NCBI GenBank assembly: GCA_003194525.1
Contig: NBIV01000249.1
Coordinates: forward strand, 52,741-116,740
Source of the DNA: Gracilariopsis chorda
Lineage: Eukaryota > Rhodophyta > Florideophyceae > Gracilariales > Gracilariaceae
DNA: 64,000 nucleotides
Direction: 5' to 3'
A program made the position numbers and the translations under genes. Positions within the stretch are counted from its first letter, which is position 1. Every line of letters starts with the position of its first letter. This document shows positions 1 through 64,000 of the stretch, in pieces. The notes under the pieces were generated by a model. The model ran no database searches. It was not told the DNA's origin and saw only the letters and a list, made by a program, of their open reading frames with translations.

Positions 1-2
1 TC

Positions 3-629
3 ACGTTAGGCCTGCATAACTTTTTGTACATAAACAACGAGAAGCTTGCGCAAGATGTTCAACGGTTTGCGGGATCTGTAGGACAAGATTTAACTCAAGA
101 AGACGAACTTGGTGGACATAGTACTTACAAACGCAACCTGGGAGAACTGGCAGCTCCAAAAATCCTAGGTGACGTATTCGAGTCAATCCTTGGTGCGGTT
201 TACGTCGATTCTGGGTTACGTCATGCGTGGAGAGTGTGCATGAACTTGCTTCGCGATTCATTGCGCATAAATGCAGACCCGGGTCGCGATGATATGCACC
301 CGGTTCATGAATTGAGTGAAATGGTACTAAAGGTGTGGAAATTGGCGCGCGGCCCACTCTATGATCCGATCAGGACAGTGAGATTCGGCAACCTCAAAGT
401 TGTAGCGGTGTACATACTTGGCGAGAAGATCGCTATTGGCAAAGGGTCCAAGTGGAAACGCGCGAGACTACAGGCAGCAGTGAAAGCTTTGGAAAGGCTT
501 CGGAGCGCGGAAGACGACCCGAAAGGCGATGGAGCAAAGCTGAAAGCGTTGTTGCAAGAACGGAGTATCCAGCTTCTGCTCAGAGAGAAACGAGGAAGAG
601 AACTGCAAAGAACCACAAACGGGCGCTAA
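3..629 (+). CDS. Dicer-like RNase III, C-terminal part (partial at window start)
   Basis: The reading frame is open from the first bases of the window and ends at TAA 627-629, so the N-terminus lies outside. The visible 208 residues hold the second half of an RNase III domain followed by a basic C-terminal region. The segment PKILGDVFESILGAVYVDSG is the helix of the catalytic RNase III fold with the conserved acidic residues (D and E of GDVFES) that bind Mg2+. The preceding LGLHN...NEKLAQDV matches the Dicer RNase IIIb layout. The roughly 95 residues after it look like a short dsRNA-binding domain ending in a Lys/Arg-rich tail. The expected role is cutting double-stranded RNA into small RNAs. 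A bacterial-type or Drosha-like RNase III cannot be excluded without the upstream helicase/PAZ region. Family call is firm; Dicer assignment is an inference. Confidence 0.75.
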   Translation, partial: TLGLHNFLYINNEKLAQDVQRFAGSVGQDLTQEDELGGHSTYKRNLGELAAPKILGDVFESILGAVYVDSGLRHAWRVCMNLLRDSLRINADPGRDDMHPVHELSEMVLKVWKLARGPLYDPIRTVRFGNLKVVAVYILGEKIAIGKGSKWKRARLQAAVKALERLRSAEDDPKGDGAKLKALLQERSIQLLLREKRGRELQRTTNGR

Positions 630-1296
630 TGACTAGCAGCAAGTCTCTGTGATGCGGCAGAAGAACTCAGAAATAGCACGAGCATTAATCCAGGCTAAAA
701 CTGCTCTTGCACCTCTTGGACGCTTTTGACCGCTACAAACAAGAAACTCCCTCTCCCTCTCTTACGAACACGCATACATTAATTCATCGTAACGCGGGGG
801 TTTGCTAAGAACCCCGACAACCTATAATACTTACTCCTATACCGTAGCCACGAACTACAAACCAGTAGACGTGCTACACTCACTGGGCTGCATATGATAC
901 GAAGAAGGTATTAGGTCCCGTAGGTGTCTTCAACCGCTGAAGCGTTTCGTTTTCGCTGACAATCGCCTTCTTCTCTGCACCTCTTCATTCACAACAAGAA
1001 ACTAACGATTCACCATAACTAAAGTTTCTAGTCTCCCGCCTCTTCTAGCTGAAAAGACAGCTTTGCTCCTCTTAATGATTTTTACCAAACTCGCCGCTAC
1101 CGGAGCTCTACCAAGATCTCACAGAGATGCATATAAACGCTTCTCGCTCGGGCTGAGCCCATGAGTTCGAGTGAAAGCGATACAGCGATACAAAAAGAAA
1201 CTTGCTACACATGACTGATACTTTGGGAGCATTAACATCCCTTGCCCTATATGTACACAACATGGGTTTAAGAGGTTCAGATCTGGGATATTTTAT
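630..1296. other. Intergenic spacer between convergent genes
   Basis: No supportable ORF or RNA gene. It separates the 3' ends of the Dicer-like gene (+) and the DAHP synthase gene (-), so it should hold both 3' UTRs. Confidence 0.6.
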
Positions 1297-2969
1297 CTAC
1301 ACGTTGTAATCCGCATCACGCATAGAGCGTAGAATTTCAGCCACCTCAAATGCCATTTCAAGTGATTGCGACTGGTTCAGTCTGGGATCACACAGACTCT
1401 CATAACGCTGTGGCAGGTGTTCTGACTTGACCTGTAGTGTCCCACCAACACATTCGGTGACCTCCTTGCCAGTCATTTCAAAGTGCAATCCACCTGGAAT
1501 AGAACCTTCTGCAGCATGCACGGTGAAGAATCCCTTCACCTCAGCCATAATTCGGTTCCACGAGCGCGTCTTGTATCCAGATTCAGTCTTGAAGGTGTTT
1601 CCATGCATGCTGTCGGTGACCCAAACCACGTTGCGCCCCTCCCGTTGAACTGCGCGGATTAGCGGGGGCAAGTTTTGCAAAATGTTGTCAGCCCCCATAC
1701 GAATAATTACGGTGAGACGACCTGGAGTATTGTTCGGATTGAGCACATCGCAGAGTCGCAAGAGCTCTTCAGGTTTCATGGTGGGCCCAGCCTTGACTCC
1801 AATAGCTGCAGCAAAGACACAAGAACACATAGGTTAGCAAAGAAGAGAAAAGTGCCTTGACACAGCACATGACTATATGTGCAAAGAAACGGGTTATTGA
1901 GGGAGCTTACGATTTGATATCCCTCGCGCAAACTCGACATGGGCGTCATCAATTCCCCTGGTGCGTTCGCCAATCCACAAGAAATGGCCACTACACGCAT
2001 AAAAGTTATCGGTGAACGGATCCTGACGGACCAAAGCCTGTTCGTACGGCAACAAAATGGCCTCATGAGATGTGTATACCTCGGTACTAGTCATGATGGG
2101 TTGCTTACTAGACAACCCACACGTATCGATGAAGGACAATGCTTCCGAAATTCGTTCGGCGGTGGCCATGTACTGTCGGCCGCGCGAAGTGGTGAGGGAC
2201 CAATCCATCCCCCACTCCTTGACGCGAGTAAGGTCTCCATATCCACCGCCAGCAAAGGCGCGCACAAGATTTGAGGTGGCAGCACTGGTATGATAAGCAC
2301 GCATCATGCGATTGGGGTCCGGAATACGTGCCTCCTCTGTGAAAGCGGCTGCATTGATATTCTTGGTACGGATACGAAAGAGAGAGCTGGTTAGGGAGAC
2401 GCCGGACAGCGCATACAAGAAGGGGAAGACTGACGTACCTCACCCCTGTAACTGGGCAGCGAGACACCGTCCCTAGTTTCAAAATCGTTGCTTCTAGGTT
2501 TTCCATACTGACCAGCCAGTCTTCCAATCTTAACGACGTGTTTCTTACCTCCCCACATAAGAACGACGGCCATTTTAAACAGGGCGGCCAAGGTGGATTT
2601 GAGTCCATGGGCCGATTCATCAAAAGACTCAGCGCAATCGCCGCCTTGCAATACAAATGCATCACCTGTACAAGCAGCGGCAAGTTGTTGTTCAAGTGCT
2701 TGCATTTCTCCGGACGCAACAAGCGAAGGTTGGTTGTGCAGCTGACGCTCCACGCGTTGCAAGGCTTCTAAATCCGGATAAACGGGTTGCTGCAAGGCTC
2801 GTTTCGTTCTCCAAGAGGAAGGGGTCCATAAGGGCGGAGTGATGGGGACGGCCACTGGTGGGGCGGGCTCCTGCAAAACGGCGGAAGGTACGCGGCGACA
2901 AGCTGAAGACGGGAGCTTGCGTGTAGAAGAGGGCAATGCAACGGGAGTGGAAAAGGCTGGAGAAATCAT
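1297..2969 (-). CDS. DHS: Class II 3-deoxy-D-arabino-heptulosonate-7-phosphate synthase, plastid form
   Basis: First committed enzyme of the shikimate pathway (phosphoenolpyruvate plus erythrose-4-phosphate to DAHP). I place three exons: 2969-2439, 2361-1911 and 1805-1297. The introns of 77 and 105 bp have GT-AG ends (GTACGT donor at 2438, GTAAGC donor at 1910). Joined, they give 496 residues with no break, restoring the family's SYRGE-N-IN and ARGISNPIGVK segments. Visible family motifs include LQGGDCAESF, WGMDWS, GERTR, GVKAGPTM and WVTDSMHGN. About 50-60 N-terminal residues rich in Ser, Pro, Arg and Ala precede the enzyme core and look like a plastid transit peptide. The start ATG at 2969 is the first one upstream of the conserved core. 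Stop is TAG. Confidence 0.95.
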
Positions 2970-3346
2970 TTACGCAGCTTGAAAGGCGAGAGGCACGACG
3001 ACGATGGAGGGGGGGGGGGGGAGAACGGTTTTCGTTACGAGGGGGATGAGAACGGGCGAGTTGAGAGAACGCAGACGCAAAACAAGTGCTCAAAAATCAC
3101 GCCAGCGCGACAGTAGCGAAGCGCGTGACGCGCGACGCGTGATGTGCGTGGATGGCGTGGATGATTGGCCGTCCGATGCAATTCGTGTCATTCAAATGGA
3201 CCAATCGCCATGCGCGTACCATGTTGTGCATGCGATGCGTGCCAGGTGGCACGCCGGATGTGGTAATGATGAATATCTGCTTTAGGGTAATGCATCCTGT
3301 AGAATCTACAGTGTAGATACGATAGCTAAATTACGTTCCTTTGCGT
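2970..3346 (-). promoter_or_regulatory. Upstream region of DAHP synthase with paired CCAAT boxes and a 13-base homopolymer
   Basis: ATTGG at 3164-3168 (a CCAAT box on the gene's strand) and CCAAT at 3201-3205 flank a short segment about 200 bp upstream of the DAHP synthase ATG. A run of 13 G (C on the sense strand) lies at 3009-3021, in the probable 5' UTR. The stretch 3121-3145 is dense in CpG. No TATA box is evident. Confidence 0.35.
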
Positions 3347-5698
3347 TCAGTCAAACAGCCCACACACATCCTCCCTGCCCGCCCCCAGTCCGTCCCTCTC
3401 TCCCTTGTCCAGCTGCTTTCCGCGCCCACGCACTGTCCCCTCCACCCTCTCAACAGCAGCAGCTTTCGTTCCGACGTTCAGTGTAGGCAAAGCCCAATCT
3501 CCGCCGCAATCCGCTTCCGCGTACAACAAGCGTTTCTTGTCAAACCGCAATGCAATCGATCCAACCGCCCCATCAAACCGGTTTTTCATCACCTCAAGTT
3601 CCTTTCCATTTGCAGTGCGTTGCAGAACAAGAACGTTGTCCGCTTCCTGAGTCGCCTTTGCAGACCCGTACACGCTTGCAATACTGATTCGACTGTCGTC
3701 ATCAGTCTTCCTAGGATGCACCACCAATGTCACATGTGCACCGCATCCCGTAGCAAACTGCCGAATCTGTGCCACAGCGTCATCCATCACTTCAAAACGT
3801 CCACCCTCCTCAGACCGTGAATGCGCACTAACATACGTCATAAACTGCAAGTTATCCAGCACCATGTGCCGACAATCCATAGCGTAATTTGCATACTCCA
3901 TCACATCCACAATGCGATGCACAGGGTTCGATCCGTGATACTTCATAAAGTACATGGGAAGTTCTGCAAACCGATCCGCCCAATAATCAAACCGACTCAA
4001 CAACGATGATCCATCCCGATGAATCGCATGAAACTGCTGCAACAATCGCTGTGCCAATCGTACATTCCCAACTTCAAAAGATCCCCACAACGTACCCACC
4101 CCTTGTAAACAATAGTCCAGTGACATCTGCGCCAACAAAGTGGTTTTCCCTACTCCAGTATGCCCACTTAGTATTGTCACCTCCCCATACCGATGACCTT
4201 TTAACAGATTGTTTAACCGTGGAAGTGATACACATTTCACCGCTCCTTGATTGCTGCCATTTCCGTTCAGCTCTGCAAACACCTCTTCACGAAGGTCTTC
4301 AAATCGCATCACACCCTCATGTTGAATTGGTTTAGCATTTGAAATCATGCTTTCCATGTTCACACCATGGCGTAGACAATCATTCGCGTCCTTTGCGTCT
4401 CTGTCCGTTCCATTCGCACCTCTAACCACAACACACCGCCCAAGTCCAAGCTTTCGAGCAAACTGCTTTGCGCCGTTCTGTCCAGCTTCGTCTTCATCCA
4501 TCCAAAGGTAAATACGCTTGAATCGTTCCAACAGGGGTAGCACTTCAATTGGTAACGAACTTGCTCCACTTGGGACCGAAATTGCCGCACGACCTGTTGC
4601 CTGGAATACACTCATTGCATCCAGCTCTCCTTCTGTCAGCACAACCTCCTCAGCATCTTTTGCTACCGTATGTAACCCAAACAAACCCCATGAACCCCCT
4701 TTCGGCTCAAGTTTCATGTTTGCTTTGCTCTGAATGGAGCGTATCTTATATCTTGCTATTCTGTCCTCGTCATCGAACATTGGAAAAGTCATACTCCACT
4801 CTGGGGACCAACCGCTTCCGCCGAAAAACATGGAACTTGTGGCCCCAACACCATATGCTTTCAAAACATCATCTGTTAGACCACGTTCGTTGTTTAGGTA
4901 TCGTTTCACTGGGGCTTCATTACTGACGCCGTCTCTATGTCCTTGCAGCAGTCCTTCGTACTTCCTTTGCTGGTCCGGAGACGGCTGTGCTCCGTTTGCT
5001 TCATAGCACTCGGTTCTCGTTGTCAACCCCGCCGGTTGTTCAAACACATGCCTCTTTTTTCCCATAGTCATGATCTGCTCATCGGCAAATGATAATTGTT
5101 GCTTTAGATCAAACCACGACCCTTTGCTCTTGCATCTGTGACATAGAAACACCCCGGAGCTACGCAAGATATATAGTTTATACATATTGTCAAACTTGTC
5201 GTTAATGGGAGGACAAAATGGACACAACTGAACTACTGCATGTTCTCTGACACATCGGTGTTGAAGGCCGTGTCTCGAGAGAAATCGTTCAACGTCGCCT
5301 TCGTTCAGCTTGAAATGCTTGGAAACGTATGTAGCGCTTTGCGAAAACGTGCGGTGCGATTGGTGATTGCCAGGGATACCTTTCTTACGTTGGGACTTTT
5401 TCCATGGAATGCTTGATACGCAACGATGATGACTAGCGCTGCATGTATCGGAATGTGCATCACCATGTCGTGGGAGCTCACATGAAAGTCCCGCACAGGA
5501 CGAAGCAAAACCGTCACTCAGAACTGGGGAACAAAGCGGCGTTGATCCTATTATTCTTCTCCTGTAGTATCGCGCGTTCTGCGCATGAGATTTCCGTGAA
5601 CCCAGATATCGTACTTGAAGTTGAAACATACATGACTGACTTTCGCTATGACCACTAGCCAATTTTGCCAGTGAGCGATATGATGGAAAATACCGCAT
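3347..5698 (-). CDS. Twinkle-type organellar DNA primase-helicase
   Basis: A 783-residue protein related to phage T7 gp4, expected to unwind (and perhaps prime) DNA at organelle replication forks. In order: a basic leader starting MRYFPSYRSLAKLASG that suits mitochondrial or plastid import; a zinc-ribbon primase domain with Cys pairs near residues 159/162 and 186/189; a TOPRIM domain (TEGELDAM near 355, DEDEAG near 401); and a RecA-like hexameric helicase with Walker A GHTGVGKTT near 512, followed by a Walker-B-like LDNLQF segment and the VVHPRK segment. Plant and algal Twinkle keep both primase and helicase parts, unlike animal Twinkle, and the zinc cysteines here are intact. The ATG at 5698 is chosen because the frame upstream contains only a TTG. 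Stop is TGA. No intron is visible. Confidence 0.92.
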   Translation of the reverse strand: MRYFPSYRSLAKLASGHSESQSCMFQLQVRYLGSRKSHAQNARYYRRRIIGSTPLCSPVLSDGFASSCAGLSCELPRHGDAHSDTCSASHHRCVSSIPWKKSQRKKGIPGNHQSHRTFSQSATYVSKHFKLNEGDVERFLSRHGLQHRCVREHAVVQLCPFCPPINDKFDNMYKLYILRSSGVFLCHRCKSKGSWFDLKQQLSFADEQIMTMGKKRHVFEQPAGLTTRTECYEANGAQPSPDQQRKYEGLLQGHRDGVSNEAPVKRYLNNERGLTDDVLKAYGVGATSSMFFGGSGWSPEWSMTFPMFDDEDRIARYKIRSIQSKANMKLEPKGGSWGLFGLHTVAKDAEEVVLTEGELDAMSVFQATGRAAISVPSGASSLPIEVLPLLERFKRIYLWMDEDEAGQNGAKQFARKLGLGRCVVVRGANGTDRDAKDANDCLRHGVNMESMISNAKPIQHEGVMRFEDLREEVFAELNGNGSNQGAVKCVSLPRLNNLLKGHRYGEVTILSGHTGVGKTTLLAQMSLDYCLQGVGTLWGSFEVGNVRLAQRLLQQFHAIHRDGSSLLSRFDYWADRFAELPMYFMKYHGSNPVHRIVDVMEYANYAMDCRHMVLDNLQFMTYVSAHSRSEEGGRFEVMDDAVAQIRQFATGCGAHVTLVVHPRKTDDDSRISIASVYGSAKATQEADNVLVLQRTANGKELEVMKNRFDGAVGSIALRFDKKRLLYAEADCGGDWALPTLNVGTKAAAVERVEGTVRGRGKQLDKGERDGLGAGREDVCGLFD

Positions 5699-6429
5699 CT
5701 GAACAATCCAAAGCGACGAGCAAGAATGGAAACATCTGCCTCCGCTCAAAACAACCGGCGACGTTCTTGTCGGTACCGTTACCAAACGTACCAAACGTAC
5801 GAAGACGGGTAAATCGAATTTTAATGCAAAACGGGTTAGCCTTCACTCTCGCTATTAGCATTCGCGCGGACGGCGGTGTCGCAATACGTGATGTTGCTCT
5901 TCTGTAGCAGACCGTGGAAAACTGATCAGTAAACATGATCAAACATGGATCATCGATGGTCTTCAGATCTTTTGGTGCGGCAGTGCTCAGATAGAGAATT
6001 AAGGCGGTGCAGATGCAAAAATAAAAAAGGCTGATGATATAGCGAATAACCTTTATCCATCCTGCTTTTCTTCAACTCGTCGACTGCACGCAAATCCTAT
6101 CGCGGACCAACCTCAGATACCGACGGTACCGAAAGCCTTCAAAGAGATGGTACTACACTGCAACTTCAAGGCACTGCGAGTCGGCTCAGACTGTATCGAA
6201 AAAGATGTTGAATGGCGCAGCCCTGAGACTTGAGTGAACGAGACCTGCGCACGATCACATGTCGCGTCTGCGAACAGAAGCCGCACACGCTTCAACAGAG
6301 AGTTTGCAATATAAATGAGCTGCTTCTTTGCAACGCCCCGATGCACGTTCCGCATCATCATATCAATAGCGCAGGCAACGATATAGACAAACATTCGTCA
6401 TCGTAAGTAACGTTTATTATGCAAGCAGT
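5699..6429. promoter_or_regulatory. Spacer upstream of Twinkle and downstream of PGK
   Basis: No supportable gene. It contains a cluster of GGTACC/ACGTAC motifs at 5771-5800 (GTTACCAAACGTACCAAACG), 70-100 bp upstream of the chosen Twinkle ATG, and a further GGTACC at 6124-6129. Related motifs lie in other intergenic regions of this window. Confidence 0.3.
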
Positions 6430-7812
6430 CTAGTTGTCATCCAATGCAGCGACACCAGGAAGAACTTTGCCTTCCAAAAGTTCCAATGATGCACCGCCAC
6501 CAGTGGAAATATGGGACATCTTTTCAGCCAAACCGGCCTTCTCGACAGCAGCAACAGAGTCGCCGCCTCCAATGATAGTAGTGCAGCCCTGGCTGGTAAG
6601 TTCAGCGAGGGTTTCAGCGACAGCGAAAGTACCCTTGGCGAAAGCGGGGATCTCGAACACACCCATGGGACCGTTCCAAATGACAGTCTTGCATTCCTTC
6701 AATTCATCCTGAATAAGTTTTGTGGAAGATTCACCTTGATCGAGTCCCATCCAGCCTTCTGGGATAGCCTCAGTGGAAACAACCTGAGTGTTGGCTTCGG
6801 CGTCGAACTTGTCAGCCACGACAACATCAGTTGGCAGGATGATCTTGACACCTTTCTCAGCAGCGATTTTCTCCAAGCTACGGGCGAGTTCGAGCTTGTC
6901 ATCCTCAACAAGAGAGGAGCCGACGTTCAGGCCACGAGCCTTAAGGAAAGTGAAAACCATACCACCTCCAATGATGAGCTTGTCAACCTTCTCCAGAAGA
7001 CTTTCAATGACGCCAATCTTGGAAGAGACCTTGGAGCCACCGACAATGGCAGCGAAAGGACGGGCCGGGTTAGCTACGGTTCCGGAGAGGTATTCCAGCT
7101 CTTTCTCAAGCAAGAAACCGGCAACAGAGGGCTTCAAGTGCGAGGTAACCCCCGCGGTGGATCCATGGGCACGGTGAGCGGTTCCGAAGGCGTCATTGAC
7201 GAAGAGGTCAGCGTTTGCAGCAAGTTTAGCGGAGAAGTCAGGATCATTCTTGGTCTCTTCTTTGTAGAAACGAACGTTCTCAAGCAGGGTGACATCGCCG
7301 TTGGACATGGAATCGACAATGGCAGCGACGCTGTCTCCAATGCAGTCAGGAGCCATCTTAACGTCCTTGCCAAGCAGTTCAGACAGACGAACGGATACGG
7401 GTTGAAGGGAGAACTTGTCTTCGGGACCATCCTTCGGGCGACCGAGATGGGAAGACAACAGTACCTTTGCGCCGTTGTCAACGAGGTACTTGATGGTAGG
7501 GATGGACGCACGGATACGAGTATCGTCGGTAATGGTCTTTCCATCGAGTGGAACGTTAAGATCGCAGCGTACGAGCACGCGCTTTCCGGCAAGGTCGGCT
7601 GGGGAAAGGTTCTTCACTGACTTCTTGGTGGCGGCGGTGGCGGTGGTCATGCGAGGAGCTGGGCGTGCGGAAGAGGGAGTCGGGAGAGGTGCAACACGAC
7701 GGGAGGGTGCAGTGACGAAAGAGGACGAAGCGGAGGAGAGGCAAAGCGGGGCAGGTGCAGCTGCGGCTCCAGAGCGCAGAGGGGCGGCAGACGGAACAAA
7801 ACCAGTCTTCAT
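6430..7812 (-). CDS. PGK: Phosphoglycerate kinase, plastid-targeted
   Basis: A 460-residue protein interconverting 3-phosphoglycerate and 1,3-bisphosphoglycerate with ATP, in the Calvin cycle or plastid glycolysis. The N-terminal ~60 residues ([11 protein letters not shown]..., rich in Ser, Ala, Pro and Arg) look like a transit peptide. The enzyme core begins at [20 protein letters not shown]. Hallmarks are [53 protein letters not shown], the ATP-site [20 protein letters not shown] and C-terminal [13 protein letters not shown] with [13 protein letters not shown]. The frame is open for 141 codons further upstream but with composition typical of GC-rich non-coding DNA. The ATG at 7812 fits the transit peptide best. 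Stop is TAG. No intron. Confidence 0.95.
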
Positions 7813-8688
7813 TGTGGGAGTTGCGGGAAGATGATGGACTGAACTGAGACGTGCTGCTGCGAATACGAACGGAGCGTTGCGTGGCAGATCGCGTGTGCGG
7901 GGGATGGGGGAGCACTGGGAGCAGGGCGCTTTTATGGAGCGATTGGAGCGGGCACAACGCGGCATTGGACGCGCGGTGCGCATCAGGGTTGCGAGTGTGT
8001 GGGCGTTGACGGCTGGCAGCGGTTGACGGAGCTCATGGCGTGATCTGCGATACGTTAGCGCGACATGGCGCACGTTCATTGGCTGTGCCTGCGAACACAG
8101 CCGTTTGATTGGGTGCGCGGCGACGAATGGGGGAATGCGATTCGGGACAAGTGTGTCCACCGCCGCCGCCAATCGAAGTTGCGCCGTGCTCCATAGCCTC
8201 TGTGCGCGTTGAGCAGCCGATTGGGCACGCTCCACGTGTCCGCGTTGTGCATGGGGCGTTTGTTGCGCCAGTCAACTGGCGCGGACCTCCGTGCGCAGAC
8301 CAAGTCAAAGAGATGGTTGCAGTTCACACTTGCTCTTGCTATCGTTGGTACAAGGTACCAACGGTACAACGGTACCGCTGTGTGAGCCTTCACCCCTGGT
8401 CAACCATCTGACCCTCGGCTGGTCCCACAGCTCCACGATGCAAAGGTCGGGGAATCATTTCAGCGATAATCTCTTCCAACTACCGTTCTTCCCATTGTTT
8501 CCGGCTCCAAAACGCCCAACGCGAACCGTGAACCGCCCATCCTGACACGTTACCCCTGCCTTCGCGCTTCGGTTCTCTGAGTACTCCTGCCCACCGCTTC
8601 TCCTCAACAAGCCACGTCCTGTTTGTTTTGATGCATTTCCGCTCCATCACATGTACAGCCGCACATTCGAGCATCATCTCACCAAGCT
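7813..8688 (-). promoter_or_regulatory. PGK upstream region with four CCAAT boxes and a GGTACC cluster
   Basis: ATTGG/CCAAT elements occur at 8078-8082, 8108-8112, 8169-8173 and 8220-8224, about 270-410 bp upstream of the PGK ATG. At 8345-8377 there is a nested GGTACC/ACGGTAC cluster. The remainder to 8688 is the 3' flank of the next gene, and I see no credible ORF. Confidence 0.35.
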
Positions 8689-10266
8689 CTAATCGCGTTT
8701 CAAGTGAGTTTCTTCTTCCTTCCTCGCATTCACCACCACGCGTTGGAGGCACCACCTCAGCGCCAGCGATACGAAAATGTCCGTGATCATAAACAGAGTA
8801 ACAGTCACATCAAGACCCACAAAGTCTGCAGCAAGTATCATTCCCAGCTGAAAGTCCCACCAAATCTTCAAAACTGCCTGTAAACCAGTCACCGAAATCC
8901 ACCACTTTCGTCCTCCCTCCCAGTTTTCCATAACATCCTTTCTGCCTTCTGCACTGCTAATCGAAACCATTCCAACCCCATGTGCCAGTACCAAAACGCA
9001 TGTATGATTCACAAGTGCTAATCGTCCCTGTGTCGATACTGGCAGAAATGCTAGCGCTATACCTGCGTAACAAGCCTGTGTTGTTCCGAACGCCGCGCCA
9101 ACTATCCCGCCAGTCGTAACCCATCCTGACACATTACGTTCCCTTTTCTCCACTTCTTTCACATAGTACTTCGCCACATGCCATTGCAACCATAACTGCA
9201 ACCGCGCCCGAGCCATCAACAACAGCGGTGTAACAATTCCACACAGGAACACCAAAACCGCTATGATCCGTACCACCCACATAGGTTCGACAAAGCTCAA
9301 ACTAAACAAACCACTAGCCTTCGACGTGGATGGAAACTCCATAGATTGCCAGCTAGAATTTGCCGCATCCCAAAAACTACTGCGCCCATCCATGACTCGA
9401 AGAATTTCATCCAGCGCTGCATTCCCCCCTGATGAAAGCGTTTTATTCCCGAGAATATCACTGCTCGCAAGAAGTAAACTTTCCTGCAGATCTTTCGCAG
9501 CTTCTTTCACTCCCTTTGCGGCAGACATAAACGACTTCGGTTGCGTGCCGTTAGTAAGCAGTTGGTCTGCCGATAATGAATTGATCAACTGTGACAGTGC
9601 ATTTGTGAACGTTAAAAACTTGTACTGTGACTGTGGTGACAAATCGGCATTGGGGAGCAGATCGCTTAGGCGAACCGTGTCCAGTGCCTTTGTTATCACC
9701 ATGGATACATTAGCTCCAAACTCTTGTACGACCGGCTGGGACGTGAGGTTCATCAAACTGTTTCGGATAAGTTCAGTACCCTCGTCTTGCCATTTGGTTT
9801 GTGAAAGTAAGAACACCTCCGCCTGATCTGAGAGTGCGATGAGCAGTCGTGAATCTGCTTTGGAGAACATGTTTGTAAGGTTTGTCGCGACAGTACTCCA
9901 CAAAGGCGACTCTTTTAGAGGAAAGACAGAACTCCCTATGTACTCTCCCGCTTCCTGCCAGTTTGACATTAGGCTGAAGAATCGATTTGCCGTTTCAAAG
10001 AGCACGCTGCTCAGGTACCAAGCACCAATAGAAAGCGCTGCGTTGAAAACAAAGGAGAGAGCAACCAAAGGCAGAACCGGTAGCAGTAGCCAAACTCGTA
10101 CGAAGATGTCCAGCACAGGAACAAGGAAAAGGGCGCGAAGCAGCTGTCGACGAACGTATGGCCTTGGGAGCGAAGTAGATGGGAGTAGAGCCTTTAGGAA
10201 CATAATGAAGATCAATAAGTAGAAGAATGGGGCCGCCATCGTGATGATAAATGTCCAGGTGCTCAT
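8689..10266 (-). CDS. Multi-pass membrane protein, paralogue A (unknown family)
   Basis: A 525-residue protein I do not recognise. It has a hydrophobic N-terminus (about residues 4-26) and a second long hydrophobic stretch (about 43-80). A soluble, Ser/Asn-rich central region of about 230 residues with several N-glycosylation-like sites follows. The C-terminal third has four or five membrane segments, including LKIWWDFQLGMI. Shared with the protein at 16792-18351 are SPQSQYKFLTFTNALSQ, the DILG...TLS segment, LRVMDGRS, IASAEGRKDV-like (ISSAEGRKDV) and WWDF. That layout suggests a lumenal or extracellular loop between two membrane bundles. The ATG at 10266 aligns with the paralogue's start; the frame upstream has only a TTG. 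It is transcribed in the same direction as PGK. Confidence 0.85.
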   Translation of the reverse strand: MSTWTFIITMAAPFFYLLIFIMFLKALLPSTSLPRPYVRRQLLRALFLVPVLDIFVRVWLLLPVLPLVALSFVFNAALSIGAWYLSSVLFETANRFFSLMSNWQEAGEYIGSSVFPLKESPLWSTVATNLTNMFSKADSRLLIALSDQAEVFLLSQTKWQDEGTELIRNSLMNLTSQPVVQEFGANVSMVITKALDTVRLSDLLPNADLSPQSQYKFLTFTNALSQLINSLSADQLLTNGTQPKSFMSAAKGVKEAAKDLQESLLLASSDILGNKTLSSGGNAALDEILRVMDGRSSFWDAANSSWQSMEFPSTSKASGLFSLSFVEPMWVVRIIAVLVFLCGIVTPLLLMARARLQLWLQWHVAKYYVKEVEKRERNVSGWVTTGGIVGAAFGTTQACYAGIALAFLPVSTQGRLALVNHTCVLVLAHGVGMVSISSAEGRKDVMENWEGGRKWWISVTGLQAVLKIWWDFQLGMILAADFVGLDVTVTLFMITDIFVSLALRWCLQRVVVNARKEEETHLKRD

Positions 10267-13200
10267 GGTGATCTTAGCGGATGAAAGCGCAAGGCGGAAT
10301 GACTCTTGTGTAGGATTGCAGGATGCCTGGGGTTTGTGATTGGAAAGCGCTCGTGAACGCTGTGTACGCCTCAAAGAGAAACGGCGCAGGCGCTAGTTGA
10401 CAGTGGGGATATGAGACATGCAATACTACGCTTTCAAGATGTGTAGCTAACGGTCGGCACTCTTCGCAATGCCGAATAGGGTCAACCAGGGCCAAAGCTA
10501 AGGTTGATCTGAGAAGCTTCACGGGAAAATGAAGTACGGTCTCAAGCGTGACAAACCGGGGATTTTGGCAACCAAAAAAAAGAGTCGGTTGTGAAATCTT
10601 AATGCAGCTCAAAAATCACACTGCGCCAACCGTATGCCAGCAACAATGCATGATAGCTGTTTGGTAGTACATATTGCGCGCCTATTTGAGACACAAGAGA
10701 AAGTTGAAGCAATCTTCCCCTTCAACCGAAGGTAGTATTCGGCAGGAAATGTTCAACTCGACTGCGCCCGTGAAGTAGACTGTTTCAGGAATAATGACGA
10801 AACGAGCAAGTACCCTCTTACACCGCCGTCACTTCTCTCTTCCCGTCACGCTGCAGCTCGTTGGTTTGTGCGAGTTTCTATGTTTCGTGCAAGATGATCC
10901 AGCAGAGCAAACATATAAACCGATATCTATCCACCAGCTGCTCTTACTTCGAATGGTCATCCCCCTCCTCTTTCGCTCGCTTCAAAAGTAGTCTGGCCCA
11001 TAAACGCGTGGTATATTTTAGCGATCATCACAACGAAACCAAAAGGCCAACATCACTAACGCCAAGACCGCAGCCGTTATCACAACCATCTGCAAATCGC
11101 GTAAATCCCTCTTAGACACTAGAAAGCATATTCTTAAATCACTAAGCGAAGTCGCCGTTCCGACCTTTATAAAACCCTTTCTTCTGTCAGCGCTGGCAAT
11201 TCCCATCACTGCACTCGCGTGAATACCCACTGAACGGTATATATGGAACACAAACCTTAAGTCTTTCCATAAACGTCAAACTGAGAAACGTCTATGCCAT
11301 CTTCACGTAAATCCGTGCATCGTCCCGAACGGCTCTGAACAGACTACCTGTCACGATCCATTTGAATGCACTACTCTTCCTTTCTCGCAGCTCCCTCTGT
11401 GTACTTCTTCACCTCATTCCATTGCATCAATAAGAACAACTAAAAGCAAAACGTCCCCAGAACCATTCAGATCACAAATATTACAAGAAGGTAATTCCTC
11501 TCGAAGTAACATGGAACAAAGAAATCCATGTTGTCCACTCCGTGTTCATCGCCAAATCCAAACCCCAGTTTTATGCAACTACCTCTTCTACGGTGAAACT
11601 TCCGTTCATAAAACCTTGAATAGCATGTTCAACTACACTCGTGTTTAGTGGGAGCGTTCTACGAAATCAAAGAGAGTCCCACCAGGGATTTCGTCAGATT
11701 CTTCCACGCGGAAAAGATTGAAGCTGAAACAGTCATATTTTATCTCTAGAGCTGCAGTATTAAGCCATTTTTGTTGGACTAGTATTGCAATGAGGGATTA
11801 CGTGAGAGCCGAAAGTGGCCTCGCTTGTGGAAAATATACGAATCCGCCAGCAGCGGTGTGCCGACCGTGGTGTTAATGCTACTTAGGAGGAAGCAAAGTA
11901 GATCCGCAACTGGGGTCTGCTGCTCCGAGAACTAGGATTTCGAGGCAGGGGCCAGCTCCTTATAAGTTAATATTAGTATTCATCTGCGCTGGGCTCTATG
12001 CTGTTGCGGCCCATAGCCCTGAGAAGACGACTAAATGGAAAGGCAGGACGAAAAGAGAGAAAGAGGCAAAAAGGAAAGGACAGTCATGATGGTGCTCCTT
12101 CTGTGTGTCATCTGCGCCCTCCAGTCCCAGCTGCACTTATGACATAGTTTGTATGCACAGCCGATCCGGGCTGAAGCCAGGTCTTAGAGACCCTACCTGA
12201 CAAGAGTCGGTTCCTTGTCGATATACTATTTCGAATAGCTCTTACTGCGCGCAGGAGGCATAATCCGCTGACGAAGCGGCAGGACTAATAGCCCACCCGC
12301 TTCAAACAACAACAAACAACAACAGAGAAAAGCGCGATAAGCTTTAGTTCAGATCAAATGCCACATCCACCAAAGTCTGCCGAAAAAAAGAGCTCAATAG
12401 GCACCTTACCATAACAAAACAACTACTCATGTGTCGAAGAACGTATCAATGCTATCCCACGTTTAAGGCCCACAAAGTATTCCTGTGACAGAGACGACGA
12501 TACTCCGAGGATAATTGGGCACTTTCAAATAGTGCGAGTACCCCTGTACCCCTTATTATTTAAGGCCTCGTTAAAGAAGATGATTCCTGATGGTACAAAG
12601 TACATCAGTTTGCTTGCTACTTCTTCTCCTTCGTTATTGTGGTCAACAGCTTTCTATTACCAAGTTGACTGCTACGACACGCAAATAGAAATAAATGCGT
12701 TGTCGAACCTAAACCCATCGTACGTGCGAACACAGTTGAAAGCAATATCGTGTACTATATCCAGAATTGCTCAAAAAAGTCTTTCTTTCGTACGCCCTAA
12801 TCTCTTTGAAAGTTTGCAGAACCACGCGATCACGTTCCATGCAAGTGCCAACGGCACCGTGGTACCAAAGTGCGGCCTAACTTAAAAAAGGGAGGAGTGA
12901 GGCAACAGCTTGAATCTAAGAGATTCATCCTGGTTTTACGCTTTTGATGCGGATTCAGTTTGAATGACCGCGCCTCCGCACACGACCTTGTGCCGAATGC
13001 GCTCAAGGCCGGAGGCTTCTGAGTTGAAACCCCCTCCCTTTCGTTGGCCTGCTTGGCAACGAGCAGTGCAGTTTATTCAATAAACTACAAAAGACTGTGG
13101 CACCTAGCCTGAAAGAGATGTGAAGCTCCACGCAGGAAATTTCTACGGAATATCTACTCCAGCCGTCTTGGCGATATGCCAGAGTTTTTTTGGAGGGGAC

Positions 13201-16200
13201 AAATTGCACTATGCATATGCGCGGAAGCTATGTGTGTGTGTGTGGTTACGGGCACTTGTCCCTAATTCCAAGGCAACGGTATTCGCTTTCTACAAGTAGA
13301 ATGCTAATTATCTATTCGACGGCTAAATTCCCCTAATAGACCCAATCGCATCTCCATTTGGCTTCGTCATCCGGCGTAACTTTAATACTTGTAATAATGC
13401 ACGACATGCAGGGGAGTTAACAAGTAACCAGTGATTCGCAACAAGAACGCTTCTTCTTTACTATGGGCCCTTGATGTCTAACTACAACATAAGGGGAAAA
13501 CATATCTGGTTAAAGATATTTTTCTCTCCACAGGAAACCAAGGAATTTCCGCTGCCACTGCCTAATAATATCCTTGACTGACTTTCCCCTTCGCTCGCGC
13601 CAATTTGGTAAGTGTTCTCTCCTGGAATGCTTAGTCAACTGGCACCGGAGCACGTAGTGATCAACATCTCTCTTTGCCTTGCACGGACAAAGAACTCTTC
13701 AAAAGCTTTAGATGTTAGATGCTTGAGGAACCAACAGCGATTGCGATCCGGCGGAGTTCTTTGACCGCGAAAGCGTGGCCACAGTAATCCCAAGTCGAAC
13801 GGGACGGTAGGAAGTAAGAGACGTAGTACACAGACCTGAAGTCTTATTCTCTATGCTGAACTGAATTGCCGGTCCAATACTCAAACTTCTCGACGAGTTT
13901 TACCGTTGGTGCTAAAATTTCGGCAGAGTGCTTCCTATACAATCTTTGGAATGCATATCACGTACTTTAATCAAAGATACCCACTTTCTTCTTCTTTCTT
14001 CTTTAGAGGCGCACATTAGTGAATTGCAGCGTTGCGGTAGAATCTAACACTACCAAGGAGCTTTTCTTCGTCTAGCACGCTATACTCTATGTATCACGTA
14101 AAGGTCGCCGGAGAAGAAGGATTTTCTCTGCCCCGTAGTACCAATGTCCGTTTATGTCACTGCATTGTAGCCGATGACGGCTGCTTGCTCTCACCTTGCA
14201 GCAGCCGTGTTGCGCTCACCAGCTACTATCTTCGAATATTGCGAGATCAGCACCAAGCTTCCACGAGAAGACCCGCCATCGGATCCATTTCGATCTGCCG
14301 CGATTCGCCTTTTCCAAACTTTTCTATGCTATTTCTTCTCTTTCCATAAGACGACGTCCGCGAAGGGGCACACCACGACAAGGCGGATTCCAATGTGCCT
14401 CGTTTTCGTTGTCTAGAAGCACTAAAGACGTTCTACTCACCCTTTCTTCTTTGTCCTTCGCGATTTAAGGCAGCAAAACCGGTCTAAAGCACGTGCTGTC
14501 CTTTGATCCCGGCGCAAGCTCGGTAAAACGCCCTGCAAAACCATTCAGATCCCTGCACGGGCGGGATTGTGTGCTATTACCATCCACGCGATGCTGAGAG
14601 GCTGCGTGAGGTAACACTGCTGGCTCAGTTTCCGTAGGAAACTCCTGACCTTTTCGGGAAAATATAGGGAAAGGCTAGGAAGATCTTTGGGGAAGCTCGT
14701 GCGTCGTGCCTACTGTTTCGCACAGCTTAGCGGGGGGCTTTTCTGGACAGTGCCACCCAGGTCGCTTGAGGCTCGGTCTGCCCACTGCCTGATCGCTTTT
14801 AGAGACATCATGGGTCGACGAAGGCGATCACTAAGCCGATCACCTGGGCGAGCTTAACGACATTCCGAGTCAAAGATTCCCTCATTTGGTTATAAACACC
14901 ACCTTCAGCCAGGAAATGCAAGTATGGCACGGTATATGGAAGAAATCGTCGCTTATCCGCCTCGGGATGCTCACCCGGGCACGCTTTTGTGGTTTATTTT
15001 AGATTATCTCCGGCGGCGGTGGGGAAACTAGCAGCACCGGGATAGCCATTGCACTGAAAACCACCGATTGCATCATGTCTGTTCCGGACTAAGATCTTTC
15101 GATTGGAAATTCCTGCAGTAGCTTCATTCTAGTTTTGCTCTGTCTTGGTATATAATCTTATGAACGTACTAGGGCTACTGCACGGTGGTGTGGCAAGGAT
15201 ACAGTAGCCATCGGCTACAACCCGACGAAGGATGCTAAGAACAGTGTCACAGGACTGTGACGGCCCCAAAAAGTGCTCCTTCCACATCGGACCTAGGCGC
15301 TTAGTTGAGATGTCGAGCTACAAAAGTGGTTAGATGTCATAGCATGCTCTAGATGTAAGGAAGAGAGAGATACTAAAGGGCTCTCTCTACTCTGCTACCG
15401 CCCATAAACAACAACAAATATTTTAAGCTTATCTGTAACAGTACGAGGTAGTAAACTTTACTGTGGTTGCTCCGTGTCTGCTTGACTGTCCTTAACTGGA
15501 ATCCAGAACGGATTTCTTTAATATACCTGTAGAACCAGACAGTAGCTGTTACGGATCTTACGCTTGTGACAAATACAAGGATTTGTCGTATACGTCGACG
15601 AACTACACGAACTACTACAAGACGTTGTCCGTATAACTTTCTGTCACAATACCTTTCCACGTTCTCACTTTTGGAAGACTATAACTACGTATGCAGGTTT
15701 AACGAGCATAGTAATTGACACGGCAGTCTCAAGAGAAAGAGGGTAAAGGGTTACCAAGCCGGAAGTGAAAGCGAGGATGGGCTCAAACGACAACAATTCG
15801 TTGCGTGTGCCAGAAGCGTGGCGTGTCTGGTCTTAGAATCTTCAAAAACAGATCCTAAGAGTGCGCTATGACCATCAACAAGTCTTAAGACCTTGATTAG
15901 AACACCGAGCTTATTTTAAGAAAAAACGTTACTGAGCTTCTAAAGTGGGCAATGAAACACAAAATGTGCGGTTGACAACGTCATCTCTCTTGCCCAAATC
16001 GTACTTCGCACTGGCCCATTTATGCGACAGAAACAATGCATGAGATTTGCTCATATATTCGAAGCCACCTCTGCTTGACACTCATGGAAACCTCTACAGC
16101 TACCGTGTTCGAAGGTAAAAAGGTTAGATTGCTAAGCTTTTAGTCTTCTCGTCAAGTCGTCCTTTCTACACCTGCTAGGATGATCAGATAACCCTTTTCC

Positions 16201-16791
16201 ACTGAGTAGAAGACTAAGCGTGGTCGGTGGCGATGAATTTGAGTCATTACCGGAATCACGTGCCACGGAAAATGCAAACAGCGCTACCACCCATACCCCT
16301 TCTATTCCGTCCATGTTTTTCTGTGGACATTGACACTCATCTTGTTCGTCTTTGCTACATGCCAAACGCGCCCAGACTGATGCTGACGTTGAACAGGCCG
16401 GAAGTAAGCCTTCATCAATCGCGATTCAAGTATATGGGATAGTTCTGTTTCGTGCGTTGTACAAGTCGTTGGGCCTACTGAATCGGGGGAGTGATACTAA
16501 CAGACATAGTGGCATCAAGAACGGCATAGAAGTGGTAACAATTTTGTCATACGTGCCGGAATACTGATTCAGAACAATGTTCAATAAAGGCATACTGTCC
16601 AAAAGGAGACATGAAGTGGCATTAAGAAGAAAAACTGCAGGTGCAAGGAAGATGAATTAAAACACTAAGATTTTTGCTGATCAGTGTTAGTCCATTTCTT
16701 ACTCATACAAGAGATAGCTCGTTAATCCTTGATAAATACTGTTGAGATGGCAGAGATACCGATGATCCCCAGCTCGGAAAGGATAGCTCAA
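10267..16791. other. 6.5 kb gene-poor region between the membrane-protein paralogues
   Basis: All ORFs here are short, without recognisable motifs, and several rely on non-ATG starts (for example the 117-codon frame at 12532-12885). Small features are a TG microsatellite near 13230-13243 and a CTTCTTTCTTCTT-type tract near 13989-14004. I found no tRNA, LTR or long inverted repeat by eye. It may be decayed transposon sequence or long regulatory DNA. Confidence 0.5.
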
Positions 16792-18351
16792 TCAGTCATG
16801 TTTCGAGTATTCATTTTCATCCTTTTTGGCGCGTTTCACCATACGCCTGACCCCTATTTGCAGCGCCAGCGACACAACACCGTCAGCGGCTATGAATAAG
16901 AATGCCATACCATTATTGCCGAGCACAAGAAAGCCAATCATTGTAACCAGATGAAAATCCCACCAAACCTTCAGAGAAGAAGTAAGAATCACAGCCGCCA
17001 TCCACCACGTACGCCTTGCGCGCCAGCCGTTTAGCACATCCTTCCTACCCTCGGCACTAGCAATTGCTACCATTGCGGTTCCGTGAATCTCATGCAGCAC
17101 TTGAAAGTGATAGGCAAAGGCCAGGAGTCCTAAAAATGATGAGTTGGAAGTAGCCCATTCCACAGATCTCCAAATGGTTTGTACGGTCGCATACATCACT
17201 CCTGTAATCCAGCCTGTAAGAATCCATCCTTCCATATTTCGCTCTGCGTCGCTTACTTCTTCCTTGTACTTCTTAACTAGTTGCCATTGTAACCATAGCT
17301 GCAACAGAGATTGAGTCATCATCATCAGAGGAATAGAAACCACCCAAAGAACCACCAACATCAACGCAATTTGCAGCATCCATGTCGAAAGCAGAGACGG
17401 AATGCGAAATAGAGTACTTCCACCGTTTGTCACCGATTCCAAGCTAGATTTCAGTGCATCCCCAACAGTGCTACGTCCATCCATAACCCTCAAGATCCTG
17501 TCCAGCACAACTGTCGCACCGGGTGAAAGCGTTTGATCGCCCAAGATATCCGTTGTTTCTAGTTGTAAACTGTCTTGAAAAGCCTTGGCCGCCTGCCAGA
17601 CATTATGAACACTTGATTCCAATCGCTCTGGCTTGGTGGAATTCAAAGCGAATAAGTGGGCGGAAGATGAATTGATAGACTGTGATAGCGCAGTTGTAAA
17701 CGCCAAGAACTTTTGCTGAGAACGTGGTGATAATTGAGCACGTGGAAACAAGTCACTCAACCTCACGGCTTCAAGAGTGTATGTAATCGCAGCGGTGGCA
17801 TTGTTTCCCATCTCACTGAGTAGTGGTAAAGAGGTAAGATTGTTAATGAGGTTAGAGAAGTGTTCTTCATTGGATTGTGTTAAAGCGTCTTGATAATGCT
17901 GCCACTTCTGAGTAGCCACTTTTATCAGATGAATGCCACCATCCTCGGTTAAAATCCTGGTCAAGTTTTCCATTAATGAATTAAGTAGAGAATTCCCTCT
18001 GGGGGATATTGTAGAGCGTCCCAGGTACTCACCCACTTCCTTATAGTCAGATACAAGTTCGAGGAAGCGGTGTGCAGTATCAAAGCCAGCATTAACGATA
18101 AGCCGAGAAGCACTAGGAATACCCACCTGAAACACAAAGGAGAAGACGAAGAAAGGTAGGTATGGTACAGCTTTCCACAGCTGTACGAGTAGAGTCACTG
18201 CAGGAAGAAGAACCAAACCACGAAGAATTTGTCGACGTTTGCACTGTTTGGAGAGGTTGCTGAGCGGGAGGCGACTGCATTGGAACTTTATAAGGTAGTA
18301 CAGACTAGCAAAAGGGGCTAGCAGGGTGAGGACTGACAAAGCAGAGATCAT
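16792..18351 (-). CDS. Multi-pass membrane protein, paralogue B (unknown family)
   Basis: A 519-residue protein clearly homologous along its length to the one at 8689-10266. Shared features are the N-terminal hydrophobic anchor, a second hydrophobic block, the SPRSQQKFLAFTTALSQ segment, ILRVMDGRS, AIASAEGRKDV, and a WWDF motif in the C-terminal membrane bundle. Divergence is substantial (roughly a third to a half of residues identical by eye), so the duplication is old. The best-kept parts are the central ALSQ...DILG...VMDGRS region and the C-terminal SAEGRKDV/WWDF region, which probably mark the functional core. The ATG at 18351 is chosen because the longer frame upstream starts only with TTG. 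Function unknown. Confidence 0.85.
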   Translation of the reverse strand: MISALSVLTLLAPFASLYYLIKFQCSRLPLSNLSKQCKRRQILRGLVLLPAVTLLVQLWKAVPYLPFFVFSFVFQVGIPSASRLIVNAGFDTAHRFLELVSDYKEVGEYLGRSTISPRGNSLLNSLMENLTRILTEDGGIHLIKVATQKWQHYQDALTQSNEEHFSNLINNLTSLPLLSEMGNNATAAITYTLEAVRLSDLFPRAQLSPRSQQKFLAFTTALSQSINSSSAHLFALNSTKPERLESSVHNVWQAAKAFQDSLQLETTDILGDQTLSPGATVVLDRILRVMDGRSTVGDALKSSLESVTNGGSTLFRIPSLLSTWMLQIALMLVVLWVVSIPLMMMTQSLLQLWLQWQLVKKYKEEVSDAERNMEGWILTGWITGVMYATVQTIWRSVEWATSNSSFLGLLAFAYHFQVLHEIHGTAMVAIASAEGRKDVLNGWRARRTWWMAAVILTSSLKVWWDFHLVTMIGFLVLGNNGMAFLFIAADGVVSLALQIGVRRMVKRAKKDENEYSKHD

Positions 18352-19182
18352 AATTGGCTTGTGTAGGTGACGGGAAGCGGCAGTCGTTGACAGTGATGGA
18401 CAAAGGCTCTTCAGCAAGATGATAAAAACTGGAAACGAAGCTCTTTGCGAAGCGTATGACTTGTGGCAGCTGTTTGTGTCGTTCGTGCCTCTGAAGGCAC
18501 GGACGTCGCTGGAGATAGTAAGGTCATAAATAGAAGGGCAAAATGGGGAGGGTAGTTTGGTCTACAATGAACAAAAATGCTGGATGATGGAGCTCCGGTG
18601 GAGAAGGCGGCAACGAGGCAATAGGAGGTCAAAAGAAGCAGGGGATGACACACTAGTGAGCCAATGAGATGGGGGCAACAATGCACAGTAACGGCTTAAC
18701 GCGAGATATCTCTCGGAGCTGAAGCTTGGTAGAACTGACAGTTGTACAACAAGCAACTGGTTCAGATCATGCACTGACGGCTCTCCACTGGAGAGACTCC
18801 AGCGAGTGGAATCGATAAAGAATGGGATGAGAGGAGTGTGTTGGATCAAGTCTTGTGCTGCTCAGGTACCGAAGGGTAGATAGGAAGGATACCTAAACGA
18901 TACGAAGAGCTGAATATAGACGCATTGTTTCCCTCGGTAGTGGGATGTGGAGTTTTGCTGATGACTCGAATGAGATCAAACGCGTGGAGAGGAGTCGGCG
19001 ATTGGACAGTAAGTTTGTTGAGAATTGTGTGATAAGCAGGCACGAGTGGATACGAGTAGATACAAGAACCACTTAACCGTTGGTGTTTATAAGAATACAG
19101 GGCAGGTGGAGAGTTGATTGCTAAGAAAGGTAATTGCGTGCAAGGAGCACAGCTGTACAGCGGTGGCAAGCGTGCATGTACT
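18352..19182. other. Spacer, possible alternative 3' end of the next gene
   Basis: No independent gene is supported. A minus-strand frame at 18846-19337 would become the C-terminus of the neighbouring membrane protein if a 40-nt GT-AG interval at 19315-19354 were spliced; otherwise it is non-coding. Confidence 0.3.
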
Positions 19183-20160
19183 TCAAGTAGGAGAGGTGGA
19201 AAGATATCGGTCAAAGTTATAATCATCAGCGACGTTATACCAGCCCAACAAACACCATCGCGACAAGGCGCCCGCATAAACGTAGACATAATCGGCATGA
19301 TCAACGACAGTAAGCACTGAGAACAAGCCACAATCATATAAAACGGGTTGTCTCACCTTCATGATGTAAGGCGCCAAACGAACGCGGATTCGATCCAGCA
19401 AAAGAGTCTTTCGCTTCGCCAGCTGAGGGGCGCGCTCTGTGACGCAGGCCAGGAAATTGTGCAGGTCGGGTCTTGTGGCGAAGCAAACTGCGGCGGATAT
19501 GAGCAGGTATGGAAGCGTGTGAGGGGCGTACACAATGCATGCTGAGGTGAGCGCACTGAGCACAGCGGCGAAAAACGCGGCGACGTACTTGCGCAGCGGC
19601 TTTGGAATGAGTCCGATTCCGAGTCGGCGCGGGCCGTTTGACGACGACGACGAAGAAGATGATAAAGGGGAGAAATGAAAGTTGAAAAGCGCATCGGGAA
19701 GTGCAATTTGTCGTTCTCTGGCCACGGCGTCAGCAAGAACCATGCCAGCCGCGGCGCGTAAAAGGCGATGCGGCGCGGATCGAGGGCGCAGAGCGGAGAC
19801 CATGGAGGGGGGCTGGCGCGAGATGGGCGATCGCGAGAGCACCAGGGTGTCGCCCACGGCGTTGAAAGGGGCGGTGCGGGAGGCGCGTGGCCACGACAAA
19901 AGCAGTTCATAAAGCGTGGAAGGGGCTGTTTTGGACGGCGGAAGCGCGAGAATGGACGGCAGTTGGATGCAGGAGATGGGCGTTTGGGGCGCGGAAGAGC
20001 GAGGTTGCTGAAGCGACGGACGGGTGGCGCGCCGGAAGGAGAGGCGCAGTGCGCGCGCGAGGGAGGAGCGCATGACGGGAATGCGGGGAGGGGGGTGCTG
20101 GCGGGAGGGGAGGAGGGCGCGACACAGGCACGCACGGCCGTCAACGCTGCGCCGCGCCAT
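19183..20160 (-). CDS. Hypothetical membrane protein with basic leader
   Basis: A 325-residue frame of unknown family. The first ~50 residues are rich in Arg, Ser, Pro and Ala (a second Met at residue 30 begins MRSSLARALRLSFRRATR), which resembles an organelle-targeting leader. A serine homopolymer (eight Ser in a row, from a GAC/GAA-type repeat near 19640-19665) precedes IPKPLRKYVAAFFAAVLSALT, a probable membrane segment followed closely by a second (LPYLLISAAVCFA). The 5' part sits in extremely GC-rich DNA where open frames arise by chance on both strands. The membrane segments and leader make this frame the most credible one. The C-terminus is uncertain because of a possible 40-nt intron at 19315-19354. 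Confidence 0.5.
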   Translation of the reverse strand: MARRSVDGRACLCRALLPSRQHPPPRIPVMRSSLARALRLSFRRATRPSLQQPRSSAPQTPISCIQLPSILALPPSKTAPSTLYELLLSWPRASRTAPFNAVGDTLVLSRSPISRQPPSMVSALRPRSAPHRLLRAAAGMVLADAVARERQIALPDALFNFHFSPLSSSSSSSSNGPRRLGIGLIPKPLRKYVAAFFAAVLSALTSACIVYAPHTLPYLLISAAVCFATRPDLHNFLACVTERAPQLAKRKTLLLDRIRVRLAPYIMKVRQPVLYDCGLFSVLTVVDHADYVYVYAGALSRWCLLGWYNVADDYNFDRYLSTSPT

Positions 20161-20229
20161 GCGATCGAGCGCTCTCTCTCAGCCGCAGAGCGCGCACGCG
20201 CTGATTGGATGTCATGTCGCGCACCGTGT

Positions 20230-20378
20230 GCCACGCGGCCGCCTGGCCACGCGCTGCACGCGGCACCGTGGCACCGTGGCCACGCGCCACCGTGGCCACG
20301 CGGCACACGTGCCACACGCGCCACACGCGGCACACGCGCCACACGCGGCACACGCGGCACACGCGGCACACGCGCTCA
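20230..20378. repeat. GC-rich minisatellite, 9-bp CACGCGGCA-type units
   Basis: Imperfect tandem units of the type CACGCGGCA / CACGCGCCA run through this segment and are most regular at 20300-20378. The array stops at the stop codon of the lipid-kinase gene (20376-20378). It creates spurious long open frames with Arg-His-Thr or Arg-Val-Pro repeats on both strands. Confidence 0.75.
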
Positions 20379-21572
20379 GGCGCGCGCGCGGCGAAGCGCA
20401 ACGATGGCAACGGCGAGAAGCGCGGCGCCGCGCGCGTTGCGCCACAGGCGAATGAGCGCGCGGCTGAGGTGGCGGCGGCGGCGGTTGACGGCGCCCGCCT
20501 TGGGCGCGATGACGCGCACGGCGTCGGCGCGCGCGCCCAGCTGCACGGTCACCGGCGTGGTGCCGCACGGCTCGCCGTCCACCACCACGCGCTGCGGGGG
20601 GTCGCACTGCACGCTCACGCGCCGCGCGCGCGTGGCGAACACCGTGCCGCGCGTCTCGCGCCGCCGCAGCAGCGCCGAGCGCAGCATCAGCAACATGGTG
20701 CGCATCATCCCCCACGGCGTCTGGCTCGCCACGCACACCACCTCCACCAGCCCGTCGTCCGGCCGCACCGTTCCCACGCCCTGCGCCAGCACGCTGGTGG
20801 CCGGCGCCGCGTTCGCCACCGTCACCCCCTTCAGCACCATCCCCCCCAGCCGCATCTCCTTCGCCTCCAGCTGCCCCTTGGCAAACGCCTTTCCGTCCAA
20901 CACGTCGTGCATGATCACCGTAGCTTCAAACCCCTCTTGCTTCCAGATCGACCGAATTCCCGCCACTCCGTACGCCAGCGCCCCCAACGCGCGCTTCATT
21001 GCTCGCGGCGCGCCCTTCACTGTTTCCGCTTCCAGCCCGATTCCAGCCAGAAGCAACATGCGCTTCTTCCCTTCCGTCCCCCACACCTGCGCCATATCGA
21101 TGCGTCGCACACACCCCGTCGCGATCATTTCCGCCGCCCGTTTCACGTTTCCGGGGATGTCCAAAGCGTTGCACAGCGCGTTTGCAGTGCCTCTAGGAAC
21201 CACACCCAGCATTAGATCACCCGCACCGTCGCCCTCTTCTTCCACTCTTTTCTGAATCGCAGTCGCCACTCCGGTAACCGTTCCGTCCCCTCCACACGCG
21301 ATTAACACCGTTGCGCCATCCGCAATCGCTTCTTCTCCCACTGCCTTGCCGCACTTGTCTTCGGTCGTGTGCCATGTCACTACGCGTTCGAAAGACCGTT
21401 GAAGCGTGCTTTGAATTATGTCACTGTCCGCATCGGGCTTTCTTCTTCCGCTCACTTTGTTGAAGATTACGTCCACGCGTCGGTGTTGCCGTGAGAATGA
21501 TGTTAAGCGAACTTCACCCACTTTGCCCTTCTTCTTCTTCTTCTTCTTCTTCTCGTCATGTCTTTGTCTCAT
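20376..21572 (-). CDS. Lipid kinase with diacylglycerol/sphingosine kinase catalytic domain
   Basis: A 398-residue protein of the DAGK catalytic-domain superfamily (diacylglycerol, sphingoid-base and YegS-like kinases), which phosphorylates a lipid hydroxyl with ATP. The nucleotide-binding motif GGDGTV lies near residues 94-99, VPRGTANAL near 126-133, and the later RPDDGLVEVVCVA and VVVDGEPCG segments are typical of the C-terminal beta-sandwich. The N-terminus has eight consecutive Lys encoded by a (CTT)8 microsatellite. The short C-terminus ends in an Arg/Ala-rich hydrophobic helix that could bind a membrane. The protein is close in size to bacterial/plastid-type enzymes and lacks C1 or PH domains. 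The ATG at 21572 is the first in-frame ATG; the upstream extension begins with TTG. Stop is TGA. Substrate cannot be named from sequence. Confidence 0.85.
   Translation of the reverse strand: MRQRHDEKKKKKKKKGKVGEVRLTSFSRQHRRVDVIFNKVSGRRKPDADSDIIQSTLQRSFERVVTWHTTEDKCGKAVGEEAIADGATVLIACGGDGTVTGVATAIQKRVEEEGDGAGDLMLGVVPRGTANALCNALDIPGNVKRAAEMIATGCVRRIDMAQVWGTEGKKRMLLLAGIGLEAETVKGAPRAMKRALGALAYGVAGIRSIWKQEGFEATVIMHDVLDGKAFAKGQLEAKEMRLGGMVLKGVTVANAAPATSVLAQGVGTVRPDDGLVEVVCVASQTPWGMMRTMLLMLRSALLRRRETRGTVFATRARRVSVQCDPPQRVVVDGEPCGTTPVTVQLGARADAVRVIAPKAGAVNRRRRHLSRALIRLWRNARGAALLAVAIVALRRARA
21528..21551. repeat. (CTT)8 trinucleotide microsatellite inside the lipid-kinase gene
   Basis: Eight perfect CTT units, read as eight AAG lysine codons on the minus strand near the kinase N-terminus. 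Length changes would alter the poly-Lys tract without shifting frame. Confidence 0.9.
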
Positions 21573-21952
21573 CGCCTGCCCACGCAATAACGCCTGCTGC
21601 TCCCTTCGTCCCGTTCGTCGCCTTGTCAACCTCAATCCTTCGAGACCTCCACTTCGTCTTCTAACTTTGCCCCGTGCAGACGGTCATTACGCAATTTGCC
21701 ATAACAATCCACACTGCACCACGTGTGTCCACCCATGGTGAACAACCTAATCTCCACACTGTCCACGTGTGTCCTCTACGGAAACCATCCTCATCCGTAC
21801 TGCGAACACACCTTCGTCCCTTCGCTGCTCATCAGCAACCATCTCCATCGTCCACAACCACACGAAACGAAAACAAAGAAATAGAGCCAACACTTTTTTT
21901 ACCTTCACACCTCTGCAACGGTAAAAGGTTACCAACGGTACTCACAAACCCT
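21573..21952 (-). promoter_or_regulatory. Spacer upstream of the lipid kinase with GGTTACCAACGGTAC motif
   Basis: No gene. AACGGTAAAAGGTTACCAACGGTAC at 21917-21941 repeats the ACCAACGGTAC core also found at 8358-8367, in the PGK upstream region. It lies about 350 bp upstream of the kinase ATG and also falls in the 3' flank of the nicotianamine-synthase-like gene. Confidence 0.3.
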
Positions 21953-23149
21953 TCATCCGTCCCACTCATATACTTCCAACGAGTTCAGGATACGTCTATC
22001 AAACAGCTCAACCCGCAGATCACCCTCTCGTTCATCCACTACACCTCCATCCTCCCTAACATGAGTCCGCGGGACAACCACAGCAATCATTCTCATATAC
22101 TCACAAAGTCTCTCCCGACAGCTTTCAAAATACGCCAGTCGCGCCGTTAATCCGTGCGCGGTACGCAGTACCACCAGCGGTGCCTCATATTTTCGACTCG
22201 CTAGTGCTCGGAACATACGTTCCTTAACTTCATTTTCGATCAACGCCGCAATGAATACCACGTCAACTCGCATCCCACCCCGGCTTCTTCCCCACCTACC
22301 GTCGAATACCATGTCCGCAGCATCACCGTGTATCACGTTAATACGCCCCCTTTCAATCACATCTTCACTTTCCCACTTTTTAATCAGCGCTCGGGATACC
22401 GAAACCGCTTCTTCATCCACGTCGATCAACGTCACCCGCACATTTGCAAAAGCCGTCATAACAATTCCTGTCAACGGCAAAGCCCCACTTCCGCAGAACG
22501 CCACCCACATCTCATCATCACATGTTTCTTCCATCCTATTCTCCACACTTTGGACATGCACCGCACGTGGACTTCCCATTCCCTTTCGTTCACACACCAA
22601 TCGTCTTAAAACCTGACTCTCCTTGTCTACCATCGTCACATAATTCTCCACATACGGAAACGGATAGGAAGCCTCGCGAACACGCTCTACCCTTGACCTG
22701 TGTTTATCCATCAAAACCGGTTTGGTTTCAAGCAACAGGCGGGCGTAATACAACTCAAGTCTCGATTCAGCCCTAGTCGCGATCTCTCGAATAGCACTTG
22801 CTCGCTGCTGTAGCTCACATCTCCCATCGATTTCGTTGCACACTTCTTCTTGTAGCGACCCGAATAATTTCGAGGCACCACGTTTTCCTAGGGCGCTTTC
22901 GGATCCTTGCAGTAGAGCTACCAGGTCAGACAACGCCGAATTTATCACCGGGTTTGGATCGAGCTCTTCGTCCGAGCAACTGAACAATGGTTCTAGACGA
23001 GTGAAAATCGAACATGGCCCACGAACATCCTGTGGCCCTTCGGACGGTAGAAACCCAAACAGTTTTTCGATCAGGTCTTCACCCGCCGTGCTGAGGGTCG
23101 CGCCCATCGGCACAACTGAGTTTATTTTCATTGCTTCGTCTGCCTTCAT
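21953..23149 (-). CDS. Nicotianamine-synthase-like enzyme
   Basis: A 398-residue protein resembling the nicotianamine synthase family, which condenses aminobutyrate units of S-adenosylmethionine into a metal chelator used for iron, nickel, copper or zinc handling. The second half has the family's Rossmann-like core: FPYVENYVTM, the SAM-binding VAFCGSGALPLTGIV, VTLIDVDEEAVSVSRAL, the GDAADM segment, VDVVFIAALIENEVKERMF and LVVLRTAHGLTARLAYF. The N-terminal ~120 residues are helical and variable, as in other family members. It is longer than typical plant enzymes (about 320 residues). The ATG at 23149 is preferred because the upstream extension begins with GTG. It could instead make a related opine-type metallophore precursor, as bacterial homologues do. 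Confidence 0.8.
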   Translation of the reverse strand: MKADEAMKINSVVPMGATLSTAGEDLIEKLFGFLPSEGPQDVRGPCSIFTRLEPLFSCSDEELDPNPVINSALSDLVALLQGSESALGKRGASKLFGSLQEEVCNEIDGRCELQQRASAIREIATRAESRLELYYARLLLETKPVLMDKHRSRVERVREASYPFPYVENYVTMVDKESQVLRRLVCERKGMGSPRAVHVQSVENRMEETCDDEMWVAFCGSGALPLTGIVMTAFANVRVTLIDVDEEAVSVSRALIKKWESEDVIERGRINVIHGDAADMVFDGRWGRSRGGMRVDVVFIAALIENEVKERMFRALASRKYEAPLVVLRTAHGLTARLAYFESCRERLCEYMRMIAVVVPRTHVREDGGVVDEREGDLRVELFDRRILNSLEVYEWDG

Positions 23150-24330
23150 GCGAGAAACCGTCCAATGCGCTAGAGGAAGCACCTAGTGTTCTGGCAGATC
23201 GTACACCGTGCTTTAAAGATGCCGAAACTGTATCATTACCTGCCCGTGGAATGGAATCGCTATCCTTGCAATGCAGCGGAAGAGGCAAAGTATGGGGGTC
23301 GAGGCTCTCGAATGAAATATCCCTAGCACGTGCTGAGGAGACTATCGAAGTGATGAGAATCGAGAGCTCACCACTCAGCGTGACAGATTGTCTCTGTTTG
23401 CTCTCACCGATATGAGCGTACGGTGATAGCTCATGAAAAGTTGGTCTGGAAAGCGAGGGTTTTTGTGCGATGTAAGTCTCGCGCTCCAAAGGCAAGCCAG
23501 TACGGTGACGGCTAGCGGTACAAGTACTTTGGTAACTAACTGCGAGCCACAGGTGATAAATCAAACGCGTACTACGTCCAGTTGCATGCAAACGCCTATG
23601 TGCTTTCTGCGCATAAAACCGAATCATCGTCTCCTGCATTCGAAACCATTCTTTGGATAGATACTACCTTGATGCCAGATTACTGATGGCCCCTGTGCGC
23701 TTAGCTGATGGTGGCGGATATAATAGTGGTGCATTCTGCAGAAAAATCCACGCTCCGAAAAAAGCCATTGGGCGATCGCAGCATCACGAAGACTGTGGGT
23801 GTCGATAGGATCGCGATTTAGTGACATCGAATCAAGTCACTTGTGCCACTCTAGTTTTGTGCTTCATACAGAGTTTACCGTGCTGCTCTCGTTGCACATC
23901 TTTCTGTAATATCTTTGAAAACCTCTATTCGCAGTGACATATGCACAACATTTTTGGAAGGTCTTGATATGTTACCCACGCTCGTCGAAATTCGACACTG
24001 GCAGTGCTGAAACTCGTGTGTGGCACAGCTTCCTATTGAGTTTTCGTCATTTCAGGTTGCACGTTCACGACTCCTCTCGTGTATACATAACGCGAGCGCC
24101 ACACTTTGAAATGAGAACATTTCAAAAGAAGGAAGGAAGGGCAAAAGCTTAACAGGAGAAACGAGGGGTAGAGGTTAAGGGTTGACCCGCACCAGATATG
24201 TCAATGCGTATTTCTCCAATATGCACTCGAAACGACTGCTGGAAGAATAGCCGTTCCTGTGATTTGACGCTATAAAGAACCTCTTCAATGCTTGCCTGGT
24301 GCATGTATGAGGGGGTGTTGTTGATTGACG

Positions 24331-24405
24331 GGAGGCGTTGCGCCAAAAAATCCCCTTGCACGCCCCCTTCAATGCATGCAATTTGCACTTTGGCGCAACG
24401 CCTCC
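24331..24405. repeat. Perfect 17-bp inverted repeat (hairpin)
   Basis: Arm GGAGGCGTTGCGCCAAA at 24331-24347 is the exact reverse complement of 24389-24405, with a 41-nt loop. The arms are GC-rich inside an AT-richer region. It could be the ends of a very small foldback element or an RNA hairpin. Confidence 0.85.
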
Positions 24406-24475
24406 CCACCAATAAAAAATTCAGCAGCAGCAGCAAAGCTCGAAGCTTATTGGCTGCCGCTTCATATTGACTGCC

Positions 24476-24536
24476 GCTGCTGCTCAGTGGCTGGCACTAC
24501 TGTAAATGGCTGCAGTGCCAGCCACTCAGCAGTAGC
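24476..24536. repeat. 23-bp imperfect inverted repeat with 15-nt loop
   Basis: AGTGGCTGGCACT (24486-24498) pairs perfectly with AGTGCCAGCCACT (24514-24526). The stem extends outward to 24476 and 24536 with only two mismatches. The CAG/CTG-rich context partly explains the pairing. Confidence 0.8.
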
Positions 24537-25144
24537 TGGCTTGCGCGACACGTGGCTGGCTTTTTGCACTGCCAGTGCAGCACAATGCACAGAGCATATG
24601 GGCCGTTCAAAACAAGTAGAATTGTAGAGTAGCATCACGATATTTTGCTTTTTCGTCCATTGCCGAACGTGGCAACAGCCCGTGTACAAATTTTGTGAAG
24701 GCGAGCGACTGGCTGCAGCAAAAGCAACAGCAGCTTCCAAACCTTTCGTGGATGCCTCCAAGTGATAAGAGTACTTGAAGAACTACTCGACCCGCCCTAA
24801 TCACTTGCTTTGATTGGTGCGCTTTTCGGCTTTCTTACCGATGTCCTGCTGCGTTTCGAGAGTTGGGCCAGCTCGGGGAGTCAAAGAAGACGGCAGTCAT
24901 TTTTTTGAAACAAGAGCATTTTAATACGGCAATTAAATTGAAAAAGACCTGTAACCGCCGCAGTTGTCGTAGAATCAACACCTAAATGCCTCTGCGCTCA
25001 TGATGAGTGGGATTCGTAGATAATATTACCTGTGTGTGCTGATTGGATGGCATAAACTGCGAAAGGTCACCCTCTGCCCTGCACAATTTTACATTAATTC
25101 TTTTATTGACCGCTGCCTTTGTCTATGATACTTTAAGGGCAATC

Positions 25145-26202
25145 ACAAAACAGTGACGCAGATGGGCCAAACGTAGCAAAAAAGTAGGCTAAACAGAAGT
25201 GTCCTCGTAGCTTTCAAGCCCCGTAGAGATGAAAATTAAAGATGGAAAGCACCAAACAATGGAAATGCAGGTACCAAAATTACGCAACCTGCTAAGTAAA
25301 TATGAAAACAAAACGTATTGCAAGAGTCTCAGTCACAGAAAACTCCTTTAAACTTCTTGAAATGGCGCGCGACCAAGGACTTATGTCACTGGCCACTAAT
25401 ATTCAGACTCTCGGCTTCAGGTCAGATATTCTAGATTTCAATCAATTGTTTCCAGCCTAAGTTGTGCTCCGCTAACAAGTAACAGGGACGTAAAATCTTT
25501 TGAGTGCTTCCAAAATAGAACCAATACCAGAGAAATATGCTTCCACTCTGTACAAAATCTGGCCTTTTGCAGGAAATTTTGAACGGCATATTGCCTGCGG
25601 ACGGCTTTCAATCTAGCATTTTCGTCCGGAAATCGCCAGGTTTTTCGACCGATACCGTTATCTTAGTAGATCCCTGGTGGATTCTACACACGACGGAAAC
25701 ACCTTTGGTATATACCTCCCGTCTCTCATCGATGGTTGGAGCGCTTTAACTGGTCTAAGTGATGGCAGTTTTCGACCCCAAGTATTTACCTAGTTTCAAA
25801 CGCTTCACTAGAGGCAAATTATGGTTGAACTGTTGCTCGAAAGAGTGGGAAAGGCTGGGGCTGACAAATTTTGTGTATAAGATGATTTTGATATTGAGTG
25901 GAGTTCAAACCAAGTTGTAGGGGTCAACATGCCTTTTTATAGCGACTAAAAGCATTCAAAACAACGCAAGAACGCATTAGTACTATCTACGTACTCATGT
26001 ATGGGTCTAGGCTACACCATTGGCTTCTGGCAGCCTATTTGGCTGCACAATAACCAATAATCATCCGTCCTCTGGCACTAGTGTCACTTAAATACAGTAG
26101 CACGACTAGGCAAGCGATTCAAACAATTCTGTAGGAGCTGCTGGAACACTCTATACGTGTGGTCCAGCAGCGTCAGAACATTCTACCGTTTCGTGACCAA
26201 CA
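25145..26202 (-). repeat. 3' LTR of retrotransposon 1
   Basis: It aligns along its length with 30805-31851, including shared segments around the GTCCTCGTAGCT and CCCCGTAGAGATGAAAATTA motifs, GCAGGTACCAAAA, and the terminal GACCAACA. The outer (left) boundary is uncertain by about 15 bp because the two copies diverge there. Confidence 0.85.
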
Positions 26203-26931
26203 CAGCCCCAATCTCAACGGTTGCTACGCCGTGGCAACCTCCAGTTCTAAGTGTCCGATGGGCACGCAAAGTACCTTTCCAAACGACGGGCATGAATTCT
26301 ATTGCAAGTGTAGCGATTGTGCGGGGATACCATAGTGTAACTGGGATGCTTAGCTGTCACAACTCGACATGGTCCAAAGTACTAAGAGGAAAACACAGGC
26401 CACTTCACTGTGGTATTGAGAGCCTTTCCTCGAGCAACAAAGACCAGGTACCCGAGTGCAAACTTCGTTATCTTCTTCATCGATCTGCTTTGATGACGTT
26501 CCATCTGAGATCGCTTTGCTCTTTTATTGGAAGCTGCCAGTACCTCCAACTCTCTGAATGTATGAGAGGAGTCTCCATCACTTGGTACAATACCATTTTA
26601 TTTCGAGTTCATACATGGTTTCACGCCGTAAAGCAGCTCAAATGGCGACATTCCACTAGCGAGATGACGGCGGCGGTATCCATACAGAACTGAAGAAAAC
26701 TGCTCATCCCAAGTCAAATCGTTGGAGAGCACCATTGTTCCTAAAGCTACTTTTCAGAGTGCCAATCATTCTCTCTGCCCTGCCATTTGATATCGGAGCA
26801 TAAGGTAGGACAGTCTTCCACGTAATATCATTCTCTTTTATGAATGCAACAAGTGACTTAGATGTGAAAACACGTCGCATCGTCCGAAACGAAAACCTTG
26901 GGTATGCCGAATGGAGATATGATTCCTTCCT

Positions 26932-29597
26932 TCACCAAGTCGATGACCAATTTTGATGTAGAGGTCTCAATGGGGCAGCGATTGGCCAAGCTGTCAAGTG
27001 CTCAACGCAAACCAAAATAAATCTATACCCCAACCTGCTTGTAGGAAATTGGCCTGCGAAGTCGATCGAATATAAGTCAAAAAGCGAAGACACCGGTGTA
27101 TGAAGACTGCTGTAATACATAGGTACTGATAATATTCTTTTACATGTATCACAGCTCTTCACATAGTCCCCGATTTTTTGATACATATTCGGCCACCAAA
27201 ACCGCTCAGTGATAAACTTTCGTGTGGCTGCAACGTTCCAGTGTCCACTTTCGTCGTGAAAGGACTTAACGATGTCCAGTCGCCGAGTGATATACGGAAC
27301 AAGTCGTACATTGTTTGCCCCCCTCCTGAACAGTTTTCCTTCTCAGACCAGAAATCGCTTCGCATTACGTCGGATTGCTTGACGAATATATGTGTCACTC
27401 TCATCCATTGGGAACCCATAAAGGTAGCGGGCAATATTCGAATAGTATGGTTCCAGTCCGGGAAAGTGCTCAGCTTCAACTGCAAGGCAAAGTAAATCTC
27501 CTTCATCTTCATGTCAATCTCCCTTGTCTCCGTGGTGAGTCCTAGAAAGGTAGTCTGCAGCACCATTATCCTTGCCTGCACGATACACAAGCTCAAAGTC
27601 ATACTCGGCTAGGAAGTCAAGCCATCGAGCTAGGCGTCCATATATGTCCCGCTTCTGGAAAGCGTAGCGCAACTCCATATTATCTGTGATAACGTTGAAT
27701 GGAACCGAAGAAAGAAGGTACACCCTGAACTTCTTGAGTGCAAAGATGACTGCCGGTGTCTCTCGTTCACAGGCGGAGTAATTCCTTTCAGCTTGGGTCA
27801 TAGTACGACTGGCGACCTGCATTGGATGAATTCTCCCGTCCTCTTTCTTTTGCGACAATACTGCCTTCAGAGAAACGCTTCTCAATGTCCGGAAATGACA
27901 ATACAGGAGGCTCCGTCAATTTCTTTTTCAAATCACGAAAATCATCCATCATATCTTCTCTCCATGTCAAAGTTTTATTTCCTGACGTAGCGCACTGAAA
28001 TACGGCGCATGTTTCCGCAAAGTTTCTGATAAATCGACGATGGTACACTGCTAGACCGAGGAACGACCTAAGGTCTGTCGTAGTAGTACGCACGGGAGTG
28101 CCTTGAATCTTGTCAATCTTTGACTGGTCCACAGATATGCCACTTGCACCAATGACATGTTCAAGAAGGATTACCTTCGGCAGTGCAAAGAAACACTTCG
28201 ACAACTTGAGCTTAAGAACATGCTTCCTTATGCGGTTGAACACTAGCCTCAAATGAGAAACATGTTCTTCGAGGCTCCTTGAAAATATCACGACGTCGTC
28301 AATGTATACGCGGACAAAAGCAAGTCCCCGGAGCACATGGTCCATCATACGCTGAAATGTGGAAGGGGCATTCATAAGGCCAAACGGCATGACTTCAAAC
28401 ATGAACTTCCCGTATCTGCAAACAAAGGTGATCATCTCTTTGCAATCTTCAGACATCTTGACTTGGTAATATCCTGAGAAAAGATCAAGGGTGGTGAAAA
28501 CACAACAACCTCCAAGGTTGTCAAATATTTCTGCCATGCGGGGTGGCAGCCATCGATCAGCTTTCATGGCTGTATTGAGTTCAAGATAGTCCATGCAGGA
28601 CCTTGCAATTTCATTTTTTTCGAAGCAATGACGACTGGAAATGACCATGCAGAAGCGGAAGGGGTAATAATACCAGCCTTAAGTAACCAATCAATTTCCT
28701 TGTGGACGAACTCATTGTGATAAGGAGACATTATTCTGGCTCTGGAGTATATTGGCTTATTCATGGTTAGCTCAAAGAGTAATGTAAAGAGACTTCTGCA
28801 GGACGCAGGTCCATCAGAGACCAATCCATTACATTGGACTCTTGAAAACAAGAACTTATCTCTTTCCTTTCTTCTTCAGGATCATGGGATAGCTTAGAGG
28901 ACAGCAACTCTCTTTCTTGACTGTCGCCAGAGATGTCCAAATTTGGTATCATTTCGCCAGGATCACCTTGGCTTTTGTCTGTCACAGCTACAACCAGTTC
29001 ATCTTCTTCTTCAGAGGTACTCTCATCATCGAAAGCAGCATCAGGGTCCGATGTAAAGTCATCGCTATCTGTGTGAACGTCTTTTTGGTCCGGAACATCA
29101 AGGCGAGCGTAGTCCAAGCCAAGTATGAATTTCTTCCCGGTACTTTTCATCTTCACTTGCTGATTGCCGAGGTCAAGACAATCCTGAAATGTCTCAAAAG
29201 CTGAACAACTAATTATAGTACCAAACGGACGACCATCGATAACGAGAAAGTCCAGCGCAACAGGAATGCTTCCAAACGAGATAGCCACATCATGAAGTAT
29301 ACCCTTGCATACGGCGCTCTGTCGGTTAGCTATAGTTGTCTTCTTTGGCGTATCCTTCCCGTCCAATGGCAAATTTTCACAAAGCTTCATAGAAATGAGA
29401 TTCGGCACTGCACTGAAATCGAGTAACGCTTCGATTTCAGTTCCATATATTGTCTCAGAGACTGCCTTTAGACGTCTATTCTGCTTCCCAACTGGACCTA
29501 CAAATGAACGTCGGACGTTACTTCGGCGATTGATGAGCTTACGGATCTCCTTCTTAGCATCATCAGCGTCTCCGCGAATCATTTGTCCAAATGTCAA
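26932..29597 (-). pseudogene. pol pseudogene of retrotransposon 1
   Basis: Domain remnants in order on the minus strand: aspartic protease region (29597-28767, active-site-like ALLDFSAVPNLIS, where the usual D-S/T-G is altered to DFS); reverse transcriptase (28851-27788, with LDLFSGYYQV, PFGLMNAPSTFQ and the catalytic VYIDDVVIFS); RNase H (27885-27514, ALKKFRVYL, ITDN, LSRTHHG); integrase zinc-binding and core start (27602-26932, with CDTCKR and IDFAGQFP). The segments occupy at least three frames, so several frameshifts are fixed. The integrase C-terminus is not recognisable. Confidence 0.9.
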
Positions 29598-29986
29598 TCG
29601 AGATGAAGCCTTTTCCAGCTCTACCAGGACGTTGTACTTCTTTGCATAACCCTGGATGCTCGTTTTCTTAGCCCTTCTCGGGTTTTTTTGTAGTTAATGC
29701 TCATGAACTTTCGCTTGATGGATTCTTCTTTCTAGACGGGATGGGTAAAGCGAGGTGGAATGGGCGCTCTGCCATCTGAACGGGGTTGCTTAGGAATGGC
29801 TTCACCATCGGCATTTCTCTTAGTCGTGGCAACTACCTCAGCACTCTCAAAGTTCTCCGTCACGATCGGTACATGGTCAGATCTTTTCTGAGCACCGGAA
29901 GAAGGTTCTTTTTCCTCTTCTTTGGTTTGCCACCCTTTTCTAGTCTGCTTTGCCCTGATTCGCTTCCAGCAGGTGATCTCAGAGTG

Positions 29987-30840
29987 TCAGATCTTTCCAC
30001 AACGAGCACATCTAGTATCGCGATGCAGTTCTGCGTCACATTGTGACGCATAATTACCAGCCTTTCTGCAATAAGCACAGGTTTTGTCGTAGTCTCGAGT
30101 TTCTGTTTGTGACTTCTTAACCATGAGAGTAAGCTCTGCAAACTGTTCGGATAATTTACCAACCTTGGACACCAAACCCTTGGGGAAGAATGATCCAATG
30201 GCATGCGGTTTTGGACAATACGCTTCGGTGGGCTCATGAATGAAACTTACAAGTCCATCTCTTTCTTTGCAGCATCGAAGGTTTTCACTTGAACCTTCAA
30301 CTCTTGGTAATCTTCTGCACCACGAAAGACGATAAACTGAGCTACATCAGCGTATTCCATCACCGCATTTCTTAACATGCCGAAGTTTGCTTTAGAAATT
30401 TTTGACTTGAACTCAGCTTTCTAGAAGAGGTCCTCTATATGACTCAAGGAACCCACCAAATTTCCATAATCCAGTGTAGCCGATATTGGCAGGCGAATAT
30501 CTTCTTCAAATTCTTCCACTTTTGCAAAGCCATTGATAAATGCTTGCTTCACGAATTGATAATCTTTTGCTTTTTTGGAGAGTGAACCATTAATGATGTG
30601 AGTATCATAATAAACCTCGAAGGCTTTCTTCTCTAGAACGCCGAGAAGCTCAAGCGCCTTATCTTCTTTGGTCTTTCCTCTCATAGCAACATTCTCAAAG
30701 TAGAAGAAAAACATCACAACGTCCACGGACAATCCATCAAAAGAAATAAATGTAGCGCTAAAATAAGAGACATTCCCTCCTCCAGAGTACCATGTGGGCG
30801 CCTTCACAAAACAGTCATGCAGGGCGGCCAAACTTAGCAA
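29987..30840 (-). pseudogene. gag pseudogene of retrotransposon 1
   Basis: Capsid-like helical segment at 30840-30421 (GKTKEDKALELLGVLEKKAF...), then a CCHC zinc knuckle near 30100-30000. In the knuckle (CAYC....N....C) the usual His is replaced by Asn. A stop and frame changes separate the two parts. Confidence 0.75.
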
Positions 30841-31851
30841 TAAAGTAGGCTAAAAAGGGTGTCCTCGTAGCTGAAAGCCCCGTAGAGATGAAAATTAAAA
30901 GTAGAAAGCACGAAATAATGGAAATGCAGGTACCAAAAGAACTCAACCTGCTAAGGAAATATGAAAATTAAATGGAGTGCAAGAGTCTCAATCACAGAAA
31001 ACTTCTTCGAAACTCCTTGAAATGACACGTGACCAAAGATTTATGTCATTGGCCACTAGGAGTTAGAATATCGGCTTCCAGTCAGACACTCCGGATGTGT
31101 AGCGATTTCTGCAGCCTACCTACTGTTTCGCTAACCAGAAGGAGGGGCCTACAATCCTTACAGTGCTCCCAAATTAGTGCTACTAACAGCGGGATATGCT
31201 TTCACTCTGTACCCAATCTGGCCTTTGCAGGAAAGCACGGCACGTCGCCTGCGGACGGCTTACAGTTTAGCACTTCCGTCCGGAAATCGCCAGTTCTTTC
31301 GACCGACACCGTTATCCGAGCAAAACTCCGGTGGGTCTCACAGACGACAGAAACATCTTTGGTACACACTGCCTATCTCCCTTCCACACTTGAAGCGCTT
31401 CAACAGGTTTTAACGACGGAATTTTCCCACCCCAAGTATGCACCTAGAGGCAAACGCCTCACTAGATGCAAATGATAGTTGAATGGTTGATCGAAAGAGT
31501 GAACAAGGTTGGGGTTGAGGTTTTTGTATATAAATGTAATGCTGAGCTCAGTCCAGACCGAATTCCGGGCGTCAACTTACCCTTTTATAGCGCCTAAAAG
31601 CACTGAAAACAACGCAGGAACGCAATACTACTATCTACTTACTCATATGTGGGTCTACGTTACTCCATTGGCTTCTAGCAGCCTTTGGAGCTGAACACTA
31701 ACCAATAACAATCCATCTTCTGGCGTCCACGTCGCTTACATACAGTAGCACGACTGGCCCTGCGAAGCAAAGAATGCTTTGAGAGCAGCTGGAACACTCT
31801 ACACGTGTGTTCCAGCAGTGCCAGAACATTTTACTCGTTTAGCGACCAACA
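30805..31851 (-). repeat. 5' LTR of retrotransposon 1
   Basis: Homologous to 25145-26202. The element-sense start TGTTGG is at 31851. Near that end is a conserved hairpin with arms at 31788-31797 and 31807-31816 (GCTGGAACAC / GTGTTCCAGC), also kept in the other LTR at 26137-26171. A TGG just inside the repeat (about 30792-30794, minus strand) is a possible start of the primer-binding site. Confidence 0.85.
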
Positions 31852-32319
31852 GATGCATATTGCTTTCTCTTGGACAAAAATGATACTTTCTTGTGATGGT
31901 ATTTGTGACTTCTGTGACTGGTGCTGTATGGGTTCACCAGACCTCTGCAGGATCAAAATTCCCATCTTTTCATCTCCAAAACCACCACCTCGAGCCCTAT
32001 TGGCTTTAAATCTTTCAAGAAAGCTCTTTTATCCCTTTTTAATCCTCACAGAGCTTTGATATAATTTCATAATGTGTGACACAGCTTCCGTAAGCTCGTC
32101 ATGAGACCAGCTGATATTGTTAGTCTTCGTGTGGGTCGCCTCTACTCTTAGGTAGTAGTCGTCTAGAAGCTATGGATTTGGAATTGTAATGGTGCTCATC
32201 TTTCAATTGCAGCAGCCAGAAGATTATGCAGCCCACATAAATCCATGGGAAGTATACTGGAAGCAAGTGAATAAAGATGGTCATACATTGCTTTTCCATC
32301 TGACTATTTCAGATACGTT

Positions 32320-33434
32320 CTAATTTCTGTGTCTGCGGGATAGTAATAAGTCAACTTCAACAACTTTCTTCATATCATGAACGTCCTTTTCTATGTCTTT
32401 CTGGAGTTGTTCTTTGTTCACCACACCACATCTTTTTCTCTTCTCAGAAAAGGTCTGAAGAGCTTCAGGAATAAACTTCCTGTGCAGATTGAAGAACGAT
32501 TGGACTTCTTTGTAGTCGTCCAGCACAGTTCTTAGTTCGGAATCCAGAACGATGTAGTCGACGTACGCTAATGCGCATTGGATAATAGAACGACACGGAA
32601 ACCCCATTAATTTCGTCTTCATGCACCAACACCCGCCTCCAAGTTGGCTATCTTCTCTGTCACTCTCCTCAGAATCTATTCTGATGATAAGAAATTTCAA
32701 TGCTGCCGTTGGTCGCCAGGGCTGAGGATCTCGCAATTCATTAAAATATTCTGTGCTCAATATGAGCTCAAAACAGTCACTGGTCTGGCAGTCTAGCTCG
32801 TATGCAGTTGGCGTTCGGGCCAGTGAACATCATCAAAACATGCTAATTTTGCATTTTTAATGGCGTAGTTATCAGAAGGTTCTACGCTCAGATCTTTGTA
32901 ATCATTTAGAGCAAAGTTGTTACGATCCGAAATCACTTGATCAAGAATTATCTTCGAAATGCATATCCTGCTATCACGAATAAATTGAAAGCAAGATGTT
33001 AATGCGGTCATCGACCGAATTTATGCCTCATTGCGTTGCTCTGCTTTCTTCCGTTTTAATGACAGCATTTTCCTAGGTATCCGACTGAATGGGACCTTTT
33101 TGGAAAGCACATATGCGCGGTAGCCAGCTTTTGATGACTCTGTAGAACCTGTCCCCTGTAAGAGGTACTATCTTGAAACTGCATTGTTTCTAAAGCTTAC
33201 AACAAGTAATTGAAGGCGATGTGTATAGAAGAACTTGTACCATACTGTTAGCTTCACCATGCGGCCAGTAAAGTAATTCTCTTCTAAACTGCTACGACGG
33301 TTTGCGAGTATTTTCAGCTTCCCCGACCTGCACATGTTTAACAGGTCTTTGAACATGTCTTCATACCACCTTGGCCGTTTAGCTTCTTGACAATACGCAA
33401 TCACATCCCCATCTGATTCTTGTTTATATGCCAT
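32320..33434 (-). pseudogene. Unassigned coding-like fragments
   Basis: Three neighbouring minus-strand frames (33434-33168, 33011-32793 and 32760-32320) have protein-like composition, for example KRPRWYEDMFKDLLNMCRSG and LDDYKEVQSFFNLHRKFIPE, with charged helices and no repeats. They could be exons or fragments of one broken gene. I do not recognise the family, and no splice pairing is convincing. Confidence 0.25.
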
Positions 33435-35210
33435 TCGTCTTACCCGAGAAAAGACGACGAAAGTGCTTTCTTCGTGTCCAAGATTCTAGAAACGCATAGA
33501 TTCAGTTTGAGGATTAGGAGCCGCTAATTACATCGTAACAAAATATGCCCCTAGTCTTGCAATCGATATTTCGAGTCTACGAACTGACGGTGATATAATG
33601 GGGTGCGAGATTTGCTATGAACCTAGAAAGCAATTCGAAATGAGATTCTTCGACAATGGGACATTCTCGTATCAATGTGGGAAGAAGTGAAAAGTTGAGC
33701 GTTGTGGTTTTGCCGTGACGGACGTTCCAGTAGCGGATATTAATGGACATGACTTCGGGATACAAATATATTCTATTCATTGGGATCAGATGCACTTGTT
33801 AGCCAATGAACTTGTCCACTATTCCGATCTGGTGGAAGAGAATCAGCTTTTGTTGATGCTCAATATAGTGGGTGTCTTCAGTGATAACGAAATTTCATTT
33901 GCATTTTATTCATCACATCGTCCTGGAGACTTTAAAGACGTTACACGTACGAGAATATTAGTCTCACTTACCGCAGTTGCGGCAATAATTCTCTCTTTTG
34001 AACCTTTCGTGCTTATGCTGCAGCATCTAATAAGATGTTGGGGGAGAAGTTGTTCGCGAATGGAACCGTATAATTCGCCTATTGAACACAATCCGGGTTA
34101 CAGATTTGAATTAGTATGAAGCTTAGTATACGTACCGTATATCCAACTCCGCTGAGATTTGTTCTACATATCTTGGGAAGGAGAGTTTCTCCTACTTTTG
34201 CTTTACTTACACCTGGTGAGCGATGCAAAGTAATCTGCCGGCCAGCAAAATTATCAACGTACTGGAGATGAGAGATTGTCAGAACCTATCACGTTTTTAA
34301 CTACCTTTCCTGGACGTTCTGTAGGAAAGCACTTATCTCTTTCTGGTTTGTGAAGACCTTGATAGGGCACAGAAAGTCTGTGTTCTCTGGGAGATTCTAG
34401 AACTGCCATCGTGTCAAGACTGGTCTCAATCTTCAATATTGGCAATACTTAATGTTGCAGTTAACTGCTCAAATCGTGAGTCCGACACTACCTCTATTGA
34501 TTACAAAGGTGACGTTCGCGTGGAAATGAAGTAGAATAGTGGGAGATAGCTTTTTTCCTACCTTTTTGGAAGGAAAGATAGACTATTCAGAGAGAGAAAT
34601 GAATGACAAGAAGGTCGAGATGAGAGTACGTTGCAAGCACAGGAGAAGAAATCGAAGAGAGAAGAAGAAAGAAAAAGCTTTGGCTTTCTGAAACAAATTT
34701 TACAACTGCCTACCTGTCTTTGCCTACAGGGAATGTATAACTTACAATTCGTTAGTAGAAATTTCAGCTGCCCAGTAAATGTTGGTCGACCTTATGTCGA
34801 GGACGTTCTTCCGTTACTGTGCCGTCCAGTTGGAACAAATCCTTGCGCCATTTGCGCAACCACGGCATTTTGCATCTGAGAAAAATTACTGCATGATTGG
34901 GATACTTCAATCATCATCTGCTTCAACCATGGGAAGATGACGGCGGCAATGTAGGAACATGTTTACTCGAAGATCTGCGCTACCTTTTTGCTTGGAATGG
35001 CCTTCATAGTCGGACCACTATAGTGACATGTGACATTAGCATGGGAGACTTCAATCAGCATAGCTAGTGTCTATCGGCCGGCCGTGCTGACCTCAATTGA
35101 TGTCAGGTTAACCTCAAATGAGGTCAGCGTGTCAGCCAGGCCATTTGAAGTGAAAAAACCGCTTATTAGCGCTGAAAAAAGACATTTCCATATTAAAACT
35201 TGAAAAAATG

Positions 35211-35538
35211 AGGCCTTGAGAAACTTCACCATGAGTTTTAAAACCCATTTTTTCTAGTATTTTGTGACATAAACAGACAATAACCTTCCTAACCTTATTT
35301 CAAAATTTATATAGCGATTTTAATAGGCAGATTGAAGTAGTTGGGAGCTATAGGAAATTGACCTTTTGCTTTTGTCACGCATAATCTACTTCATTTGAAA
35401 TACTAAAAACGTATTTTTAGACAATTCGTGACAATATGCAGCATCATAAAGTGTTCAAAGGCCTTAAGAAACTTCACCTTGAGTTTTGAAACCCATTTTT
35501 TCTAATATTTCGTGACATAAACAGACATTAACCTTCCT
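35211..35538. repeat. 80-bp direct repeat with 248-bp offset
   Basis: The segment 35211-35290 (starting AGGCCTTGAG) recurs at 35459-35538 with only a few differences, including the shared ACCCATTTTTTCTA and GTGACATAAACAGACA stretches. It may reflect duplication or the ends of a small element. Confidence 0.8.
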
Positions 35539-38477
35539 TCTTTGACAGCAATCGAAACATAAAATCTTGGCCTTTGTAATTCCTTTGAAGATATTACATC
35601 GTCCTTGGTGTAATGCTTTTGTAGTACTTCCACCAAGTCTTTTCGCTTCCCATTTGTCTGCATTAAATTAGTAACAGTTCGTGCCGCTTTCGGTTGATCT
35701 TCTGTTTCTTCCAATTTTTCTGCACCTACCGCCATGTAATTTATTCAATCCTCTATGTTATCTATGAGCTCGTTTGCAAGTTCAAAATAAAAAGTATGCC
35801 GATTTTTTAACTGCTTAATTCCATCTGATGATTTGTAAAAATTTCAGGCGTCAACAATACGTATTGCCAATACAGAAATGTTGACTCGAAATTACCATTC
35901 TTTCACTTCAATTTTCTTCTCCAGTTTAAGATCATCTTGACGGCAACGATTGGGATTGTCTACCAATGAACATACTCTGTAATAATTTTTGCAGACCTCT
36001 AGACTTGGAACTCCGAGCTCAGCTTTTCTGAACATATTGCCCTACCGTCTCCATCTCTCACTAGAAATCGGGACTTTAGGTCTAACAGTCTCGCAAGTAG
36101 ATATAAATTATCTCCTTTCCTTATCCGCCCAGAAGAATGCCGTTATCTTGTTACCAAAACTGTTTCCTTGTGAGGCCATAGAAACATATTCATCACGATT
36201 GGGTAATGTTATCTCCGACAAACGTTTCATTGAAAAACCACGAGTGGGGTTCTTAATAACTCCAGTAGACCATAACTCCTTCTCCAATAGACAATTCGCA
36301 GTTCTTACCGAGGCGAACTAAGACTCTGCACAGATATGTCTCTCAGATCAAACCCAGGGCTGCACCAAGCGTAGTAAAAGTGCAGTTTCATGTACTTTAT
36401 TTTCATCAAAGTCTTGATGTGACGCTTGTGGGACCATGTTAAGCTCGATGGTAAGCATAATTCTCCTTCTATCAAAGCACAATGTCTTCATCTCTAAACC
36501 GTTTTCAGGCTTCTATCAAAAGCAGTGTAGTGAGAAAAACTAACTTCAATCCAATCTCCACTAAGCCCATGCCAGTCTAACACACTTTCATGAGCGTAAT
36601 GAGAATGAGAGAACGTGACAAACGAGTGGCATTGGTCGTTAATTGCTTTCACAAAATCAGTAACTAATCCTCAGCGTGCATTTCCCCGCTCATCACGTGG
36701 CCCGTTTCCAGTGAGGGTAATACAGCTTCTGTGTGCTTCAAAGATATTTCGTGAAATTGCTTTACGACTGTACACTAGAGCTATATAGCACAGGATTTGC
36801 TTAGAACTCTATACATCCCTTCGATCTGAAAACTCAAGACAGGTTATAAGTATGGGAACTCCAAGGAATCGTAGAATCTTACCACAAGATGTGGGAGATA
36901 GACCTCTGCTTTCCAGAATCTCATTCTTCTTTGCTTTTATTGCTTCTGGATGTGATTTAGGAAACATTAACATAGAGTACTCGAAAGCACTTATGCTCGG
37001 TGGAACATAACGTTGCGAGATAAAATATCCAGCTGGACCAACCACCTTTCATTGGTGCAATTGAATATACCCATTATGTGGACTACGCGTCACCCATGTG
37101 TTCCACCCACGCTCATGAACGGTTGTTGATTGATCGGAGCAGTTGCAGAAGAAAGGTGCTCCGTGTTATGCAAGTTCTGCTGAGACAGGGCGGTCTCAGA
37201 AGGTTAGTCATTACGGGTCGGGGGTTGAGGTGATATGACCGGATTAGAACTTTGCGGCAGTTATACTTCGTTAACGTCACCATGAAATAGTTTCCAACTA
37301 CAAACGGAAGAGTGCAATGCTTGTCACGGTGGAATAGCTTGAAGTTAATGGTGAGAAAACTGGCATTTCTGCCATTGATCTGTTTGGTCTCAACATCTGT
37401 GGCTGTCCCTTGTAGAGTTTTGGTTTTCCATATTGATCCCCAGTAACGTTTGCATTTAGAATCACAAGTCACCAATCGAGCTGGACTATGGACATCAGTA
37501 GGTATAGCATGACGTAGTTCGGTTGACGCAGGCATACGTGGCGACATTTTTGACGTTGACGGGTAATGTGAACAGCTGACATCGTTGTAAGAGTTCAATT
37601 TCTTGTCCTATGCCGCTGAGGAGGAGGTGAAGGAAATGTGAAAATGAATATTTTCTTTGAAAAGTGAAAAATATTTCTACAAATTTCAGTCAATGAACAT
37701 TGACTTCATATGAGGTTGACGTCGAATAGACACTACAGTTGGCATGGTTTGTAACGACGTAATATTTTGTGATTGGGCCATCTAATGTGTAAGGGGCCGA
37801 CTTCCAACTAGGACCGCACCAACATCGGCATATTGGGTATTGTCATATATCATAGATCGTGCTCCTCATAAGGAGAAACCTATCCATATTTCATGACATA
37901 GCATTTGGGGTGAGCGTGTGGAATTGCACTTGCTGCAGCCCAAAGTGCAGTACCTTCCATGTCAGAAATGAGGGCTTGCCACAAATTGTAAGATACGTAA
38001 TATTCCACCAACATCATGTGACGTCTCGAAGTATGATGGGTTTAATTGACAACTCGCTAGAGATGAGCCCATCGAATAAGCCCGGCATTTCAGTCAGCCC
38101 TTTCCACTGCATCCTATACAAAATCTACTTCAAATCAGATTTCTGTGCTGACACTCGAATGGAGAAACCAAAATTGGTTCTGGTCGTACACTTTGAAAAG
38201 AAGAAAAGCCACAGTACACGCTACTCACTCCCTAATGACGATGGCACACCACGCGTAGATCTGATTGCTACAAATTGTACTACTCACATATTTGAGGTAC
38301 CGCAGGAGCTCAAAAAACAGCTCTGGACCGTTTCAAAGATCACTAGAACTCCATGGAGAGGCACATAGGGCCAAAGCAACCAAGGGGTCGGAAGCGCCCT
38401 GCTTCCAGGTTCTAACGAGGGACAGTACTTTCGAGTGAGGCTCGTGTAAGGCGTTTGAAACGGATCATTTGCAGGAG

Positions 38478-38982
38478 TTATAATCGAGGTAGTGGATGAG
38501 GATAACGGAGTGCGTCAAAGAAGATCGGACAAACCAAGAACGGACGTTTCTGGCTGATCTGAGGGGCCTGCCTGATATCGACAATAAATAGTCCCATATC
38601 TGCCAAGATATATCCATATTCAGTCTCGCTATATGCGCGGTGAATGTCAGATGGGAATGAAACTCCCTCGACGTCGGGTATCACGGTGATGTCTGACTCA
38701 GCTGTGATTGGCGAGATGGACCAAACCACTTTGGGCCTTTGTGTTTCTTTCATTTCGATGGTCCATCATCAAGTGCACAAACAAATCTATGTGGTTTCTC
38801 CAGTCAAAGTTGAAGATCACTGTAACGTGGAGGTTCTCTGGGAGCTTTTGCCTTTCGTCAAAATACTTTCCTACTAGTGAGTTCATTTGGGTTGGTGTGG
38901 CCACAGCGAAGAGCACTGTGGTGCCGGGCACATTTGAATCGTAGATCCCTGGCTTCCAACTGTTGGTAAACCCTCTAACCAC
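38478..38982 (-). pseudogene. Frameshifted coding fragment of unknown family
   Basis: Two overlapping minus-strand frames (38982-38698 and 38753-38478) read like one protein interrupted by a single frameshift near 38725-38745. The first ends LFVHLMMDHRNE; the second picks up at KETQRPKVVWSISPITAESD and runs to its stop. No known motif is recognised. Confidence 0.3.
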
Positions 38983-41900
38983 CGGTTATCGGAGTGATAT
39001 TCGGATCGCTCGGAGCGGAGAGCGCTCCCGCGGTACAGCTCGGTTGATTTATTTTTGAAGGAGAGTTGCAGATTGGAATCAATGAATTAACCGAGATTAG
39101 TCTTGCCCCTGTTAGTGGGATTATTAATGCCGTTTTTGGCTGGTGCAAAGTTTCCTACGGCCCTGTGGTGCACCCCGTAGTGGGCAGAGTGCTTGCTCAA
39201 AGTGGTCAATTATTTATGCTGTATGGCGTGTCATTTTGTTATCTGAGTTAGGAGATTTGTGAACCTCGGAATGGAAATGTGTACATCGATGCCATTCTAG
39301 GTAAGTAGTTGAAGAATGTCTCCGTGTACCTCTCACCCAGTACTGAGTACTACAAACGTTTTGAACTGGGTTTTTTCAATGAACTGGACTTTGCAAATTT
39401 TCAATTGGTTATATTTCGTACACAGATGGCAGAACCACTGCCAGCATATGTGTACGTGTGCAGGTGAAAGTGAAAACATATACCTATACTTCGATTTTCT
39501 TATTTTGGTAATTACCGATTTATCTGTTCTAGTTATCACAGGGTACAATCGACTGTCAAATCCCAACGTTAGTCAGAGAGCTCGAGCCATCTTGGTCAAT
39601 CAACCTCCCAACCATGAGTGCCCAGCTCCTACTCTAGAGTTTGTTTGGGCACGATATTCCCATCGGAGAGTACTGAATTTCATGGGGGTAATGAGTGACT
39701 AGAATAAAGTTTCATCCACCTGTACACACCTGTGTGTAGATGTGCTTTGGGGTTATGTTTTGTCCATAATTTCTCTGATCCACAGCCTTCACTCCGACTA
39801 AAAGAGAATTTTTCATTTTGCAGAGTGCAACTGGAATGCCATATTCAAAGATCTAGCACTGAATATGATATCAGGCAGAACTCCGTTCGTTCTCCAAAGT
39901 GGCACCTCTGGCATGAAGCATTGCAATCTTAATATTTTGGAAGTCGCTCAGATCGCAATCAGAGTATGACCGTTTTCAAAGAAGTGAATTCTGAATGTAG
40001 TTTGAGTACAAAATGTATCCCTGGCACTTTATCTGCATACCATCGGCGTTCTGTGTGGCTTCCAAGGTGAAATCGTATGTAGGATAGAATTGCAGGTTTT
40101 GAACGGTTTTTTCGTTGTCCAGTTTGCTTCCATGTTTCATCCGAAAGCCCAACCCATTCTTCAAAGACAGTTCTCATTCTGTCAAAAGTTCTCTTAGGTT
40201 CCCACTTTTGCTTGTGATTGCCTGTATCCCACCTTTTGCGAGTGTTATATATCGTTGTTCATACCGCCGATTCATATGCCTCAACGGAATCTTGGGTTTC
40301 AAAGAAATACGTGGATGCGCAGTGGATGGGCATGCATTGATCTGAGTTGGTTACGAAGGCAAGCCATCAGGGGTGCTATTCTATGTATTAATAACTGCAT
40401 ATCATCAGAGTATGAAATATAAATCCATATACACGCTTGATGTTCGAGTGATTCCAAAAATGGAATCTGATGTGCAAGTAATTTTCTTAACTGTACATCA
40501 AGCGTGAATGGCGATGTAAATCAAACTTTCTGAGAATAGACGGTTATTAATATACAGGATATCACGCGTGATGTCCTACGAGTGGAATCAATCGGATGTG
40601 CTCACGCAAATCAAAAGCCCATACAGGTCTTGTTCTGGGATAAAAGGCGCACGAAACGATCGTTTAGCAATCCAACACCTTCTTCTTCAGGTACCCAAAA
40701 TCCTTTGGCACAAACACAGGAACGAAATTGAAGAAAAGAGAGGTTTAAACCTGAGGAAACACTTTACTTGGCAAAAGCCCAGATTGAGAAGCTCGTGATA
40801 GGGTGCCGTCAGGGTAATGACGTAATATGGAGGGTAATTAAACAAATGTGCCGAAGAAAGTACAAGACTACCAGAACTGATTTATCACTGAGAATCACTT
40901 TTCATCGCGTTGCACGGGAACCTCAACACTACATTGCTGCGAGGATGGTTCTCAGTGCTATGAAGACATCAGGAGCGAACGGCGAACTTCTGGATAAGAT
41001 TTTAAAAGAAGTAATACCAAAAAGAAGCAGACAGATAGGCCAAAATATGGAACCCTGATCTACATAGTGCCGTAAAAATGGATAGCAATAGCAGATTATG
41101 TGGGGCAACAACATACATTTATTGATGAGGATGTGAGCACAAAGAACACAAAACCAACCCCCAGCAGAGAGAGCAAAACGAAGGCATCGGATCACAATCG
41201 CAGAAGAATAAAAGCAACACACCATTGTCGAACAAAGAATCTGGAAGAGAGGATGGGCTGTCTTGGCCACCAAAACGGCCAGAATATGAATATACAACAT
41301 ACTCTAGTGATAAAGAGAAGTGTCCAATCGGAAATAAAGGGAAAAAGGTAGATCAGAAGAAGGCAGCTGAGTAGAATAAGGTAACGGGATCACTACGAGA
41401 GATACAGAACAGTTTTGCATAAGGAAACGATATTTTAAAAGAAAAAAGCAAAAGATGTGAGGTAGCAAGATATGACATAGAGGACTTTGAGCTCCTAAGA
41501 ATACGGGAGCCAAACTCCAAGACGGTCAATGAGATAATGGATGACATTATGGTTTGCAGAAGATGAATAATGAAGAGCTGCGCCAAGATAATACTGAAAA
41601 CCACTACAAGCAAAGTTGTTCAAGGAGAAGAGACATATAGGGAGCCGAAGGTAGAGTATGATAGAAGAAAGAAGGAGTCCCTTGGGGTAGATTTAGCCAA
41701 AGAACATTCTTCATATCCCTGCTTCTCTTCTGGCGAAGCAAGGTTCTGTGCGTTCGTACGTTATGGTAACGAGTTGCTGCACAGCTTCATTTGTGGACCA
41801 AATAGCACAAAATTATCTTATCAATCGTCTTTGCCCGTCTCGCTCGCGGGTTGGAAATTCCCTCGGCTAATCTACTACGTGGGTTTTCCTTTACTTTTAT

Positions 41901-44869
41901 CGTCTTAAACGATCTTAGAGCTATTTTACTTGTCTTATCTGGGCCTCGATTCTTCCACGCAGCTAGTTCAATCCTTTCTTAAAGCGTCAAATCCGATAGA
42001 AAACCTTACCGCGCTCTACTGAATTCTTACTGCATCTGTATCAAACGATCTGTCTACCATAAAAGAATCTTCTGCCTGTTAGTATTGGGGAATCTTTTAA
42101 TGCGTTTTTCTTGTAAACGGCTGATTTATTCATTACTTAATCCTGTTACGAGATTTACTCTCTGTTTATCAGCCATATCATCTTCACTAAATGACCCTTC
42201 TTCGTTCATGAGAAGTGATATGTTTTGCAAAATTACACAAGCCTCACTTACTTTCACAACATTCTTTATAAGCCATAGAATAAAGTCCTTCCTTAACACG
42301 TGAAATACGGCCTATAATACACCAGTGCTTCTCTTGATAAACGTTTGGAGTCCCTCCTGAAGTTTTATGTACCTAGCGTCAGCATTATTCTCGGTCTAGC
42401 GCATTGGACGAGCAAATACTATCCAGCAAAGATAAATTCCATCGAGAAGAGAATAACCCAGTCGTTTGTTCTACGCATTCGATGTAGTCAGTCGTTAGTA
42501 GATAAGTTGATGTCATACGTATCATTCAATACAGCAACAAGTAAAGGGGATAATTCAAGAACAAGTTTGTGGTTTTTCGTGCTGTATCTTCCTGTAAACC
42601 AGTCCAGATATGTATATTTCTATCACTGCAAGCTTCATCAGTGACTGTTGTCAGCTTTCTCGTCCTCCTGTTGTGATATTGTCCATTCAGTGCTCGTGGG
42701 CAGTTTTTCCAAGTCAAATTAAATTCTTCAACTCAGCCGGTGCATACTTTGGAACCGTTCTGTTCATGTCTTTGAAATATCTCAAAGAGCTTGCTACTTG
42801 TAAGTAGCCTGTTCAGCTAGCATTCCACATAGAGGTACTTGATGCATTTGAAAAATAAATGAAAGAAATTTCTCACTGTTTCTGTGCCAATTGTACAGCT
42901 TTCGTCTAGTTTTTCGACCGATCGCGCAGTACCTAGTATTCGTAGGAAAGCCACAAGCTTGATTTCAGGACGCACTCCTTTCTTTAAAGCGTTTTTCAAA
43001 TACGCCCATATCTGCAGAAAGTTACAACTAGATTTGAAGTACCTTGAAGAAGTAACTTTTTGGAATTCGAAAACGGTGTGGGAAATTGAAAATTGACTAT
43101 ACGGTGTTGGAAACAAGATTATAAGAAGTTTATTTACTTTCTCCTCTTTTGATGGTCTTGGCGCCAGATACTCTACCTTTTTGTTTCTTTATTCTATTTT
43201 TCTTGATCATGATCGGACAAGTCAATGCTATATGAAACAGTTATATCTTACAATGAACTCTGTTTTCAGTATTACCTGACAGGAAGTGGAGAAAGTGACG
43301 GACAAGAATGCAGCGCAAGGCCAAATACAAGTTTTACGGTTTGGCATACGACCTATCACACCCAGAACGCTTCCATGAAGACACTTATGCTAATATAATC
43401 CTACAATATTGATTAAACTTGAAAGGATAGATGCGAAATCCTCCCGCACTTTGTGAGGAGAACTGACACACAATGAAACCCATATGGGCAGCTGAAGGGA
43501 GCCAACACCCAACTTCAGCTTTCTAGATAGAGCTATACAGGACGATGTCTTATTTCTGGAAAGAGAACCATCTTACAATCAGATAAAAGTGATTAAAGTG
43601 GTAGCATCGCTATATAAGCACCAGAACATTGCCAGCGATGGAAAGCTTTAACAGCACTCCTGCGCCGGACAACCCGTCTGTGACGGTCAATTTTAAACTA
43701 AGGAAACCACATTTTTAGTTGGGAGAGCATGAAGTTCTTGTTTTCAACACATGGATACATTAGCTGGAGCAATAATTAAACATGGTGCCACTTTCTCACA
43801 GTAAAGTTATCTTGAGTGATGACAAAAATATCTCATTTGAATTTGCTTTGCTAACCATTACTGCACCCATATGATGGTATACCTTCTTGCAACAAAACGA
43901 GTCCCCAACAACATGGGAAGCATTTACAGCCGAGGTTTGAAGGTAATTTTGCCCGGAGAACCACAAAAGTCCAGTGCGCGACGAGTTACGTTGGTGAAAG
44001 CAAAATAATACAGTTGCTGCATATTTATTAGAGTTCAAGAACGTAGTGTTGAACATACCAAATATCATTAGCAGCAAGCAATGAGACCAGTTTGTAACTG
44101 GTTTGAAGCCGAAGATTCAGTTTGAAGTGTGGAACTGTAACTGTTACGAATTTAATGAAGCTATTGAGAGCGCGATGAGGGTCGACGCCGGGTTTACTGG
44201 AAGTTCTAATTTAGAAAATGGTCTTAAAGAAAGTTCTAGTTTCTAGGCTATACATGTGATAGAAACTGGAAAGTTAGAGGGATTCCAGAAGTATACGTCG
44301 AGACAACGTCTTAATGATATTAAGAACAATGCTTGCTTTGTGTGTCACAAGTCTGGATGCTGCCCATGGACGCGTCGTCAGAATGTAGTAAGTAGATCAG
44401 TTAATGTCGTCAGTATCCGCATTGGGCATGACCATGACGATGTAGAATCGAATTGTTCGAAAATTATATGGTCCTCTTAAAACAAAGAATTGCATGTTAT
44501 ATGACCTTTCATTTGTGATAACGTGTCGTTGCACAACCAAAACGGTTCTGGTAATGTTGAGGTTCCTTGTCTTCCCCTTTTGGTGTTAGAAAGAACGATA
44601 AAAGAGATATCGGTTTGCAATCTGAAGTAGAACAGTTGCAATATCAACGTTATCTCAAGAAACCTTTTTTCTATCGGGAAAAAATCAAATGGGACCCAAG
44701 GCTTACAGATATCTCACAATTTATGGAAGGCTCACAAGAAATTGGCACTCAAATGGTACATGAAACTTTTGTGTATCAGTCATTTTACCTATACCTCGAG
44801 ATAGATCGTAGAAGACTGCCGCGATGATGTCCTTCTAGACATGCCATGGCACGAACAGTGTAGTCGAAA

Positions 44870-45604
44870 CAGTGAGTACAAACAGTGTACAGTGACGGTT
44901 TTCGAGTGTGTTATAAATGTCACTGGCGTGTTAGGAACAGAGGTGTAATGGTTGAGAATGATTAGAAGACGATGGTGATGATCTCAGTTGAAGTTCGGAG
45001 CATCCATCGGGGTTTAAATAGAGGGTCTAGCCTACTTCTATCAGTGCTACTAGTCAATGATAAATCGTCCGTGTTTAACAGCATTAGGCTTGGTCTTCTT
45101 GTTGGCCTCCATACGTGAGTGGTTTCCCGGATTCAATGCCAGAACTAGCCGTTTGATGGCTTGGCGAGTTCTCCAGCTGATGACTTGTTCTATGACTTGG
45201 CATGGATAAGCAACAGACAGGGTCTTGATGATCTGGCAAAACCCCAAAGTGCCCATGATGACTTGGCAGGGATCTCTCGGGAACCATCTATGACCGTTTG
45301 ATCATTGCTGTGCCATGCGAAGTATTCGCCAACGCAGTAAGTAGTAGGCAACGTGTATTTCGAAGCCAACTTTTTCCCTGTGGTCGGTTGGGGTTTTTCT
45401 GACATAAGCATGTTGTCGTGTCATATTGACAGTATGTCACAAAAGATGTCAACTCGGCTTTGAGGCCAGGTAGACATGTCAAATAGATAATCGATGTCTT
45501 CAGGAGATCGAGTAGAAAAAAATAGGAAACGTAGACATGGTAAAACTGATGCTGAAGCCAAATATACTCAAACAAAGGTAAAATACTAACTAAATCGAAC
45601 AACA
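44870..45604 (-). repeat. 3' LTR of retrotransposon 2 (outer end approximate)
   Basis: The element-sense start TGTTG lies at 45604-45600, directly after a polypurine tract. The other end is placed near 44870 only from where the sequence character changes and is not confirmed by a second LTR. Confidence 0.5.
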
Positions 45605-45615
45605 CTCTCCCCTAA
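45605..45615 (-). other. Polypurine tract of retrotransposon 2
   Basis: On the minus strand TAGGGGAGAG immediately precedes TGTTG, the classic plus-strand priming site next to a 3' LTR. Confidence 0.7.
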
Positions 45616-46216
45616 CAGTAGAGTCGACCCGACTCGTAAGTAGTCATAATGACAATTTCCTTAGAGTAGCACAAACCCTGTTTTCGGAGGAACTGGGAAT
45701 GGGCCTCGTTGAAATTCAGGTTCCAGGGTGAATGGGACTTGACTCTCATCCTCCAAGTGGTTTAAGATTTCACCAGTTTCCTCCGTAAGATTTCGTTCAC
45801 CAGTGAGATGTCTGTAACGTGCGACCATGTAGTAGAATAGATGCATTTCAAGTGCATCGTCCAAAGTCGTCAGAATTCCGCCACCGTAGTTGAAGAAAAG
45901 TCGGTGCTGAAGTATGTCATTTTCGTCGGTGTAGAAAGGTGCACGATGTTAGGCGAATTAAAAGGATATATGGGAGGCTGCCCAGAAAATTCGTAGCCTA
46001 ATTGCTTCGATGCTAGTAATTTCACCCATCCAATTATATAGTGATCTTCCATCGAGGTTGATATTGTTGTAAAATTCCCGTGCGCCTTGAATATCGGAGT
46101 TCTGATTCATCCTGAGGGTTGGTTGATACTTAATTCTCAGTTTCTTCTCGCTATGATTCCGTTCGTCTTCTTATACTGCTTAAGAAGTGCCTTGCAGTTC
46201 GTGAGGTCTTTCCCTT

Positions 46217-49200
46217 TCATCTAATTGTTCTTATTACTTGGATATCTGAGCCATTTGACAAGAAATCCGAATCGTCTGGCCCTTTTCTGTAGTTGACATT
46301 ACATTCTAATTCATACTCTTCTGTCCCATAATTCAATATTACTGGGGTTAGATGAGCTGGCTCTGGGCGAATTGACTTGTCTTCCCGGTATGGTTTGAGA
46401 TCACTCACGTGGAACACATCATGAATCTTTGACTTCAGTGTATGCCTTAAGTCTAGACTAAATGTTACAGGGCTAAGTTCTTCTATGATCTTGAATGGCC
46501 CACAGTATCGGATTCGTAGCTCGGACGTCTTCTCCATATCGTCCAAACTAACGATTTTTTGTGGACAACATTCTTTTTTGCCCAACTTTCAATGTTCCAG
46601 CGGATCGATTCTTGTCAGTGTATGACTTGGAGTAACGAATATTTCTCTGAATCTGTGTTCTCGCTTCTCTTAGTGCTTGCTTCATGTTTTCTAAAAACAT
46701 GAGAGTTGCATCATGCTCTAAGATAAGAGTATTGAGCGGTAGTAATCTTTGGTAATCACCATACGTTAGAAAGAATGGTGTAAACTTCATAGTTCAGTTT
46801 TCTGACGAGTTTTATGCGACTCCGAACTCTATAAGGTGTTACACCCAATTAGATTGCTTGAGATTGACGTATGTTCTAATCATTTCATCGATTTTCCTGT
46901 TCATTACTTCGGTTTGACCATCTGTTTGTGGATGATACGCCGTTGACGTCCTTATCTTATTGCCGATGAGAGGGAATAGTTCCTTCCAAAATTAGCTCGA
47001 AAAAATCTTGTCCCTGTCAGAGATAATAACTTCGGAACGTCCATGATGTCTGTATATGTGTTTATAATATATATTTGCAGACTGCACGGCAGTGACCTAC
47101 GATGTAGTTGGAAGGAATCTGATCAACGTGGATAGGCGGTATACTACTTCGTACAATGCACTAATCTAATTTTTCGCTTTATTAAGCGGTGTAATGAAGT
47201 CCATGGTAATTTGTGCCCAATTCCTTTTTGTCGAAGGCACTGTTTGTAGCTGGCCCTGTGTTTTTGTTGTTTGTGATTTCGTTTCTTGGCATTTCAGACA
47301 TGAGTTGACGTATTCTTTACTCGTTTGGCGTAATAATTTCCAGTGGTATAGCCTCCGAATCTTTCCATCAGTCTTTCTGAATGCTAGGTGTCCTGAAACA
47401 CGTTGATCGTGGTGGTCTTGTAGTATCTTTAGTCGTACTTGGCCTTTTGGCACGCAGAGTTGTCTTTCTTTATACAAGAATCCGTTTTGTTTGTGAAATG
47501 TGCCTTTTGGAGACTTGCATAAGTTTTTGAACTCTTTGTCGTTTAGATGTCCGTTTATGAATGCGCGCGCATCTTTTTTTGGATATTTCACCAAGCTGGG
47601 ATACCCCATTGAGTTTGGTATTTCGGAAAACTGCTTCCTGGGGCAATGACCGGTTCATAACTTCAGAATTTACAGCAAGTTTTGGGTATCTTGAAAGCAC
47701 ATTTGCGACAACGTTGGATTTCCCTTTGATCAGCAGAACAAAAGTCAAATTCCATAATTTTTTAAAGCCAGAGTACCTGTCTTTGAGATAGGTTTGGTTG
47801 ACATTCAAAATACTTCAAAGGGTAGTGGTCTGGACATACTGTGAGCTTTTGGCCATGAAAGTACACTCTCCCTACTCTTAGCGTGTTAATCACTCCCAAG
47901 ATTTCTCTCTCATGGGCGGTATAACGTTTTTCTGCTGCGTTCAATGTTCTTGACAAAAATGCCAGAGGTCGTTTAACATTATTTTCAACCTTTTCCATGA
48001 CAGCTCCAATGGCGTACTGAGAAGCGTCGGTAGAAACGATAAGTGGTAGTTTTGGGTCAAAATGAATGAGTACTTGGGTTCTCGTTATAGCTTTCTTCAG
48101 ACAGTCAAAACTCTCAATTTGTTCTTGAATCCATTCCAACTCAGGTTTTCCGCATGGTTTGATCAAAGGTTTTGACATTGCAGGACAGTTATTATTAAGT
48201 CTTTGGTACTAGTTTACTAACCCGAGAAATGCCTGGACGTCAGTTTAGGTTTCCGGTGTGCTCTAATATAAGATTGCATCAACTTTCTGCACCTCGATAG
48301 ATATACATTCTGCACTCACAATGTGTCCTAGGTACTCGATTTTCTTTTTCATGAACTCAAATTTTGAAAGATTCCCGTAAAGTTTGTGCTCCCACAGTTT
48401 TTCGAGTACACATCTGAGATGCTTGAGATGTGTTTTTTTGTTTGTACTATAAATAAGAATATCATCTAGATATACTACGACGAACGTATCTATGTACTCT
48501 CGTAATGCGCTACTCATCAGGCTCATAAACGAAGCTGGAGCATTTGTAAGACCGAAGGGAAGTACAAGGAACTTAACGTGAGCATATGTCGTACGAAAGG
48601 CTGTTCTAGGAATCAACTGTTCGGAAAGCCTTATATGGTGATAAACTGAATGGAGATCTCCTTTGGAGAATATCCTAGCTCCACTTAACTGATCGAATAT
48701 GTCCTCAATCCTGGGTATAGGACAGCAGTTCTTCACCGTTAGTTTGTTCAAGCCTCCGTACTCTATGAATAGCCTTAATGACCCATCTTTCTTCGCGACG
48801 AATAGTACTGGTGCACCCCAAGGACTTGAGCTCAGTTGGATGAAGGCCTGTTGAAGTAGAATGTCGACTTTCTTACTCATTTCTGTACGCTCTTTATCCG
48901 AAATTTAATATACATCTTTCTTAAGTGGTGTAGAATCGGATAGTAGGTCAATGTTAAAGTCTTGTTCTCTTTTCGGAAGTAGCCCTTTTGGGAGTTTATC
49001 GGGGAAGACATCTTTGTAATCACTGAACAAGGACTTTAGGTTGGGCCTTGTACTTTTGTTTCTTCTGGTTCATTTCGTGGTCGTACAAGAACGGAAAATA
49101 CTGGTAACTTCTTCTGGATACATTTCTTGGTAGCGTTGATTGTTTTCATATTGTTGTTTCTCTTCCATGTAGCGTAAATGACAAATTGTTCATTTTCGAG

Positions 49201-49569
49201 GGGGATTGATGTGACGTTTGTTCAATGGTTGACGTAAGAGTTGTACTGGTGACGCCAGTTCTTTCAGACGAGTGCGTCGTATCAGTGCAGTGGGCAGATG
49301 GTGAACCGTCTTTTTTCTTTGAGTTGTACCATTTCTAGTGTGAGACCTTCTTCGTCAGTCTCTTCTAGGACGATAGTTGATCCATTTGCCATTTCTGCTT
49401 GGTAGTTCGTTTTGAATGTAAGAATTGCCACGCGTTTAACGGAAGATTTAAGAAGGTAGCTGACTTCAGATCCGTTATCAAACAACGCTTTACATGTTTT
49501 CCTGTTTACGTGTACTTGCGCAAAAAGCAGTTCTGGGGCTGGGATTTCAAAGGGTGACACCATATTCAA
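46217..49569 (-). pseudogene. pol pseudogene of retrotransposon 2
   Basis: Protease with ALFDNGSEVSYL (D-S-G altered to D-N-G). Reverse transcriptase with LPFGLTNAPASF and the catalytic VVYLDDILIYS. RNase H with IVSTDASQYAIGAV and FLSRTLNAAEKRYTAHERE. Integrase zinc-binding domain with CLKCQETK and core start ITMDFITPLNK. The C-terminal integrase part has the GPFKIIEELSPVTFSLDL and IHDVFHVSDLKPY segments of chromovirus-type elements, followed by a weak chromodomain-like YELECNVNYRK. Stops and frameshifts separate the domains. Confidence 0.9.
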
Positions 49570-49699
49570 TGTTAAAAGTCTGCATTTCTTGTGATCTAAC
49601 CTGTTACTCGGATTCGGGTGTTACGTGCGTTCTATATTAGCCGTGGAGATCTTGGTTGTTTCTATGGGTGCGGTGTTTTCGATTGGAACTGACGACATG

Positions 49700-50276
49700 T
49701 CAAGCAGTTCGTCTGGGAGTGTTTGGGCAACGGGGATCATTTGCTCTATGCCCTGGTGCTCTGCAACGGAAACAGAGTCCGTGCTTGCAGCAGTGTTCTT
49801 TGGTTTCCAGGACAAGGTTCTCTAGCTTCACGTTTGCAATTTCCATTGTTACAGGTCCGTTATACTGTCGGTGGGCGCCTGCCAATCTTCCGAACCTACT
49901 GGAGCCCCCTCTTCTATACGCTAACTCAAGTCTTTCTTCATCCTTCATGGCATCCGTAACAAATTTGTATTCTTTGGTACAAATTCTTTTCCAAAATGAA
50001 GCTCTTCAGACTTCGTGTGGATCAGTCTACCAGTTCTTCTATACTGATATTAGGAATATCCAGTATGATCTCCAAAAAGTCTTCATTGTACTGCTGGACG
50101 TCTTTCGTCTGTTTCCACTTGCTCAGTTTATCGCGAGCAAGTATTTCTTTGTTCAACATTCTGAAGCGAGTCTCCAGACCATCATATAGCTCGTCGAGTG
50201 TGTTGAAGTCTGTTCCATTCTTCACTTGGGCAAGGTACAATTCGTGAGCAGCTACACTAATATAGCTGATTTCCAT
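49700..50276 (-). pseudogene. gag pseudogene of retrotransposon 2
   Basis: A retrotransposon-gag segment (50276-50022, with LETRFRMLNKEILARDKLSKWKQ broken across stops) and a zinc knuckle (49948-49700) of form C-x2-C-x4-H-x6-C, with a longer last spacing than the canonical four. Confidence 0.75.
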
Positions 50277-50699
50277 AGGAAAGGCCTTCTCATTTGACGT
50301 TCCATCAAGATAGTTTCAGACGTGGGTGATCCAGCTATCAATATTCTGCTTTCCAGTAAACACAGGAGGCTAATTGATCTTTGAAACAGACGAAGACTGG
50401 CCTTTAGAGCTTAGAAGGAGGGTAAGAGCAGACTTAAGCGATGTGATGTTTTGTTCAGCTTCTTTTCTAAGCTTTTCCATTCTCCCACGTGCATCTTCGA
50501 GCGCACGTCCGAGATTTTGGATGATCTGATTGGCAGACAACTGTGAAGAGGGCGCAGCATTGCGTGGAGTGCCCGAAATTGCTTGGAATCAAATGAAACA
50601 GGAAATTCTTTCCAAATGGTCCGAATTATTGGGCCAACAATTTAGATCTTGGTAATTATAATGCAGTCATTCCGGAACCATGAAAGAATAAAAACGTAC

Positions 50700-50775
50700 G
50701 ATCTGATCAAGTGGTTTCAGGCTGCAAATCTCAAGTTCGAGGTCTCGGGTTCAAATCCTTCCGCTGTAAGAACGT
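50700..50775 (+). pseudogene. tRNA-Leu(CAA)-like remnant or SINE head
   Basis: TGATCAAGTGGTTTCAGG (50704-50721) resembles a tRNA A box/D arm. CTCAAGT (50730-50736) matches a leucine CAA anticodon loop with U33. GGGTTCAAATCC (50747-50758) is a full B box/T loop. The anticodon and acceptor stems do not pair properly, so it is not a functional tRNA as read. Confidence 0.4.
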
Positions 50776-50821
50776 GGGCGCGTATCAGAGTGACTAAAGT
50801 AGACTCTGTGTTTTCGGAATG

Positions 50822-51105
50822 CTAGTTTGAGTGCTAGTTTTTCTAGTTTGGGGGTGCTAGAAAGTCTATGGTGGGCATTCAAAAAAATCTCAGAATTTTT
50901 GTGCTAGTATATCTAGCACAAAATACTAGCTCAAATGAATGCAGAGGTGAATGTGAGAAAACTAGCAACATTCATACTAGCAGTAAGAAACTAGCAGTCT
51001 ATCGTTCAGTTCTCATTCATACTAGAGCATAAATACTACGAACAGTGAAGGGGTGAATGTTTGTCATCTAGTGCCAGATCATTCACCATCGGCGATGAAA
51101 TCTAG
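50822..51105. repeat. CTAG-dense segment with palindrome
   Basis: Thirteen CTAG tetramers in 284 bp, often within GTGCTAG or ACTAGCA. One pair forms a perfect 11-bp inverted repeat (50897-50907 and 50913-50923) around a TATAT loop. TTCATACTAG occurs twice. GGTGAATG occurs twice and its complement CATTCACC once. Confidence 0.85.
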
Positions 51106-51185
51106 CAGACATGGACGTTTCGGATGCGGTACTCATTCACTTTTACCTCGTCTAATGGATGTAATCTTGAATCTATACTACGCCA

Positions 51186-51335
51186 GTACAGGCCTCCCCT
51201 CACCGTCTATCGTGGAATGGAAACCGCTTTCATTGTCGTTTCATTTTGCTCCAGGCGTAGTGCGCCTAGAACAAATCGAAAACGGTAACAAAAACGGCCT
51301 CCATTCCACGATAGACGGTGAGGCGAGGCCTGTAC
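51186..51335. repeat. Long foldback: 36-bp near-perfect inverted repeat
   Basis: The arms 51186-51221 and 51300-51335 are reverse complements with one mismatch. The 78-nt interior continues to pair imperfectly (AACCG.../...ACGG) up to a small tip hairpin AGGCG-TAGTG-CGCCT near 51254-51268, so the whole 150 nt can fold into one stem. Confidence 0.85.
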
Positions 51336-51590
51336 CCGTCACAAAACGAAACCACAAAGAAACAAGTTAGAATGCGCTCCCTCCTTTCATCACGACGCCT
51401 CCAATAACACAAATTGTGTTGAACACACGTACCTCATCCAAACCTCTGCTCATCCCCCCTCGCTGCACCTTCTCGCTTCGACCTCCCCATTCGCACCTGC
51501 AGAAGATACAAATAAGCAAACACAAACAAACACTCGTTAGAAACCATCAAACCTCATCCAATCTGCAACTTCTCTCTCGCACATTCGCAT
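51336..51590. other. Short spacer before the satellite array
   Basis: No gene supported. A CA/CT-rich stretch resembling degenerate flanking repeat units. Confidence 0.4.
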
Positions 51591-52640
51591 CAATAAACAA
51601 ACAAAAGTCAGATCTCCATCAAATAAAGAATCCAAAATAACTTCGCCACCGCACTCACCTCTAAGAAAAACACCCACTCCTTATCACCTAGTACGGTATC
51701 CACAACGCTTCGCAGCAGAAACCAAAAACTTGTCAGTTCTCCGTACATAGCCAATACCAGATAACATTAGCACTTAACCTCACCTTGCAACCACCACTTC
51801 TTCGAGCCCATTTCCCATCTCGCTCGCTTCGCATCAATAAACAAGAACGTGTCAGATCTCTGTAGGTAGCCAGTCCCAGAAAACATTCTCAATGAAACTC
51901 ACCTTGTAGCAACCAGTTCTTCGCACCCATTCCCTCATGCCTCTCCCTTCGCGTTTACACACAGAAACATGTCAGATCTCCATAAAAAAACGGAGCAAAA
52001 CTAAAACACAACCGCACTCACCTCTATGCTCGCCATTCATTCGCTCTCACCTATCACCGCATCCACAACGCGTCGCAACAGCAACACAATCTTGTCAGTT
52101 CTCCGTACATAGCCAATACCAGATAACATTAGCACTTACCACTTCTTCGAACCCATTTCCCATCTCGCTCGCTTCGCATCAATAAACAAGAACGTGTCAG
52201 ATCTCCGTAAGTAGCCAGTCCCAGAAAACATTCTCAATGAAACTCACCTTGTAGCAACCAGTTCTTCGCACCCATTCCCTCATGCCTCTCCCTTCGCGCT
52301 AACACACAGAAACATGTCAGATCTCCATCAAAAAACGGAGCAAAACTAAAAACACAACCGCACTCACCTCTATGCTCGCCATTCATTCGCTCTCACCTAT
52401 CACCGCATCCACAACGCGTCGCGACAGCCACAAAATCTTGTCAGATCTCCGCGCTTAGTCGTTACCAGATAACATTCGCAGTCTAACTCACCTTGTAGCA
52501 ACCACTTCTGCTCACCCGATCCACCCCTTCTCATTCATATAGCTCCGTATCAAGAAACAAAACCTGTCAGGTCCTCGTCCAGATTGAAAAGTGAACAGCA
52601 TAGCAAACTCACCTGTTCCTCGCAGTCTTCCAAGCCCCTA
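51590..52640. repeat. Satellite array of ~120-bp units with three-unit higher-order period
   Basis: Units are anchored by GTCAG at 51607, 51732, 51851, 51971, 52094, 52196, 52316, 52440 and 52566, a spacing of 102-126 bp. Three subtypes recur in order C-A-B-C-A-B-C-A plus a diverged last unit. A at 51732 and 52094, B at 51851 and 52196, and C at 51971 and 52316 are near-identical pairs 345-362 bp apart. The second A unit lacks about 17 bp. Nearly every unit contains CTCACCT, which on the minus strand reads AGGTGAG. Confidence 0.9.
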
Positions 52641-53098
52641 GCTTCATCCCAAAACACTGCCGTTGCTCCCTCTCCCGCATCAACATAGAAAGCGTAGCAA
52701 GAGTCAGCACATGTCAACACACGAAAAAACGAGACGTACTCAATTGCACTTCACGAACCTGCAAGCACGAGCGGGACGTTCCGCCACATCCAGCGTCCAG
52801 GAAATCGCACGCTCCGAAGATCACACTGATCTACACCCTCGTCTACATATATTCCCAACCTCTTCATGCGAAATAATCAAGTCCTCGCCGTCGCTTAAAA
52901 AATTTACCAACCTTGAATGTTTTCATTCCAAACCACTTTCCCGTCCACACACGTGCCATGCCTGCCGTGCCTGCCACGCGCCTCTCTGGCGCATCACAAT
53001 GCCACCTGATTGCTGCTCCTGATCAGTCATATATTCTCCCGGAACGCCTCCCACGTCTTTCTCATCTCCCACAGACTTACATCCTTCTCCTCTGCACC
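52641..53098 (+). promoter_or_regulatory. Upstream region of the transposase-like gene
   Basis: No independent gene. The transposase frame is open from 52913 but the first in-frame ATG with a meaningful downstream motif is 53099. A repeated TGCC segment (CCATGCCTGCCGTGCCTGCCACG) lies at 52957-52979. No clear TATA box. Confidence 0.3.
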
Positions 53099-56000
53099 AT
53101 GCAGCCTTGTCGCTTCCACAGGTGCTCCTTCCAGACAAAACTCCACGCCTCCCTTGTCCAACACCAGCGGCGTTGTCGCTTCCGCCACACCCCCAACCCC
53201 TTCCTCGCCACCACTCCCAAGAACGGCACCCAGCTCCCACCCCACACCAAACGACCACGCATTCAGACCGCAGACTCCCGCTCCGTTCGCATCTCAAATC
53301 GCCCCTCTGACAACATTCCGCTCGCGGAAGACGATGAATACCATTCTAGCCAGCTCGCTCTAGCCCTTCGCTCCGCAGACGCCGTCCACCTTCTCCACTT
53401 CTCTCTCTCCTCCCCTCGCAACACACCTGCTTCCAGCACCCCCGCACCTGCCAACCTCCACCCTATTGTCTCCTACATCGCTTCCATCGCCACCAAGCTT
53501 GGCAAACGCAAAGCAGACGAACTCATCAACCTCCTCAAAGACCCAGATTACTCCCAGGCACTCATCCAACAAATAACGTCCGTCTCCCACTGCCTTGAAC
53601 TCCATGCAAAGCTCTTCGAGGACACCGTCGGCTCTATTGGCTTCGAATCCAGAACTATTCGTCACATGCCCTAAAACATCACCGCAACTCTCTACCTGAA
53701 AAACCCCGTGGATGTCCTCCTCAAACAACTCCGCTACGCTTCTCGTGCAAACACCTTCTTCCAACCAGTAAGACAGTCCGCGTCAGACGGCTCCCCCGCA
53801 CACGCTCACCCCATGGCTTCAAAACTCGGTACATGCGTCTACAAGGACCTCAAGCACCACATCCTACATTCTCAAGACCCAGATGTTATTTGGCACAACT
53901 CCAACATCACTGGCATTGAATCTTTCATCGCCTTCGTACAGCTTTACTCAGACAAGTCTTCCACCTCGCTCAAGAACTCCTCTATCACCTCCTACCCCCT
54001 CCACATCACCCTCCTCAAATTTTCAGACTCCTTCCGCCGCCATTGCATATCCCGTAACTACACCCTACTCGGCTACTTCCCCACGTCCTTCGAAGCCCCT
54101 TCCTCCCCATCCGACGAGGATTCCCTCGAAGACCGCTCGCTTTCCTCTGCCATCGCCCGTACCACCCGAATGGAACTCATTCAAGAAGCTCTGCAAACCA
54201 TCCTCGAGCCCCTCGCAGCTGTTGCCCTCAAAGGATTCCCTTCCTGGGATGAAGACCAGGTCATCCGGCAGTGCCACCCAGTCATCGCAAACTATGCTGC
54301 AGACATCCCCGAAGCAAAAGACATCCTCGCTGTCTTCCACGGCACAAAACCGTTGAAGCTCTGCCATAGATGCCTCGTCCCCCGCTCCGACCTCAGCCTC
54401 CACCTCAGCTCCCTAACCCCTCAAAACACTTCCCACACCCTCCAAACAAGATCCTCACACGACGCCCTTCTCAAGGATGCAAATAACACCGAACTACAAC
54501 GCAGACTGCCCGTCGCAAGGACTCTCAGAGATCAAGCAGCATCTCTCCTGCACACAAACTCCCTCTCCCCATACCACTCCTTCTTCGAATCTTACCCCCT
54601 CCTCAATATTTCCCCACTGCTCACCCCATACTCCATCTTCTCCTTCGAACCCCTTCACAATTTCCACCTCGGTATCTCCAAACTCGTCAAATTCGCAACC
54701 ATCGAACGCCTGAAGTCCGACAATCTCTTCACCACTGTTGCCTCCTCCTCGAGATCATTCAAATCCATTCGAAGCACCCTTCTCACCCATGCAAACAACA
54801 TCCTCGCAGATATCGAAGTCAACTTCTCCGCACCGGGACTTCACATTGACTTTTCCACCGCAGAGAAGGGCAAATCCCTCAACGGCTTCTTCACCCCGGA
54901 CGGCATCAAAGGCATGCTCGAGGCAAAAGATTACCGCGCAGTCGACATGGTGTTTCCCTTCGTAGGCGCCTTCTTCGATCGTTGCTGCAACGAAGTTGAC
55001 ACAGCACCCATCACATCCATCTTCACGACATACGCCGACCTCTTCACTACCGCACTCCATTACAACACCACCTCAGAATGGACACACCAACAACTTCGTT
55101 CCCTCCAAGAACTCATCAAGCACTTCAAGCATCTCTGCGTCTCCATCCTCGGCCCTTTCCAGGCTTCTCACTTCGGAACGCTCAAATTCCACCTTCTCGA
55201 TCACATCGTCGCCGACATCAAACTATGCGGAGGTCTCTACTTCACTGACGCTGGCATCTACGAACACGCACAACTCCTCTTCAAAAACCATTATCGGCGC
55301 ACATCCCGAAGATCTTCAACCGCCCACAGAGAAACAATCGACGCAATTCAACTCACAGAAGGCTTTCGAAACTCAACTGCCATCCCCCACCGCCTTTCCT
55401 CCTCCTCAAACTCCCACACACTCCCGGCTCGAAGACATTCTATGGTTCGCGACGGTACCACCATTCTCTTTCGGGATATAATCACCGCAGAAAAGTACCT
55501 TCGGGCGAGCCCAAACTGCTCCAATGCCTCTCTCTCAAACATCTTCACCTCTTCCACCATATCGTTCATCACTCAAATCTCACGAGACGCAATCTCACCG
55601 TTTCACAATCTATGCCTCGAAGCGGTTGGACTTTCCCCTTCTTCACCCTCCTTCTCTTCTCTCAACTTCTCCGTCGTCAACTCCGCGTTCATCCGCAGCG
55701 CTTTCACCCCTTCCTTGCAAGACGTCGACAGAACGTTCAAATGCATCCGGTTCAGAGAACCATCGTCCCCTGTTCTCCAGCGCATCTTTGCCACCACCAG
55801 CTTCGGTCCTTCAAAACTTCCAAAGTTCTCTCATATTCTCGTCTCAAGCACTCCACCACCCAACTGCAAGTTCCCCACGGTTTGGGTATGTAAGCTTCTT
55901 GCCCTTCTCCGCTTCCGCATAAAAGACGATGAGCCAGGTGAACGCGAATATGCTTTCGTCCGCTTCTTCGAACTCACAGATCCTCTTGATAACGTGGAGG

Positions 56001-56224
56001 AAAATCTTAACTGCATTACCCTCCGTTGGGCGACAGACGATGAACATGACCATACTATTCTCCCCGCTCTTCACGGAACCTCGAATCCTAGCCCCAATGC
56101 TGCACCTTGGTTCGGTCTTGTTCCTTTCTCCGCCATCAAAAGTTCGGTGCATCTTGTTCGCCAGAGCTACCCAGCACGACCTTTCTTTCCGCCCTTCCAT
56201 GGCAACAACATCGGTTCTATATGA
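53099..56224 (+). pseudogene. Transposase-like protein with N-terminal zinc finger, one in-frame TAA
   Basis: A single frame of 1,041 codons broken only by TAA at 53672-53674 (codon 192). The protein begins with a C2HC zinc finger, CRFHRCSFQTKLHASLVQHQ plus a final Cys, the arrangement found at the start of several CACTA/Plavaka-type transposases. After the stop, the large part carries a second Cys pair (LCHRCLVPRSDL), FSFEPLHNFHLGISK, and a late FHLLDHIVADIKLCGG...TDAGIYEHAQLLFK segment with regular acidic residues, like the catalytic half of such transposases. I cannot assign the D-D-E triad with certainty. If TGA 56222-56224 were read through, the frame would run 20 codons further to TAG. 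It converges with the next gene with about 100 bp between them. The family call is an inference. Confidence 0.5.
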
Positions 56225-56327
56225 GCAGATTCTTCCGCGACCCACGAGCAAGAGCTTATTCCACCGCAAGGTAATCAAATTTAGAAACACAGACCCGCTA
56301 ACTCTAGCAATAAACTTCTTAAACTTC

Positions 56328-58823
56328 TCATTCCTCCGTCATCTCGTCTCCACGCCCACCGTCCTCTCCGTCTTCCTTCCCCTCCCCTTCCTCTCTGGGG
56401 TCCAACATTTCTTCCTCAACGGCTACCAACTCCTTAAACTCCCGTTCTTCAGGCATGCAACGGCCTACGTAGCAATCAAATACATTACCAAGGTACGTAG
56501 TCATTTCATCCAAAAACACCTCGTACTGGACACACAGATACACCATTTGGTTCGACGGCATCCAACACGCAACGGTCCCCTCACGTTCCTCATTCCCTAC
56601 CACTTCAGTCGGATCTTCAGCTTTCACACCATAGTTCACAAGCTCCTTCCCGTACTTCCCTTCGATCTTCCTTCTCGCAGTCAGTAGGATATCCTCCACA
56701 GCAAGCGGGAGATACTTTGCATACAATTTCGAAAACAGCATTTGCCACTTCCCTCCTCTCCCCACATCTTCTTTCAATGCCTCTACCACAGAAGCAATCC
56801 ACGCATACAATCGCGCCAAATGCATGACACTTCCATCTACATAGCTCGTCTCCCGTTCCCTGCACGGTCGCTCCGCGTCGTATCCCATAAATTCCCTCAA
56901 CATCTCCACACTCAATCCGTTCTTGAAGTACAAGTCATCTGGTTCTTCTCCATACTTTGTCGAAGTCACGTCATAACCAGAGAAACATATTCTGTCTAAA
57001 CCAGACAACCTCCACGCACATAAGATCGGATCTCCCCTCTCATCTTTCGGCAACAATTTCTCTTCCGCCTCCTTCATCTGCTCATCATACGCCACAGCCA
57101 CCTCTTCATCATCCTCCTTCTGCGGTTTCCTAGCAAGTATAGTGTACCCCAGACCAAAGAATAACCTATCCCTCGCATTCCTTTTCCGCACCCCGACAGT
57201 ATCACTAAGAGCCTGTTGCATGCGCCTCCTCAAACACAGATCCCTCCTCAACTCTTCTTCGCAGTCAACCTTAATCCCCATGGCTTCCAACCTTCTCCAA
57301 ATCGGTTTCTCCAGCTCCATCCGCACCACATGCAACAACATCTCATCGCTTACTCCTTGAAAAGACGGAGTGTAGGCCTTTGGCCCCCACGACTTTCTTC
57401 CTAGCGCCAGCTCCATAGGATCCAAAGGCACCATCTCCTTCTCGTCTATAATCAGAACACTGTGCTTCCTCCCCGGTCCCATCTTTTCAGCCCTGTTCGA
57501 CCAGTTTCGCTCCGAAACTCTCCTTCCGATGCACAACTCACTGGTCTCCTGCTTCGCATATACCAATATCTTCTCATAAACTCTCGAGGCTACTCCAATG
57601 AAACGTATATCAACTTCGATTTCGTACCGTTTCCGACCACTCTTGATGTCTTCGCCACTCAGTGTTCCTGTTCAACCAGGAATACTCTCTCGTAATGACG
57701 TCAGTAGCATCTCTTTCTTCGTGAGTTCATCTTCTAGCCTCTTCATCTCCCTGTTTGCCAGGTTCAAGCTTAGTTGGAGGCTAGTGTTGTCATCTCTTGC
57801 TCTTCTTAGTTCCCCCTTCAGCTCTCCAAGCTTTGTCAACAGCTGATTCCGTCCCATAAACTTTGCCTCTCCATGCTCCGTTCTCTTATGTCCGACTTCC
57901 TTCAACGGGTCAATTCCATCTTCATCCTCCTTCTCCTCATACCTTTCCTTCTCCCAGATCCGATCTCCCTTCCCACCACCACCTACCCTCGTTCACTTTA
58001 TCGACTCCCTTCGTATAGCTTCGTCAGCGTATCCATATTCGACACTCTTCATAGCATGATCCCGATTGAGCCGGGAAGAGGACCCTTGCGTTGTTCTGCG
58101 TGCCGGGACTCTGCGAGTTTGGCCTCCATTTCCGCAAACCACGGCTGATTGCTTCGTATTCTCCTTCCCTCCACGTCCCTCCCCACTCCCACGTCGTACT
58201 GCAGCTTGAAAACGAAGGGTACCCTTCTTGCGTTCCCCAATTCCCCCCGTACCTTGGTGTACTTCGTCTTGCGGTGTCTCACTCACGTGTTCCTTAGAGG
58301 CAAGAGTGCTGCCCTGCTCCTCATTCCTCTCTAAACACTGTTCGGCTGCCTTCCCGTTACGTCTCTCCTCGAGAACACCGCCGTAACTGCCACTAGACCT
58401 TCGCCTCTTCGGTTCTCTTTCGGTTTCTCCTTCTTCCTCTTCCTCACTTTCTACCAAAAAAACCGTGTGAACGGCACGATTACGAGTAACTGGACCTCTC
58501 GGCTGTCTTTCCTTCTTCCTCCTTACGACTTCACTCACCGTACGGTCCGTCATAGTTGAGGTAGCTCATTCCTGCTTTTCATCTTCCTTCCCCGTTTGTA
58601 CGATGGTACTTTCACGTCGCCTCTCCGTCGTTTGCAACCCAGAACGCGGCGGACCTCTCTTCACATATACACCCTGGTTCTTGCTTTTACGCGCATCTGC
58701 AGCACTTGACCTTCCCGCGATGGGTCTTTCCGAGTCCACACTTGGCCTCCCACCATTTTCTTTGCGAGACTTCGACGTACCGCCCTCCTTACTGTACCGT
58801 ACGCGCTGCTCCTGTTTTCTCAT
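56328..58823 (-). pseudogene. Coiled-coil protein of the same cassette, three in-frame TGA codons
   Basis: From ATG 58823 the frame stays open for 831 codons except for TGA at 58566-58568, 57993-57995 and 57672-57674. It ends at TGA 56328-56330, with a TAA two codons beyond. The first ~270 residues are Arg/Lys/Glu/Ser-rich and probably disordered, with an acidic run and a basic KRRRSS patch like a nuclear localisation signal. A heptad-like coiled coil (LTKLGELKGELRRARDDNTS and onward) follows around 57860-57680. The rest is a folded region of about 400 residues (KRYEIEVDIRFIGVASRVYE, GRKHSVLIIDEKE, FFGLGY, an acidic C-tail) with no family I recognise. It is probably an accessory DNA-binding or assembly protein of the element. 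Confidence 0.5.
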
Positions 58824-59307
58824 CCGTAAATAGGCGGTATTGAACCAAACCGCGGTATCGGGATGCGGAAAGTAGAAGTTAGACCAGGTTGGAGACAAAA
58901 GAAAGGATTGAATTCGAAAGTGACTTCGCGGGATGAGGCGAAGGAGCCAGAAGATGTATAAACTGTGTCATCCGAAGCCCGAGAAAAATGGATTTTTGAA
59001 TATCCCGCCATGAACGACGAGCTACCCAAAAACCTATGCAAAAATGGAGTATTTGGAAACCCTCATCCATATCCTTCACGATTCGTTTCCACACACTCCC
59101 TCAAATCCTTAACGACATGTATACATATGTTATCGTGTTCCTTTTTCTTTCTATTAATTCACTTGAACTAAATGCCATTTAGCACCTCTATCCCATTTCA
59201 CAATTGAAAGCTTTAACAACGAATAAGACAGGAACTAGGATGTCGAGAATAACAGAATAGAAATTTACTCAAAATAGTGCTTCACAAGTAACACAGGTAA
59301 GAAGACT
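58824..59307. other. Spacer between the coiled-coil and MTase-SET genes
   Basis: No gene supported. It contains the 3' flank of the MTase-SET gene and the upstream region of the coiled-coil gene. I looked here for a terminal inverted repeat matching the 51-52 kb region and saw none. Confidence 0.45.
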
Positions 59308-62300
59308 TCAAGCCGTGCTTCTAAAAACGTAATCATTCCCGTAACGAAGAAACAACTCTTCTCCTTCCTTTATATCGTGTATTGCTCTCGCAGATAGCAG
59401 AGTGTATTCCATAATCCTTTGCTGCGATAACGTAGAGCTCACCGGACGTATCTGAACATTCGCCTTTCTTCGTACGTTGGGTTCATCTTCTGTTAAGTCT
59501 TTCTCCTCGTCTCCTTCCAGGTAGCGGGGATCATTAATATAGCCTGCCATACAAAAAGGTGCAGGAACAATCCATATCCTCGCTTTCTTCGTTTCTCCAT
59601 TATAAGTAGGCATAGTTTCAAAACCAATGCCGCTACCTACGACTTCCATGGAGAAATTGTTGAAACGCGAAACAGCAGCTCCCATGAGCCCCTCCCCATA
59701 CGTAACATGTTGTTGGGGACGTTGACTAATGTCATGTTACACAATAGTCCCATAGAAGTGACAAACAGCCTCTCCTTCTGCGAAATTCCGTGCACTAAAG
59801 ACTCCGAGCCCGCTAGATGGGTGCTTCACTGAAGACTTCGCCACCACGCACCAGTAACTTGATGCATCTACACCACGCAACAACTCTGGCTCTAACTCGT
59901 TCAGCTTTGCCTGAGTGCTTTGCGGCCACAGATGTAAAGCCTTAGTACGATACTTGCCGATAAGATCCATATCATCCCATAAAGTCGATAGAAAAGCCAT
60001 TATATGGAAAGGAAACCTTTGATACTGCGGGAAATCCTTCGGTGCTGTCCATTGCATTCCTCTGGATCTTTTCCTGAACACCGTGGCCACATGAAGTGCC
60101 GCCTGTACAACAGCATTCGTACCGATGCGTTCATCACATTCCAAGTCACCGACTTTGAGGGAATTGTCGGCAATTAACTTTTCCATATGCACTATACCGT
60201 TATGCTTCGCGTGTATGAAACAATTACGATACTTCTCACCGCCGATGAACTTTCTGTGCGGAACAATTTCCATGCACGCGAGTGCTGTGGTAAACGTTCC
60301 TGAGAAGAAATCCATCACAAGGTCTCCAGGTTGAGAAAAACGTGCTATGAGCTCTTTCATCAACTGTCTCGACTTCTGCTCCGGGCGAATCTGACGATAT
60401 ACAAATCGTTGCCCATCCCGCACCTTCCAGTACAGTCTCTCTCCTGGGGCATGATGGGGAACCTGATCGATTACTCCGACATGTCCAGGGTATCGGCTGG
60501 CAACATGGTTGAGCTTGCGGTAGTTCACAATTTTCTTCTGCTCCGCATAGGGAATGCCATTCCGAACCGCATGCACTACCTGCTCCCCTGCGGGGAACAA
60601 GCTAATGTTGTTGCGACCAGGGAACGCCATCGGGTTTGAGCGATGGCGCAAACACAACAGGGATGTCTTATCCACGGTGAAAGACTTCTTCATCCTCCCG
60701 TCTGCATCAACGTATTGGCAGTCGGTCAAAATCTTGTACCATATTGGGAACTGAAAACCTGAACAGAAGACGAACAAGTGTCCGCCAGGACGCAGGCAAT
60801 CCGAGTTGTGATCGGCAAACGAAACCATCTTCTGGTGACTAATGCGATCGTATTCGGTATCCCGAATTTGATACGGCGCGTCAGATATAGAGAGTTGAAC
60901 TCTCCCCCTCGGAGATATGGTGCCTCCCGGAACACTTTCATGAACGTCCACCAGCTCTTCGGAGTCCACGCAGTAGAACGCAAAGTTCTTGTCCATCAAG
61001 GACTCCAGAATCTTCATAGCCTTCGCAGTCACAGGCCCCAGCGTCCCATGAGGAGGGAGGATGCTCACCGAAACGTCCACTGTTGCCTGTATCTCCGCAG
61101 CAGCGGGAGCAGTAGGCGTGGCAATTACGTCATCACTGCTACTACCGCTCCCATCCGTCTGTCCGGAGCCATTGGAGCTCTCACGGAGCTGCTTTCCAAC
61201 GGCCTGCACGCTCTTCGTGTGGCTCTTGGTTCCAGGAGCGGCGGATGGTTTGGAATGTACATCCGTAGGGCGCGACCAAGCTTTGCTGGGTTGAACATTA
61301 TGCTTTGCACAAGCTTCCTTCACTGATTTTACAATATCCTCGGACAAGGAGTCAAATCGAACCGGTGGGTTCGTGCCGCTTCGCGTAAACGTAGATAGCA
61401 CTGTCCATTGCTGGGTTTCACTCAGCTCATACATCTTCTTGTCCAGTACAATACGCCGAAGATCCGAGACGAATTCTCTGGCCAGAATACGCATATTGCG
61501 GTCTACGTCATCCGGAAAAGCAATAGCCCAGGGAACAACATTGTCCCCGGATACCGTCGGCTTCATTTCTTGTCCCAGCTTGTACGCAGCGGTTTTGGGG
61601 CTGTAACCAATCGTTCGGGAGTGAATATCAGAGAGCTTCAAAGTGTCTCTGTTGATAAGGAGATAAGGAAGCATCATCTGCTCGCAGTCTCTGAAACCCA
61701 GAACGACAGCGAACGCGTCCCAAGCCCTGCATACGTGCTGTACGCCGTACGCCATACGCTGACCGTGCATGCGATTAGACATGGTGAAACTTTCCACGTA
61801 CTTCACTGCCTTCACCTTCTTTCCGTGTCCGAGGCGTCGCTTTCGTTCCCGACCCGTGCGTTCAATCTCGATGTGCTTTACCACCGACAGGTACAGCAGC
61901 TGTTGGAATCGAGTAGCAGGAACGGTCCTGAACCTTCCCCTTCCCTTCCTCGTAGCGTCTCCGCGAAAGTACCTCTTGAGGATGTCATTGTTGAACACCC
62001 TTTGTACCATCCCTGTTCCACCTCCGCGCCTCCCGTCAATGGTCCACTCGTAAAAGTCCCGTACACGACTGTCTTTCGACCCGTCTTGTTTATCGAACAA
62101 TGCAACATATCGATAAACCTGTCGGAAGTACTGCGTCGGACCCTGTACAGAGGTGCAAAGATAAGCAGTGACCTCTTCGTCGCTGTAGGAGGTGCGGGAG
62201 GAACCAAGGTATCTTTCCAACAATCAGACCACTTCTGAATTCGCTCGACGATTCTGTAGCATAAACTCTACAATCTTCTCGAATGTGACATCGCGTTTAG

Positions 62301-62346
62301 GGACCCCGGAGCCTCTCGATTCCGCGTACGCATCACGGACGGACAT
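59308..62346 (-). pseudogene. DNA N6-adenine/N4-cytosine methyltransferase fused to a SET domain, two in-frame stops
   Basis: From ATG 62346 the frame runs 1,012 codons with TGA at 62224-62226 and TAA at 59737-59739. Numbering from the Leu codon just after that TGA, residues 1-300 are an unrecognised helical region and 310-380 a low-complexity Ser/Thr/Pro linker. A class-beta-ordered methyltransferase follows: motif IV ISDAPY (a variant of DPPY) at 446-451, then motif I VMDFFSGTFTTALACME near 636-652 with IGGEKYRN. From about 804 a SET domain starts (GLGVFSARNFAEGEAVCHFYGTIV), is cut by the TAA, and resumes with YGEG, MAGYINDPR, KANVQI and a terminal EGEELFLRYGNDY. It would methylate DNA, and lysines on histones or other proteins. 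A further in-frame open stretch upstream (to 62607, ended by TGA 62356-62358) lacks a convincing start. Confidence 0.75.
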
Positions 62347-62763
62347 AAACACATTTCAGATGGTTGTGAAGCTTTCCGAAATGCTCATGTCTGAGGGCGG
62401 GTGCGCAGGAGCCCTATGCCCTATCACGGGTGCACCTGAGGTACTCCCCTGTTTAGTGGAGGGGAACGACATGGGTGGAATTTCGGCGGGAGATGCACAG
62501 ATGCACGAAAGATTGCGTTCGAGTTTGAATGGTTGCGAAGGAGATGCTTCGTGGCAACCGAGGAACGAAGACGCCCGTTCTGATGATTCACGTCCCTCGA
62601 AGTTCAAATAGATTTGATTTCGAAGTGTGTAATGGAGCAGGGAGGGAAAATTCGGAGGGTTTTGTTTGGAATGAGGGAGTTGGGCACTGCAGAACAGACG
62701 GAGAAGGTGAAACTTTGAGAATTCGTCGCAGTTCTCACAGTTCAGGTTGTCGGTCTAACGGCA
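62347..62763. other. 5' flank of the MTase-SET gene
   Basis: Open frames exist on both strands (for example + 62192-62611), but none has a recognisable motif. The minus-strand frame in phase with the methyltransferase could be extra coding sequence if TGA 62356-62358 is another acquired stop. Confidence 0.35.
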
Positions 62764-62982
62764 CAGCTGCGCCGGGTGGATGGTCTTGACATTGTCGGTC
62801 GACAATGTCAAGCACGGACACCAGAATGTTGATTTTTGATTAAATAAGGGGGGTCTTTCTTGACATTGTCGACCGACAATGTCAAGCACGGACACCAGAA
62901 TGTTGATTTTTGATTAAAGTACGGGGGTTCGTTCTTGACATTGTCGACTGACAATGTCAAGACCGACCACCCGGCGCAGCTG
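62764..62982. repeat. 219-bp symmetric structure: three 28-bp palindromes within a 49-bp inverted repeat
   Basis: Three palindromes, each arm CTTGACATTGTCG, two central bases, then its complement, lie at 62785-62812, 62859-62886 and 62934-62961 (74 and 75 bp spacing). The two spacers are direct repeats sharing CACGGACACCAGAATGTTGA and TTTTTGATTAAA. Outer arms starting CAGCTGCGCCGGGTGG make 62764-62812 and 62934-62982 near-perfect inverted repeats of each other, so the middle palindrome is the exact centre. It lies between two divergent genes. Confidence 0.95.
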
Positions 62983-63284
62983 CACCGGCCTGGGGGTCGG
63001 TGCCAGCAATGAAGCGTTGACCCGTGGCAGGAGGGGGGTTAGAGAAGAGGTGGAAAGGGCGACCGGAATGCTTCCTCCGCAAAGAACTGTGAGCGAACTC
63101 ACCGAATCCACTTCTTCGTGCCACCTTAGCACCTGGTCTTACTTAAAGGACGCAAAGAGAACCTCTGCCTTCCCTCAGGGTTGAATTCAGCAGTCAGCAC
63201 GCGCTGATTTTCGCGACCGTCTGCACCAGATTACGCGATTCCGTGTCGCTTATCGAAAGGTCGCTTATCGAAAGGTTTTCCATC
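62983..63284. promoter_or_regulatory. Upstream region of the last gene
   Basis: No gene. It contains a tandem 13-bp duplication, TCGCTTATCGAAAGG-type, at 63246-63275, just before the chosen ATG. Confidence 0.3.
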
Positions 63285-64000
63285 ATGGTGCGCAAGACTG
63301 CAAAGGCCAACAACAGGCGCACACTAGGAGGTCTACCAGACCCAGTGCCTCTGTGCGGAAAGCGAGGGCAACAGCGTCCGATAGCGCAATGCCAACAACG
63401 CGCAGCGGCACAAAGCAGCCCAGTGACCCATCCTGGGGCCAAACCCAAGCGAGAACGTGACCCTGGTCGTTCCATCTACCAAAATGGGGAGCAGAAGAGC
63501 GTGGGGACTGCCTTTGTCAGAGATGATTCTGGTGCTGTTGGGCACTTGGTGAGGACGTTGCATGGGCACGAACTGAAGAAGAAGCCGACAGAGGACCTTG
63601 TCGTCATATGGAAGGTGCTCATTGAGGATGGCAAAGATATGCAGTACCCGTATCAGTTCAAGACGAGTGACATCATGCCAAACACTCTGGGAGATATGGA
63701 GAGCAACGCTTTTCTACTGCTGGGACGTGAACATGATGCAACCTTCTGGTGGCGGAGCCTCCACTCCCTCCACTCTCGCTGCGAAACCGTCTTCCGCCAG
63801 ACTCCCGCTGCGAACGAAAGAATCCGTCCACCAAGAAAGTGAAGCAGAACACCGCAAGAAAGGCGAAGGCGAAGAAGTTGACGCAATTGGTGAGCTTGAG
63901 TGACGACGACGGTGATGAAATACACAAGGGTGCGTTGCACTCCAATGTGAAAGACGACCACCTCCACCGGAAAGGCGAAGGTGGTCAGACTGAGCGATCC
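63285..64000 (+). CDS. Hypothetical protein with one intron (partial, runs off window)
   Basis: ATG at 63285 opens a frame of basic, Gln/Arg/Pro-rich sequence (MVRKTAKANNRRTLGGLPDP), then a more ordered segment with HLVRTLHGHELKKK and DLVVIWKVLIEDGKDM. A 74-bp GT-AG interval at 63727-63800, with a pyrimidine-rich tract, joins it precisely to a second open frame. That frame carries a Lys-rich stretch and an acidic SLSDDDGDEIHKG, and is still open at the window end. Without splicing, the first frame stops at 63842. No family is recognised. Its place next to the palindromic structure, divergent from the MTase-SET gene, makes it a candidate fourth gene of the cassette. Confidence 0.45.

Follow-up and report, generated by a model that had tools for sequence, protein, structure and literature searches.

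The gene described here, which joins a class-beta DNA amino-methyltransferase (MTase) domain to a SET domain in one polypeptide, is carried as an accessory gene by Plavaka-type (CACTA-like) DNA transposons in a red alga. A decayed copy is present in the window, i.e., the whole stretch of 64,000 nucleotides from Gracilariopsis chorda that was analysed. Relatives of this copy were searched for in the 91.3-Mb assembly (1,081 contigs), which also contains seven matches to the phycobilisome linker (PF00427, E down to 9e-41) and one phycobilisome-domain match, as would be expected of a red alga.

In the window, the MTase-SET gene is located on the minus strand at 59308..62472 (1,054 codons plus a stop codon), its extent being judged from relatives in a family alignment. 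The protein is comprised of an N-terminal region of ~500-520 aa, the MTase domain, a linker of ~130 aa, and the SET domain. The frame matches the N6_N4_Mtase profile (PF01555) with an E-value of 1.3e-13 and 51.9 bits (cut-off 26.7), and the matched domain lies at 60223..60900 (minus strand). The SET domain (PF00856; 59338..59811, minus strand) scores 29.3 bits against a cut-off of 22.4 only if an internal stop codon is read through, and the 142-aa piece that follows this stop scores 15.9 bits, under the cut-off. The copy has three in-frame stops, at 62358-62356, 62226-62224, and 59739-59737 (the one within the SET domain). A preliminary description of this DNA had reported one reading frame at 59308..62346 with an MTase and a C-terminal SET domain; both domains are confirmed by Pfam, whereas the frame is not open in the window copy, since the second and third of these stops fall inside that span. 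The profile searches that it had proposed gave matches above the Pfam cut-offs for both domains on uninterrupted ORFs of relatives. In the copy C53, the MTase-SET frame runs over 1,065 codons from stop to stop (MTase E-value 3.6e-18; SET 23.3 bits, barely over the cut-off), and in C637 it runs over 1,039 codons (ORF 3503-6619 of the stretch C637:4001-13000; MTase E-value 1.6e-11; SET 26.8 bits).

The MTase is of a bacterial or phage type; the best solved relatives found by profile are DpnA, MboIIA, CcrM, and RsrI, and the best phage family is phrog_67. As had been noticed from the letters alone, motif IV (DAPY, 60882-60871) precedes motif I (FSGTF, 60306-60292) on the minus strand within the MTase domain of the window copy, and this order, together with the PF01555 match, identifies the enzyme as a class-beta N6/N4 amino-methyltransferase. 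The catalytic form of motif IV in class-beta MTases is [DNS]PPY. Among twelve family members, motif IV reads DPPY in C53, C336, and C539, DPTY in C236, DLPY in C60, DVPY in C94, DAPY in the window copy, C12, C228, and C435, DAPT in C637, and DAPA in C9. These residues make an active MTase likely in the young (C53) lineage and doubtful in the window lineage. The earlier proposal that the gene writes both a DNA mark and a histone mark may therefore not be valid for every lineage, because motif IV is altered in the window and C637/C9 lineages.

The SET domain was matched by PF00856 in all six members scanned (E up to 1, best 1.8e-8), the window member being read through its stop. The SET motifs GxG and Y-G are represented by invariant residues (G15-G17 and Y173-G174). 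The usual SET motif III is NHS; in all six members, it is IND, so we refer to the product as a SET-domain protein, without presuming that its substrate is a histone. A search of PDB sequences with the SET profile (E up to 10) listed 31 sequences, of which 28 are named lysine methyltransferases or SET8, with EZH2, KMT2, KMT5A, and PBCV-1 vSET among the names; EspP, also among the 31, is a non-SET protein, while 5kkl and 4rz0 are taken by us to be SET proteins. Four PDB sequences had an E-value below 0.001, all of them EZH2-type chains, including 5kkl under another name.

Possible sources of the fusion outside the alga were also considered. Of 96 viral relatives found, 80 loci were retrieved, and the profiles of the SET domain and of the N-terminal region had no match in these 80 (E 0.1). 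A viral source of the fusion was rejected, as by profile these loci hold the MTase only, without SET. Among prokaryotes, a weak scan with two short family-specific peptides as the query yielded 59 candidate stretches, none of which was confirmed.

The neighbourhood of the window copy is that of a transposon. About 3 kb past the 3′ end of the MTase-SET gene, a Plavaka-type transposase is encoded on the opposite strand and in convergent orientation (52877..56224, plus strand), as two ORFs in one frame separated by a stop at 53672-53674; the ORF 53675-56224 was identified by PF18759 (E-value 2.1e-20, with 53675-56221 scored). Between the two genes lies a gene broken by stops (56328..58898, minus strand), coiled-coil-like by eye, for which Pfam gave no match in 56331-57671. 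It occupies an equivalent position in the young subfamily, where it is open (821 codons). A palindrome array is found upstream of the MTase-SET gene (62784..62961; a 74-bp unit repeated ~2.4 times and containing a 28-bp palindrome), and beyond it the damaged beginning of a divergent gene (63147..64000, plus strand, start approximate), which has a homologue in C637 and is cut by the contig end. A ParB-like fold, suspected by eye for this divergent gene, was unsupported by Pfam, PHROGs, and PDB sequences.

On the transposase side, the window element ends in a degenerate terminal inverted repeat (TIR; 50803..50825, plus strand) with 3 mismatches to the TIR of the young subfamily, and subterminal direct repeats occupy 51584..52509 within this end. 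The second terminus lies outside the window, since the contig stops at window position 64000. Contig C1065:1-13230 corresponds to window 50782-64000 at 99.65% identity, including ~20 bp of flank. As these ~20 bp outside the TIR are common to both, up to the start of the C1065 contig, independent insertions were rejected, and C1065 is either an assembly haplotig or a recent duplication. A tRNA suspected by eye at the insertion edge was not supported, as ARAGORN finds none in the window. Elsewhere in the window, decayed retroelement fragments with a reverse-transcriptase-like YIDD frame (27788-29693) and two long, alike membrane-protein-like ORFs on the minus strand (8689-10392 and 16792-18561), apparently paralogues, were noted by eye.

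Across the assembly, at least 150 scored PF01555 matches (from 175 candidates), at least 85 PF00856 matches, and at least 114 PF18759 (Plavaka) matches were found, all of them lower bounds to which contig ends contribute. A SET match lies within 2 kb of 59 of the 150 MTase matches, in all 59 cases downstream on the same strand; these 59 MTase-SET pairs rule out a single-copy host gene. A Plavaka match lies within 8 kb of 70 of the 150, and all 70 are downstream on the opposite strand, i.e., convergent, where chance would give ~2% per match. The remaining MTase matches (80 without a Plavaka match within 8 kb, 91 without a SET match within 2 kb) are likely explained by truncation, contig ends, and lower-bound scoring. 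Conversely, 26 of the 85 SET matches have no MTase match within 2 kb, and 6 of these 26 are within 8 kb of a Plavaka match; by their scores, the 26 appear to include host SET genes.

Complete transposons were delineated in a young, recently active subfamily, and eleven copies (ten young ones and C1065) were extracted with their surroundings. The young copies are mostly 99.1-99.8% identical, with a minimum of 98.1% (segments longer than 300 bp; queries C27 and C745), and their elements terminate in CGTCGGTGTTYTCGGAATGCTAG inverted repeats. The TIR 23-mer has 239 matches in the genome at up to 2 mismatches, compared with 1 for the reversed pattern, and 61 exact left-type TIRs. Among 100 places listed, at least 22 TIR pairs occur 5.6-11.9 kb apart, and in each pair a C-type end faces a T-type end. 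An exact 2-bp target site duplication (TSD) flanks all 22 TIR-paired elements, while a 3-bp TSD was found in none of 19. An MTase match is present in 13 of the 22, a Plavaka match in 18, and a SET match in 3 (C27, C53, and C187); none of the three is therefore needed in cis. The location of the gene inside a transposon, and the recurrent association with the neighbouring transposase that the preliminary description had named as a supporting test, are thus upheld by the paired elements and by the convergent genomic pairs. Neither of the outcomes it had set against itself, a domain without a profile match or single-copy host genes far from transposases, was found.

The C53 element (11,851 bp) carries open frames of 276 (minus strand), 1,065 (MTase-SET, plus strand), 821 (coiled-coil-like, plus strand), and 1,160 codons (Plavaka, minus strand), measured from stop to stop. 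The C37 form (7,987 bp, C37:52400-60600) lacks the end of SET together with a portion of the coiled-coil-like gene and keeps the MTase in a 608-codon frame. Four further paired elements (C12, C64, C144, and C232; 7,981-7,986 bp) also have an MTase match in a 608-codon frame, and the genome search with the SET profile gave no match in them. Five of the 22 paired elements thus have a size of ~7.98 kb, a 608-codon MTase frame, and no SET match, and are probably all internally deleted derivatives that, like C37, keep the MTase and have lost the catalytic end of SET. The C109 and C340 elements (7,963 bp) are without an MTase match. A membrane-protein-like ORF, recognized by eye, replaces the N-terminal region of the MTase gene in the C187 (element positions 1448-2308) and C37 (1824-2309) elements and is shared by C27, by match to C187; it may reflect gene capture or recombination between elements.

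The PF18759 match, the TIRs, and the 2-bp TSD, the latter two read on the young subfamily, place the element in the Plavaka superfamily, in which TSDs measure 2 or 3 bp. For transposases of this superfamily, catalytic DDE residues accompanied by C(2)C and H(3-4)H motifs are described (PMC12730594, consulted in part). According to the same source, subgroups A and B in fungi end in TGT..ACA or CATCA..TGATG. The termini here, CGTCGG..CCGACG, fit neither fungal subgroup, and the element is therefore left unassigned to Plavaka A or B.

The twelve family members can be divided into four lineages, namely C53; C336/C60; C637/C9 with C236/C539; and the window copy with C12, C228, C94, and C435. The order of parts is constant in the four lineages wherever sequence is covered, with 37-77% identity in the MTase. 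Between C53 and the window lineage, identity is 42% in the MTase and 42% in SET, and it is similar in the transposase (50% over 849 aa) and the coiled-coil-like gene (45% over 403 aa), from which it follows that these genes travelled together.

Selection was measured between C53 and the C336/C60 lineage. For C53 and C336, dN/dS (95% bootstrap interval) was 0.106 (0.061-0.168) in the N-terminal region, 0.146 (0.094-0.209) in the MTase, 0.206 (0.103-0.397) in the linker, 0.193 (0.101-0.349) in the first half of SET, and 0.084 (0.055-0.223) in the second half; for this last value, a frameshift required a change of reading frame, and dS is near saturation (2.4). For C53 and C60, the values were 0.173 (N-terminal region), 0.169 (MTase), 0.241 (linker), and 0.193 (first half of SET). 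The whole SET segment with its frameshifted ends gave 0.28 (C336) and 0.31 (C60). Since dN/dS was 0.08-0.24 in every segment, both domains have been maintained by purifying selection, as far as the single measurable comparison goes, C336 and C60 being one lineage and the test therefore one unsaturated between-lineage comparison. More distant lineage pairs are mostly dS-saturated, and their few finite ratios are 0.27-0.41. Within lineages, ratios of 0.29-1.94 were obtained at small divergences, as expected of largely neutral decay after insertion. Taken together, the pattern points to a gene under selection as long as the element is active, with decay following insertion.

In the three lineages read (window, C53, and C637), the MTase-SET gene is preceded by palindrome arrays, which are located between it and the divergent neighbour and have unrelated sequences. 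The window array has two perfect 28-bp palindromes and a degenerate third one; the C53 element has palindromes of 80 and 52 bp at 1562-1863; and the C637 array is comprised of five repeats with arms of ~35-40 bp, at 2167-3217 of the stretch C637:4001-13000. The window-type palindrome occurs in 61 copies genome-wide at up to 2 mismatches, compared with none for the reversed pattern. TGTCG/CGACA was seen by eye in the arrays of all three lineages. Such an array could be a putative operator or recruitment site.

With regard to function, the reading to which we give about an even chance is that of an accessory dual writer, which would act on the chromatin of the element and favour its own expression or transposition (anti-silencing). 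Briefly, the N-terminal region, the coiled-coil partner, or the transposase would guide the protein to the DNA of the element; the MTase would methylate adenine-N6 or cytosine-N4 on this DNA; and SET would methylate a histone of that copy, or some other chromatin protein there. The resulting chromatin state would favour expression or transposition of the element, against silencing, and internally deleted elements would be supplied in trans with whichever of SET, MTase, or transposase they lack. The SET target could also be a non-histone protein. In a stronger version, about which we are considerably more hesitant, the transposon, living in an alga in which no C5 DNA methylation machinery is detected, would own a complete two-layer epigenetic system in one polypeptide. 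It would place N6A or N4C on the DNA and a lysine mark on the histones of its own copies, with recruitment to the lineage-specific palindrome arrays, and its chromatin state would be decided by the element and not by the host. If this is true, the derivatives that keep the MTase without the SET end would be natural separation-of-function versions competing with the dual writer.

Class-beta MTases are usually sequence-specific, and Dam methylation times or licenses the transposition of bacterial Tn10/IS50. On this model, the MTase might methylate the ends or internal palindromes of the element to time or license transposition, with SET methylating the transposase or a partner and chromatin not being the target. 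This is rather unlikely in our judgement: the palindrome arrays upstream of MTase-SET in three lineages and the 61 window-type copies speak for it, but in the C53 element the palindromes lie 1.6-1.9 kb inside, away from its ends. Still less probable is that the element restrains itself by placing repressive DNA and histone marks on its own copies, thereby limiting copy number and host damage. The wide spread of the young subfamily, as counted by exact left-type TIRs, fits strong self-silencing poorly, even though a host without PF00145 matches recalls the bdelloid system, in which N4CMT and SETDB1 are described as silencing transposons without C5 methyltransferases (PMC8885841, consulted in part).

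A captured host or bacterial gene kept by chance as a roleless passenger seems highly improbable. Many elements without a SET or MTase match have still transposed, as a passenger would allow; against it stand dN/dS values far below 1 in all segments of the one comparison (C53 with C336/C60) and a part order that is constant across four lineages despite their MTase divergence. Compatible with the other readings, and tentatively entertained, is the idea that in the window and C637 lineages the MTase fold serves as a DNA-binding module without catalysis, so that only SET acts. There, motif IV is DAPY or DAPT/DAPA while motif I is conserved, and the C637 frame is nevertheless open along its entire length; the intact DPPY of C53, C336, and C539 argues against extending this idea to those members. 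The dual writer retains our preference.

A search for C5-cytosine methyltransferase (PF00145) gave no match anywhere in this transposon-rich genome at E 0.001 in a six-frame, intron-blind scan, in which 10 of 14 control genomes were matched; the transposon-borne C5 DNA methyltransferase type, as defined by PF00145, is accordingly not represented here. MT-A70 likewise had no match in the host genome, a result that is uninformative, as the control genomes had none either. For Gracilariopsis chorda, ~8% of the genome was reported to be methylated, with a heavy bias to non-CG sites (review, PMC8566409, consulted in part); a signal of this kind might conceivably be 4mC. The MTase-SET family is a candidate for generating non-5mC DNA methylation in red algae, and the fusion, found in a genome without a detected C5 methyltransferase, makes the idea of a selfish element that sets its own chromatin state testable.

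Mobile elements with one epigenetic enzyme (DNMT, TET, or SET) are already known; the present family is distinguished by the fusion of a DNA methyltransferase to a protein methyltransferase, with selection maintaining both. The literature searched gave no description of such a fusion on a transposon, although older reviews or Repbase could contain one. TET/JBP genes occur on Plavaka and other transposons, and some fungal Plavaka elements carry a TET/JBP dioxygenase (Kojima 2025, PMC12730594, in the parts consulted); the Plavaka transposase, TIRs, 2-bp TSD, and, in some, a DNA-mark enzyme are common to both, while the present elements differ in their red-algal host, their CGTCGG..CCGACG termini, and a methyltransferase-SET gene in place of a dioxygenase. 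HarbingerS and MuDR transposons in Phytophthora share a SET methyltransferase on a DNA transposon with the present family, but they belong, by name, to other transposase families, and the consulted parts of the same paper describe no DNA methyltransferase fused to it (PMC12730594). Copia and DIRS retrotransposons with DNMT3-type genes (de Mendoza 2018, cited in the consulted part of PMC12344493) are likewise mobile elements that carry a DNA methyltransferase, but theirs are C5-cytosine enzymes on retrotransposons, in contrast to a class-beta amino-methyltransferase on a DNA transposon. Phage and bacterial class-beta enzymes (phrog_67; DpnA, MboIIA, and CcrM) share the MTase domain and its IV-then-I order, whereas the SET domain and N-terminal region are matchless in the viral loci described above. 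The nearest functional parallel, as far as the consulted text of PMC8885841 goes, is bdelloid N4CMT with SETDB1, where a bacterial-type N6_N4_Mtase likewise cooperates with SET enzymes and the genome has no C5 methyltransferases; there, separate host proteins, one with a chromodomain fusion, serve host defence, whereas here both activities would reside in one polypeptide that is borne by the transposon itself.
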